This document shows, piece after piece, positions 1 through 64,000 of a stretch of DNA of 64,000 nt. Both the position numbers and the translations under genes were made by a program. Each line of letters opens with the position of its first letter. Position 1 is the first letter of the stretch. The notes beneath the pieces are model-generated. The model did no database searches. It was not told the origin of the DNA and saw only the letters and a program-made list of their open reading frames with translations. The stretch spans positions 124,001 to 188,000 of the forward strand of contig JAYKXP010000095.1 of the NCBI GenBank assembly GCA_037176845.1, written 5' to 3'. This DNA is from Paramarasmius palmivorus. Taxonomy: Eukaryota > Basidiomycota > Agaricomycetes > Agaricales > Marasmiaceae.

Positions 1-2186
1 GGACAAGGCTGCGAAAAAAGCAAAAAAGGTTGCTGCTGCAACCAAGCGAAAGCCTCGTACTAGGGCATTCAACAACCCAAACACGTTGCCTATGAACAAT
101 CAAGTTCTTTCTGCTAGTGCACAGGAATTCACCATGCCACAGGTAAGACTTCTGGCTGTACTAAGCTCTATGACATATGCTAATCTGTTTTGACAAGGGA
201 AACGGGGCAGGTGCCACATTCAACATGGCGACTCAAAACCAATCACTGCCCCCTCAGCCGGCATTGTTACCCCAACCGTTCCCATATATGACGCTCTCTG
301 AGCAACAGCTTGCCCAACTTGGCGCGATGTTTGCACAGAATCATTGGAATGGTTCAGGTAATGTCTTTCATTTTGTGTCTTCCATCATGTCGTCATTGAA
401 TCCTTCAGGTCAAGCTTCTTTTTCGGGCGGCCCAAGTACCTTTACACCTCAAGGTACTTTCTTCAACAGCGATCAAAGTCAGGGTAACATAAACACCGAC
501 CCATGTAAGCTGTCATCAAGCAATCATGATGATGGATCTGACCGTGAAATCCAACAGCCAACGTGGGTGTCAACTACCGCATGCGTCCTGCAAACTTTGG
601 CAATGAAGAAATGCAGGAGATGTTCGATGATCCTGAGGCCGACAGCGTAAGCAATCATTCGGAGTCCGATGAGCTACAGCAGATGCAAAGCGTGGCAGCG
701 GATGAGCTTCTTTCAAGGCAAGTTTTTGTATCATTCACTTAAAGTCGTCTAGATTGCTGACAGTAGCCATTGAAGTACGAACAGCGGCCCTACATCACAA
801 GCGTTCAATGCCACTCTTCCATCTTCGACGGATGCTACCTATTCATTCAACTTTCCGCAGCCTGCAATGGATACAGAATACAACCCACCTGCTGATGGTC
901 TTCAAAGCTGCTCGTCTACTCTGACAGGGTCCAAGGTATGTAGCCAATGGACTCTTGTGAATATGTCACTGACTAGCTATAGGGAACCGTAGGGGCACCT
1001 GGAGGGTCACCCCCAGATGATCCAGGTAACGGCGGCGATGACGACAGTGACGATGGGGACGATGACGATAACAGCGATGATGACGGCAATGGCAATGGCG
1101 GCAGAAAACCAAAAAAGCGCGGCTTCAACGGTTTGGGATTATCTCAAACTGAGCTGAGAGTGGCTCGTCTCAGTTGTCAGCTCTATGCTTTGAGCATTGT
1201 GGGTGAGGATGCCTGGCCTGACATGCCTGCAGTGGTGCCTGCCAATGCATCACCAGCTGCACAGGTGGCCATCGATTATCGTGAAGAGCTGGCAGTGAAG
1301 AAGTGGTTTAGCGCAAGGGATAAGGTTCAAGAGCGTATGGGTCTTGATTTGTCGCAGCTGCAACCGACTGGGGATGTGATTAGACTGGTAAGTCAACTCC
1401 ACACTTGAGAACTGATCTCATGAATATCATTTTAGGTAAAGGAACGCGACTACTGGGCTCGTGGTCGCTTCAAATCCGCGGCATCTGATGGTGCATCTTC
1501 CCAATTCGGCCTCAAGACCAAACCAGACGGTAGAAGGCAAGGGGCTATTCCAGCACTCGTTGCCTATAACCGTGAAAGGGTTGTCACACTGAAGACTAAT
1601 GACAGCTATATCTTCCAGGTTTGGTCATTTTCTTGCCTCCGAGTCACACTTCTGATGCTGCTTCACCAGGATCCTACCAACGTCGATAAACCCAGTACCA
1701 TTTATCGTAACGCTCTTCTGGAAGACGTCATCACTAAGGCGTTGTTCAATAATGCATCAAAGTCAATCGGATTTGCTTCAGATTCCATGTTCGACGAAAT
1801 GATGCCCCTGCCAACGATTGCCCTGGCAGCTGCAGCGGTCAGTTATTCAAGGTTTCTTGTTGACTCCGATACTGACACAGATCATTTCAGGTCGAGTGCG
1901 CGATTGACGAATACTATTGTGGTGCCCCAAAGAAGACTCCCTTCAAAGGCACGACTTATTGTAAAGTTTATCACCATCACATCCGCCAGCTCAACCTTTG
2001 GCATGAACACCAGCCGGAATCACTTGCGGCTTATCAACGTGCACTCTTGAAAGATGTCAAGTGAGTCTGCATCCTGGTATTATTGATCACTGTTATTGAC
2101 TGAGATTTAGAGTAGCAGCTAGTATCGATGATCCCGCTGATGTCGTTGGTGACCGTGCGGATGTGCCTGTCTCGCGCTTTTCTTGA
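1..2186 (+). CDS. DUF6532 domain protein, 5' end outside the window
   Basis: Spliced gene entering from the left edge. Reading through introns at about 143-197, 358-408 and 484-557, plus further short ones, gives a Lys-rich N-terminal part, a Gln/Pro/Ser-rich low-complexity region, an acidic Asp/Gly/Asn tract near 1010-1110, and then a globular C-terminal part. That part (from about 1133) reads LSQTELRVARLSCQLYAL, later NDSYIFQDP, then LPTIALAAAAVECAIDEY and YHHHIRQLNLW. This order matches the DUF6532 domain common in mushroom-forming fungi. The last intron ends at 2110 and the stop is at 2184-2186. The family has no known function. The exon model was made by eye; domain assignment is fairly firm, precise splice sites less so. 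The gene reads away from the transposon block and no promoter is in view. Confidence 0.7.
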
Positions 2187-3492
2187 GTAGATTACTGGTC
2201 AATGTAGTATGTAGATGAAAATTGTCAATCCAAAATGGTTTACGTGCAATTATCGATGGGTCGAATACTGTCGAGTATCAGCGACGGGACCAGATATAGT
2301 TTCAGAATAGGGAGCCGCATGCGTCAAAAACAGAGGATGTGATTCGCTCGGACGTAGCCTGATGCTGGATTGATCTGATCTTCTTCTGACATTGTGTGTA
2401 CTATATGGCACTTTATAGTGCCGTGTAGTGGATGGGTGTTCGAAGACACGCCCATATAGACCCCAGGTTAACTATGCGCTCTATTCAACTATCCGTACAA
2501 TATAGGCTCATATAGTACATGTACAAGTTCCAGATGGGTGTGCTTGGATGCAATGAATGGGTATAAGGCTCGTCTTCTATATGATTTCGGAATGTAAAGA
2601 GCTTCACCATCGGCGGAGGAAGGAGGGGGTTGCGAACGAAGTATTGAGTGTCTCAAAGTATCGGAAGCCTTTGCTCTACCTAGAACAGGACGGAGGATAG
2701 GCGATCGAGAATGCATGGGTGGAGAGTTACGGTCTGGCAGCACCGGGAACATCAACCAGTGGGGTCTTGATGGGCGTTATCGTGGTCTGCGTAGCAGATG
2801 GGCGATTGGAGCAAGGAATGAACGCAGAGGGGTGAATTACCTGAGAAGACAAGCTTGCATGAAAGAGGAAGATGTAAATCGAGGACTCTAGGTAAGCTGA
2901 ATGGGGCGAGCTTAGGTGTGTCTTCGAGGTGAGATGTAACCAACGACTTACCGATTGACCCAGCTCCCGATGGACCTATTATTAGCCTAGAGCGAAGTCT
3001 TCCAATCATATTGAGCCAGAGCTGGCGGATAGAGGACATGAAGTTTCCTCCAGACGGTTGGTTGAAGGAGGCAGACTGTGCTTTGAATCAGGTCATCGTG
3101 GCAGCAAAGAAAAAGAATTGTTACGCCACGTGGCCGAGTCCCGGATCAAATACCAGATAACAGTTAATCGAATACAACAATCTAATGGCTGATTGCACAA
3201 TCAGACGTTTAAGATTAATAGATGCGCAAAAAGCGAGCGTCAGGACTCTCTTCACGTTTCTCAATCTACATACATCAATACAATTCTCGATTCGGAGATG
3301 AGTCGGGAACTTGGTCTCCATTCACTATCGTTCTTTGCTGGGCCACTTGGACAAATAGACACTCCGCTATTACCGTATCCAACGGTATACATGATCACAA
3401 TAAATAGAGTTATAAAATCTGGCCAACCAAAACTCCTGACCCCGTCCTATACACTGTCACTCTTGCCATCATTTCAACGGCATCAATCAAAA
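2187..3492. other. Intergenic stretch, no supported gene
   Basis: Space between the DUF6532 stop and the 3' end of GH76-like copy A. Open frames here are short and lack a recognisable domain. A minus-strand frame at 2752-3039 contains GPSGAGSIGKS, which only superficially resembles a P-loop and has no continuation. A small hairpin (GGCACTTTATAGTGCC, about 2408-2423) is the only clear structure. Confidence 0.5.
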
Positions 3493-5032
3493 TCACATCG
3501 CATCCTCGTATGTAGGAGGAAGTCTGCGGTGTGCACCGCTTGGTCGCCATCTGCTATCATGATCTCGTTCTCCATCAGCCTGATTGAGTGCTAGAATATC
3601 TGTCAATATACCTCTGCATCTGTAACAAGGAATTCGGGACTTACAAGCTGAGACTGTTTCTGGAACTGGCACCAATGTGGCAGGACTCGAGTATCGTCGA
3701 GCCCGTGGTGCTACGTCCGCCACATCCATACTCTCTCCAACCCCGATCCAATTCCGACCGCTCCAATCTTTGAGTTGCCAATCCCTTGGTGCATTGTCTG
3801 TAGTTACGAGTTGCTTGTCCGAGATTTGTAGGGCGAACGGTTCTGGATCGGTGTTTTTGGATTGTTCGGACCAATTTCGACGTCGACGTCGATTGTAGAG
3901 GACCCAGGCCAAAATCGATAATGCGACAAGGACAAGTGCACCAACACTACCTCCTGCAATAGCTCCAGCCGCGGGTCCTGAATGAGTGAGCGGAGAGTTG
4001 GAAAGATTTCCTGCGCTAACTTGATCGATTTCTGGCATTCCAATCCCTGCGAGTAACGTATAAGAAATTGATAAGCGTCTCTTGATATCCATCTCTGATG
4101 ACTTGGTATTATTCCAGTTGTTGTAAGACGAGTCCGCTGAGATTATGTTGTCGAGCAGTGTGTTATACTGGACAAATGATTAAATCGACAAGGAGCAATT
4201 ATTCGTTCAGTAACAAACCTGATCAGAAATGTAAGCCTCAAGATAGGACCGCATATCCCCATAGTTTTCCAAGCGAGGAGTTGTAGAAGATACTGTACTA
4301 TTTCATTCATTTCGGATGGTCACGGTCACAAGGCCAAAAATATCCGAAATTTTTCGTTTGGTCACAGGTCACTGGAGGATCATCCGAGTCCTCCCAGCGA
4401 GTTACCAGCGCTAACATCCGGAATTTTGCCCAAATTTGGCAATTTTGGGCGTTAATTTCCGAAATTTTCGCCGTGGTCACAGACCGCGTGCCCACCATCC
4501 GACAGGTCACTTTCGGATGGCAGGTCACAGGTCACAACGCCATCCGAAACGAATGAAATAGTACAGTAGACTGAAAATCAACTCTCCGTGGTTGAGAGGC
4601 GTGAATCCCGGGTATGAGGGTGTCCCTTCATTCTGGCCTGGCCCACCAGAGACACGCCAACTATCAAGCGCCCTGACGGTCTCAACAATGTATTCTCTGA
4701 GGCTTCGGGAAACGTTAACCGGTTCCAAAAGAAATTGAGTCAATAAAACAATACTTACGATCTCTGATCAAATGAATTCCATGCCATCGACAGTGTTGTG
4801 TTGCCATCTAGATATATAGGGTGTGCAGGATATTCAAATGAGTATATAGCTAGACCGCCCACAGAACTACACCCGCTTGACACTTTTAGGCCCGAAAAAG
4901 GCATACGTTCCATAGTGCTGGCAATGTTTGCATCACTAGGTGTAAAGCTATCATGATATATCTGGGCATGAAATCTGAAATTACCCTAAGCACCGAACAG
5001 ATACAGGTTAAACTTTCATGCAACTTACCTGT
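3493..5032 (-). pseudogene. GH76-like TM protein, copy A, C-terminal segment
   Basis: Last third of a minus-strand gene whose middle lies at 19560-20194 and whose start lies at 44888-45128. From N to C it holds a piece matching RFSAQQYYDTF of copy B, then YLDGNTTLS, then NHGELIFSL, then SISYTLLAGIGMP, a Gly/Ala-rich transmembrane helix (about 3900-4000) followed by a run of Arg, and a cytosolic tail ending RRLPPTYEDAM. The same order is found in copies B (54371-56613) and C (48568-50922). Family knowledge: fungal GH76-like enzymes act on alpha-1,6-mannan or cell-wall glycans at the cell surface; here the catalytic Asp pair was not located, so activity is inferred only. The coding sequence is also split by a MITE at 4293-4566. 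With its 5' parts 14.5 and 40 kb away behind retroelements, the gene cannot be functional. Confidence 0.65.
4293..4566. mobile_element. TA-flanked MITE (Tc1/mariner-like) inside a GH76 exon
   Basis: 274-base insert with inverted ends: CTGTACTATTTCATTC at the left and its complement at the right, continuing with one mismatch into TTTCGGATGG. It is flanked by TA on both sides (4291-4292 and 4567-4568), the target duplication of Tc1/mariner elements. The interior is rich in GGTCACAG-type repeats and CCGAAA/TTTCGG motifs and encodes nothing credible. Removing it together with one TA brings ELIFSL next to ENYGDMRSYLEAYISD, matching the uninterrupted copy B. Confidence 0.8.
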
Positions 5033-5639
5033 ACCATAGCCTGTTCAAATGTTTAATGTTTAGGATTCTTGTATTGCACACATTTGAAAATACTACGCAT
5101 TGGTATAGCTGATCATTGCGGGCAATTGGCCTATTGGCAGTGTCCCTAACTATGTCTTATCAAACTTCAGCCGCCATGAAAAAATCCCGAATGACTGTCA
5201 TGACCGTACCACTCGGACACTGACATCCGGAGATAACCTCGTGTCCGGAAGTACCTCGGAAGCATCAACATGTGTTTACCTTCACCCAGAGCTTATGCCT
5301 CATGTTCTATTATCTTCCGGATATATGCCTCATGTCTATACTCGTCGTTTTCCGATATTCTGATATGTTTCCTTATTTATATATTCCTTTGTTCTGTTCC
5401 GTTTAGAGATACTTGGCACCGTACTTGTATATAAGACATAGGATACAGTTCCTGTATCTCTAACAGAATAATAAACGTTATCTCTGCCAATCTCCGTACT
5501 TCCTCTATCTTCCTATTCGCTCTCAAGCCGTGGGTCAGTAGGGCTGTTGTGTAGAACTTCAGCAACTGTTACCTTCCGAGGTCCTCCACCTTCCGGTGGT
5601 GCTCCGGACCTCTTTTATACCTCCGGCACGGATCTGACA
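5033..5639 (+). repeat. Gypsy-1 5' LTR
   Basis: 607 bases matching 18953-19559 except at three sites (two CpG/CpA, one T/C). A TATA-like sequence, TGTATATAAG, lies near 5426. It ends in TCTGACA. The shared sequence begins at ACCATAGCC rather than at the TG at 5042, so the outer boundary is slightly uncertain. No tRNA-like primer binding site is recognisable just downstream. Confidence 0.9.
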
Positions 5640-5666
5640 GTATTATTCTGTTAACCTGCTGAACTC

Positions 5667-5978
5667 ATGGCATTCTCTGGTCTTTTTCAACCCACTCGTA
5701 TTCAAGAACCTATCTCCACTCTTACCGCCAAACAACCTTCCCAACCCCCCGAACCTCGACTAGTTGTTCAAGCCCAACAACGAGACGAACGCCATCAACG
5801 TCGTCAACAAGGACTCCCGGCATCCGGGGAACAAGCTGCGCGTGCTGCACGCAAACCAAAGCAGTTTCGTACCACCGCGGAGATCCTTCATACTTCTCAT
5901 GTCGAGGAAGAAGACACCATTGGACCCGAACTTCCTGGTGCCTTTGGTGAGTCTATCACTTCCGGTTTAGCCAACTGA
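5667..5978 (+). CDS. Short ORF before Gypsy-1 gag, probably its original N-terminus
   Basis: 103 codons, Gln/Pro/Arg-rich, beginning MAFSGLFQP and ending at TGA 5976-5978. The gag start at 5991 is in the same frame only four codons further on, with no other stop between. A CGA-to-TGA change would explain the split, as at other sites in this block; the alternative is a genuine short leader ORF. No domain is recognised. Confidence 0.45.
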   Translation: MAFSGLFQPTRIQEPISTLTAKQPSQPPEPRLVVQAQQRDERHQRRQQGLPASGEQAARAARKPKQFRTTAEILHTSHVEEEDTIGPELPGAFGESITSGLAN

Positions 5979-5990
5979 GGACGTCAAACC

Positions 5991-7610
5991 ATGTATACGG
6001 ATACCATATCAACCGCGCATGGTGATTTTACTATTCAGACTCCTTCTAGACCTACTCGTCTAGACCTACCCGGCCGTCGTGCTTCCGCGTCTACACCCAC
6101 TGTCGAACCTGTCTCCGCCGCTCCAGTTTTCAGCTCAGGACCTCGTAGGTCTCTTGGTAGTCTGTTTCCGGAATTTCCTGAAGTTCCGGAGACACCAACT
6201 CGTCAGGCTGGCACCAGAGCGCCTACAGTTCCTCCCGGCGAGACAGATGGTGGTGGAAGGCCTTCGGAAGGCGAACCCGAGGTAGAAGTCGCCGGTGCAG
6301 CCCCAGGTCCTCCTCCTGGTCAAACCCAAGTTGGGGATGACAGAGGACCGACAGGGAATGGCGAAGGTGATGGTGACGGAGATGCAGACTCGGTGGGTCC
6401 TAGTAGACCTGGAGGTGGTGGAGGTGGTCCTCCTCCCGACTCTCCCGGAGGTGGCGGTGGCCCTTCTGGTGGAGGCGGTGGACGGGGCAATAGGACGCCT
6501 CCTAGACGAGATCGATCGGACGATCCCGACGATGCTCAAGTCTTTATGAGTGCGTTCAGTAATATTGCTTCCGCACTTTCTGCTATCTCCACAAGGTTGG
6601 AAAATCCTCCTGCTCCGAGTTCCTCTAGACCCAAATCCAAACTCAAAGAACCCGATACTTTCGACGGTAGTAACCCTAAGCTCCTTCATCCATGGCTTGC
6701 CTCCATAACTCTCCATTTCAACGATCGTCCGGAAGCCTATCCGGATGAAACTTCCATGGTCCTCTTTGCACTATCCTACCTCCGAGGCAACGCCCAGAAG
6801 TGGTTCCAACATGATATCCTTGGACGTCATGGACCCTTCCGTCCTGCTTGGACTTCCAGTTTCGATGCCTTCGTCTGGGAGCTTACCGAGAACTTTGGCC
6901 CTCGGAACCTTCGTGCGGAAGCTGAAGATTCTATCGGACGTCTCAACATGAAGGAAAGCGATCGCATTCAGTCTTACGACTTGAAGTTCCAGGACATCGC
7001 TGTGGAGCTTGATTGGGGAGAGAATGCTCTCACCTATCAGTACTATCGTGGGCTTCCGGATCGTCTTAAAGACGATATCTGTCGAAACGGAAGACCCGAA
7101 ACCTTCTCTGAGCTGCGTACTGTTGCCCGTCGTCACGATGATTTCTATTGGAGTCGTCAGCGGGAGAAGCAACGCGCTCAGCAGAGCAATAACTCCTCTT
7201 CTGGTTCGAAGGGAGGTAAATCTGGCTCTGGTTCCGGAGGTAACAAAGGTTCGAGTTCCGGAAACTCCAATTCCAACTCCAACTCTAATTCCTCTTCCAA
7301 CCCTCCGAAAACCAACCAGTCGTCCTCCGGATCTAGTTCGTCCAACAAGCCTAAGGGCTCTTCCGGCAACACTCCCAAAACCCTTCCTAACTGGTTACAG
7401 GGTAAGCTCAAGAACGGCAAATTAACGCCGGAAGAGCGAGAACGTCGGAAGGCCAACAATCTGTGTATGTTCTGTGGAGCTGCAGGACACACGGTAGCGA
7501 ACTGCCGGAAGGCGCCCAAGAACAATTCCTCTTCATCCGCTTCCGGAAAAGCGGCTAACGTCTCTTCCGAGACTAAGACGGACAACGACTCTTCCGAGTC
7601 GAAAAAATAG
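5991..7610 (+). CDS. gag: Gypsy-1 gag
   Basis: 539 codons. A Pro/Gly/Glu-rich N-terminal region runs to about residue 190. A retrotransposon gag domain follows, with LHPWLASITLHF, LSYLRGNAQKWF and the region around FVWELTENFG. A very Ser/Asn/Gly-rich linker comes next (about 400-460), then one zinc knuckle, CMFCGAAGHTVANC (CX2CX4HX4C), near residue 493. It forms the particle shell and binds the RNA. The stop codon TAG (7608-7610) directly follows six A residues, where a -1 shift would lead into the protease frame. The low-complexity stretches are usual in gags of mushroom gypsy elements. Confidence 0.85.
   Translation: MYTDTISTAHGDFTIQTPSRPTRLDLPGRRASASTPTVEPVSAAPVFSSGPRRSLGSLFPEFPEVPETPTRQAGTRAPTVPPGETDGGGRPSEGEPEVEVAGAAPGPPPGQTQVGDDRGPTGNGEGDGDGDADSVGPSRPGGGGGGPPPDSPGGGGGPSGGGGGRGNRTPPRRDRSDDPDDAQVFMSAFSNIASALSAISTRLENPPAPSSSRPKSKLKEPDTFDGSNPKLLHPWLASITLHFNDRPEAYPDETSMVLFALSYLRGNAQKWFQHDILGRHGPFRPAWTSSFDAFVWELTENFGPRNLRAEAEDSIGRLNMKESDRIQSYDLKFQDIAVELDWGENALTYQYYRGLPDRLKDDICRNGRPETFSELRTVARRHDDFYWSRQREKQRAQQSNNSSSGSKGGKSGSGSGGNKGSSSGNSNSNSNSNSSSNPPKTNQSSSGSSSSNKPKGSSGNTPKTLPNWLQGKLKNGKLTPEERERRKANNLCMFCGAAGHTVANCRKAPKNNSSSSASGKAANVSSETKTDNDSSESKK
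7601..7610 (+). promoter_or_regulatory. Candidate -1 frameshift site at the Gypsy-1 gag stop
   Basis: Zero frame reads TCG AAA AAA TAG. The protease frame is the -1 frame and is open across this point. Slippage on the A run would place the ribosome on ATA GTC CGC and continue into protease. It is not a textbook XXXYYYZ heptamer, but Gypsy-2 has the same layout with a T run. Confidence 0.5.
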
Positions 7611-8464
7611 TCCGCGATTCCGGTACCTCAACACCAGACCGGAGTCGCATTGAGCCCTCTGGTGTTCTACACGAGGTCACTCTCAACGCTGCCGCTCTTT
7701 CCAGTCATTCTTTACGCATTCCCCTTACTTCCGAACTCCTTACGGACAGTCTTTCCGAGGATGTTGTATCACCTGGCTTCACTTCCACTTTCCATAAACT
7801 CATACTCCATTTACTTGCTCTTGTTGATTCTGGTTCTTCCCATTGTTTCATAGATCTCTCATATGTCCGAAATAAACATATTCCTACCGAAAAGATCTCT
7901 CCTGTGCGACTCAAACTTCTCGATGGCTCTAATTCAACTTTTATTGATGAGATGGTTACACTTCCCATCCAATTCCCTTCCGGAGACACTCTTCATCTCG
8001 ACTTTTATGTCACTCGCCTCGATTCCGACTGCAACCTAGTGCTTGGATACAACTGGCTCTCCCGCTACAATCCGTTGATTGACTGGGCAGAAGGTAGTTT
8101 AACTTTCCGGCACCAAGGAAGCACCCAATCTTCAGTGTCGCTCACTGATGTTCCGGATACACCACTTAAGGTTCCGGAACCTGTCTCCGTTTCGCCATCC
8201 TCCGGTGCTCCTCTTCGCCGGAAGACCAAGTCTTTACCTAAACCGGCTTGGCCTTATGAGCCCATCTACACCCTACCTGAAATCCCTGCTAAACCTCAAC
8301 CTATCACGCTCGTTTCCGCTGGAGCTTTCCTCCGTGCATGTAACGAAGCAGGATCAAAGCAGTACTGCCTCTATGCAAATAATCCGGACATGCAAGAGGT
8401 AGCAGGTAAATCCGGTGACGTTGAACCTCCAGACCTAGGTTCCGTTCCGGAAGCTTATCATGAG
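7611..8464 (+). pseudogene. pol: Gypsy-1 protease part of pol, cut by Gypsy-2
   Basis: Open in the -1 frame relative to gag with no ATG of its own, consistent with a gag-pol fusion. The aspartic protease active site VDSGSSHCFID lies at about 7823-7855, followed by LVLGYNWLSRYNPLIDW, the conserved second half of the domain. The frame runs to GAG at 8462-8464, where Gypsy-2 begins. After Gypsy-2 and its ATGAG duplication the frame resumes with TAC at 14615, giving the join EAYHE/YASVFNED without any shift. The protease cuts Gag and Pol in the particle. Confidence 0.8.
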
Positions 8465-8909
8465 TGTGATGGAGCGTAGCTTTTTCCTTTCATTTCTCTA
8501 AGTCCCCTTATCTATTTTCTTATCTTCATCTTATCATTTTCCACTTATATCGTGTACAGCCTCTCATCCACCGGAACATTCCACATCATTCTTCCATTGT
8601 TCTACATCTTTCCGTATCATTCTGATTGCTTACTTGTACAATTCTCGCCGAGACAGACTCTTCACATATAAACCGTAGCTGTAGATGCCTAGTTCCCCAT
8701 CTTGACCTCTTGGTCATTTGGGCTAGGCAAGTCATCTTGTATTTTATTCCTCTAGTTATGCTAACTTGGTCATTTGGGCTAGTATCTGACTTGTGTCTGC
8801 CTGCTCAACGTCGTATAGAGCCTTGTGCCTGCGCCGGATCACCCCTTTTTCCCTTATCATCATCGCTCAGCACCGCTATCTGTAGAGAGGTAGTTGGTTC
8901 GCCCTCACA
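8465..8909 (+). repeat. Gypsy-2 5' LTR
   Basis: 445 bases starting TGTGATGG and ending CCTCACA. Identical to the 3' LTR except one site in TATCG(T/C)GTAC. Contains two copies of TTGGTCATTTGGGCTAG about 60 bases apart, a possible internal regulatory repeat. Confidence 0.95.
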
Positions 8910-9178
8910 TTAGGTCAAGATCTCATTGAATGCCGTTGACCTGGTAGCGTCAACCTCGTTCAAGGTACACCCTGGCAGACACAGCAACCGTTACACCCCC
9001 ACCTCCTTTTGACTGTTCCTCCTGCACACACTCCTATAACACTGATAACCAACGTGACAACCATCTCCGCGACGACGACTACTGGTGGAACTGTGACACC
9101 AGCCCCTGTCCAAACCGACTGCACAATCCATTAGACTGGGCCGACGACATCTACAAAGACCCCCGCTTATTTCCTGCC

Positions 9179-10405
9179 ATGTCTGATAACGTACCTCCAC
9201 CTCCTCCTCCTGCACAATCCCAGAATGAAACCCTACTACAAGCACTGCTTACAAGCCAGAAGGCGCTCACCGACTCAGTGGCCCTGCTCACCACCCAGAT
9301 GTCATCCAAAGCAGATCAGCGAAGCCGCTCTGAGAAGCCAGCGGTGTTCGCAGGAGATGGAGACAGCGCTGATGCTCGCCGCTTCCTCGCAGCATTCTCA
9401 GTCTATGGATGGAACTCCAAGAGGGAGATGAACGTCCAGGATGCAGACGGCCAGTACTACCGCAACGACCGGGTGTGGATTAGTACAGCACTGTCGTTCA
9501 TGGTAAAGGACGCAGCTCTCTGGGCCACTCCCTACATGGAGGAGTACTCGTTGGGAAGACCCATATTTGATAACAACTGGGCCACGTTCGAGGCAGCTTT
9601 CAAGCTCCGCTTCGAGAGCGTAGACGAAAAGGAGGACGCCAAGCACCGCCTCAAGGCTCTCCACCAGGACAAGATGACGGTGGCAGAATACACAGCCAAG
9701 TTCAAAGAGCTCATGGGACGCACCGGCTACTCCACAGAGGACCTCCACGACCGGTTCTACGATAACCTCAGTCGTGCGTTCCGTGATAGGCTGGTCCTTG
9801 CCATTGGAAGGAGCACCAAAACCTTCGACGAGTTGGTCCAGACGTCAATTGAGGTTGACAACCACTTCCGTCAGTACGACGCTGAAAAGCGTTTGGAAGC
9901 ACAAGCAAGGCCCCAAGGTCCACAACCCTTCTGGAGCAACCGCCAACTCCCCAATCCCCCACGTACCTCGCCTTTCCCTACCGCTGCGCCAGCACTGACA
10001 TTTCCAACACGTGACCCGAATGCCATGGACATTGACGCCAACCGTACCCATGCAGACTGGCTTCGCCTGATGAATGGCAAGTGCTTTGGCTGTGGCTCAA
10101 CAGAGCACCGGCAACGTGATGGGGGCCATGAGAGGGAGATCTGCAACTGGTGCCGCAGAAATGGACACCGGGAAGCAGTCTGTTTCAACAGGTGGCTAGG
10201 AAGACCTCGTGGGACGAGTGGACAGCGCGTTGCCGCCACTGAAACACCTACCACTGAACAGGCGCTACCGGCTCCACCTGCTGCAGCCCCAACAACCCCA
10301 ACTCCAGCTCAGACCGTACCATCAACGGGTCTGGATGCTCTCATTGCGCAAATGGAGCAGCTCCAGATGCAGATTGCCACCATTCGTGCCGAGCAGCGTT
10401 TTTAG
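9179..10405 (+). CDS. gag: Gypsy-2 gag
   Basis: 408 codons from ATG 9179. Pro-rich start, then a gag domain (about residues 60-220) with RRFLAAFSVYGW, AALWATPYMEEY and MTVAEYTAKFKELMGRTGY. Toward the end are two Cys/His clusters: a degenerate CFGCGSTEH and a canonical CNWCRRNGHREAVC (CX2CX4HX4C), followed by a Pro/Thr/Ala tail and a C-terminal MEQLQMQIATIRAEQ helix. It forms the particle and packages RNA. The stop TAG at 10403-10405 follows a run of T, and the pol frame opens in -1 across it. Confidence 0.9.
   Translation: MSDNVPPPPPPAQSQNETLLQALLTSQKALTDSVALLTTQMSSKADQRSRSEKPAVFAGDGDSADARRFLAAFSVYGWNSKREMNVQDADGQYYRNDRVWISTALSFMVKDAALWATPYMEEYSLGRPIFDNNWATFEAAFKLRFESVDEKEDAKHRLKALHQDKMTVAEYTAKFKELMGRTGYSTEDLHDRFYDNLSRAFRDRLVLAIGRSTKTFDELVQTSIEVDNHFRQYDAEKRLEAQARPQGPQPFWSNRQLPNPPRTSPFPTAAPALTFPTRDPNAMDIDANRTHADWLRLMNGKCFGCGSTEHRQRDGGHEREICNWCRRNGHREAVCFNRWLGRPRGTSGQRVAATETPTTEQALPAPPAAAPTTPTPAQTVPSTGLDALIAQMEQLQMQIATIRAEQRF
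10399..10405 (+). promoter_or_regulatory. Candidate -1 frameshift site at the Gypsy-2 gag stop
   Basis: Zero frame is CGT TTT TAG. A -1 slip on the T run reads GCG TTT TTA GAA and goes straight into the long pol frame, which has no ATG near its start. Same arrangement as Gypsy-1: homopolymer run touching the gag stop. Confidence 0.55.
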
Positions 10406-10410
10406 AAGGG

Positions 10411-13400
10411 GTGTCTCCTAAGGCTACAAGAGTCGCACCCCCAAATACATCTTTTATCTCCACCTCGCCGTCGTCATATGATTCTGTTTCATCATGTACA
10501 ATATCTATCCCAGTTGTTGACAAAAATGAAAACCATTTTCACATATGCGCGCGCTTGAAAGGACACAATCGAGAAAGAGATGTAGTAGCCATGATTGACA
10601 GTGGAGCTACTGGGCTGTTCATTGGAAGAAGATGGGTGGAAGAGCAACGTGTTGAAAGATACCGCCTGCGAAGGCAGATTCCACTCTACAACATCGACGG
10701 GAGTCGGAATCGTGCAGGGAGTATTGAGGAGTTTGCTAGATTGAGGATGAAGATCGGAGAGCACGAGGAGGAAGTAGAGTTGTTGATCACCGACTTGGGC
10801 CCCGAGGACGTGGTGCTAGGGCTACCTTGGCTGAGAAAGGTGAACCCTGCCATCGACTGGGCTAAAGGCGTGATGAAAATCAAAATAGAGGAAGAGCAAG
10901 AAGAAGAGTGCCAGATAGAGGAGACAAAGCGGTGGGAGCAGATCAAAGGCAACAGAAGACAGCGTAGGCAGTGGCAGAAAGATGGGGTGTTGGAGCATGC
11001 GAGCGACGAACTATGGGTGGCAGCAGGAGTGACGTATGCAGCAGAGCTGGCGTTTGAGGAGTCAAAAAGGAAGGAGAAGAAGAGCATGGAGGAGATCGTG
11101 CCTGAGGAGTACCACCAATACCGCAAGGTGTTTTCGGAGGAAGAGTCCCATCGACTGCCTGAGCACAAACCCTGGGACCATACCATCGACCTCAAGCCCG
11201 ATGCCCCAGAGACTATCCAATCCAAAGTATACCCCATGTCGGTCAATGAGCAAACCGAGCTGGATGCCTTTCTGGAAGAAAACCTGCGCAAGGGATACAT
11301 AGTTCCATCCAAGTCTCCCCTCGCCTCCCCAGTCTTCTTTGTCAAGAAGAAGGATGGTAAACTTCGGTTCGTACAGGACTACCGCAAGCTCAATGAATTC
11401 ACTGTCAAGAATCGATACCCCCTTCCTTTAGCTACCGACATCATCAACCGCCTGAAAGGTGCCAAGTACTTCACCAAGCTGGATGTTCGGTGGGGATACA
11501 ACAACGTGCGCATCAAGGAAGGAGATGAGTGGAAAGCAGCATTCACCACCAGTCGAGGCCTGTTCGAACCACAAGTCATGTTCTTTGGCCTCACCAATTC
11601 CCCAGCAACATTCCAGGCCCTCATGAATTCCATCTTCGCAGACCTCATTGCCAAGGGCAAGGTAGCGGTATACCTGGATGACATCCTCATCTACAGTGCG
11701 ACCATGGAGGAACATCGTGCCACAACCCACGAAGTGCTGAAAAGACTTCAGGAGTACGACCTCTACCTTCGGCCAGAGAAGTGTGAATTCGACCAACAGC
11801 AGGTGGAATACCTCGGTATGGTAATACGGGAAGGCCAAGTCACCATGGACCCAGTCAAAGTACGAGCAGTCAAAGAGTGGAGCACACCCCGCAACCTTCG
11901 TGAGCTTCGCGGGTTCATTGGCTTCGCCAACTTCTACCGACGATTCATCAAGGACTTCTCCAAGATCGCTCGACCCCTGCACGACCTCACCAAGAAAGAG
12001 CAACGGTGGGACTGGGGAAGGCGACATCAGGATGCCTTTGATACCCTGAAGAAGGCTTTCACTGAGGAGCCAATACTGGTGATGTGGGATCCGGAACGGC
12101 CAACCCGAGTGGAAGTGGACGCCTCAGGCTACGCTACTGGCGGAGTTATCCTTCAACAGCAGGATGATGGATTATGGCACCCAGTGGCATATCGATCAGA
12201 GAGCATGGCACCAGCTGAGAGGAACTACGAGATCTACGACCGTGAGATGTTAGCCATCATCCGAGCCCTTGAGGACTGGCGCCACTACTTGGAAGGACTC
12301 CCTCAGTCATTCGAGATAATCACCGACCACCGAAACCTGGAGTACTGGAGGACAGCTCAGGACCTGACTCGTCGTCAAGCCCGATGGGCGCTTTGGCTGT
12401 CACGGTTTGACTTCCGTCTGACACACAAACCTGGCAAAACGAACACTCAGGCAGACCCCCTGTCGCGAATCTCAGAGCTGCAGGTGTTGGATGCCGAGGA
12501 CAATCGTGAGCAGGTAGTTCTGAAGCCAGAAATGTTTGCAAAGATTGGAGCTGCGCGAGTAGGAGGAGATGCCCTAGAGGAAAGAATACGCAAGGGAGTA
12601 GAGAGAGAAGCGGAGGTACTGCAGGCAGTAGAGGCGCTGGAGAAGGACGGGGCGAGGAAGTTGGCCAACGGTCTAGTGGAGTGGGAAGAAGACGACGGCC
12701 TGGTGTACTATAAGGGGAAACTGTACATTCCGGCAGATGAAGGTTTGAGGAAAGAGATCCTAAAGCAGTGCCATGATGCGTCTACAGCGGGGCACCTGGG
12801 AAAACACGGGACACTAGAACAGGTGAAACGTTACTACTGGTGGCCTAACATGTCCTCTTTCATAGAGAAGTATGTTCAAGGGTGTGAGCGCTGCCAACGC
12901 ACCAAACCAGCTGTTCATCCTGACGCAACACTCCAACCCATGGAAGTGCCAGAAGGACCTTGGTGTGTAGTAGGAGTTGACCTTATCACAGGACTCCCCC
13001 TCAGCAATGGTTACGATGCCATCATCACCTACATCGACCTGTACAGCAAGCAAGTCCACATTCTCCCCACCACCACTACCCTTGATGCCAAAGGAGTCGC
13101 CGACCTTCATTACCGGGAGATCTTCCGTCTGCATGGGATTCCCCACAAGTTCGTATCTGACCGAGGCCCGCAATTTGCAGCACAAGTAACCCGAGCTCTG
13201 TACAAGCGACTAGGGCTACAGCCAGGACTAACTACTGCCTACCACCCTGCTGCCAATGGTCAGACAGAAAGAGCCAACCAAGAGGTGGAACGGTTCTTAC
13301 GCCTATTCGTGGATAAACGTCAGGACGACTGGTCAGACTGGCTCCCAACAGCAGAGTTTGTACTAAACTCCCGAGTCCACACAGCACACAACCGTAGCCC

Positions 13401-14169
13401 ATTCGAAGTCATGTACGGCTACACACCTGACTTCACCATCCCAGTAGGACGCCCAACCCGATTCCCAGCACTGAACACCCGGCTAGAGAACCTAAGGGAG
13501 GTGCGCAAAGAGGCAGAAGCGGCATTGCGCATGGGCAAGGAGCGGATGAAAGAGACATATGAGGCAGGAAAGAAGAAGGCACATGTGTTCGAAGTAGGAG
13601 ACAAGGTGTGGTTGTCAGCAAAAGACATCAGAATCCACCAAGCAAGCCAGAAGCTGGGACCATGGCAACTAGGACCCTACGAAGTCATTGAAAAGGTTGG
13701 CGAACTGGACTACCGGCTTAAGCTTCCTCCGGCTATGAAGGTACACAATGTCTTCCACGTCAACCGGCTCTCACCCTGGAAGGGCAATGATGTCAATGGA
13801 TCACGACCACCACCACCTGAAGCAGTAGAAGTAGAAGGAGAAGAGGAGTTTGAGGTTGAGCAGATTCTGGACAGCAGGATATACCGAAGGGGGTTGCAGT
13901 ATTTGGTGCGATGGGAAGGCTTTGGAGAGGAAGACGACAGTTGGGAACCAGCAGCCAACGTCAAGAATGTGGGTGAGAAGATAGAGGAATTCCACCAAAA
14001 GCATCCCAATGCGCCAAAGAAGATAGCAGCAGCCGTCTTCAGCTCACTACCCTGGCGCAAACTGGAAAATCTGACTGAAGGACAGTCCACGGATCTAGAA
14101 TGGGAGGAGGGACAGATTGCAGGTTCTAGCCTATCGCGGACGATAGGCATTAGGAGGGGGGTAATGTGA
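10411..14169 (+). CDS. pol: Gypsy-2 pol polyprotein (PR-RT-RNaseH-IN-chromodomain)
   Basis: About 1252 codons, uninterrupted; the first codon listed is GTG and the true entry is by frameshift from gag. Domains in order: aspartic protease with IDSGAT (about residue 62); reverse transcriptase with YLDDILIYS (about 421); RNase H with VEVDASGYATGG and ITDHRNLEYW; integrase zinc module HDASTAGHLGKHG plus CERCQRTK; integrase core with GVDLITGLP, VSDRGPQFAAQ and HPAANGQTERANQEVE; and a C-terminal chromodomain, FEVEQILDSR to YLVRWEGFGEEDDSWEP. Chromodomains direct insertion to marked chromatin, which fits its landing in another retroelement. The stop codon TGA (14167-14169) is formed by the first bases of the 3' LTR. 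Confidence 0.95.
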   Translation: MSPKATRVAPPNTSFISTSPSSYDSVSSCTISIPVVDKNENHFHICARLKGHNRERDVVAMIDSGATGLFIGRRWVEEQRVERYRLRRQIPLYNIDGSRNRAGSIEEFARLRMKIGEHEEEVELLITDLGPEDVVLGLPWLRKVNPAIDWAKGVMKIKIEEEQEEECQIEETKRWEQIKGNRRQRRQWQKDGVLEHASDELWVAAGVTYAAELAFEESKRKEKKSMEEIVPEEYHQYRKVFSEEESHRLPEHKPWDHTIDLKPDAPETIQSKVYPMSVNEQTELDAFLEENLRKGYIVPSKSPLASPVFFVKKKDGKLRFVQDYRKLNEFTVKNRYPLPLATDIINRLKGAKYFTKLDVRWGYNNVRIKEGDEWKAAFTTSRGLFEPQVMFFGLTNSPATFQALMNSIFADLIAKGKVAVYLDDILIYSATMEEHRATTHEVLKRLQEYDLYLRPEKCEFDQQQVEYLGMVIREGQVTMDPVKVRAVKEWSTPRNLRELRGFIGFANFYRRFIKDFSKIARPLHDLTKKEQRWDWGRRHQDAFDTLKKAFTEEPILVMWDPERPTRVEVDASGYATGGVILQQQDDGLWHPVAYRSESMAPAERNYEIYDREMLAIIRALEDWRHYLEGLPQSFEIITDHRNLEYWRTAQDLTRRQARWALWLSRFDFRLTHKPGKTNTQADPLSRISELQVLDAEDNREQVVLKPEMFAKIGAARVGGDALEERIRKGVEREAEVLQAVEALEKDGARKLANGLVEWEEDDGLVYYKGKLYIPADEGLRKEILKQCHDASTAGHLGKHGTLEQVKRYYWWPNMSSFIEKYVQGCERCQRTKPAVHPDATLQPMEVPEGPWCVVGVDLITGLPLSNGYDAIITYIDLYSKQVHILPTTTTLDAKGVADLHYREIFRLHGIPHKFVSDRGPQFAAQVTRALYKRLGLQPGLTTAYHPAANGQTERANQEVERFLRLFVDKRQDDWSDWLPTAEFVLNSRVHTAHNRSPFEVMYGYTPDFTIPVGRPTRFPALNTRLENLREVRKEAEAALRMGKERMKETYEAGKKKAHVFEVGDKVWLSAKDIRIHQASQKLGPWQLGPYEVIEKVGELDYRLKLPPAMKVHNVFHVNRLSPWKGNDVNGSRPPPPEAVEVEGEEEFEVEQILDSRIYRRGLQYLVRWEGFGEEDDSWEPAANVKNVGEKIEEFHQKHPNAPKKIAAAVFSSLPWRKLENLTEGQSTDLEWEEGQIAGSSLSRTIGIRRGVM

Positions 14170-14609
14170 TGGAGCGTAGCTTTTTCCTTTCATTTCTCTA
14201 AGTCCCCTTATCTATTTTCTTATCTTCATCTTATCATTTTCCACTTATATCGCGTACAGCCTCTCATCCACCGGAACATTCCACATCATTCTTCCATTGT
14301 TCTACATCTTTCCGTATCATTCTGATTGCTTACTTGTACAATTCTCGCCGAGACAGACTCTTCACATATAAACCGTAGCTGTAGATGCCTAGTTCCCCAT
14401 CTTGACCTCTTGGTCATTTGGGCTAGGCAAGTCATCTTGTATTTTATTCCTCTAGTTATGCTAACTTGGTCATTTGGGCTAGTATCTGACTTGTGTCTGC
14501 CTGCTCAACGTCGTATAGAGCCTTGTGCCTGCGCCGGATCACCCCTTTTTCCCTTATCATCATCGCTCAGCACCGCTATCTGTAGAGAGGTAGTTGGTTC
14601 GCCCTCACA
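14165..14609 (+). repeat. Gypsy-2 3' LTR
   Basis: 445 bases, one difference from the 5' LTR (CG here, TG there). Followed by ATGAG, the second half of the target duplication, after which the Gypsy-1 pol frame resumes. Confidence 0.95.
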
Positions 14610-14614
14610 ATGAG

Positions 14615-17608
14615 TACGCATCAGTCTTTAATGAAGACCTTTCGTGGAAGCTAGCTCCGCATAGGGACTACGATCTTAAGATCGAGCTCGAAGAAGGCAC
14701 GTCACCGCCTCTTGGACGCATTTATCCCTTATCGGAAGCTGAGCTCAAGGCTCTTCGAGATTTCTTGGACGAGAATCTACGCAGTGGATTCATCACCGCA
14801 TCCGGTTCACCGTTCGGAGCCCCTGTACTCTTCGTCAAGAAGAAGAGTGGTGCTCTCCGGCTGTGTGTGGACTTCCGTGGTCTTAACAAGATCACAAAGA
14901 AGGATCGTTACCCTCTTCCTTTGATCTCTGATCTTCTTGATGCTCCGAGTAAGGCAAAGATCTACACCAAGCTCGACCTCCGTCATGCTTATCACCTAGT
15001 TCGCATCGCAGAAGGTGATGAATGGAAGACCGCATTTAGGACCCGATACGGTTCTTACCAATGGAACGTCATTCCGGAAGGACTTACCAATGCTCCTGCT
15101 GCTTTCCAACGCTTCGTTAACTCCATTTTCGCAGACCTTCTGGATGTCTGTGTCGTTGTCTACCTAGATGACATCCTTATCTATTCGGAGAATGAAGCAG
15201 AGCATGAGAATCACGTTAAGGAAGTCCTCCGACGTCTCAAGAAGCATGGCCTCTTCTGCAACCCGAAGAAGTGCGAGTTCCATGTCTCCGAGTGCGAGTT
15301 CCTTGGCTATATCCTTTCCCCCAGCGGCTTCCGAATGGCGGAAGACAAGATCAAAGCTATCATCGATTGGCCTGTTCCGCGGAAGGTCAAGGACATTCAG
15401 TCTTTCCTTGGCTTCTGTAACTTCTACCGGCGTTTCATTTACGGGTACAGTGATATCACTATTCCACTCACTCGTCTTACCCGGAAGGACGTCAAATGGA
15501 ACTGGTCATCGGAAGCTCAGACAGCTTTTGAATCGTTGAAGGAAGCTTTTACCAGAGCTCCTGTTCTTACGCATTGGGAACCAGAACGACAGATTACCGT
15601 GGAAACTGATGCATCCGACTATGCTATTGCCGCTATCCTTTCCATTACCCTCGAGGATGGAGAAATCCATCCTGTTGCCTTCCTATCACGTACCCTTTCC
15701 GGATCGGAACTTAACTACGACACGCACGACAAGGAATTGCTTGCTATCTTTGAAGCATTCAAGACCTGGCGTCATTACCTAGAGGGCGCGTCGTCACCTA
15801 TTGATGTGGTTACGGATCACAAGAACTTGGAATATTTCTCTACTACCAAGATTCTTACTCGCCAACAAGTCCGTTGGTCTGAGTACCTTTCCGCATTTAA
15901 CATGGTAATCCGATTCTGACCAGGCAAATTAGGGGCGAAACCAGACGCTTTAACTAGACGATGGGACGTCTACCCTAAAGAGGGGGATACCGGCTACGCA
16001 GCAGTTAACCCACAAAATTTTCGACCCATTTTTACTGAAGAACAACTCATCACGTCCCTCCGAGCAACGTATCTTGAGGAACCTGTGCTCCGCGCAAGTA
16101 TCCTTATGGACGCTGAGAAACTTCATTCCGACATTCGTTCAGCACTTTCCTCCGACCCGGAAGCAGTTGCAGGCATGAATCACGCTCAGTCCGGACATCA
16201 TCGTTGGTCCGTCGACGAATCTGGCCTCCTTAGGTTAGATGAACGTGTTTATGTTCCTGCAGTTGACGATCTCCGACTTCAAGTTCTCAAGCATCATCAT
16301 GATCACATCCTTGCCGGTCATTTCGGGCAAAATCGTACTCTTAGTCTGATCCGAAGGCATTATACTTGGCCTAAGATCCGAGAGTTCGTCAAGGATTATG
16401 TACGCTCATGTCCTGATTGCGGAAGGAACAAGTCGCGTAGACATCGACCTTATGGCCTGCTTAAACCCCTTCCTGTTCCACTACGCCCTTGGGATTCCAT
16501 CTCCATCGATTTTATCGAACAACTTCCGGATTCCAATGGGTTCACTTCCATTATGGTCGTTGTGGATCGTGCCTCCAAACAAGCCATCTTCATTCCTCTT
16601 CCGAAAAAGATTCCCTCCGATGAACTCGCTAGGTTATTCGTTATTCACGTCTTTGCCAAGCATGGTGTTCCGAACCATGTCACCTCCGATAGAGGTTCCG
16701 AGTTCGTATCTTCCTTCTCCCGTAGCCTTGGGCAGGCACTTAACATGAAGTTGCATTTCACTTCCGGATATCACCCGGAAGCTGATGGCCAAACGGAACG
16801 CGCTAACCAGACTCTAGAACAATACCTCCGGATGTACTGCACCTATCAACAGGACAACTGGGATGTATTGCTTCCGCTCGCAGAGTTCGCATATAACAAC
16901 TCTCCGAACGCTTCTACTGGAATATCGCCATTCTTTGCTAACAAAGGCTATCATCTGAACATTACAGTACATCCGGAAGTAGATCTGGCTTCCGAGAAAG
17001 CACGCAGCTACGTCATGAACCTTGATGAAGTTCATCAGTTCCTCCGGGACGAAATCAAGGCTGCTCAAGATGCATACAAGGCTTCCGCAGACAATCGTCG
17101 CATCCCTGCTCCGGACTTTAAGGTTGGTCAGAATGTGTATATCCTTGCTAAACATATCAAGACCACACGTCCGACGAAGAAGCTTGCGGAGAAGTATCTT
17201 GGACCATTTCCTATCATTTCGCAACCCTCTTCCAATGCTTTCACTATCAAACTTCCTACATATCTTTCTGGTGTTCATCCTGTTTTCCATGTTTCCCAGC
17301 TAGAACCTCACCACCCTTCCGAGATTCCGAATCGCACACTTACTCCCCCTCCTCCGGTGGAAATCGATGATGAAGGCGAAGAACATTTCGAAATCGCTGA
17401 AATCTTAGATTCGAAGCTGGATCGGAGGTACAAGAGGTGTCCTTTACGGTACTACGTTCGATGGGCTGGTTATGAGGGAACGGCTGAGGAATTCAACTGG
17501 GTAGCAGCCGATGATGTGAATGCTCCTGAGGCTGTTGGTGACTTCCATGCGAAGCCCAGCAACAAAGACAAACCTGGTCCTCTTTCCAAAGTTCGTTCCT
17601 CCGGTTAG
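14615..17608 (+). pseudogene. pol: Gypsy-1 RT-RNaseH-IN-chromodomain with one stop
   Basis: Continuation of Gypsy-1 pol after Gypsy-2. Reverse transcriptase with YLDDILIYS near 15160-15186, RNase H with VETDASDYAIAA and VTDHKNLEYF, then IRF, a TGA at 15917-15919, and PGKLG. The usual motif here is an Arg before PGK, so a single CGA-to-TGA change explains the stop. The same frame continues into integrase: HHHDHILAGHFGQNR, CPDCGRNKSRR, IDFIEQLPDSNGF, TSDRGSEF, HPEADGQTERANQTLEQYL. The end is a chromodomain, FEIAEILDSK to YYVRWAGYEG. Otherwise full length. The stop separates RT/RNase H from integrase, so the element would need readthrough or help in trans. Confidence 0.9.
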
Positions 17609-17814
17609 TTTCGACTTCCGGAAATATTCTGTTCACTTATATCTCTTCCGAAATTCTTATTCCACTTCCGTTCACACTTATACTTCCAAGAAACTTTTAT
17701 ATATTGAAGCCCTTTCTTTCGACCATCCACTACATCCGGTGCGTATCGTATGCGTCCGTGATTCTATGTACAACAAAAAGGCAAGAAAAACGAAGAAGTC
17801 CCAAAATCCGCTAT

Positions 17815-19001
17815 CTACTCCTCTGCTCCTGCAGCATCCTTTCCACCCTCCGCGTCCTTATCGATGTCCATATCCTCCGTCTCCTTGGCCCTGTCCTTCT
17901 CTCCCTCCGGTTCTTTGTCCTCCTCCAGTCGACCTCCTGATCCGCTTGCCTCTTGCGCACTTCCCTCCGGAACGAAATCTCCATTCGCCTGCCTCCGGAG
18001 ACCCAACGCGGCCTTTACTCCGTTCGTGAGCTGAAGCACAAGTGCTTCCAGCCGGAGGTTGCTGTCGAGGAGCTCTTGATTGCTCCGAAGAAGTCAAGTG
18101 TTTTGCTCCTCCAACTTCTCGATCCGGCCTGCGAGACTTCCAAAGCTGACACCGAGTGCATATTGATCAGTGCCTTCTTCCGCAGGATCCGGTCGTTTGG
18201 GCCTGCGAGTCCGCTTCTTCTTCACCTCCGGAGACGCAGGATTTTCACCAGCCTGGCTTCCGGGATTAGAATCCGGAACCGTTGCCGCGGACTTGGGAGC
18301 TACCTTGACGCCGAAAGAACACTTGGATTTTTGCAAGTGGCATCCTACACATCCGGTGACCCGATCCTTCACAGCCTTATCATTTGGAGCATAACAGGTC
18401 TCCTTGCGACCACGGCAACCGGAGCAGCCCTTACTGGAAGCGACTCGCTTGTATTTGTGGTCGTTCCAGTCGACCGACATCTCGGAGTCGTCTGAGTCGA
18501 AGACCACCTCCGGACGGTTCTCCAAAGCCTTCTCGAAGGCAGTCTTCTCCGAAGCTTTGCCTCCGGTGCGACGTTTCTATAAAATCGCATTAGTACAAGT
18601 TTAACTCTCCTGGAGAAACATACCTTAGGAGCCGGTGGAGGGTCCACAACTTGAACATCATCATCCTCCGCCTCTGCAGCCCTCCGCTTGCCCTTTCCTT
18701 TGGAAGTACCAGCCTCCGATGCATTATCCTCCGTGGCACGGGAAGAAGACGCCTTGGACTTGGATGCAGCCTCCGCCCTCCGTTTTGCCTGAGCTGTCGC
18801 GCGAGCCTTATCCGCCCGTTGCTGAATCTCCTCTGCAGTCGGAGGAGCACGGTATTCTTCTTGCCGTTGCTGCTGCTCTTCCTCCCTCCGTTTCGCAGCC
18901 CTGCTCCAAATCTCCTCCTCCTTTTTCTTCCTCTCCTCCGCCTCCTTCTCCGACCATAGCCTGTTCAAATGTTTAATGTTTAGGATTCTTGTATTGCACA
19001 C
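17815..19001 (-). pseudogene. Antisense Gypsy-1 gene: Zn2Cys6-like and coiled-coil protein, one stop
   Basis: Minus-strand gene between pol and the 3' LTR. It starts at 19001 inside the LTR (MCNTRILNIKHLNRLW), followed by a long charged Glu/Lys/Arg/Gln helix, an acidic segment, an intron at about 18577-18624 with good GT-AG ends, and then a six-cysteine cluster of the form CX2CX6CX14CX2CX6C (CSGCRGRKETC ... CVGCHLQKSKC). A basic KKKRTRRPKRP stretch and a heptad helix (RIEKLEEQ, TGA at 18094-18096, LLRSNQELLDSNLRLEALVLQL) follow, and it ends at 17815. The frame is the same on both sides of the TGA, which fits CGA decay. The layout resembles fungal Zn2Cys6 factors with a linker and coiled coil. 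The role is unknown; transcription would start from the LTR in reverse. Confidence 0.65.
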
Positions 19002-19559
19002 ATTTGAAAATACTACGCATTGGTATAGCTGATCATTGCGGGCAATTGGCCTATTGGCAGTGTCCCTAACTATGTCTTATCAAACTTCAGCCACCATGAA
19101 AAAATCCCGAATGACTGTCATGACCGTACCACTCGGACACTGACATCCGGAGATAACCTCGTGTCCGGAAGTACCTCGGAAGCATCAACATGTGTTTACC
19201 TTCACCCAGAGCTTATGCCTCATGTTCTATTATCTTCCGGATATATGCCTCATGTCTATACTCGTCGTTTTCCGATATTCTGATATGTTTCCTTATTTAT
19301 ATATTCCTTTGTTCTGTTCCGTTTAGAGATACTTGGCACCGTACTTGTATATAAGACATAGGATACAGTTCCTGTATCTCTAACAGAATAATAAACATTA
19401 TCTCTGCCAATCTCCGTACTTCCTCTATCTTCCTATTCGCTCTCAAGCCGTGGGTCAGTAGGGCTGTTGTGTAGAACTTCAGCAACTGTTACCTTCCGAG
19501 GTCCTCCACCCTCCGGTGGTGCTCCGGACCTCTTTTATACCTCCGGCACGGATCTGACA
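18953..19559 (+). repeat. Gypsy-1 3' LTR
   Basis: 607 bases, three differences from the 5' LTR. Also contains the first 17 codons of the antisense gene, so it may act as a promoter in both directions. Followed directly by GH76-like copy A sequence. Confidence 0.9.
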
Positions 19560-20194
19560 ATGACTCACTATATCGCAGTTATCAATGATAGCGTACTGAA
19601 GCGAGCTATTGCGAAGCACTACTCGAGATTAGCCAATATATAGGACTACGAATGGTTTGAATACTTACACTCTCTGCATTCAACATCCATATTTGGAACC
19701 CCCCATTGCGCTGTTCGCTGGAACAACAAGCTTTGAACTGTGACCATGATATCTTGCCGCATGGCCTGCTGTGCGGCTATTGCGTAAAGACTTGTTGGAG
19801 GTATTCATTCCAGCAACCGCGTTTGATAGAACTAACTCGTACAGTAAATAGTTTGCCTGTGTGTTTCCAGACGGCATTAGCAAAGAAGATTGGTGGGTAT
19901 TTTTGTCTCACTTCAATCATTTCGCTAGATCCACAAGATGAGCTATAGACTTTTATCGAAAAGATGAAATACTAACTTTGATGCTAAGGGGGAACTTCCG
20001 TTACCGGAAGTTCCGTACAGCTGGAAGTACTCATCGACAGTTTTTCTATACCTATCTTGGCCCGACATCGCATCGAATGCTGCAAGTTGTGCAAAAAGCC
20101 TTGCAGTGTTCGCAAGCGGAATGATTGAATTGTCTTGCACCATATGTCTTTCAGCGATTATTGTTGATGGACAGAGACGATTGCTGGTGCATAC
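19560..20194 (-). pseudogene. GH76-like copy A, middle segment
   Basis: Minus-strand remains of the gene between Gypsy-1 and the copia element. Upstream part: intron GTATGC to GAAAG, then HMVQDNSIIPLANTARLFAQLAAFDAMS and YRKTVDEYFQLYGTSG, matching copy B's DTARLFAQLAAFDGLS and VRKYFDLRGTRGG. Next exon: YAIAAQQAMRQDI and SLLFQRTAQWG, matching YGTAAQQAIKYYG and FFLQSRTA. An in-frame TGA just before YAIAAQQ and missing downstream coding sequence suggest decay or a deletion at the Gypsy-1 junction. Confidence 0.6.
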
Positions 20195-20611
20195 TGTTGA
20201 GATTATAGTAACGCCCGTAGTAGTCACTAGACTCCGAGGATGTAACTTATCTCCTATCCTGATATTAATGATTAATTAATATAGCTGCTCCGTAGTGTAC
20301 AACTCATGTAGAACACTCGTAGATATAATCGCTATTGGTAGCAGTAATATAGTACATGCAATATGGGCATGTTGAACTCCACAACATGCTGTTTACTTGT
20401 GGTATAGTCGTGTATATTCGATCTTACCACTCTTCTACTCTATGTCTTACTTTATGCGTACATAGTTGTATTTCCAGTATATAAACTGTAGTAGATACGC
20501 TCTGTGGACAATAAGACTTTCTGTCTATTCTCTGTGCTCTCTACCTCGTTAACTCTTCTCCACTTGGTAAGTGGTCATCACCTCACTCGCTACGCTGTTC
20601 CTGTTTCAACA
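20195..20611 (+). repeat. Copia 5' LTR
   Basis: 417 bases with 6-base inverted ends. TATA-like AGTATATAAACTG near 20475. Differs from the 3' LTR at two sites, both CG against CA. Confidence 0.95.
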
Positions 20612-20623
20612 GGTTATGGGCCC
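20612..20623 (+). promoter_or_regulatory. Copia primer binding site, half-tRNA-Met type
   Basis: GGTTATGGGCCC starts right after the LTR. Its complement contains CCATAACC, the anticodon loop region of a Met tRNA (anticodon CAU). Copia-type elements are known to prime from the anticodon side of a cleaved initiator tRNA. Confidence 0.65.
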
Positions 20624-20868
20624 CGCGATTCGTTCACGGTGATGACCGTCCCGTTGGACTGGTAGTGGTGGTGTAGGTTTTGGTAGTCGGTAACCAAAGG
20701 TAATCGCAAGGCTATTTCCGTTTGTGGGCGCTAAAATATATGCGCCCTAAACCCTGCTAACGTATGTAATTGTAAGGCCTATGGGAGCAAAGGATAAGGC
20801 TAGGCACTACTGTAAGTCCTAGACCGAACTCCTGCCACGCTTCGGCATGACCCCATTCGGCCCGCAAG

Positions 20869-22320
20869 CAGCTGATGCAGCTAAACTTCAACAATAGTGC
20901 TTGACAGTTATCAGAACGACTTTTGCAAATGTAGCGGACAACTACTTTAACAAAAGTAGAGGACAAGTAATCAAGGCAGATAAGAGGTACTGTCCGCTTT
21001 GGGTGCTTCTAAATTGGGAAGGATCATTCCCACACCTTCTGGAAAGGAAACAGGCCGCTTTTTTGAGATCTGGAGATGTTCCCACACCGCTTTTGGCATC
21101 CCAAAATGGAAGGTGCTCTTTCCATGATGTAACAGTGCGCTTTTTGGGCGCTTTTTTTGCGGAAAAATTATTCCCACACCTCCTGACATCATCTGGGTGC
21201 CTCCCTACTCCGCTTTTGGCTTCCCAAAATGGAAGGTGACCTTACCTCATCATTTTCCACCTGGAATCAATGCACTGGGGGGCTATTGGGGCATGCAGGG
21301 GGGCTATAAAAATCGCATTTTTGATGGAATATGTTCCAATATGTTCTAAAAGCATGCCCCTGCAATTGGGGGGCAGGGGAATGCAAAAAAAGCAGCCCAA
21401 ACATGGTAATTCAGGAAAATGGCCTGTTGGATCTTGGGCTACAGGCCAGATATTGACATGGGGTAAGTTGGAGGACCTAGATACATCAAATACAAGCCTG
21501 GGGACACCCAATAGTACATAGATTAGTTGGATAATGGTGCTTAAATATCAAAAATACTGAAAATCTCCGAAATTAGGGGAATAAAATTACAGGATGGGAT
21601 GTAGTGCAGCTGGGGCTTAGATATTGTAAATCAGAGATGATATATATGTCCCCTTGCTTGGTTTACAATCCTGGAGAGCTGCCTATTTTTCCAGATTTAT
21701 TAAAGCTAAATCCGCTTTTTTTGGACATTGGTAATACTATACCACAGGGAATGATTGGGATGGGCTAATTCTTGTTCATAACCCACTCTAGGGTGTATAG
21801 ATGATGAATATATACTTGCCCAAGCACTCCTGTATGTGCAACACCTTGTTCAATCCAATGTATTGTACAGTTATGTAACACAGGCAGTAATACATGAATA
21901 GCACCTCAGGGAAGCATCCCAGCACCAAGGGGAGTTCAGAATCGAGTTCAGGCACCCAAAATACACTTTCCTACCATGAAAGGACATTTTTTGAATACAT
22001 CTGTATGTTGCTACATAAAAAATACATAAAAAATCGCATTTTTAGGGGTTTTTTTGTACTGGAGCATGGGGATTGCTCCTAAAATCACCAAAAATGAATG
22101 AGAGACCGTTCACTATGCATAGAACAGGAATATCAATTGCCTCCATGAATCCCATGACAGGAATCCATATGCCAGATGCATCAATTCTTGCACAATTACA
22201 GAAAACATGTAATATGAATGTAGTATTGCAGGGATTGATCTGGGGACTTGGGAAACCTCAAAATCGAATTCAGGATGAAAAATCAGTCAAGAATATATCC
22301 AGGGTTGAAGGAAATCCATC
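20869..22320 (+). repeat. Left arm of the palindromic element
   Basis: Reverse complement of about 22429-23880. Starts with an imperfect 16-base end, then near-perfect identity from 20885. Holds the paired 29-base subterminal repeat with the core CCAAAATGGAAGGTG. Confidence 0.8.
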
Positions 22321-22428
22321 CACAATTGACTTCAATATGCATACATCAAGTTAAATGCACAAGTATATGTGCAATATATGTTAACTATAAGCATAAAACT
22401 TGTCAGATACATATCTCAAGCTACAGTG

Positions 22429-23880
22429 ATTGGATTCCTTTCAACCCTGGACATATTCTTGACTGATTTTTCACCCTGAATTCGATTTTGAGGTTCCCCA
22501 AGTCCCCAGATCAATCCCTGCAATACTACATTCATATTACATGTTTTCTGTAATTGTGCAAGAATTGATGCATCTGGCATATGGATTCCTGTCATGGGAT
22601 TCATGGAGGCAATTGATATTCCTGTTCTATGCATAGTGAACGGTCTCTCATTCATTTTTGGTGATTTTAGGAGCAATCCCCATGCTCCAGTACAAAAAAA
22701 CCCCTAAAAATGCGATTTTTTATGTATTTTTTATGTAGCAACATACAGATGTATTCAAAAAATGTCCTTTCATGGTAGGAAAGTGTATTTTGGGTGCCTG
22801 AACTCGATTCTGAACTCCCCTTGGTGCTGGGATGCTTCCCTGAGGTGCTATTCATGTATTACTGCCTGTGTTACATAACTGTACAATACATTGGATTGAA
22901 CAAGGTGTTGCACATACAGGAGTGCTTGGGCAAGTATATATTCATCATCTATACACCCTAGAGTGGGTTATGAACAAGAATTAGCCCATCCCAATCATTC
23001 CCTGTGGTATAGTATTACCAATGTCCAAAAAAAGCGGATTTAGCTTTAATAAATCTGGAAAAATAGGCAGCTCTCCAGGATTGTAAACCAAGCAAGGGGA
23101 CATATATATCATCTCTGATTTACAATATCTAAGCCCCAGCTGCACTACATCCCATCCTGTAATTTTATTCCCCTAATTTCGGAGATTTTCAGTATTTTTG
23201 ATATTTAAGCACCATTATCCAACTAATCTATGTACTATTGGGTGTCCCCAGGCTTGTATTTGATGTATCTAGGTCCTCCAACTTACCCCATGTCAATATC
23301 TGGCCTGTAGCCCAAGATCCAACAGGCCATTTTCCTGAATTACCATGTTTGGGCTGCTTTTTTTGCATTCCCCTGCCCCCCAATTGCAGGGGCATGCTTT
23401 TAGAACATATTGGAACATATTCCATCAAAAATGCGATTTTTATAGCCCCCCTGCATGCCCCAATAGCCCCCCAGTGCATTGATTCCAGGTGGAAAATGAT
23501 GAGGTAAGGTCACCTTCCATTTTGGGAAGCCAAAAGCGGAGTAGGGAGGCACCCAGATGATGTCAGGAGGTGTGGGAATAATTTTTCCGCAAAAAAAGCG
23601 CCCAAAAAGCGCACTGTTACATCATGGAAAGAGCACCTTCCATTTTGGGATGCCAAAAGCGGTGTGGGAACATCTCCAGATCTCAAAAAAGCGGCCTGTT
23701 TCCTTTCCAGAAGGTGTGGGAATGATCCTTCCCAATTTAGAAGCACCCAAAGCGGACAGTACCTCTTATCTGCCTTGATTACTTGTCCTCTACTTTTGTT
23801 AAAGTAGTTGTCCGCTACATTTGCAAAAGTCGTTCTGATAACTGTCAAGCACTATTGTTGAAGTATGGCTACATCTGGTG
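22429..23880 (-). repeat. Right arm of the palindromic element
   Basis: Mirror of the left arm. Near the loop the two arms differ, for example GGGAAACC against GGGGAACC and GGATGAA against GGGTGAA, which shows they are separate sequences and not one read folded back. Confidence 0.8.
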
Positions 23881-24364
23881 CCGCAAGGGTGTAGAGGGCA
23901 TGTTTTAGCCTGTCCAGGCAATATCCCGGTAACCCCGGTGAGCCATGAGGTGATAGAAGTCGGCACTCCTTGGGTCCCCCGTAGAAATACGACCCCCGCG
24001 GAAAGGTTAAGTCCCTTTCACGTGTAGTACGCCAGGATGACAGGCACTTCATTGTGCTAGCCATTCTGAGACTCTGGCCACGCTGGCTCCCTTGATCAGC
24101 GCCCGGACACTGTCTTTCGCAGAAGCACTTTCTTAATTACCTCGCGGTGACATTCTTTTATTAGATAGTCTTTTTATGTACAAATAAAGCTAGTCCGGGC
24201 GGAAGAGGACCGGATAGCCATAGGAGAAGGGAATACACCACTTTTACTGGTTATTAACACTGGGTCACATTGCTGGAATGAACGTGGCAACCATGACTTG
24301 CTGAGAAAGGATAACTGACTCGCTTGTTGTAGTAAACCACCGGAATTAGTTACTCCATTCTACA

Positions 24365-25013
24365 ATGTCTTCTGATAAATCCTCCAGTCTTCTTGCTTCT
24401 GTTCCCTTTTTGAGTTCCGAAAACTGGGACCAATGGGATACTTGCATTGCGGGCTATGCCCGATTTACAAAGATCTACAAGGTCTTTTACACTGATAAGC
24501 CCGCCAACATAACTGATAAAGACGGTGCCATCATAAACCAAGATAAAATTAATGATTGGGATGACATGAACATGCAGGCCCTTGGTCTCATTATTCTTCG
24601 CATCCCGACTTCAATGCATTACTTGGTTTCGAAATGCAAGAAAGCCTCAGAAGCATACGACATCCTAAAGGAGAAATTCGGTACACCAGGTCCTGCCGGT
24701 ATCTTTACCGATTTTAAAGATGCCATTCATTTTCAGTTGTCTGATAACGTTGATCCCACGCCTGCTATGACGTCTCTTCAATCTCTTTTTAATAAGCTAG
24801 ATAATCTCAGTTTGAAGTTGTCAGAGTCGGTTAAATGCATGATTTTGCTTGCCGCTTTGCCAAAATCCTGGGAAAATCTTTCGGCTTTGATCCTCGCTAA
24901 TAAGACTTTGGATACCATTAGATTGGATGCCATCGTCGGGATCATTAGAGAAGAATATCAACGACGTCATGGTAATGCATCGGGTTTAGCCAGTCGCATC
25001 AGTGGAGTTAAGC
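24365..25013 (+). pseudogene. gag: Copia gag, 5' part, cut by the KDZ element
   Basis: Starts at ATG 24365 (MSSDKSSSLL). Contains the copia-type gag core: LSSENWDQWDTCIAGYARF, LGLIILRIPTSMHYLVS, AYDILKEKFG, MTSLQSLFNKLDNLSLK and LLAALPKSWENLSALIL. The last codons before the insert are SGVK; the duplicated GAGTTAAGC is repeated at 40376-40384, where GVK/RKPNNPNWSNQ resumes. The restored gag shows no CCHC zinc knuckle; a Lys-rich stretch stands in its place. Gag coats the particle. Confidence 0.85.
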
Positions 25014-25026
25014 ATCCGTACTCACA

Positions 25027-25311
25027 CCCTTTTTTAATTAAACTCCGACAATCCTCGGACACCATTTTTGCATTAAACATCGAAGTATCTACGTACATAG
25101 TTGTTTTGTAAAAATGAGCTAGGATACATTATGCAGCCCCAAATGCAGTTAGGAGCCCACAAAACGTCCCCCGCAGAACACAGCTTTTAAAAAAACATTT
25201 AAAAACCATTTTGAAAACATGGAGCGTAGAAATGTTGAACGAGCTGTATTGGGCAACCAAGAACGATTTTTACAAAACGTTTTTAAAAACATTTTTCAAA
25301 AGTGGATAGAT
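25027..25311 (+). repeat. KDZ left terminal inverted repeat
   Basis: 285 bases, the reverse complement of 40078-40362 but for one CG/CA site. AT-rich inner part with AAAACGTTTTTAAAAAC. The truncated copia frame runs into it by chance and stops at 25111. Confidence 0.95.
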
Positions 25312-25337
25312 AATGGAAGGTGTAGGAAGAAACCATG

Positions 25338-28300
25338 CTATGCACCGTACTCACTGTCAATAGCGTACTCACTATCATGCCCATGCTCCTCCACAGCCTC
25401 ATCAAGCGATTCTTCATCCCCTTCCTCTTCCTCTTCCTCTTCCTCTTCCTCTTCCTCTTCTCCTTTCTCCACCCTGCTCACCATTCCCCACATTGACCCA
25501 AAAGCGGCTGCTAACTCGCGATACATAGCTGCCTGTCGATGGGCATAAGCACTGGAACCTTCTGCATGAATGCCAGAAAGGCCTGTGCACTTGGAACGGG
25601 TGTCCCACAGAGAAGCATTCCACTGCAGGGTTACCAGCGTTCTTCGCATTTCTTCATAAATCAACCCAACCTCCTCGCTCCATCGCCGATATCGCGCATA
25701 CGTTTTGGCCCATTCCACACGGATACCTGGGTACTAATCAGCTACGAAGGGTGCTTTAAAGAAATGTGAATGCTTACCGTTATACAAAGTTTCATCGGAC
25801 ACTTTGCCAGCGCGATCGCCAGCAAGCCATATCCATGACGTAGCTCGAAAGCCTTCGCCAGTTTTTGCTGCCATCTTATCTCGCTTTTTCCTCCACTGCT
25901 TTTCCGTCATCTGGGATGCCCTCACTGCATCATCCTCTAACTGTATGTCCTCATCATCATCCTCACCAGCATTTTCTTCCACATCTTCTTGCCTAGCCCA
26001 TATGTCCTTCGATATCTCCTCGGCCCGAAGCTTTCCTGTCTTTCGGGATCGTTTTCCAAGCTTCTTTCTAGCAATGCCAACGGCTTGGTCCTCCGGGTCT
26101 TCCATGCACCGAATGTCAGCCTGGTTTAGCTCTCTCCAGTGGGCTGCATCTGAGGAAAGCTGTCGGTACGCTGCCCAGGCATCCTGGTATCTTCGAGCAT
26201 GAAGCCTTATCTTGCTTTCATTTTGCTGCAGTAGATCGGATGATTTTCGAAGCTGGTCTTGATGCCGTGCCTGTGAAGAAATGTACGTTCGAAGCCTAGA
26301 CTTGATAAGCAGCTGGTTGCGAAGGTCCTCTAGGCTTTCTGAGCATTGTGCGTTTCGGAGGCGAAGTTCGATTTTAGCAAAGTCAGCTTTAGGGCATGAT
26401 GCAAGCTGCTCGGGTGTAAGGGAGGATGGAAGAAAGAGAGGAAGGTCTTCGGCATCTAGAGGGGATGTGTTTTCCAAGGCGGCTGAAATCCTAAGAGAAC
26501 CCACAACAGGCATAAAGTACGCCTGTTGGGCTTCGAAGCGGGCGATAAGCTTTTGAAGTTGGAGGCGCTTGTCCATGATGTCTGCAACTTGTTTTGCGGT
26601 GGAGCCTCGTTTCTTTAACATAACGGTCTCTCTGAGCTGACGTCTACGTAAATCAGCTGAATGTGAATCGTGAGTGAAGCAAACATACGCACTGTCTTTC
26701 TTCAACTTCAAGAGCTAGCAATACGAATGCTGATGGGCTTTTATCAGCTATGCCTGATAGCTCAGACAAGGTAACATTTGGCGTCTTCGAAAGCTCCTCT
26801 GCACCCAGCTGTGCACGAACTTCCTGTACAGTGATTCCTGGCATAGACTATCAGCATAACCCAGGCCATTCAATGAAAACGCCCATGCCTTCTTTCTTGT
26901 ATTCATAAGGGTTCGGCTTCGTGGGATCTTCTTCAAACTCCTCGACCATCTGCTGCCACTGGGATGCATGTGCCGCCTGGTTGAGGGTGTACAAGCGATA
27001 CATTGCCTCCTGCTTATCACGCCACTCCATCGCAAGCTTCAGTCTTCGAAGCAGAAGAGGACCTACAAAGCATGCTATGAGGCTGTTATTTGGGAGAGAG
27101 AAATAAAGAGCAACACATACCTAACCCAAGTAGCTTTTGCCAATTCCAATACCCCCAATGATCATCAAGGGTATCGTGCCTTGAGCCAGGCCCCATTTCG
27201 GTGGTGCTGGTAGCGATTGGGCCCTGACCTGCCCAGTTCCTCTCCACACCCTCACCATCGGTTCGACCTACACCGGGAGCGTAGTTGAGCGAATACTTAA
27301 GCTGGCAATCCATCGTATGCCCGTACACGTGGAGCTTTGGAATGACAAATTGAAAATCTGGAATAGTTTTTGGCCTTTGCTCTTCAGGCAGCTGCAACAA
27401 TCGGTCTGTGAAGCGTCGGGAGTATTGACAGCATATGTCGTAGGAGAGGCATGTTTTGACACGGTAATCATGGTGGCCAAGAATGGAAGCGAGAACCCAG
27501 TCTACGTTGCAGTACCTTAAAAAGCTAGGTTAGCTATCAAACCTAACAGTTTGAAAAGAAATGAACGCACCTTTCTCCTTTCTGAAGGTCTCCAACCCCA
27601 TTAGGCTGTATGAACTCATGGCGAGCGCAACAGCCTAGCCCTACCCCGGATGTTGCATACGTACCTCTGCTATTCCTTGTGTTTGCATGATCCAATGCAG
27701 CAAGCCCAGAACAGGTGGACATCTGGTGAGATGGTCAGAGGAAGCGCGATGAAGAACCGTTGTAACGAACCTCGGTAGCACTAGTCATTTCCAATAGATA
27801 GCGACGATATGGCGCATCAGGCACCATATAAGACCAACCAGTACCAAAACCAGGGTCTAAAGCCTCGCTGGACACCATTTTACGCTTCAGCCTAAAACAG
27901 GCATCGACAGCGAGAAAGAGGGTATATATAAACCTGAAGGATTTTAGTAAACACGGTGCAGAAGCTACCCATGAATCGTACCTTGTCTTCGGAGTAGCTT
28001 GCATCCAATTTGTGGGAAGATTAACATGCGGTCGAGGGCAGGCTGGGCATAAAACTGCAAGCTCTCCTGGCGTCGTTTGCTCAATTCCCCTAAGCCCATC
28101 ATTGCCCCTGCCACCTCGTTTTAACGACTTGAGGTGGCGCCATTCTCGTGCCACACGACGAAAGGAATCATATCGGCTCTATAAAACATTGTCAGCGTTT
28201 GGAATAAACAAGCCAACGTAGCCCATGCCTTGAAAGAGAAGCCGCCAGCATTGTTTGTGAGCTTTTCCAGCCCGCGATAATAGTCGTAACTGGTGATTTT

Positions 28301-29387
28301 TCCAACCAGAGTCATCATATGGAATTGCTCGAGCAGCCGAAATGTGAAGCACGTCTGAGGCACTTTGGCCGTCGCAGGATACCATTGGTAGCTTAAAAGC
28401 TGCTGGCGCATTTGAGAGAGGTTGCCAACTTCGCCACAGCCGCAGTATTGAACGCGTACACGGTGAAAACCATTGGTATGGAGAACGGTGAAGTTCTTTG
28501 GCACGTGGGTGTTTGGAGCAGGGCAGGAGATGTTCGAAAGATGACCGAGCTGAACTATGAGCCCAAGACTCATGAGGGATACGCATTCAAAGTAACGACC
28601 ATTCCACATCTAGTTATCCCATTAGCAAGAATACGATGGGCTGCAGCTCAAAACCTACCTCAACGGTATCCAAAGGGCGGTCACAGTGGAGTTCCAGAAT
28701 GCATTCTTTACAATAAAGCTGCATGGAAAAGCAGTCCTTGCATCGGTATTTTGGAGCGTGGCCTGCCTGGTTGCATCGGCGACAAGAGCTATCATAGATG
28801 CCGCCTCTTCCTTCGCCTATCATCAAAAGCTGGAGATACTCGCTGCGAACGCCTAGCCAATCCTCCAGGTATTGCTCCTGTTAGGCAGTCTGAATGAGCG
28901 TAGGCCTCTAAAGTTGATGGGAAGAACATACCTTCTTGCTTTGCTTTGAAGCATCGGGAACATGAGCAGGCTCACTGATTCCAGCCCAAGGCAAGTTTTC
29001 CTCGCTGCTAGCTTCGTCACTGCCATTGTCACTGCCAGAACTGCTGCCGCTAGAACTTTCGCTTGCTTCGCTGGCGCTATTTCCCTCCTCCCCATCGACA
29101 CTATCCCCATTGCTGCTGCCACCTTCATCACCGCCGCCACCAGTAGCCCCATCGACGGCCATGGACATAGATGCCTGCTTCATGGGAGTCGGCTCCCCCA
29201 AAGATATCGGCTTGGTGAGAACACGACGCCTATCTCCAGATAGAGAGGAAATGAAGGCTTGGCCTTTGGAGCGTTTGCGAGGTGCTTGCTGAAGCTCGTC
29301 ATTGGAGTCGGAGTCAGATGAAGCGGAGAAGTCCTGAGCACTGTACTGGGTAGGCGCACGCTGTTTCTGCCGGCTTCGTTTAGACAT
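25338..29387 (-). CDS. KDZ transposase with CxC2-like cysteine cluster
   Basis: Multi-exon gene starting at 29387 (MSKRSRQKQRAPTQY). Order: Ser/Asp-rich N-terminus; EQYLEDWLGVRSEYLQLL after an intron; a RING-like cysteine cluster (CRRCNQAGHAPKYRC, then CKDC and CKEC), the KDZ-associated CxC2 domain; ITSYDYYRGLEKLT; and the transposase core. Three acidic residues in the core fit the KDZ catalytic set: Asp in LFLAVDACFRLK, Asp in TCLSYDICCQY, and Glu in GRTDGEGVERNW, next to IPKLHVYGHTMDCQ. C-terminal exons give LSELSGIADKSPSAFVLLALEVEE, a long helical segment, LYNGIRVEWAKTYARYRRW and a poly-Glu tail from a TTCCTC repeat. I see no internal stop or shift when introns are removed, so it may be active. 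It cuts and rejoins the element ends in the nucleus. Confidence 0.9.
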
Positions 29388-30509
29388 GGGGTGTAAAGCT
29401 GGGGTGCGATAAAGGAGAACTGCTCCATTTTATAGGCCAAAAAAAACCAGGCGTAGTAAAAGTCTGCAAACGATAAACCTGGGAAAGCTGCTTCCTTCTC
29501 AATACCCACACAAACGTGTCCTCGGGTACATGGAGTGGCCAGCAGTGGATATGTGACATTCATAGGGCTGGTATATTCTCGTGCAATGACAGTGCTCTCA
29601 AACGCGTGAATGGCGAGGTCGTTGGGGTGAGAAATTGGTAAAAAGGAGCTATGTGGGGCCTCTGTGCGTGCAGCGTGACGATATTCATAGAGCGGCTATT
29701 TCTGAAGAACATGGAATGGGCGTTCCTGGTATATATAGTCGTTTCTAGAAACCATTGAGCGAAACGAAAAAGGGTGGGTCAACGGGCATACCTCAGAAAA
29801 AGCAATCAAGCATTGTCGTCGGTAAAAATCGACCGTCAACCATCTATATTGAGGTATTAGTACATCTGGATCACTTGAGAAAACATATAGAACACGTACC
29901 GAAGGCGTATCCGCACACTAAGAGTACACTTTTCGCGGGCGATGACGGGAGGAGAGAAAGCCGCGTGTGACATGCAGTCACATGTTACCTAGGTCACCTC
30001 CTTCAATGTTTGAACGCCGGATTGACGCCGGTCATTACAGAATTGACAATGTGTTTTCCGGCGACGTAGAGGTCTAAATACCTGTTTTCTAAGCTTCTCG
30101 ATTTCCGCCAGTAATGAAAAACAGAACCTCACAGCCTGATGAGAAACGATGGATATTGATGGATAAGTTGAGAAGCAAGTTGCGCTGTCGCCGTGATGAG
30201 AAACGATGGATATTGATCGATTTGAGAAGTTGCCTGTCTCTGATGAGAAACGATGGATATTGATGGACTTGGGTGCTTGATATCTATTGCCAATGAGAAA
30301 CAATGGATATTGGTGGGTGCAAGCCTGAGGCTACGATAGACGTTGCGCTTGCCACTGGGCCCAAAATAGCCTAAATAGGTTCGCTCCTTAATTGCTCCGG
30401 CTATAGGCGTCAAGTCCGTGCGTGTTAGGGCCTCGAATAGTATACAAGTAGCACGATACGCAAGCAAGAAGTGTAAAAAAGCTCTTTGAATGATAGGCAC
30501 AGCCGCTGC
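29388..30509. other. KDZ intergenic region with four spaced 27-base repeats
   Basis: No gene. Between the transposase start and the 3' end of the GTPase gene are four copies of a repeat with core ATGAGAAACGATGGATATTG, at 30137-30163, 30194-30220, 30241-30267 and 30291-30317 (the last with CG changed to CA). The starts are 47-57 bases apart. They could be protein-binding sites. The part 29390-29990 would contain the transposase promoter. Confidence 0.6.
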
Positions 30510-31357
30510 CTACATAATGAAGCACCTTCCACAATCCGTCGCCGTCTCTTCTTCTTCTATCTCAGCTTCCTGTGCAGCTCTCCTTTTTCGAACATCACTA
30601 ACCAGATGAGCGAAAGGGTACAGAACGTTTTGTGATGTTTTTGCAGATGCCTCGACGTGTTCACAACCATATCGCCGGGCTAAAGCAGCGCCTTCTGCTT
30701 CAGTCACCTCTCGTTGGAGCTTCCTGTCTATCTGGTTTCCAACCACAATACAAGGGGGAGAATTCTTCTTCACATCTTGAACTGCTTGCCAAAACTTCTC
30801 GATGCTGCGAAGGGAGCTTTCGGAAGTCACCGAATAGACGACCACAAACGCCTCGGCTCCTCTATAAGGCATGTGAGCAGCGTCGTCCTTATACAAGCGA
30901 GTCATGACCGTACCGTATCCATTGATTACGAAGAGTAGAGAATTCTTCTGTTACACTATTAGGACAATGGCAGCTCGAAATTAGACAGCCTACTCACCTT
31001 GCCCCGCAGTGTCAATTACCTCTACTGCACACATACGGTCTTCAACGACCAGCTGCCTCGAGAAGGCATCTTCAATGGTCGGGTCGTACGTCTTTGAACG
31101 ACATTAGATCACGACTGCCACTATGAAACACTGATACAGAAACACACCTCTATTACGATGTAAGACGGCGCCCTTGACTTAGAAACTTGACACCAAAAAG
31201 ATTGGATCAGGCCTTACCAATAAAACAGCCAAGGGCAAACTGCGAGCATCATGAGCAACCATTGTGGATGAACGATAGGCAAAGGTCTCACCTGTACAGC
31301 CAAGGCTGTTTTACCAACACCTCCATCACCCAACACGGCAATTCTACATCGATCCAT
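30510..31357 (-). CDS. Ras-superfamily small GTPase with CaaX end, KDZ cargo
   Basis: Spliced gene starting at 31357. Exon 1, MDRCRIAVLGDGGVGKTALAVQ in sequence, carries the G1 P-loop GDGGVGKT. Then YDPTIEDAF (switch I, G2), VEVIDTAGQG (G3, DTAGQ), FVVVYSVTSESSL, VVGNQIDR (G4, in place of the usual NKxD) and VEASAKT (G5). The end, CGRCFIM, is a CaaX box with Met, expected to be farnesylated, with a second Cys upstream for palmitate. Length (about 200 residues) fits Ras/Rap/Rheb-type proteins. The G4 motif has Gln for Lys, a known variation that can lower guanine specificity. It lies inside the transposon and faces the same way as the transposase. Why a transposon should keep a membrane signalling switch is unknown; it could be a captured host gene. 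Confidence 0.85.
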
Positions 31358-31779
31358 TTCAGCCTGAGAAGTGAGGTGTTAAATATAAGAGCCTGCGCTG
31401 AGAGGCTAGGATACAAAAAACGTTGATGTTGTGGTTCGGAGTTGATGAACGAAAGCGTTCATGTTAGGCTACTTAGCGATGTTTGCATTTGCTGAGGTAT
31501 ACGTAATGTTTGGCGAAAGCTTTTGTGGCAGAACGTGGTGAGAATAGGCTGAGCAGATATAGGTAAAGGTAAACAAAGCATAAGGTAGCAGTAACACAGG
31601 ATGCATTGGGTACGTGCAGAGAACCAAGTATGTGCAAAGAACCAAGTACGTGCGAGAACCAAGAAAAGAACATTCATAAAGGCCGCATGGTCATCGTTAC
31701 TAAACCAGCAGAATCGACGTAGAGGCTTTAGCAAGGGCATGTTAGAAAGCTTTTCAACTGAAGGCTGATGCACGCACCG

Positions 31780-32528
31780 TTAGTTGTCCGAGCTTGCCGA
31801 TGCATCATTAGATGACGGCTTGTCGTTGGCAGCTTTGTGACTGGACGCTGTGCTAATATCCGAGATGCTGCTTCCAAGAATAAGGCTGCGAGAGCGGCAG
31901 GCAGGTGAAGGCTTCGGGCGTATGTAGCGTCCCTTGTAGACGGTCAGAACCTAGGTAAACAATGAATGGATTTTTTCGTACCCTATATTGAGATATGCAC
32001 ATGAAGCCATCATCGCTGCCTAGCTCTACCCTTGGGGTGGATGGAGGGCCTCCGCTTTGTTCCCGAACCGAACTTGAAGGCTGGGAGAGCTCGGAAGGCA
32101 TGGTTAACGAGGACGCTGGTGCAACGTTCGGCTCCGAGCTTTGGGTATCTCGAGAAGGTTGCTGAACGTGAACCAAGCTTGCAGCTGGAATGTCTTCTTC
32201 GGGAAGCGTCTGTATTGCTGGTACAGCTGGCCGATGCCGCCTCACCCTTGTGATAGGATACACAGCTGAGATTGGAACCAAGCCATGGCCATTCCTGGTC
32301 TAATGAGATGAAAATTCAGTTGAAAGAGATAAGAGCTCGGATTGAAGCCGCACCTGACAAAATAGATACCTTCTTAGTTCTTCGGGAGATCTCATTTGAG
32401 ACTCGCTGGCAACGTTGATCATCGTAAGTAAGCCTAAGAATTGAATGATGCATAGAGTTTATTACTGACCCATGAAGTTTAAACCCAGAAATTTCTATAC
32501 CGTCGGGGTCGTTATCTGAGGTAGGCAT
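31780..32528 (-). CDS. Unknown protein, KDZ cargo
   Basis: Starts at 32528 (MPTSDNDPDGIEISGFKLHG). Exons then give a short ASESQMRSPEELRRYLFCQ segment, a HGLVPISAVYPITRVRRHRPAV segment, a Ser/Pro/Thr-rich linker, SDDGFMCISQYR, and after an intron with ends GTACGA and CTAG, VLTVYKGRYIRPKPSP with a Ser-rich tail ending SASSDN. About 200 residues. No domain recognised; the gene is supported by consistent splicing and by its place between two other element genes. The first intron choice is uncertain. Confidence 0.5.
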
Positions 32529-32800
32529 TCGCGTGGTGGTAAGGAGGAAGAGCTCGGCGTGGAAAAGTTTAACAAGAACGCTCCAAACTTAGGCGCCCAT
32601 GTTCGTTTCTTATCTGTCATAATCACTGCCCTGCGGTTCATCTCATTTCGCCATTGCCCCTCGTTCATTCACACCCTCCTTTTCTTCTTACTTGTCATCA
32701 AATACTATCAATTCTACCAGCTGTCCGAATGTTCTAGTCTACGCAGCATCAAGGTTGGGTATGTAAAGCGATGGCAGGTGCTAATGGGCTAATCTAATTT

Positions 32801-33835
32801 TCAACCAGTGAGGAAGTCCTCAAAGTCCGACCCATATTCTCCGACATACATGTCCAAAGCGCTGCCTGGGGCCAGCTTTGGCTCAGCAACGGAAGCAGAA
32901 GGCGCTGACGACATCGACGACGCCGACGGTACCGACGACATCGACGACTTCAACGACATCGACGGCTTCAACGACATCGACGGCTTCAGCGTAGGCCTCA
33001 GCAAAAGGCTCGATGAAGCAGCCTTAGCGCTATGAACTCGCCTTCGTTTCTGGGCAGTGAAGATTAGAAAAGATGCGTCGCGTTATGTCAAAAAATCACT
33101 TACGTTGGAGCGGGTTTGTTCCACCATTGCAAAGCCATCGGTGTTATTGGAAGAGGCGGGGGTAAAAGAAGTGAAGGTAGAGGAAACGGTAGCGGCAGGT
33201 TTATTGGAAGGGGCTGGTCGAGCACGCCTGAACCTGCGAGCAAAGCGTTTGAAATGCGTTGGAGAACGGGAGGTGAGTTCACTATAGGCCTTTCAGACGC
33301 TAAGTTCAGAAAAGGAGGCCACTGTAGCTTACCCGCAAAGTTTGAAAGAAACCATCTCAATATCATCGTCGTCCGGGTCAGGGTTTTTCTTGGATACCTT
33401 GACAATCTCAATCTCGTTGTCGAAAGACGTCAAATCAGCTTTTCCATCAACCTCGGCGTCAAAAGCCCTTCCTTCATCAACCTCGACATCGGAAGAAGCC
33501 ATTTCGCCACTATCTTCATCTTTCTGGGATGCTTCAGCAACCTCGGTCTCGCTGTCGGAAGATGCTGAATTGCTGGTAGCTTTTCCATCAACCTCGACGT
33601 CGGATGAGGCTCCTTCCTCGTTACTTTCAGAGGACGTTTCACGGTCGCTGTCGGAAGAGCCTCTCCTATCGTTGTCGAATCCAGCACGGTTGCTGCTCAA
33701 AGCATCGCTGTCCATTCCTGAATCGTCGTTGTCATCGAAGGATCGGTTCGATTGGGAGGTACGGGAGACGCGGGCGTAATCAAAACTCGACTCATTGACG
33801 TCGGACATGTCGACGTCCGAGCCGTGGTTGGGCAT
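32801..33835 (-). CDS. Unknown acidic low-complexity protein, KDZ cargo
   Basis: Likely start at 33835 (MPNHGSDVDMSDVNESS); an upstream Met at 33874 is possible. Very rich in Ser, Asp and Glu over the first 150 residues, with repeated SSDVEVDGK-like units, then DDDDIEMVSFKLCG, an intron, a basic HFKRFARRFRRARPAP patch, another intron, and a C-terminal repeat (LKPSMSLKPSMSLKSSMS) ending EYGSDFEDFLTG. No domain recognised. The acid-plus-basic layout is common in nuclear proteins, but that is inference. Confidence 0.5.
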
Positions 33836-34052
33836 TGGAAAGGAGGACAGCGGTGGTGGGATGGATATCAGCAATTAGGAAAGTCGGGAGTGATAGGAGA
33901 GGCTAAGAGGTGGCAGGGGGACTGCCCCACGGAAGGGCGTGGAAGGTCCAAGGAGGTAAGCGATCACGTTGTCGCTAATATTCCGTTAACGCGAGTCTCC
34001 CAGGCCTTCCTCTCCCCCACTTCCTTTCCCTGCCAGCGCGTTGGCCTCGACA

Positions 34053-36255
34053 ATGGCATCATCCCCTCGCGAAGGCGCCGACATAGCCATTCAAGGTACG
34101 GCTCTCGATCTTTGGCTTAATGCAGGTTTTTCAAACCCTCGTTTGCGATCTGGCGCCCATGCCCTCCAACACGCGCTACCTGTTCACGCTACCACCCAGT
34201 GCGCAAGTCCCTCCACAGACCGGCCTGCGGTGATGGCAACAGTGTAGCTCGCCACGTTGATACCTGCTCGTGCTATAACACAGCGCGCAAGTCCCTCCAC
34301 AGACCGGCCTGTAGTAATAGCAGCAGCGTATCACGTGGGCGTTAATTGGTGCAAGGTGCAGCCGTTGTTCTGGCGCATTTTGAGGCCTTCCTTTCTACTT
34401 TTGATACCTTTATCATGCTCTTAAGCTGATGCAGCTCTGAGCTTTAGATGTTCAAGTCCTTCGGTTTCCGGAATACGACGTCGAGAAAGCGCTGCGCCAA
34501 TACGGCGAACGTGCCCTTAGCGTGCAAAATGTTGGGCAACTTCCAGCGGATGTTCTGGAGCTGGATTATGAGGTGGTGGATGTTACCTCAGTGCCTGGTA
34601 TTCACGAAAGGCTACACGAGGTTTTGCAGTGCACAGCAGCCGACTCAACGACTCTTTCTGCCGGCAGCCCTTCGTTGCACGCTCGTTTTTCCTTGCCAAC
34701 AAGCTTGTTGAAACCGCCTTCAGCCGCACCCGCTTTCTCTCTGAACGCTGAAAAGCCTTCGTCTGCTTGCCTGCCGGCTTCTTCATCTACCGCTCCGCCT
34801 GCTTCACAAATTAGCTCACAAAATGCCTCGCCCCATAGGCCCCGTTCTTCTCCTCCAAAACCATCGAAAAGGCCACGCTACAAGCTATCTCCCGGAAAGC
34901 CAGGCAAAAAACTCAATGCCCGACAAATGCGAGCTTTACGAAAAACAGAGCTCGCCCGCAATAGGCGCCGTCAAACTGCGAAAGATCGCGATGCTCAAAG
35001 CAAGGTTGAGCCCCGAGTTATAGGCGTAGCCCAGTCAGCTGAGCCCGTTGTGGTTGGGGGGTTCAATGCTGCGAGCATGCCTTCTTCGGAGCCTGCATGG
35101 ATTGGTACGAAGGGGCTTCCAAAGAGCCGGCGGCCCTCAGCGTCAAAGCTGAGAGATCTTCGTTGGAATGGAAAGTAAGCGCCCAGCTGCCTGATGCCTA
35201 TCTCCTCGCTAACACGTCATCTCCATAGGGCAACAGTCGTGCTGTTGGACGCCTTAGATCGCATTTGGGCGGTTCTTGGCGCACCTCCACCGAAGGCAAA
35301 AGATTGGAAAAACCTCAACGATGGGCTTATGAGGGAGCTTGAGGAATACGATAGAAGCTCCCTGTTCAATGCAAGCGATATGTCTAATAGAAGAGCTGGC
35401 GGCGCGCATGGCCTTCGTAACGCTGGGGTTTCCCATGGCGGGGGACAGCCACGCCCAGGAAATATTGCGATACGTGGAATCAAAAACCAAGCGGCCATTA
35501 AGGCGTTTTCTACCAGCAGCTACTTAGGCCGACTCGTTGGTCACACCGGTCGTGAGAGGCTCTACTTCGTTTTATAGCAGCCCATGCTAACGCATTTTGC
35601 AGGCCTTTATGCTACCTTTGCTAATCGTTTAGCAGCCGAAAGCCGGAGGGTGCTGAAAGAGCTTGGCCAGAACATTGAAGGCCTTCAGTTTCCTTCTCAT
35701 TCCAACCCAGAAGGTGGATACTGGGCTGCGCGATGCATCAACTCTGCTGGCCTTCTCCAAACAGCAGCAGTTTGCACCCTGCCTCATACTGATTTGGAAA
35801 ACTGGGCCCCAGGATGGTGCTGCGTAACGGCGATCGGAGACTATGACCCAGATAAAGGTGGCCACCTCATTCTTTGGAATGTTGGCCTTCGAATCAGATT
35901 TCCACCAGGGTGCAGCATTCTGTTTCCTTCAGCCGTCATAACCCACTCCAACACCCCTATTCAGCAAGGAGAAAGAAGGTACTCTATCGTAGAGTTTTCT
36001 GCAGGGGGCTTGTTCCGATGGGTGTATAATGGGTTTCGGACGGATGAGGAGCTTTTGGCAAGCCTCAACGAAGATGGCCTAAGGAAGTGGAGTTTGGATA
36101 AGGCCACCAGGTGGAAGAAGGAGGTTAGGATGTATACCAAGTGGTATGAGCTGGAGCGTGGGGATTACAGGGGGGTGGTGCTGGAGGAAGAAAGTGATCT
36201 TTCGGAGCTTTCAGAGCTGGAAGATGACCGTCCCACAAAGAAACAGAGGATATAG
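34053..36255 (+). CDS. TET/JBP family 2-oxoglutarate/Fe(II) dioxygenase
   Basis: Four exons, 34053-34095, 34448-35174, 35229-35551 and 35603-36255, give 581 residues in frame. N-terminal DIAIQDVQVLRFPEYDVEKALR, a Ser/Pro linker, a basic LSPGKPGKKLNARQMRALRKTELARNRRRQ stretch (read from 34870), then the double-stranded beta-helix dioxygenase. Iron ligands fit His426 and Asp428 (PHTDLENW) and His479 (VITHSNTP), with Arg489 or Arg490 for 2-oxoglutarate (GERRYSIVEF). TET/JBP enzymes oxidise 5-methylcytosine or thymine in DNA. In basidiomycetes these genes are known to travel with KDZ transposases, as here. Intron 1 is unusually long (352 bases) and holds a direct repeat. No lesion seen. Confidence 0.9.
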
Positions 36256-36360
36256 AGCATTTTTGAAAGCTTTATCTGCCTGTATATTTCGTTAAGCTTG
36301 GTCTTTTTCTTCGTTTGTTTTTTTTTCAAAAATAGATAGCTCTAATTTACAAAGAGTTTC

Positions 36361-39300
36361 ATGCCCTTTGTACAAACTACTTCTAGTACCCCCATAAAGA
36401 ACGTATTTAGCCGAAATGGTTTGAAGCCCAAAGGCTCACCTCCGAATCCTAAACCGGAACTACCACCTCCGAAATTATACTCCGTAACTGCCACGTCCAC
36501 ACACCCAAACATCCAAGCCCACTATCTGGCCATTCCTTCTTGTCATCCACCTATTATGGGTAGAACTGCTTCCAAGGGAAAGGGGCATGCTTCATCCTCT
36601 AAGGCTTCTCACCGTCGTACCACTAGCGATGGGGCTGTAAAGAGGAGCCATAAGGCAGCTGCCAAACGTAGCGTCTCAGATGGCGCGCTCCAGCAGCCAG
36701 CCATACTTCAGCAGCCGGTCATACTTCAGCAACCAGGCGTACCTCAGCAGGATGCTCCTCAGGAGGTGGCCGTGTTGAAAAAGCGAGGTCGAAGATCGGA
36801 CTGGCCAGATGAAGAGCTAGCGTTCTTCCAAAGCTGGCTCCCTATCTATGTCGAGACAACAGGTAGCAGGGATCCATTCTGGGTGGCGTTCTTTGCTGCA
36901 TTCTTCGAACATTTTCCGAAGTACAAGAACAAGCTAGCCAATGCTGGCTTTTCAGAGCCTGCCGCTGCTATCCAGAGCATGGCATCCTCCACCTCCTCTT
37001 CAAGCACGCCTCAGGCAGCATCTACCGGTGGTGTTCAGGGTACCGAAACCTCTGGCGACCAAGCTGGCGAAGGCGAACGTGAAGGTGCAGGTGATGCAGG
37101 CACGAACGGCAAAGGTGATGCAGGCACGAACGGCGAAGGTGATGCAGGTACGAACGGTGAAGGTGATGCAGGTACGAACGGTGAAGGTGAAGGTGAAGGT
37201 ACAGATAAGGTCGCCACCAAGAAATCGATTGAGGACCTGACCTGGGAAGAACTGGAAAAGGTATGCCGTGTGACGTGTCAGCCAAATAGACATGTATAGC
37301 TGACTCTAAACCCACAGAAGTCGAGAAACTGGTTCTACAACCATAGAAACGATAAGAAGAAGGCCGTTGCGTGGCAGCCGTGGATCAAAGAGAAGCTGTC
37401 CAGGCCCCAGCAGCGTGTCGTTCGCATTCCGGCCCATAAGCTTTACATGTCAATGCCTGAGCATGCTCCAAAGGTCGAGGCAGAGCTCAAACGGCGGTTT
37501 ACTGAGAACCTGGGCTCCGACAGCGATGATTCCGATGATTCCGATGATGAGTCTGAGGATGGGAGCGACGAGGAGATGGATGTAGGGCGCTTGATGGAGG
37601 ATTGGGGTTCCCTCACTGTTCGACAGAGAAGAAATGCCCTGCAAACACATGGCATGGCTCTTCGGTGTGCTTTAGCCAAGCAACTGTTCGACGGCGAGCC
37701 TGAAGAGCTTCGTCAGGAGGTTAAAACAGTAAACGAGTCAGCTTACATGTCGAAGAAGGCCCAGGAAAGGGCTAGCAAATCCGTGAACCCAAAGGTTGTT
37801 GCCTCCGCGACATCTGATTCCAAGGACCTAGTAACGCTGTAGGTGTTAGCTTTTTCAACAGCCATACTCTTAGGCTAACAAGCTCATACAGGCGACAAGA
37901 AAACATGGTCCCCATTACACAGACGTGGGCAGATGAGGTGTCGGCTGCATCAGGCATGCATGTGTCGGTGTTTTTCGGAAAGCCTCCTGCCCAGGCAGGA
38001 GAGAAATACATTATTGAGTCGTGAGTGATAGCATGTCCATTGCCAGTAACCTTAATGACCATGCGTTAGCGTACATGCAGGAACGAATAAAGCGGGAAAG
38101 ACCTGGGATAAACATGACCGTGAGAGGGTGAAGAAGGCTACGAAGTGCTTCTTCTCCTTCCTCGAGTCCTGCTCTGGTGCCGAAACCGCTGGGCCTAAAT
38201 CGTTATCTCCTGAGAACCTGCCAAAGGAGGGCTCGTCGAATGGTGAGGATCAAAATAAAGAGAAGAAAAAAAGTAAGGGGAAGGGGAAGGGGAAGAAGAA
38301 GGAAAGAAGGCAAGGTGTGTTGATCAACAAACCTGACGTTTGACTGATTGCTGACCACCACGTTGATTGCACGTTGCAGATCATGTATCCGGTTCTTCCG
38401 GCCCATCAATTCCGACTTTGGAAACGGCAAATAGCCCTTCTTTACAGCCGTCGTCACCTACCGAGGTTTCGACTCAGCCTACTAGGGCACAGGATCCCTC
38501 TGGGTCTACGCATGTCTTACCTCAGGCTATCATTGCAGCTGCGAAGGGTTGGTTTTCTTATCTTGGTATCTTCCGCCTCTTCAGCTGACGACCAATACAA
38601 TAGAACATGTTGCCACTCCAGAGGGAGGGCCTGATCGTAACCCTGCCAATCCTCCAGAACCAAAGGAGCGACCTCAGCCTATCAGAATGCCTTCAAAACC
38701 CAAGAAGATGAGCTTGAGGTTGAAGAAACGGCTTGTGCAGAGTAGCGAGGAAGAAGATGAAGGGCAAGATGACGAAGAAGATGGCCAAGATGACGAAGGC
38801 GAGCAGGAGAAGCAGCCAGTCATTCTTCAGGAAGCTCCGGCGCACAAATCCCCAACAGCTGGCTCTTTCTTCTCGTCTTTCAATCCCAAAGACCCGCAGG
38901 ACTTGTTTCTTGACGATTCTGCCAGTATGGCAGCCGTTGCTTGTCGCACAGACTGTCAAGCTACATCATCTGCGTCGAACATGCAGCCTCCTTCCCCAGA
39001 TTGCTCAGCCACCAGCTCTTCTCATGCAGATTCTGTCGACAATCCTTGTGGACAGCCTCCTTATATTCCGCAACCTATGGACATAGACGATGAGGAAGAT
39101 GCTGATGAACTACCGCCCCTAATCCTTGCTGCTCTTAAGCTGGTTCCAGATGGGGATGAGGGCGAATGGGCTGGCGAGGCCCTTGCAGTTCTCACATCCA
39201 GCGAGAGCATGGTTCAGCAACCTGTATGGCAACACATCGTTCATCAATTCATCAGCCTCCAGTCCATCTATTCGTTTACGAACATCTACCACCAGCGACT

Positions 39301-39847
39301 TCCAGGGAACCAAAGGCCATTGGTTTACAAGAAATGGTTCAAGGAAGGAAGGAAGATTGAGATGCCTTTACCTTTTCCCCCTGTTGACGAATTCTCCGAA
39401 GGCCTATGGAGCTGGTGGAAGTTACTGAACCCTGAATGGAGAGAACGTATAGGAGAGAGGCGGATGTCAAGGGTGCAGACGGGCGACTGGAGCGAGCTTC
39501 GGTATCCTGGCCAGAATGGGCTCCTGCTTCCAGTGATCGGTCTCAAATGGTGGTATCTTCAAGAGGAGAAAGAGGGAGGTTCTGCAGACTGGAAAGAGCT
39601 TGCGGAAGATGTGCTGTGGGTATTTGAGTCAATCATCAAGTGGGAGAAGGAGAATCCACAGCCTTTGCCCCCTCCACCGAGCCAGCGACCTGCCAGCAGT
39701 CGAGCACGAGATAGGCCCACAAGCACTGCACCTCCATCTACACGAAGCCAGAAGCCAAGGTCCTCCCAGCGAAAGCGTTCAGATTCTGGGCCATCTACTC
39801 AGGAGCCCAGTAAACGACCATTAAAGAAGGCTAGGCGAGAAGGCTAG
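36361..39847 (+). CDS. Large unknown KDZ-associated protein
   Basis: Starts at 36361 (MPFVQTTSS). Joining exons at GT-AG sites (near 37261-37317, 37840-37892, 38021-38069, 38314-38379 and 38570-38605) gives a continuous protein of roughly 1000 residues. Early part: basic Ser-rich region with two RRTTSDGAVKRS/KRSVSDGAL-like units. Then RSDWPDEELAFFQSWLPIY, FWVAFFAAFFEHFPKY, a Gly/Asn/Glu minisatellite region (four 24-base units, 37093-37188), and DLTWEELEKKSRNWFYNHRNDKK, a pattern often seen in basidiomycete proteins of unknown role. The C-terminal half is acidic, then has a globular part (AALKLVPDGDEGEWAGEAL, RLPGNQRPLVYKKWF, WWKLLNPEWRERIGERRM) and a basic Ser/Pro tail. Probably nuclear; function unknown. 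Could be two genes, but the splice joins are in frame throughout. Confidence 0.65.
37093..37188 (+). repeat. Coding minisatellite, four 24-base units
   Basis: Unit GATGCAGGTACGAACGGTGA plus AGGT, repeated four times and encoding DAGTNGEG. The first two units have CACGAACGGC, the last two TACGAACGGT, so copies 1-2 and 3-4 pair up. A multiple of three, it alters protein length only. Confidence 0.9.
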
Positions 39848-40077
39848 GTACGGCTTATTCTTTTTCCTTCATTCTACCACCTCACCCTTATTCTACCACT
39901 TGCAAGTGCGCTTTTATTCACGATCCTGCCCCCTTGCCATTATCCTCACTCAAACCTTTATTCTTGCCATTACCGCTCTTGTCTCTTTGCTCATCCTCAA
40001 CTTTATTTTCACTTGCACCTTGATCCATGCCCTCGCCTTTATTCTATTCACTCATTAATTAGCTTTGGTTCTATTAC

Positions 40078-40362
40078 ATCTATCCACTTTTGAAAAATGT
40101 TTTTAAAAACGTTTTGTAAAAATCGTTCTTGGTTGCCCAATACAGCTCGTTCAACATTTCTACGCTCCATGTTTTCAAAATGGTTTTTAAATGTTTTTTT
40201 AAAAGCTGTGTTCTGCGGGGGACATTTTGTGGGCTCCTAACTGCATTTGGGGCTGCATAATGTATCCTAGCTCATTTTTACAAAACAACTATGTACGTAG
40301 ATACTTCGATGTTTAATGCAAAAATGGTGTCCGAGGATTGTCGGAGTTTAATTAAAAAAGGG
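40078..40362 (-). repeat. KDZ right terminal inverted repeat
   Basis: 285 bases complementary to 25027-25311 with one mismatch (CA here, CG there). The bases 40363-40375 complete the element, followed by GAGTTAAGC and copia gag. Confidence 0.95.
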
Positions 40363-40375
40363 CGGTAGGGCGACT

Positions 40376-43300
40376 GAGTTAAGCGTAAACCGAATAACCC
40401 CAATTGGTCAAACCAAAAGAAGCCGAAGAACGGCGATAACGGCAAAGGCAAGTCTCCTGAATCTAATCAGAAGAAGGATGATCAGCCTACCGCCGGCGGC
40501 TCGGCTGAAGGGGGGGATTCGGAAAAGAAGAAAAAGTGCAAGAAGTCCAACGAAACTCAGGTTGAAGTTGCGACACTTGCTACCACTAATGCCTTGCCTA
40601 CTTCCACTCCTGCTCGCATCGGCTCTTACACTATCAACGATGATGGCTGGTTTGAAGAAGTTGAAATCATCAACGAAGGGACCGACGATGCTATGATCTT
40701 CTGGTACGATAAAATAAAACCTTCTTTTAATAAGTTTATTGATCACCTGCGACAGATTCCACGTGCATTCCGACACATATGTAGTTCTCACGCGTCTTCA
40801 TGTATGCCTGCCGAATATGTATCTATATCATGTCCACATGCCGAACAATATGAATCTGTCACGCTCAATATTCTTCAACCGTGTGAAACTGAGAATCATC
40901 CATGTCATCATCATGACGGACCGTTACAATATTGGGTCGCTGATTCGGGAGCTTCAATTCATGTTACTAGAAACATGAGCGACTTCTCGTCGTATGAACC
41001 CTTATCACGCCGAATCCCAGTAAATACGGCAAATGCTCAATCCATGGTCTATCTCGAAGGTAAAGGTACTGTTGTAATGCATCATGATAACCGGATAATC
41101 ACAATTGACCCTGTGTACTATCAACCACACTGCCACGACCGTCTACTGTCCACGGGATCGATTAACAAATTGGGTTATGTCACAACTAGTGATGACGTAC
41201 AAACTCAGATCAGATCTAAACGAGACCAATCTTTATTAATGAGTATGAAGCCTCTTATTCAAGGCGAAACTATTCATTGGCTCGAATCAGAAATTATACA
41301 TCCTGAAACGACTGATCTTCATAACCCACCATCCTTTAACCAAGTTACAGACACTTATACCTGGCACAACCAATTTGGTCATCTGTCTGATAAAGTATTT
41401 AGTTGTATTAAAGATTCTACCACGGGCTTTCCCGAAACTTTAATTAAGAATCAACCTGACGTCTGTGAAGGCTGTGCCCTTGGAAAGATGCATGGGAAAC
41501 CTCATCGATCCTCGGAGAAGCGAGCTTCGGCTCTGTTAGAATTGATTCATGCCGACCTGTTTGAACTACCCACGTTATCGTATTCTCGTAAGAAATACGT
41601 GGCAACGTTCTTAGATGATAATACCTCCTTTGTAGCCTCGTTCTTCTTAACAAAGAAATCACAAGCTTTTACTGAATTTCGCAACTATAAAAAGTTCGTC
41701 GAAAAACAGACTGGTCTAAAGATCAAGAAGCTTCGTGTGGATCGAGGAGGAGAATTTTCATCAACAGAGTTCATTAATTATTTGGGAGCACATGGCATCA
41801 TTCATGAAAGAACCGTTGCTACGATACATGAACAAAACGGCAGAGCGGAACGAATTCATTGAACGCTCAGTGACAAATCAGAGTGCATGCGCTTAATGGC
41901 TGGCTGCCCTGAGTCATGGTGGGAATTTTCATTTCACACCGCCATTCATGTTTATAACCGTACACCATTAAAACAGATCAATTACATGACGCCTGTAGAA
42001 GCCTTTTTAGGTAAAAAGCCTGATGTATCTTATTTCCGTACTTTCGGCTGCGGAGCTTACGTTCATATTCCAATTGAAAAACGGAAGAACAAGCTCGCCC
42101 CTAAGTCCGAATTAATGACTTTCATTGGCTATGAATCTGGTACCAAAGCTTATCGCTTTATGTGTTCAGACAATACTATCTTTATCGGTGAACATGGTTT
42201 CTTTTTAGAATCCACATTTCCCAGGAAGAAGTCCTCTCAAGAGCGTCCACTTCCTTCCATTCCTGAAGGTGATATACCCAAAGAGGAAATCCCTTCATTT
42301 GATGAACCGCAACCCGGCCCATCACACAGACCGCCAACTCCGTTTAACTTTGATCCACCCGGATCCGGAGATGTTGACTCTGATTCAGACTCCGATCATT
42401 CTGATCATCACGTTCCTCATCAGGAACCTCCACCTCATTTTAATCCACCACCTGCACGTCCTCCTACTCCACCTCAGCTGAATCCTTTTAGTTATAGGCC
42501 AGAGGATGTAGAAGAATGGAGACGTTTAAATCCTGGTCCTCATAATCGTCAAATGGCTCCAAGATATATTCCGGAAACGGGATCTTGGAAACGTCAGACA
42601 GGTCCGAAACCACACACACAATGTCTTCCTGTGCCGCCACGTGCGCCAAGAAACGCTGTACCTGGTCCCTCAACACCTAATGACGTTAATCCACGTGAAG
42701 AACCACGTGTTGATGCCCCTGTAGATGACGATATCGAAATGGATCCAGATGCAGATATGCGACGTCCTGAAAGTCCATTTGACCCGGATGATCGTATGGA
42801 TGACCCTGAAGCTACTTTATCTCAATTAGCTCAAGGAGGAGGAGAACCATTTCTATTGTTTTTAATGCAACAAGCTGACACTGTATCTAACAATCAATCC
42901 TTTAAAGAATGGAACTTCCGTGACATATTAAAGTTGCCGAAGGATCAATTTGATCAGTGGATGGCTAAATGCGAAGAAGAGATCACTGATCTCAAACGTA
43001 GAGGAGTCTTCGAAGAATGTGATCTGCCAAAAGGCAAAAAGGCAATCAAATGCCGATGGGTCTTTAATCAAAAGTCTGATGGTCGTAAACGATCTCGACT
43101 TGTTGCGAAAGGTTTTAGTCAACGAGAAGGTGTGGACTATAACGAACTGTTTTCCCCGGTTGTATGTTATGAAACCGTTAGATTACTCTTCGCACTTGCT
43201 GCTCTAGAAGATTGGAAAATCGAGGCAGTTGATGTAAAGACGGCATTTTTATATGGTGCCCTCGACGAAGAAATCTATATGGAACAGCCGGAAGGGTTTA

Positions 43301-44442
43301 ACAAGAAAAACCCTAATAAGGTTTGGCGCCTTAAGAAAGCCCTGTATGGTCTCAAACAAGCAAGCCTTGCCTGGTGGCGTAAATGCAATGAGTCAATGCT
43401 CAAACTAGGTTTTAAGCGCTGCCGATCAGATGCAGGTGTTTACGTCTATGAAAAAGGCAACCAAAAGATCTACGCCATTATTTATGTAGATGACACACTA
43501 TTCCTTGGCAAAGATCACAAGTTAGTCTTAAACTTAAAAGGCAAATTTATGGAGATGTGGGAATGTCGGGATCTTGGCGAGGCTAAAGAATTCCTTGGTA
43601 TGCGCATCACACGTGATAGATCAAAGCGCACTCTTGCGTTAGATCAGTCCGATTATCTGAAAAAGATAGTGAAGCGATTTGGCATGGAAAGCGCTAAATA
43701 CGCCAACACGCCTTTACCAACTGGATACAAGCCTACCGCAAATGAGAAACCGATAGATCCTGCAGTCCGCTCTAAATTCCAACAAGTGATTGGATCGATT
43801 TTATTCTTAATGTTAGGTACACGCCCAGACATTTCATATGCTACTATAAAGTTATCTCAGTACGCTGCAAACCCAAGCCCAGAGCATCTTCAAAAGGCTC
43901 TGTATATCTTACGGTACCTGAATAAGACAAGTGACTATCGTCTGGTCTATGATGGAGCCTCTGATAAAGGTTTAATTTGCTTTGCGGACTCTGATTGGGC
44001 ATCTGACAATTTCGATCGAAAATCACATTCTGGATACGTCATTAAATTGGCAAGCGCTCCTGTGTGTTGGGTCTCACACAAACAAAAGACAGTAGCACTT
44101 TCTTCTACCGAAGCAGAGTACATGGCTCTCTCTGATGCATCGCGTCAGATCTATTGGATTCAACAACTCTTTGGCGAGCTCCAATTCCCTATTCACGGTA
44201 CTCCACTTGTCGGTGATAATCAAGGATCAATTTTCCTCGCATCAAATTGCGTTGTTGAGAAGCGATCAAAACATATTGATATACGCTTTCATTTTATTCG
44301 TGATAAGGTTGAGGACGGATCAATCGTAGTCTATTATACTCCGACAGATTCAAATGTGGCTGATATCTTTACTAAGAATCTTCCACATGCTACCTTTGTG
44401 AAGTTTAGATCCAAACTCGGTTTAGAATTTGCATCCGCATAA
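40376..44442 (+). pseudogene. pol: Copia gag 3' part and pol, one in-frame stop
   Basis: Frame continuous with the gag segment at 24365. After a Lys/Asn/Pro linker: protease YWVADSGASIHVT, integrase zinc module HNQFGHLSDKV plus CEGCALGKMHGKPH, integrase core HADLFELP and VDRGGEFSST, then ERIH, TGA (41860-41862) and TLSDKSECMRLMAG. Arg is normal at the stop position in related elements, so CGA-to-TGA fits. After the integrase C-terminal region and a Pro/Asp/His-rich linker, reverse transcriptase has FSPVVCYETVR and YVDDTLFLGKD. RNase H has CFADSDWASD, SSTEAEYMAL and DNQGSIFLAS. The stop at 44440-44442 precedes the purine tract. All domains are present; the single stop makes it non-autonomous as read. 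Confidence 0.9.
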
Positions 44443-44456
44443 GTCCATTGACGACT

Positions 44457-44470
44457 AAAGCGAGGAGGAG
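44457..44470 (+). promoter_or_regulatory. Copia polypurine tract
   Basis: AAAGCGAGGAGGAG abuts the 3' LTR. Such tracts resist RNase H and prime plus-strand DNA. Confidence 0.8.
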
Positions 44471-44887
44471 TGTTGAGATTATAGTAACGCCCGTAGTAGT
44501 CACTAGACTCCGAGGATGTAACTTATCTCCTATCCTGATATTAATGATTAATTAATATAGCTGCTCCGTAGTGTACAACTCATGTAGAACACTCGTAGAT
44601 ATAATCGCTATTGGTAGCAGTAATATAGTACATGCAATATGGGCATGTTGAACTCCACAACATGCTGTTTACTTGTGGTATAGTCGTGTATATTCGATCT
44701 TACCACTCTTCTACTCTATGTCTTACTTTATGCGTACATAGTTGTATTTCCAGTATATAAACTGTAGTAGATACGCTCTGTGGACAATAAGACTTTCTGT
44801 CTATTCTCTGTGCTCTCTACCTCGTTAACTCTTCTCCACTTGGTAAGTGGTCGTCACCTCACTCACTACGCTGTTCCTGTTTCAACA
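44471..44887 (+). repeat. Copia 3' LTR
   Basis: 417 bases, two differences from the 5' LTR. Followed by CATAC, the target duplication. Confidence 0.95.
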
Positions 44888-45128
44888 CATACCTGGAAGA
44901 ATTAAGTTGGAATCAAGCATCGCTACCATTGTATCCAGCGCCTGTGACGCCAGATCCATTCTCTGCTGTTTCACTAGGGGGATATTTGGTCTCTAACTCA
45001 GTCACCCATCAGAAATAGCGTAGATGAAGTACCATATAACCACGCACCTTCCATGCAGGGTCAGGAGCAAGTTGTGCAAACACGAGAGTGGTCCAGACGA
45101 GTAGGATGAAAGGGAAACCGAAAAACAT
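44888..45128 (-). pseudogene. GH76-like copy A, N-terminal segment
   Basis: Start Met at 45128, chosen because MFFGFPFILLVWTTLVFAQL aligns with the signal peptides MLFSFLLISLAVNILVQAQL of copy B and MFSGFLLLLLFITSLGHAQL of copy C. It continues APDPAWK, an intron starting GTGCGT, and exon 2, QQRMDLASQALDTMVAMLDS, NLILPG, matching RQERIDIAAQALDTTIAMLDS. The exon ends at GTATG, which is both the intron donor and the copia target duplication. The rest of the gene is at 19560-20194 and 3493-5032. Confidence 0.65.
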
Positions 45129-48100
45129 GATCGAGGTGGGCATGCTTGATTCTGTTGCATTATAAAAGGACTCGGAAATCAAACCATCACCAAACAATTG
45201 ATTTAGTGATGCAAGTATTTACTTTACTGCCACAACTCGCCCGCTCCCGTCCATACCTTGCACTGGCATGTTCGTGACTTGAACTTGTCTGACGAGAATG
45301 TTGACAATGTCGATTCGAAAACAACTCCTCACTAGTACCCAGTAAAATTGAAAATTTCGCCTCCTCTTTACCAGTATTAGTCAATGTTCACGGTATCCAT
45401 ACGGGAGTGAGCTTGTGGATGGCAGTGTCTTGAGTAACAATTGTTACTCTCGGGACGGGTCTCATACGTGATTATTACTGACAAACAGACGCAGGTAACT
45501 TAGAGCAGCGTAAGTTGTATAGGATATGGACAGGATAGACACAAGAACGTGCTGTTCCTAATACCATCTCCCTTACCCAATGAATATCTCCAGGATCCAG
45601 GATCCTTGTGCTGTACGCTATGCTACGTCCGTCTTGATTCCCTCAAAGACTGATTGTTGCATCAACAGGGTGTCCTCAAGGGGTCAAGAGTGATCAAAGT
45701 GACCGTGAAACACCAAGAAAGTCACGAAACCTGCAACTAGAGAAAAATAGATATCGAGAGTAAGATATGAAGATCGTTCGAAGGAAACCCTTCCAATGAC
45801 CCTTAAACTTCTGTCTTGCACATTTGGTCATGGACAACTTCTATGATTTGGCGACATTTTCCTGGTAAATACTAATGACGTCTTTCCTTAGAGATATCAA
45901 TTTCACACATTTGTCTGATGGTCGCGTAGGAGCCTCCGATAAGTTTCGAGCGATGTAACGATCTCCAGAAATGTCACTGTGTGTTATACAATATTGATTC
46001 CCTACCATCCAACGACGCATTCTATTTAGACAAGGCGGCTGGGATCCGCTAAAAATGGGTTAGCAACCAGAACTGAATGAAAAAAGCAAAGTAGATAAAC
46101 CCCCCATGGCCGAAGCTCTACGCGTTCAACCACTAGGCGTTCGTTCCCCTGCAGTCTCTACTCTACCCATCCCACTTGTCCCTGACCTTTTACATCTCGA
46201 CACTCCCCCTGATCTGTGCGCTGGCGGTTGGGTGTGATGTATATCACACCAACGTGTAAAGCTCGTGATCGATCACGTTGGAGGCCATTTCACTAGCGGT
46301 GTTGATGGGGAGCAATGCTAGTAGCTGTTAGTGAGGTCGTTGTATGGTTGAAGCTTCCAGGAGCTCAAGGACTCGTGAGTTTTGGACATAAGATTTGCAA
46401 GTGCGTTTCGGTCTATCACAAGAAGGGTTAGCACGACCGACAAGACGAAACGGACTATAACGCCTGGAGCATTTCCATTGAAGTGGGCCGAATCCAGGAT
46501 CGATAGTGTCGTATTCGATAACTTCCAGCATCGGACATCTCTTCTCCAACACGTAGATCCATATATGGCATTCTGCATATTTCGCTGAGAGTGCGTTAGA
46601 AACCAGAACGAGTCAGGAAGGATGGTAGACGTACGTTTGGAGTTTCCTAAGTCTGATCCGGTTCCTATCTCTCTCGATATTGAATCCCGGCCCAGACCAC
46701 ACGCCTTCCATCCACTGCCCGCTTGGGTCACGGTAAATTCAAGTCAAGGTCAAGGTCTACTCAGGTCTACTTATTGACTCGAATTGTACTTGAATGTACT
46801 CAAATGTACTCAAGTGTGCCCAAGCGTACTAACGTTGTCAATAGCTAATTTCTGACGTTCCGAAACTTGGCTGAGCATTCCCTGCACCATAGTCGCGTCC
46901 GTTGTCGAGCATGATATTCGATTGGTCCACCGAGCAGATTTTGTCCTCACCAGTATCCCACCTATATACAGGGTTTTGACGTCACAACTGACTGAAATGT
47001 ATCTACCATCCATTCAACATGTTTCATGTCCCAAACGCAACATTCCGTGCAAAATCTCAACACCAGTTCCTACTTGCCCACGTTTATGAAATAGACTGAC
47101 TTTCAAGAAAACAAGACTGCACCTTCAGGATCGCTCATATAAGGTCACAGGACTAGCAGACATACCTTCTGACCCAGAGGTAAACATATTTAACACCACC
47201 GAGGTCCCGCTATCACAGTGCGAAGGACATTTTTCCAGAATATTTTAGACGTGATAAATCCGGTTCATCGAAACCACCAATATGCGGCTATCATTAGGTT
47301 GTGTGCACTCCATATTTGAGCTATCAGTTCAGAAGAATTGTACTTTGGGTCTAATTAAGTTTATTGAGAGGAAAGTAGCTTAAGAGATGACAGTTCGACG
47401 ATGGGAGTGAAAGATAAGCCGCTTGAACACAATTTGCGTCATCAAGTGCACTTGGAGTGACAACGTGGCTCAAGCGCTCATTAATTATTGACGGCATCAA
47501 ATGCTGGTACATGCTTCAACCTCGACCATGACAACGAGTATGTATACTTTGTTATCAATTGACTGTAGATCTCACAACACACCCAGGCGATCTGACTTTA
47601 GATGGAGGTAAGCCTTACTCGACATTACTTGAATGTACTCAAATGTACTTGAATAAGAGTTGTTTGAGTTTGCGGGTGCGGGTGCGTTTTGGTATGACAC
47701 ACCTGGAACATTGTTTTGTGTCTCCTTGGCATTTTCGAGTGTATCCCACAGACCAGCTACGAGGATAATGGTTAGCGTTGAGGAAGGGCAAGGGGGCATT
47801 TGGATGGGATGGAGTCTCCTCTGGATATGAACGTGTATGGAGCTCATCATCGATGACGTCGCAGGGCAAAGGGTTGCATAGGAAGAAGGGATTGCCCTGA
47901 TGAATCAATATAGAGGAAAGAACCAGTCGATTGACCAACGCCAACGGTTGGCACACTAGGCGGAGGAATTCGGAGAAGCTAACGAAGTGAAGACGTACGT
48001 AGAGTCATCATGGGTGCACGTGCGAGAAACGGGGTCTTGATATGGGACGGGACGGTTGGTTTCGCATGTGGTCAACGAACGGATTAATACCTACGTATAT

Positions 48101-48567
48101 TCAGACTCTATTTACTGAAAATAAGGCCTCATTTGGTGATTATGACGTCATGTGATATTGGTCCGTCCAGGAAATTTGCCGCAGTAACTATGTATTCGAT
48201 ATGAGCGAGCGATATGCCCGGATAGATAGAGCTTTGGTTCAGCTGAATGTGCGATGTTACATGGATTGATGGTAGCGGCGTCATGCTAAGAAAATCAGGC
48301 CATGTGGCTGACTTTCTCGGATGAAATGCATCGAAGATATGATTGGCAGTGGCAATCCAATGTGGTTTAATCTGAGTTTAGGTAGCGCATGTTTGATATG
48401 TATTGCTTAAACTGGACCCACGCTTTCCATGATTGTACAAATGAAACTTCGCTTTATAATTTTGAAATAGATAACAGTGACTAAAGCACCGAGTTAGCGA
48501 CCACTTTCAGAGTTCAAGAGAAAAACCTCACACTTATCAAGATATTCCCCGTCAAATGCGCTCGAGA
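45129..48567. other. Long gene-poor stretch with decayed fragments
   Basis: No complete gene supported. An exon-like minus-strand piece at about 46630-46732 reads DPSGQWMEGVWSGPGFNIE, RDRNRIRLRKLQT and resembles a piece at 57240-57330. Two short stretches share a TGTACTCAAATGTAC-containing repeat (46786-46808 and 47627-47649). A segment around 47840-47870 (ATCGATGACGTCGCAGGGCA) resembles 51908-51945. These look like remnants of duplicated or mobile sequence. Confidence 0.4.
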
Positions 48568-50922
48568 TCATAGTGCATCGTCGTAGGGAGGTGGTAGTCG
48601 TCGAGTTGAAACACTTGGTCTCCATCCACTGTCCCGTTCTTGTCCAACCCTAGTCACTTCTGCTACTACGAGCTCCCGCTGCCCTAGCATTGCTATCAAC
48701 ACTTGCTAATTTCATTGATCTATCTACGTGTGACGACTTACCACTTTGGTCCTCCCCATTGTAAACTGAAGCGAGTTGGGCAGGGCTCGAGTGTCGTCTT
48801 TCCATCCTTTCACCGGGTCTGCTGACCCCGATGCCACCTTGACCTTTGACCTGCCGAGATCTCAGTAGATCCTTTTGTTGAGCGTCTTGAATCCGTAAAT
48901 TGAATGGTTCTATTTCAGGTAATCTCTGTGCGGCATGCTTCTTTCGATAGTACCGAAATGCAGATACGCTTGCAGTAGTGACCAGCGTGATCAAAGTAAT
49001 GGCCCCAACAACGCTTCCTACAATTGTCGTAACAGCTACCTTCTTCTTTTCTCCTCCAGGACTTGTAGGCAACATGGGAATCGGTTCCGTATCAGTGTTA
49101 TTGGATGGCGAGACTTCGGGCATCCCAATTCCTGCGAGTAATGTGGAGATCACAGAGAGGCGCTGAGTGATATGGAGAGGACCAGAATGAGTACTGTTCC
49201 AATTTTTATAGAATGTGTTATTGGAGGTCAAGTTGCTGTGCAGTATATTATACTTTGGATAACACGTCAGATGTTGGAAAGTCACGGTGGATCAGAGACC
49301 AACCTGATCAGAGATGTACGCCCGAAGGTAGAGATGCATGTCGTTGTAGGAGGTAAGGCGCTGATATACAAATAAGAGACTCAAGATATGTTCCCCGTAG
49401 CTGCCGTGCCCTGCGTACTTCTGTTAGGTTGCTTACACACTAGTGGTGGACGGTTACCTACTTGGTCTCAAGGAGTTCCCCGTGGGGTAAAATACCTCCA
49501 TATCTTTTTCGAGGATGAAACTTTCTAGTACAGCTTGGTGGATTCGTTCTCTTAGCCTGAGAGACTCATCAGCTCGTCAGTCATGGTTGTAGTGAAACTG
49601 GCCTGCCTTCCCACATCAAATATATCCCTCACTTGGGAATAAAGGGTTACTCCGTCGAGGTATACTGAGTCTGTTCGCGAAGATATTTCACTCATGATGG
49701 CGAAAAATTCGCAGTTACGGTTCCAGCGTACGCTAGAAACCTTCTTGAGCAGTTGTATGCTCCTGTCGACAAGTTCTGCAGCAAACGGTTGAAAATACCC
49801 CTGATATTCCAGCGCATTATACCTGGAGCTCGTTTCAGCATCAGCGGCTAAGCGGACATTAAACGGAACTCATACTTGAGCCACAGCCTGTAGGAGCTGT
49901 CAGTATTCTTATGATTGACAGAAACGGAGAGGCATTACACATTCGTATAGAAAGTAATGGAAGGTTGCTCGGGATGTTGCAGAGTCCCGTTCTTGTTGAA
50001 TGGAAAAAGGTCAGATTCAAGCACAAGATAGGGGCAATCAAAACTCGCTCTAGAAAAATCATCCAGAATGGCCCCCAGACAAGACCGTTCCAATAACCCT
50101 GGTGATCGTTACCTCGATAGTTAGGTAGGGACAAATCTCGAAACTCACGATCAATACATTGAGAGCTCAAACCGAGAAGTTCAGGCTTAGAGTCATTTTG
50201 AAACATCCGTTTCTGAATCGCCTCCACAACCCTGAGCTCTGGTATGTGAACGGTCTCGCCGTAGGTGATGTGCGCCTGCAAAGCTGCAATTCCAAACAAA
50301 CTGTTGACCTTTAGCTGACACGTCGCTTTTAACTATGTGGCTTTAAGCTTACAGTATGTAATTTGCCTGTCGAGATTATCAGTACTTGAGAATTGCGATG
50401 TAAGTTCGGTGTGGCATCTTACATCGAACGTCTCACTGTGACAGATCAAAGCAATTCGAACAACAAAGATGTACAATTGGTGCTTACTCGGTGTCTGTAA
50501 CATTTCCCCGCCCTAGAGGACCTCTCATGTCAAGGTACCTGTCAACGGCCTGTCTGTATTTGGTTTGGTTTGATAGCGCATCGAAAGTTATGAGTTGCGT
50601 GAATAGCTTTGCTGTGTTTGCAAGAGGAAAGTCTTCTCCGCCTTTGAAGTCAGTGAGCAAGACGGTTCAGACAAGACCATTCTTTATTTACCTGGCAAAG
50701 TTAAGTTGGCGTCAAGTAAGGTTATCGCCACATCCAACGCCTGAGCAACAATATCGATTCTCTCCTGTCTCGGAATGGTCATGTAGGGTTTCTAATCAAT
50801 TATACGTCAGCAGGTCATCGAAACCACCAGACTGTACATACCGTCCAGCTGGATTTGGGTGTGAGTTGTGCATGTCCCAAACTTGTAATGAAGAGGAGGA
50901 GCAGAAGGAAGCCGGAAAACAT
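48568..50922 (-). CDS. GH76-like membrane-anchored enzyme, copy C
   Basis: Start at 50922: signal peptide MFSGFLLLLLFITSLGHAQ, then LTPKSSWT. Exon 2 holds RQERIDIVAQALDVAITLLDA; next FPLANTAKLFTQLITFDALSNQTKYRQAVDRYL, read across 50520-50640. Downstream exons include LFGIAALQAHITYGE and LSSQCIDREF. Toward the C-terminus: RLSVISTLLAGIGMPE, a linker, TIVGSVVGAITLITLV as the single membrane helix, a basic stop-transfer stretch (YYRKKHAAQR), and a cytosolic tail. After an intron near 48655-48720 and a short exon, the tail ends ERDSGWRPSVSTRRLPPPYDDAL with stop 48568-48570. GH76 enzymes process alpha-1,6-mannan at the wall. Overall order matches copies A and B. Exon edges in the middle are not fully resolved and small lesions cannot be ruled out. 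Confidence 0.6.
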
Positions 50923-52971
50923 GCCTGACTCGGAACGATTAGTTTCTCCACGATTACAGCTACTTTATAGCATTCCGATGGAGTATCGCGCCCGGTGCCA
51001 TCGCAATAATTAGACCGGACAGTCAAGACAGGCTGTCATCAAAATGCATCAGTTGCCAATCATTGTGCAGGTCATCTGTGGCAGGTGAGCACTATCCCAA
51101 TCGCATCAAACAAGTTCGCTAATTTGGAGGCAGGTTCCGTAGCCAATGGACGAAGCAACGATGCATAGTGGGATTTTCAAGCTCTCTGAGAAACGTTTCT
51201 TATCAAGGTCTCGAGTGTACTACTTGTGGCGAAAGCATAAGCTAGAGAATAACATCAGGAGGCCGAAATGCTGGGAATGAATGAATATGAAGTGAGGGGT
51301 AAGCACACGACATGTACCTCGTACTATGTATCACAGGGTTTGACGCATCTCATTCACTCACGGCCGCGGGTTGCAACTGGTCATTGATCATCAACCGGTT
51401 AGAGGCACACGACATTCCATCCCTACCACCGACATCAACTATCTGTCAGATTCTGACCTTTTTCCGCGTATCGAACAGCATCTATCCGGCGCGCCGACGT
51501 AGAAGGCTGCGCTGTAAGATGTGACATAGGAGAAGTGAGCTCAAAGAAGCTATGGAAAGAGATGTACCAACCTTGGAGAATCAGTGCTGAAGATGTTCCA
51601 TTTGAGATGGATGGTGAATGAAAGGGAGAGGACGTGGCGGGAGAGGTAGATACAATCCGAGCGAAGTGGGAAGGGTTTCCTGAACACCAACCTGACCCAC
51701 TCGTTCTCTAGGTACCACATTCGCGTATCTACACGCTGTTCCTGTCTCTCTATGTGCAATCCGTACATCCTCCCAAACCGGTTTCTCCTTTGCCCTCTCG
51801 ACCGTTGAATCGTCCCCACAACCTAACCAACGACCACAATTGTCTCCGTCGCTTCTCCATGGCCGGCTGAGAGGATGATCGGCAAACTCAGATCGTAAGT
51901 GCGAGCTTTGTCATCGATGACGTTTCAGGGCAAAGGGCTGTCATCGTCGGCGTTTGTGGGGAACAACGATGGGGGTACGAACAAGGTATGAAATTCAAGG
52001 CGTGTTTTCTGGCTTGCGAGTCAATGAAGAGTGAAAGAAAGAAAGGGAAAGACGGTCAACATACCGAGGAGGGGCAGTCGGAAATGGACATCGTCTAACT
52101 AGCTGACAGGTCACGACGGTGCTGCGTTTTCGGAAGAGCATTGCGGTGAACTGCACGAAAATTAGCGCGACAAAACCAAAAAGAACCAGGACTTACTCTG
52201 AGCACCAGAGGGATTGAAGCGAGATTACATAGTCAAGAATCTAGGGCCTACCCCTTCCCTAATCCTCATCAACGCTCGTAGCTACTTGAACTGCTGAGAG
52301 CATGGTTGGCGGTGTGTCCGAATATAGTCAACGCGAAGATGATCAAGTTGCAGGATAAAGGGTTATAGGCGGAGTAACGAGGGGAATGCGAGGGATGTGT
52401 AGAGCTTCTTAGGGATCGAGGGAGCGGTCGATATGGATGAAAGAACCCAAGAGAGCGTTGGCTCTACCTAGAGCGGCATGAGGATGAGAGTGATACAGGT
52501 TGCGTGTGACATACCCAGAGTCCCCTGGACCAACGAAGAAAACGATCTATAGCGCTCGAAGATGTCGAATTGAAGGAGTCGCATTATGATTGAGCTTTGG
52601 CTCGCCGTTGTTGTGGTGGTGACAGCGAAAGACTTTCTAATTCACGTGCCCGGGTCTGTGTTCGGACCGGCATCATCGGCTCCGGAGATAAGATTGTGAT
52701 AAGCGAGCGCAAACCGAGTAATAACGTTTCTCCCACCAAGTACCATGTCCTTACGAACCACGTCCCAATCTTCCAATCTTCCAACCTTCCAATCTGTTAG
52801 TTGACATGAACATGTTTGTGCACAGGACATCAGAGCAACCTGAGCTGAGAAGTACCATTCGGCCCTATTTAGGACCGGTGCCGTCGCCGAAATTCCGCGA
52901 TCCCAAAAATTTTCATTTTCAATTCCGCTCCTCCTTGGTTCCTCCACTATCGTCGTCGCTGCTCCCCCATT
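50923..52971. other. Intergenic stretch, nothing supported
   Basis: No ORF with a recognisable domain. Contains AATCTTCC-type short repeats at about 52768-52797 and a segment near 51908-51945 similar to 47840-47870. It should include the promoters of copy C (to the left) and the BTB-like gene (to the right). Confidence 0.45.
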
Positions 52972-54064
52972 ATGTCGGACGAAATCGATCTCATCAGGAT
53001 TTCCGCTTCTTGCCCAGGTGAGCATTGTCCTAATCTCTCAGAAGCCATTCCATTAACCATATATCTGGCCTGTTCAGTCCCGACCTGTAGCCTCTTGGCA
53101 GACTTTGTTGTTTTCGGACAAGAGGGTGCTGATATTTTCCATTACGGCGCGCACACTCGTGAGATGGGCGCTTTCAACCTCAACATGCGTCATTGCCTAG
53201 AACCTACTCGCGACGATCCAGGGGCTGACGATGAACCCAAGCCACTGCCGAAGTGCGAGCCACTCGGTATGGGAGAAATATCCAGAAAGGCCGTTCAACT
53301 ATTCCTCCAATTATGCCATAATCTTCACCCGAAGGACGAACCCGACCTGTTGAGCCCGGAATTCGGTCTGGAAACTCTCCTCCAAGTAGCAGATAGAGCT
53401 GATTATTGGGGAAACTATCGTGCGGTGAAAGAGTGTACAAAGGCTATACAGCGCGTGTCCCGTTCATTTTCACTTAGCAATTCGCTAAATCGAGATTCCA
53501 TACCAGTGATATCGCACTACAATCTCCCGAAAACGCCATCCGAGTGTTGATATGGGACTATCGACACGGTTATCACAACGCCGCAGAGCACCCGTTTGAC
53601 TCCAATACTATCAATGAAATCGCACATTTCGCCACATCTTCGAGAGCACTCTCCTTCGACGAAGAACATGAAGCCGATAGAACTCTTCCCGGATTCTCTC
53701 ATAGCTATGTCCGTGGTATTCTTTCTCAGTCAATTCACCGTAGTGACTGATATGATCGCAGAGTCGTTTCAGAGATGAATGGTGGAATGCAATGCGGAAA
53801 TACCAAGAACATCTCGAACCGCAGACTTCTCTTAACAAAAAGGACAGCAAGTGGAAGGACTGTTTCGGTTTCATCCTTAGGTATCTTGACTATCCAACGC
53901 TCTATGATGTGGAGCGGGCAGCTATTATCACCAGCAAGCGACTAGGAACAACCCTGAAGACTTTCGAAGGAGAGGCGGCGGAAATCGTGCGGAACTTACC
54001 GAAGTGGCGAGATATATGTCAAAGGCAGAAGATGTCGATGCAGGGAAGTCCAGGTCATGTTTGA
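52972..54064 (+). CDS. BTB/POZ-like domain protein
   Basis: Start at ATG 52972 (MSDEIDLIRISASCP), intron 1 ending near 53075, then LLADFVVFGQEGADIFHYG, a Pro/Asp-rich insert, GEISRKAVQLFLQLCHNL and LLQVADRADYWGNYRAVKECTKAIQ. After a second intron ending ACCAG: DIALQSPENAIRVLIWDY, RHGYHNAAEHPF. After a third intron: SRFRDEWWNAMRKYQEHL and CFGFILRYLDYP, ending RQKMSMQGSPGHV. The order (strand and helix pairs, then a helix with ADKADYW-like sequence, then a helical C-terminal half) fits the BTB-type proteins expanded in mushroom genomes, many of which serve as adaptors or have unknown roles. Domain similarity is moderate, so this is a fold-level guess. Confidence 0.55.
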
Positions 54065-54370
54065 TATGGCAGATCCTCATCATTTATCTTACATGCTACC
54101 TTTAATGTATCTCACAAATCAATGGTACTACTCTCACTATCTCGATTCTCGATACGCAACTAACAACGTACATGGGTCCTATACCAGTTGAAGTTGATGC
54201 GGTCCCTCAAGGTGTCCTCAACAGTACGGATATTACTCTACGACAAACAGATTACCATATTTCACAACCTGCCCTGTTATTTTCACATTACACCGTCTCT
54301 CGATATCCTATCCATTAAGTGCGATACGCAGAAACTAGAATACTGTAACGAACGTAGCTATTGAATAAGA

Positions 54371-56613
54371 CTATACCGCTTCCGCATATGTGGGAGGTAA
54401 TCGCCTAGATGAAGGATCCGGTCTCCAACCACTATCGTGGTCTCGTTCTTCCTCAGAGTAATCATCATCTATAAAACTCTTCACGCTCCGACTGACTGAG
54501 ATAATCAATGAGAACGCACCTTGACGTGTCACTCCCCCTGGACCTCCGTCCTTGACTTGCCAATGCGACGGTGCATTACTCTGATTGACCACCCGCTTTT
54601 CTGAAATTCGCAACATGAATGGGTCGGCTGGTGGTAACGGCTGAATAGACCGCGGTTTTCCATTGCGACGACGACGACGAATGGCAAGGATGATGCCTAA
54701 CGCCAAAAGTACGAGGAGGACGATCCCTCCAATAACTCCGCCAATAATACCTCCGACAGGAACGTTAGTACTTCCCCTTGTCAAGCTGCCATTATCCGAC
54801 GTCAATGCATCTGCCGGTGCCATACCAATCCCAGCCAACAGCGTGTAAGAGATGGACAAGCGTGTCTTCATATCCAATGATGATGACTCTGAGCTGTTCC
54901 AGCCCATATACGAGGGATCCGAGGTGATATTCCGGTGAAATTCATTATACTGCTCAAGCTCGTTAGATTAACTATCTCTCAATTGATCATGATGAGAAAC
55001 TCACCCGACTTGAAATGTAAGCCCCAATGTAAGCCTGCATATCACTGTAGGCGCCCAAGTTCTGGTGTGCCGTGTATAGACTGAAGAGTAGCTCTCCCAT
55101 ATTCAGCGGCGCTATGTTAAACACGGGCTTTCCAGAACCATCCTTGAGTTCATCCTTATCACCAGCAGCGTGCCAAGTATCAAGCACGTTGATTGCATCG
55201 ACAATTTGTTCCCTGAGTCTGTCATACATATTAACGTTCAGTAACTCCCAACACGAAAGCAAGCAAGTAACTATACTAACGCTGTCTCGTCGAACGAATT
55301 CTTCGCCGCTGATAAAGTCGTGTTTCCGTCGAGGTAGATAGGCTTGGCCACGCCTTCGCCGAGGCTTATCCGTGCACCACAATCGTCGCTACTCAATGAC
55401 TTGGTATCGAATGAAGAGAAAGGATCCTCCAAAACATTGGCAATTCCCTGAGTACGTTCGGCGAACAATGGTTTGAATGTGTCGTAGTATTGTTGTGCAC
55501 TGAACCTAAACACAGAATGAGGGTTACGACCGTGAGCCTGGTAATTCTATGGTAATGCATGCGACGTACTTGTGCCAAGAATCTCGCAATTTTAGTAGTT
55601 ATTCAGCGACAAACGCCCCCATAAACTTACGTGTTGGTATAAAATTCGATGCTCACGCTACTGGAGTTCGCGAGAAGTATTTGCTACAATATCACTTAGC
55701 CGAGGTAAGCGTGTCATATGAATGATCCACTTACCCCGTCCGGCCCAGGTTCTGATGCCCAGTTTGAATCACCGAGAATAGCATCCATTTGGGAATTGTT
55801 GCGGAAAACTATTGGATATGAGTAAAGTCCAAGCGCATTCAACATACTAGTGTAATCCACCTTCGAAACAGCCATTGGAAAATGATGGCGTCCCAATTGG
55901 TTTCCCTCCAGACGCTGATTTAGCCGTCCTTGATTGAAGGAAAAACTCAATGCCGCTCGGGATATCCTCAAGAACGCTTCCTTTGCCGTAGTACTTGATG
56001 GCTTGCTGAGCTGCTGTTCCATAGAGACTATATCCGAATCTTTGGTTCAGCAAACCCTGCTTCCAGACAAAGTAAACTTACAGCACATAGTTGGCTGAAG
56101 ATGTTTCGCTATATAGTATAAATCAGGACACAGTACTTTCGTTAAGTGAAGGATCGTGACTGACGTAGAAGCAGCGGTAAGGTTACCACCGCCACGGGTC
56201 CCCCGAAGATCAAAGTACTTTCTGACACGGTCCATGTACTTGGTTTGATTCGATAATCCATCAAACGCGGCAAGCTGTGCAAAGAGCCTGGCAGTGTCTG
56301 ATAGACTAGTCTTCGAGCCATCTTGCTCATGTGTTAGGGAAATACTCTCAGCAAAGACAGCAGATGTGCGCACTCTGAGACCCGAAAAGCATATTCGAAT
56401 CAAGCATAGCTATAGTTGTATCCAACGCCTGCGCTGCGATATCAATTCGTTCTTGTCTTGAAATGGTAATGTTTGATTCCTGGGCAGTCGAAATGAGTAT
56501 TGTAACGGTGGATTGATTAGGATACCACGCACAGTCCATCTTGAATCGGGGATGAGCTGTGCCTGCACTAGAATATTGACCGCGAGCGATATGAGGAGAA
56601 AGGAGAATAGCAT
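54371..56613 (-). CDS. GH76-like membrane-anchored enzyme, copy B
   Basis: Start at 56613 (signal peptide MLFSFLLISLAVNILVQAQ), chosen over an upstream Met because it aligns with copies A and C. Then IPDSRWT, RQERIDIAAQALDTTIAMLDS, DTARLFAQLAAFDGLSNQ, TKYMDRVRKYFDLRGTRGG, FGYSLYGTAAQQAIKYYG, MLNALGLYSYPIVFRNNSQ, RFSAQQYYDTFKPLF, YLDGNTTLSAAKNSFDE, INVLDTWHAAGDKDELKDG, LNMGELLFSLYTAHQNLG and MKTRLSISYTLLAGIGM. A Gly/Ile/Leu membrane helix (VGGIIGGVIGGIVLLVLLAL) is followed by RRRRR and a cytosolic tail ending RRLPPTYAEAV. Single-pass, mostly extracellular. RQERIDIAAQALDT is the GH76 N-terminal pattern; the catalytic Asp pair was not identified. About nine exons. Confidence 0.65.
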
Positions 56614-57801
56614 GGATGAGCGTGTGACTGTCCCGCTCACCTTTTTATGACGGAGCCTGATTACAATCAAATGCCGCGCATCTTGGGGAATGGGTACAGC
56701 CATGCTTCTCCTTCACAACCCGTTGATATTTCTCATGCCATCAGCCATCTCAATGCATTCGAAGTCATTGATCTGTCATATGTGGGAAAGAACTTGCTGG
56801 AGTGAATCAAAATGAACCATTTACTTGTTATCTCTCCGACCCGGGGCGGACCTGAAACGAACAATGATTTCAATAAGTATGAGCTAGATCTGACAGGGCA
56901 CAATCAGAATAATCATCAGAAACGTGTCAAAAGAGAGCCTCTCCTTCGTGGTACATAGTAGAGATCATTCACTGTAGTCTCCGCTTCTCTCGTTGCCATT
57001 TGATCATGCCTCCCCTGCTCATTAATTGAGACCCCTTCCCCGTTTCTGCAACCGGCGTTCACGATAGTAAAAAAGGATAAATGATGTCATGCAGCAAAAC
57101 ACTATGATTATCGGAGGAGCTGAGATGAGTATGGCTCTCTTGGTAGGATAGACTCTAGAAATGTATTGGTTCTGCGGTAGGCTGTGAAAACGATTTAGCA
57201 ATCAAAAGCAAGCAAGCAAGGTAGTACACATACACTTGAGGTTTTCAATCCTGATCCGGTTCAAATCCTATTCGATATACTGTCCCGGTGCCGGGTAGTG
57301 CATCTCTACTGATCCACCTACTGGATCTCATTGATCTTCCCTATCGTCTAACACACCCACGCGCTCTAATCAACGCCCACGCGACCTCTGTTATTGCGAC
57401 GTGGCCAAATGTGAGGATAATGAATGGTGAGGCTGCTTTGGGCACGATGTGATATTGCGGGGTAGATTTCATAGCCGGCGAGGAGGAAGGGACATTTATC
57501 ATCCAAATAATGGGTACCATGGTCTTTACATTGGGTACGGAGTTTCCAGAATATAGAAGCGATGAGTACGGAAGCTTTGGCCTTAGGCCTTATGGGTCGC
57601 GAATCGATTGTGGTAGATTATAATCAGCGCGATCACAAATGAGAAACTTGTGTCCCCGAAGAGCTTTGTCGTGGTCGGGAAGAGAGTGTGTACACGTGCC
57701 GGCTATCGGCCAATTCCAGATTCCAGAACCATCTGTGTCACGTAAGAGTCTAGTTTGACTTGACACGTGGCCGTTAATTTGCCGACTTCTCTTGCACGAC
57801 G
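56614..57801. other. Intergenic stretch with a decayed membrane-protein fragment
   Basis: On the minus strand, 57240-57330 reads DPVGGSVEMHYPAPGQYIE, a TAG, DLNRIRIENLK, then an intron-like gap and QNQYISRVYPTKRAILISAP, PIIIVFCCMTSFILFYYRER, RLQKRGRGLN and a stop near 57026. The second piece has the form of a membrane helix and basic tail. The first resembles 46630-46732. Probably a dead gene of unknown family. Confidence 0.4.
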
Positions 57802-59288
57802 ATGTTCTTCACAAAGCGCCTACCATATGAAGTCTGGGAGAATGTCGCAGCCTATAGCTCTCTTTCAAATCTTTCCACGTTATCCCTTTTGTCAAAAGAG
57901 TTCAACCTCATCGCGGTATCTCAACTCTATCGAAAAATCGAAGTCGAAGACATGCATCGCACTGTAATGTGTTTGAAAACGTTGGCGCGGAACGACCATG
58001 CAGCGAAATCAGTCAGAGAATTTTCTTGTGGTATAAAGTGCGTTTTCTGAACTTGTATCTTTTCTACTTTATCAATGATCCATCACAGACTCGGCTCTTA
58101 CCCCGAAGCAACCGTGCTAGCATCATTCTTCCGACTGCTTGCACGAAGTTTACGACGTTTAGTCCATGTCAAATCTCTCAATCTCCGTCCTTATTCCTCC
58201 GTGGAACCTTCATTCCCCAGATTCGACTTTCTCTTCAATGACTGTACCTTCCCACACCTAGTTAATCTCCAGATCTCCACCCTACACATGTCCCCTCACG
58301 TTACTGCTTTCCTTAGCCGTCACCAAAGCCATCTGGTCACTCTCGTCCTTTTCCCTTTTCCAGATCAATGGCCAGAAGAATGTTTCGGGGCAAACGCTCT
58401 ACGTTGTTTAACCGCAACCAAAAAACTTACCACCTGTCCGGTTGCTGCGGCCCATATCCTGGCTTCTGCTCAGTTGCCAACCCTAGAAATCCTCTCGGTC
58501 TCCTGGATCGACGACCGAGACTATGTACCATTCATTTCGGCGGCTCGAAGATTCTTCACCAACAGGAGCGGAGGAGCTGTGCCTAAGCTGAACCTAAGGA
58601 GATACGGATGGAACGGTGATCTCATCCGCGATCTCTCTATTCAGGTACCCAACCTTACGGTTTTGTTAATGAACTGCTACGGGATGCCACATGGAGACGA
58701 GCTCCCGGAGGATGAAGAAATGATATTCCCAAACACTGTGAGCTTCAACATTTCTGCTCATACCATTACTAACCTTTAGGACCAGGAGATTTTCGAAAGT
58801 GTCGCAGAATCAATATCGCGCTTTCACAATCTGAGCGCATTCGCGTGGTCATCGAGTCCATTGAGCAGCATACCACCCTGCCACAGCCCGCAGTTTGAGT
58901 ATGAATATGTTCTTCGTCTCAAAGCTGGTTGTCCAGACCTGCGTCTATGCAGAATCCCTTGTGAGGGATATACTGTCCACCTCTATAACCCTTACTGATA
59001 TCGGCTATAGATGGCGTCTATTGGAAACACATCTCGGACGATTTGTGGCAAACCAAAGGAAACAGTCTAACACCCGACTCTGCCGTCTACCGATGGATTT
59101 TTACGCATCTCAGTAACAAAACTCACCCGGCGCAGGGAACATTATTGCGTTACCTTCGAGATCGACTAGGGTCTTCGTCTTCAGCGATGAAAACTATTAT
59201 TCGGTACCAAAATGAGCAGGCGCCAGTTTCCAGGGATACGACGTTGAGAATGATGGCCTATGGTACGAAAGCAGAACTTTGGAGTTGA
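57802..59288 (+). CDS. F-box-like protein
   Basis: Start at 57802: MFFTKRLPYEVWENVAAYS, SLSNLSTLSLLSKEFNLIA is an F-box-type opening helix set, followed by YRKIEVEDMHRTVMCLKTL. Intron 1 runs from about 58037 to 58087. The long second exon has repeating Leu-rich segments (LRRLVHVKSLNLRPY, FPHLVNLQISTLHM, LPTLEILSVSWIDD, VPNLTVLLMNCYGM), like the degenerate LRRs of F-box proteins in Agaricomycetes. An intron at about 58738-58779 leads to DQEIFESVAESISRFHNL, another at about 58961-59010 to GVYWKHISDDLW and THLSNKTHPAQGTLLRYLRD, ending GTKAELWS. F-box proteins pick substrates for SCF ubiquitin ligases; the target is unknown. The next gene is a decayed copy. Confidence 0.65.
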
Positions 59289-59787
59289 ACTTAGACTAGC
59301 TTTGATTATCCGTAGGTTTGATTACCATATATCTTTCTACGATTTTAGAGTGTAAGCTTATAGGCTGAACTGCGGGGCAGCTGACAGCCAAATAGTATTC
59401 TTTAGTATGCGAACTCGATCTTCTCTATGTCACATTCTTCATCACGCTGATCCGCTGCTAAAGTACCCGTCCCCAAAGCTCAGTGCCTTTACCAGAGCAA
59501 GTACTTTCAAAACTCACCCAGTTATTTCGGGTACGCACCGGTATTTGAACCTTTCCGCGTGTGAGCAGGGCAACATCCATTTTCTGACCTTTGTGTGGAT
59601 TATCGATCCTTGACGGACAGCCTCGCAGCAGGGATGAATGGATAATGGAAGGTAAGAACCCATAGAAGTTGAGAACCTCATAAGTGAAGCGATGTCACCA
59701 TGTGGAAGAACCCGCTGTTGGGCCGATTAGGATTAATCATGTCTCGACTTCACACGTTGTGGTCCATTTACGCTATCTCATACCACC
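59289..59787. other. Short intergenic stretch
   Basis: Nothing recognised. It separates the F-box gene from its decayed tandem copy; a promoter for the latter would lie here. Confidence 0.4.
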
Positions 59788-61235
59788 ATGATGTCCTCCA
59801 CGAATCGCTTACCCTTCGATATCTGGGCGAACATCGCTACCCATAGTTCTTCATCTACGCTTGTGACCATTTCTCTCGTATCCAAGGAGTTATGTATCAT
59901 TGGAATCGCTCAACTCTATCGAAAAATCGTGCTCAAGGACAACTTTCGCACTGTGGGGTGTTTGAGAACTTTATTGCGGAACGACATTGCAGCAAAGTCA
60001 GTCAGAGCGTTTTCTTGGGGTATCGGGTGGGTAAATTGCCTTGCCATATGTATCTTTTGTTACTGACTAAGCTGTACTCAGCTCGTGTCCCTCTGATGTG
60101 CTCGTCCTCTCTGCGTTTTTTCGGCTCCTTTCAAGAACTCTACGACGTCTGGTCAACGTGAAGATGATCGATTTACGACCCTACCACTCTATATATCCTC
60201 GCTCTCCGATAGTCGACTTCCTCTTCAACGGCTGTACATTCCCAGAACTAGTCAATTTTCAGATCCATGGTCTACCCGTAACTCCTCGTATTGCTGCTTT
60301 TCTTAGATCAGAGCCATATAAAGGATCTCAGCATCTTACCGTTTCTGGATCAGCGGTCACTGGTCCATTATCCTACAGTTCACGGCCTTCACTGTCTCAT
60401 GACCACCAGTATCATCACTTGCCCTGTCACCGCATCCCATATCCTCAAATCCGTGCAACTACCAGCTCTTGACCTTCTCGCCGTATCTTGGTTCTCGGAT
60501 CAAGGCTATCAAGGTTTCATTTCAGCTGCTCGAAAGTTCTACGTCAACAGGAGCGGCAAGCATGTTCCAAAGCTCTTACTGAGAAGGGCCGGATGGAACG
60601 TCGATCTTCTCCGCGATCTCTCTTTTGAGATACTCAATCTTCTCGTCTTAAGCGTGAATTGCTTCAGGATATCGGAAGGAAATCCGGAAAACGCAGAAAC
60701 CGAGTATCCCAGTGCTGTGATTTTCAATATCTCAGGATTGGTAGCGTTACTAATATCCAATCAGGACCTTTTCGAGAGCGTTGTGAACTCTTTGTCGCGC
60801 TTTCGTCAGCTAGAAGTTTTCACATGGGCCCGGGATCGCAAAAGTGTCCTTCGATCTTCACCAGTGACACGCAGTTACACCCCACAAACCGAGTACGAAC
60901 ATGTGCTGCGCCTCAAGGCAAACTATCTATTTGTGTAAACTTCCTCGTGAGCCACACTGCCATCTATGCTGGCCGTATCTACTCTTCCCTGTAGATGGAG
61001 TTTACTGGAAACACATCGCCAAGGATTTACGGAAGATTAACGACACAACACTGACACTCGATTCGGTCGTCTGCCGATGGATGTACACCCATCTCAAGAA
61101 TAAGACACACCCGGCAGTAGCCTGGTCTGTGCCGGCCCGTTGTCGTCGGTGATGAGGATCATTGTTCGATACGAAAACGAGAATGTTCTGTTACCAGGGA
61201 TACAGCGCTGAGGATGATGACCTATGGTATGGATT
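59788..61235 (+). pseudogene. Decayed tandem copy of the F-box gene
   Basis: Parallels 57802-59288 segment by segment: LPFDIWANIATHSSSSTLVTIS opening, YRKIVLKDNFRTVGCLRTL, LSRTLRRLVNVKMIDLRPY, FPELVNFQIHGLPV, ITCPVTASHILKSVQLPALD, FISAARKFYVNRSGKHVPKL, EYEHVLRLKANY, GVYWKHIAKDLR, THLKNKTHPA. Against the first copy there is a frameshift near 60300 (PRIAAFL continues in another frame), an 8-base loss near 60920-60945 giving a stop after LKANYLFV, and a further shift after KTHPA. Three lesions in one gene make function unlikely, though pieces may be transcribed. Confidence 0.7.
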
Positions 61236-62820
61236 TGCACTGAGTAATAGTAGTTAACGGTGCAATAAGCTTTTGTATGATTCTATTCTTGAGATCGATG
61301 AGTTTGATTTTGACTATCCCGCTGCCTGCGGACAAGATACGGAAGCGGCCAAACGACATTGATACAAATTTGATGGATTGATGATGTTGGAACATACGAT
61401 GATCACACCAAACGTTACATGTAAGGACTCTTATTGGTACATTATATTGTATAGACACTTGGGAGTCCTCAAGTTTGCTGTCTTGAGTGGTACCTAGTAA
61501 ACAAGTCCAAAAGAACGGCAATAGCCCACAGTCTGATGCAGCAGTAGTACTGACTCTTGGCTCTGCGTCTGCAAGAATCTACGTACTGATACTCGTCGCC
61601 TCATGGGAAACCGGTATACTTGTGCTCTTCTGACTCCATCGCATACTGAGTTGACTTCGAAGAATCAAATGAGGATTACTGTATGCTATCTGCTTCGTTG
61701 AATATGCCATGGTGAGGATCTGAGCAAACAGCATTAGTGGCGCTACAATGCTCACCCAACCAGATTGCAGTAAGCAATCGTGTCACGTTAACTGCCGTCA
61801 AAACACGCTGAGATGTATGTCTCACAAGCAGTGATCATCGTGAGAATAGTCCTTGATATCAGTGTTGCAAACGGAGGTATGGGTGACAAAGTCAAGACTC
61901 GGCCACATCAAAGTATAGCACACGATTCCATCATTCTACGGTCTACCGAACAGGATGTTTGTAATAGGACTCGTAGACTGACCTGTCACGGTGTACTGAC
62001 CCACAGAAGCCGTTGTTCCTATTTCAGTAAATCTGGCATAGCATGAGGCGTTGTTCGATGCAGTGTGTGTCGAGTGAACATTCTTTCAGGAGAGACCTGG
62101 CCGCAGTACCTTTGTTGCATATTATTGAGACCCGACCGAGTAACTTTACTCTGACGTTTTGGCAGAATTCTTGAGGTGAGTCGCAGAGCTACGATGAAGG
62201 GGGTGCATTCGGGCAAAGCTCCTTTGTCTCAGGCTGATAGTATTCACGCAACTTGTGGCTTAACATTAGGCTTTGATCTTAACTAGCAAGTTGTACAATT
62301 CCGAAATTTACAAAGATCTTCAGGAGTTTTTTTATCTATTCAATACCTCCCGAGTTTGTCTAATATTCCTTCGTCGTAATATCACGATCTCTTTGAGTTG
62401 GATACTTTTGTGTTGTGCTGTCATATTGACGGATCACTTGCAAGCTCTGCTGAGTACGAAAATCATTCACTGCGCACTAGCTACAGTACCAAGGCTATGA
62501 GCGTGTCGGTCACGGTTCAATCTCATCGGCGGAAGTCCCTCACCGTGGTTCGCGAAAGTACTAGCGTGACATACTTCACTTGTCAAATTCGAAAGCGAGA
62601 TGTCTCTCACACACACCTTGTCCTTGGTTCGATCTAATCCACTGTGCATCATATCGATCTCATTGTCCATCTTATTCCTTACAGTGAACGTGCGAGCGAG
62701 AGAATGAAATATAAGTAATGCCCTATTTGACTAGTCAGTGCATCATTACCTTACTGCCCTTGTACTGGTATCTCTTTCTTGTGGTCATCAGACATCCCAG
62801 CATTTTTCATTTAGACGACT
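61236..62820. other. Intergenic stretch, nothing supported
   Basis: Short frames on both strands without recognisable domains or consistent splicing. It includes the presumed promoter of the secreted-peptide gene at its right end. An in-frame Met at 62718 extends that gene's long ORF but gives no signal peptide start. Confidence 0.45.
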
Positions 62821-63293
62821 ATGCGAATCTCTACCGTTGCCTCTGTAACCATGTTCTTCCTGCATGCCAGTGGGCTCTCAATGACTATGGTACGTTCACT
62901 CGCGGGAGAATCCTCGTAATCGACGTTCTTGATCTGAAATTCCTTGTGCAGAATACGCCTGCGCAGCCTGAAAACAGGAAGTCGAACTTCCATACTGAAG
63001 ACGTCGAGGTGCGGCCGTCATCGTCCTCAATTCCTCAACAAACTACTAAAGCCATTGTGTCTCAGCTTGACAATACCTCCGCCTCTAAAACAGAAGACAT
63101 CTTCGCCGTTCGTCCAGGGCCACCGTACTGGGCACGCCACGAGGAGCATACTGTTCGTCCAGGGCCCCCGTATTGGAAACGTGATTCCGGGGATGACGCC
63201 ACGGAAGGTTCTAAGGACAGTCACGTACGTCCTGGCCCACCTTATTGGAAACGCACAGGCGAAGGCCGTAGCATCGTTGATCTCCCAGAGTAA
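62821..63293 (+). CDS. Secreted Kex2-processed repeat peptide precursor
   Basis: Two exons (62821-62889, 62952-63293) with a clean 62-base intron (GTACGT...TGCAG) give 136 residues. Start MRISTVASVTMFFLHASGLS is a good signal peptide. After a Ser/Thr/Asn-rich pro-region (24-75) come three identical cores VRPGPPYW at 76-83, 91-98 and 115-122, followed by AR, KR and KR. Spacers HEEHT and DSGDDATEGSKDSH are acidic or polar; the tail is TGEGRSIVDLPE. Repeated cores ending at dibasic sites in a secreted precursor are the mark of Kex2-processed peptides such as alpha-factor and fungal KEPs. Basidiomycete mating pheromones are instead CaaX lipopeptides, so a mating role is not implied. A dikaritin-type cyclic peptide is another option, but no modifying enzyme is in view. 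The start at 62718 was rejected because it replaces the signal peptide and reads through the intron. Confidence 0.75.
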
Positions 63294-63563
63294 ATGCACC
63301 GATTGGTGTTCTTGCTACCAAGGCATTCATAGCGACAGCTGATATACTTGCCTATGGTCCCGGACCATATTTTTCCTTCAACAACTTTACCTCTTTCATT
63401 CGGGATTAGCCTATCTTCAGTTTCTTAGCCGTAATTGCTTGTTATTTCATCTGCTACTGTCAAATTTCGGACTGATAGAGTACACTCAGCACGAATCGTT
63501 AATATAATGCCCTTGAGATAAATCTTCAGTGATGCGTGCTTTGGAGAAACTAATATACCTCAC
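63294..63563. other. Shared 3' flank between convergent genes
   Basis: AT-rich sequence between the peptide precursor stop and the stop of the MBOAT-like gene. It should hold both polyadenylation regions; nothing else is seen. Confidence 0.4.
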
Positions 63564-64000
63564 CTAGTTATCTAATTTCCAAATCTTAGCAACCAGACTG
63601 ACTCTCGGCGAATAATCCAACAATCCAGCGTGAAATAGCGGATCCACGTAGATGGGTGCACACCATATGAGCCATCCAACCACCCATAAGTACCCCACAA
63701 ATCGACACCAAGCACGTTTCCCAGAATAATCTCCGAATGCATGGATCACACCCGACTCCACCGTGATCGCCATGGCTTGGAGCACAAAGAAAAGTATACT
63801 TTGAAAGGACGTGAAGCTGCGATGAAGCACTATGTCACCGAGATAGTGTATCGCACCCGATAGAAAGAAGGCCGTGTAGCACACAACGAGGTTATATGAC
63901 ACGCTCCCGCGGTCAAAGCGAAAGATCCTAGAGGCAAGGAATCGACCGTATGGCAGGATCATCTGAAGAAGCACGAATGAGCAAGGAACGCGGGACTTTG
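63564..64000 (-). CDS. Wax-synthase-like MBOAT family protein, C-terminal part
   Basis: Minus strand, open to the right edge; the 5' part is outside the window. Reads SFVLLQMILPYGRFLASRIF, SYNLVVCYTAFFLSGAIHYLGD, ILFFVLQAMAITVESGVIHAFG and FVGYLWVVGWLIWCAPIYVDPLFHAGLL, ending IWKLDN. Several membrane helices plus the His in SGAIHYLGD, the presumed catalytic His of membrane-bound O-acyltransferases, fit the wax synthase domain found in many fungal secondary-metabolism and lipid genes. Such enzymes transfer an acyl group to a hydroxyl in the ER membrane. Substrate unknown. Confidence 0.7.
   Translation of the reverse strand, partial: KSRVPCSFVLLQMILPYGRFLASRIFRFDRGSVSYNLVVCYTAFFLSGAIHYLGDIVLHRSFTSFQSILFFVLQAMAITVESGVIHAFGDYSGKRAWCRFVGYLWVVGWLIWCAPIYVDPLFHAGLLDYSPRVSLVAKIWKLDN

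What the first reader, a model, noticed from the sequence alone, without database searches (positions are those of the whole stretch)
25014..40375. Complete KDZ transposon carrying TET/JBP, a Ras GTPase and three unknown genes
Exact ends can be set: 285-bp inverted repeats with one mismatch and a GAGTTAAGC duplication whose removal restores the copia gag frame (GVK/RKPNNP). The transposase keeps its three acidic residues and the TET/JBP keeps its iron and 2-oxoglutarate ligands. KDZ-TET/JBP linkage is established for basidiomycetes; a bounded, apparently intact 15 kb copy showing the full cargo is valuable for defining the unit.
Basis: partly seen in the sequence, partly recalled or inferred. 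Interest (0 to 1): 0.9.

Follow-up and report, generated by a model that had tools for sequence, protein, structure and literature searches.

The report
Mushroom transposon carrying a Ras gene
A complete 15,364-base jumping gene in the mushroom Paramarasmius palmivorus carries, besides a predicted transposase and a likely DNA-modifying enzyme, a well-kept gene descended from the fungus's own Ras1 signalling switch, which would let the element interfere with its host's growth or mating signals.

Summary
The unit is real. Window 25013-40376 (15,364 bp) is one KDZ DNA transposon inside a copia retrotransposon: 285-bp inverted repeats (one mismatch), 5'-CA...TG-3' ends and a 7-bp target duplication (AGTTAAG), not 9 bp. 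Three uninterrupted copia copies show the empty site with exactly that overlap, a fourth with 6 bases. Three further copies with both ends carry the same four marker genes in the same order. The predicted transposase (1178 aa), Ras (189 aa) and dioxygenase (581 aa) have no internal stop. The host is Paramarasmius palmivorus. The surprise is Ras: it descends from the host's Ras1 gene, most simply by one capture with introns, including a 2-nt micro-exon. All 13 modelled element copies keep a CaaX anchor, 12 the effector loop TYDPTIED; the two closest intact pairs have dN/dS near 0.1. My paper searches showed no Ras-carrying transposon, but the founding KDZ paper was not readable. The TET/JBP label is weak: HxD...H...R is kept, but scores fall below the Pfam cut-off. 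Seven palindromes of 2.6-3.0 kb share the ends. How Ras helps the element is inferred: most likely by tuning host Ras1 signalling.

The parts
25006..25012 (.). target-site duplication AGTTAAG, left copy
   Evidence: empty sites
25013..40376 (.). whole KDZ transposon, 15,364 bp, ends 5'-CA...TG-3'
   Evidence: relatives
25013..25311 (+). left terminal inverted repeat (285-bp arm 25027-25311 plus 14 outer bases that differ from the right end)
25338..29387 (-). predicted KDZ transposase gene, 11 exons, 1178 aa, KDZ and CxC2 domains
30510..31357 (-). predicted Ras GTPase gene, 6 exons, 189 aa, ends in CaaX box CFIM
31148..31149 (-). 2-nt micro-exon (AG) of the Ras gene
31853..32588 (-). open stretches of an unknown gene, part conserved in C110 at 65% DNA identity (exon limits not set)
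32801..33874 (-). open stretches of a second unknown gene, acidic low-complexity protein, part conserved in C110 at 66% (exon limits not set)
34053..36255 (+). predicted 2OG-Fe(II) dioxygenase gene, 4 exons, 581 aa, TET/JBP-like with HxD...H...R
36556..37841 (+). ORF-B, two open exons, unknown protein; may belong to one gene with ORF-C
38486..39847 (+). ORF-C open frame, unknown protein with relatives in Moniliophthora perniciosa and 94 matches in this genome
40078..40376 (-). right terminal inverted repeat
40377..40383 (.). target-site duplication AGTTAAG, right copy

Best explanation
This is a complete 15,364-bp KDZ transposon with Kyakuja-like ends that carries a gene descended from its host's Ras1, and this Ras protein is predicted to meet the host's Ras effectors at the membrane and so likely to shift the host cell into a state that favours the element. 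Shown: the ends, the 7-bp duplication, the empty site, three further copies with both ends and the same four marker genes, the kinship to Ras1 with the same intron pattern, and purifying selection on Ras. Inferred: the KDZ protein cuts the element out and inserts it; the 2-oxoglutarate dioxygenase oxidises modified bases and keeps the element expressed; ORF-B and ORF-C assist; Ras is prenylated at its CaaX box and acts through the unchanged loop TYDPTIED on pathways that Ras1 controls.
For: Ends, TSD and empty site. Same unit in C267, C222 and C48. Host C5:127992 is 89% identical to Schizophyllum commune Ras1 and shares the element genes' exon pattern with the 2-nt micro-exon. Element and host-type Ras rows are split by one branch, support 95/90. 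CaaX in 13 of 13 element copies, TYDPTIED in 12 of 13. dN/dS 0.12 (C95-C110) and 0.10 (C358-C19). 13 of 19 Ras matches lie 2.7-5.2 kb from a dioxygenase match. Ras and dioxygenase distances correlate over 12 elements, r 0.70.
Against: No transcript, protein or phenotype was seen. Only 13 of 124 dioxygenase matches have a Ras match beside them, so Ras is not needed by KDZ elements in general; C155 keeps KDZ, dioxygenase and ORF-C without a Ras in the 2.4 kb read at that place. Two of 13 Ras copies (C117, C13b) look decayed, with dN/dS 0.23 and 0.43 against their nearest copies. The dioxygenase is below the Tet_JBP cut-off.
Confidence: 0.55

Rival explanations
1. Ras is a passenger: a captured gene that hitch-hikes in a KDZ transposon and does nothing for it.
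For: Many KDZ and dioxygenase matches have no Ras match nearby; two copies decay.
Against: dN/dS near 0.1 in the two closest intact pairs and the CaaX box in 13 of 13 copies behind a variable linker are not expected of a free passenger.
Confidence: 0.2
2. The element Ras is a decoy: it occupies effectors or regulators and lowers host Ras1 signalling, rather than adding to it.
For: The effector loop is kept while the G4 motif varies (NQID, NMAD, NQAD in 4 of 13 copies).
Against: The P-loop GDGGVGKT is kept in 11 of 13 and DTAGQ in 12 of 13 copies, as in an active switch.
Confidence: 0.15
3. Ras and the dioxygenase serve the host, and the copies are kept because the fungus uses them.
For: The C2 locus has Ras and dioxygenase matches without KDZ or ORF-C matches in the rows compared.
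Against: Ras distances follow those of the dioxygenase of the same element, and 9 of 19 Ras matches keep the KDZ-Ras-dioxygenase-ORF-C layout at close spacing or nearly so, as for element genes.
Confidence: 0.06
4. The two repeats belong to separate insertions and the genes between them are not one unit.
For: Same ends also flank short palindromes.
Against: Empty sites with the 7-bp overlap and the same gene order between the same ends in C267, C222 and C48.
Confidence: 0.01

Closest known systems
TET+ Kyakuja transposons of Agaricomycetes (Kojima 2025, PMC12730594; I read parts 1-3 of 7, the section on TET/JBP and silencing, figure legends and passages)
   Same: KDZ transposase, dioxygenase cargo, CA..TG termini, 7-bp TSDs
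   Different: The Laccaria Kyakuja families there have no TIRs, while this has 285-bp TIRs; its main text has no hit for Ras or GTPase; the dioxygenase here is below the Tet_JBP cut-off
KDZ elements of Marasmius oreades (PMC8290104; passages)
   Same: Same fungal family; KDZ elements whose TIR motif was characterised
   Different: Their TIR figure is in a supplement I could not read; Ras was not among the terms I looked up there
Zisupton
   Same: KDZ transposase, TIRs
   Different: 8-bp TSDs according to PMC12730594; 7 bp here
Schizophyllum commune Ras1 (Q9P8G0, P0162)
   Same: Orthologue of the host gene that is the likely source (host C5 gene 89% identical); same GTPase motifs and CaaX
   Different: A chromosomal single gene there; here descendants ride in transposons at about 60% identity to such host genes

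Membership tests
KDZ transposon superfamily | KDZ transposase domain PF18758 | tested here: met
   E 1e-60, profile 1-217 of 217, cut-off 26.6 bits, score 205.6
KDZ transposon superfamily | three catalytic acidic residues | tested here: inconclusive
   VDACF, SYDICC and GEGVERNW are present in the model; that these hold the catalytic residues is recalled, not tested
Kyakuja | 5'-CA..TG-3' termini | tested here: met
   11 of 11 copies compared; the copies were found by end patterns one base inside the terminus
Kyakuja | 7-bp TSD | tested here: met
   9 of 11 copies; empty sites
Kyakuja | no TIRs (as described for Kyakuja-1_LB and -2_LB) | tested here: not met
   285-bp TIRs; hence 'Kyakuja-like', filed only as KDZ
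Kyakuja | place in the transposase tree | not tested
   no Repbase reference sequences at hand
Zisupton | 8-bp TSD | tested here: not met
   7 bp is the longest repeat shared by the copies
TET/JBP dioxygenase | Pfam Tet_JBP above its cut-off | tested here: not met
   19.3-21.5 bits against 34.9; 2 of 13 aligned copies match at E<=0.01; no match over the cut-off in the genome, 7 candidates scored
TET/JBP dioxygenase | HxD...H iron ligands and arginine for 2-oxoglutarate | tested here: met
   H59, D61, H112, R123 invariant in 13 of 13; shared by the wider 2OG-Fe(II) superfamily
TET/JBP dioxygenase | fold like CcTET or NgTET; activity on 5mC | tested here: inconclusive
   model too poor to search with (mean pLDDT 34.8); no PDB sequence match at E<=10; activity not testable
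Ras family GTPase | G1-G5 motifs and Ras effector loop | tested here: met
   PF00071 E 8e-47; PDB R-Ras2 E 2.3e-41 over residues 2-166; G4 reads NQID instead of NKxD
Ras family GTPase | C-terminal CaaX box | tested here: met
   CFIM here; CaaX in 13 of 13 element copies
Ras family GTPase | GTP binding, prenylation, effector binding | not testable with these tools
   needs protein work

The most novel reading that the evidence does not exclude
A eukaryotic DNA transposon that parasitises its host's signal transduction: it captured the Ras1 switch once, diversified it across many copies, in some of them towards self-activation (loss of the NKxD lysine), and uses it to push the mycelium into the growth or mating state in which the element moves or spreads, alongside a private base-modifying dioxygenase.
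Probability: 0.3. Interest if true: 0.93.

Novelty: new variant of a known kind. Interest (0 to 1): 0.75.

Why it matters
KDZ transposons with a dioxygenase are thought to fight epigenetic silencing. A selected Ras with a membrane-anchor motif in the same unit suggests a second route, control of host cell state, that can be tested in laboratory mushrooms. One genome offers copies with Ras, without a detected Ras (C155) and with decaying Ras (C117, C13b), with defined ends and empty sites. It also warns that Ras copy number in a mushroom genome can reflect transposons, and that a 2-nt micro-exon probably misled the deposited gene models of element copies (P0001, P0002).

Tried and rejected
The 9-bp TSD was rejected by the register test over 11 copies (register 0: 9 exact; +1: 5; -1: 2; others 0) and by the empty sites. 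A frameshift in Ras was considered when exons 2 and 3 did not join in frame; a 2-nt exon between AG and GT explains it, found by script in 13 of 14 modelled loci; in C13b the exon-2 donor is lost. Protection of the element from CpG loss by its dioxygenase is not supported: its CpG ratio is 0.81, near the median 0.87 of 67 other fetched loci; the palindromes are the depleted ones (0.24-0.31, three read). Models of ORF-C (mean pLDDT 54.4) and of the dioxygenase (34.8) were too poor to search with. PDB sequence searches with the dioxygenase found nothing. PHROGs gave only weak 2OG oxygenase matches. Pfam found nothing at E<=0.05 for two frames in the C155 slot or for two unknown frames. Two protein searches with Ras (best 120 rows shown of 892 and of 4613) showed host-type Ras proteins and no row that I could call element-type outside this species; the capped lists do not show absence. 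The left-end pattern with two mismatches is noisy (28 matches against 15 for the reversed control); the right-end pattern is clean (19 against 1).

That no Ras-carrying transposon is in print rests on search listings and on a term search of the main text of PMC12730594. One search matched any paper with Ras or GTPase and was useless.
Full report
WHAT IS THERE. The window is C95:124001-188000 of a 68.3-Mb genome. Database proteins from this genome name the host as Paramarasmius palmivorus, Marasmiaceae: P0001 is identical to the element's Ras where aligned, and the contig lengths of P0002 (41,725) and P0121 (410,419) equal those of C267 and C48. Two 285-nt inverted arms, 25027-25311 and 40078-40362, differ at one base. 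The 14 bases outside each arm differ between left and right but each side is conserved: left ends read CA[TC]CCGTAC, right ends read inward CAG[TC]CG, in 11 of 11 copies. The copies were picked by end patterns, so part of this is by choice; that the two kinds pair up at 2.6-15.5 kb is not.

TARGET DUPLICATION AND EMPTY SITE. Counting the first C and last G as element, the flanks repeat exactly 7 bases in 9 of 11 copies; C267 and C1 show none. Independently, the left and right 300-bp flanks match five other copia places. In C77, C9 and C143 the two matches overlap by 7 bases, in C150 by 6, and C166 has a gap. This is direct evidence for one insertion with a 7-bp duplication.

GENES. The transposase model has 11 exons and 1178 aa with complete KDZ and CxC2 domains. 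The dioxygenase has 4 exons and 581 aa, Ras 6 exons and 189 aa. Open stretches of two more minus-strand genes and of ORF-B and ORF-C fill most of the rest; in the aligned parts ORF-B and ORF-C have no stop in C267, C110 or C222. ORF-C has relatives in Moniliophthora perniciosa. These are models from sequence; no RNA was seen.

THE UNIT IS SHARED. C267 (15.1 kb) matches along its length, about 64-72% DNA identity in the longer gene matches, same order. C222 (15.5 kb) and C48 (14.4 kb) have both ends and the KDZ, Ras, dioxygenase and ORF-C markers between them. In C110 about 9.7 kb is inserted within the transposase gene; in C238 no KDZ match was found and the contig ends at 51,169. The genome has at least 150 matches to this KDZ exon, 124 to the dioxygenase exon, 94 to ORF-C and 19 to Ras. 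Thirteen of the 19 lie 2.7-5.2 kb from a dioxygenase match, two more (C117, C157) 3.8 and 4.5 kb from a KDZ match, four (two on C5, C46, C26) near none of the rows compared. C2 departs from the layout: both genes on one strand, no KDZ or ORF-C beside them.

WHERE THE RAS CAME FROM. The gene at C5:127992 has the same exon pattern as the element genes and is 89% identical to S. commune Ras1. In a 26-row tree the 12 element rows and the 14 host-type rows (C5 plus 13 database rows that I chose from 120 listed) are separated by one branch, support 95/90; C13b was left out. One capture is the simplest reading, not proved: long branches make the inner order unsure. Shared introns, with the 2-nt exon, point to capture as genomic DNA rather than through mRNA.

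IS RAS KEPT? I could model 14 of 19 Ras loci: 13 in elements and C5. Thirteen of 13 element copies end in a CaaX box behind a variable linker; TYDPTIED is kept in 12, GDGGVGKT in 11, DTAGQ in 12 of 13. dN/dS is 0.10 (C358-C19), 0.12 (C95-C110), 0.23 (C222-C117) and 0.43 (C13a-C13b); the second members of the last two pairs look decayed. The other 87 of 91 pairs have dS of 1.6 or more; pN/pS over all pairs is 0.16-0.57. Ras and dioxygenase distances correlate over 12 elements (r 0.70, p 5e-5) and the nearest neighbour agrees in 10 of 12. Against a general need: in C155, which has KDZ, dioxygenase and ORF-C matches, the 2.4 kb read at the expected place has no credible Ras match but other open frames.

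HOW IT MAY WORK. Shown: anatomy, kinship, selection. Inferred: the KDZ protein moves the element; the dioxygenase oxidises a modified base; Ras is prenylated and meets Ras1 effectors. In S. commune a constitutively active ras1 strain showed down-regulation of a receptor-like gene, and the authors state that Ras activation follows pheromone binding (PMC8161036, one passage). In Marasmius oreades transposons moved in monokaryons but not during dikaryotic growth in nature (PMC9674265, passages; KDZ is not mentioned there). A transposon that shifts mating or growth state is thus plausible and untested. In 4 of 13 copies, this one included, the NKxD lysine is Q or M; from recall, changes at that residue speed nucleotide exchange.

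TET/JBP. The iron and 2-oxoglutarate ligand positions are invariant in 13 aligned copies, but the Tet_JBP profile scores 19-21 bits against 34.9, only 2 of the 13 match it at E<=0.01 while 6 match the general 2OG-FeII_Oxy_3 family, the genome search found no match over the cut-off, and no PDB chain matches the 13-row profile at E<=10. I therefore call it a 2OG-Fe(II) dioxygenase, TET/JBP-like; demethylation is an inference on an inference.

SHORT RELATIVES. Seven elements of 2.6-3.0 kb share both termini, six of them with exact 7-bp TSDs. Three read whole (C8, C291, C1) are near-perfect palindromes; the other four have paired inverted 600-bp matches at their two ends. None of the listed marker matches falls inside them. 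C8 has no DNA match to the 15-kb element beyond its ends. They look like foldback elements moved by the same transposase (inference).

VERDICT. A real, bounded transposon. KDZ with a dioxygenase is a known kind; a selected Ras1-derived GTPase as shared cargo is, as far as my searches reach, new.

Noticed in passing
window 31148-31149; Ras loci L049-L062 and the host gene L055 (C5:127992): A 2-nt micro-exon (AG, AA or GG between AG and GT) sits at the same place in 13 of 14 modelled Ras loci by script, host gene included. In most copies it completes a Glu codon. Deposited models P0001 and P0002 misread this place.
   Followed up: partly
L068 (C8:265007-268152), L085 (C291:17081-19965), L086 (C1:211536-214179): Short palindromic elements with the same CA..TG ends as the 15-kb element, strongly CpG-poor (0.24-0.31) where the autonomous element is at 0.81.
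   Followed up: partly
C257, C158, C265, C210, C169, C149 and others: The inner part of the C8 palindrome (query 291-600) recurs in 25 listed matches, often as inverted pairs, without the KDZ ends: a second, larger foldback family.
   Followed up: no
L084 (C155:90000-92400), minus strand: In an element with KDZ, dioxygenase and ORF-C but no detected Ras, two open frames of 229 and 239 codons without Pfam match occupy the Ras place: perhaps a swappable cargo slot.
   Followed up: partly
C2:796540 and C2:799210: Ras-like and dioxygenase matches 2.7 kb apart on the same strand, without KDZ or ORF-C matches beside them: a relic or a domesticated pair.
   Followed up: no
window 20001-24000: CpG ratio 0.44, the lowest of sixteen 4-kb steps of the window, next to the copia element.
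   Followed up: no
window 25013-25028 and 40361-40376: The outermost bases of the left and right ends differ from each other but each is conserved between copies, which suggests that the two ends are not equivalent to the transposase.
   Followed up: partly
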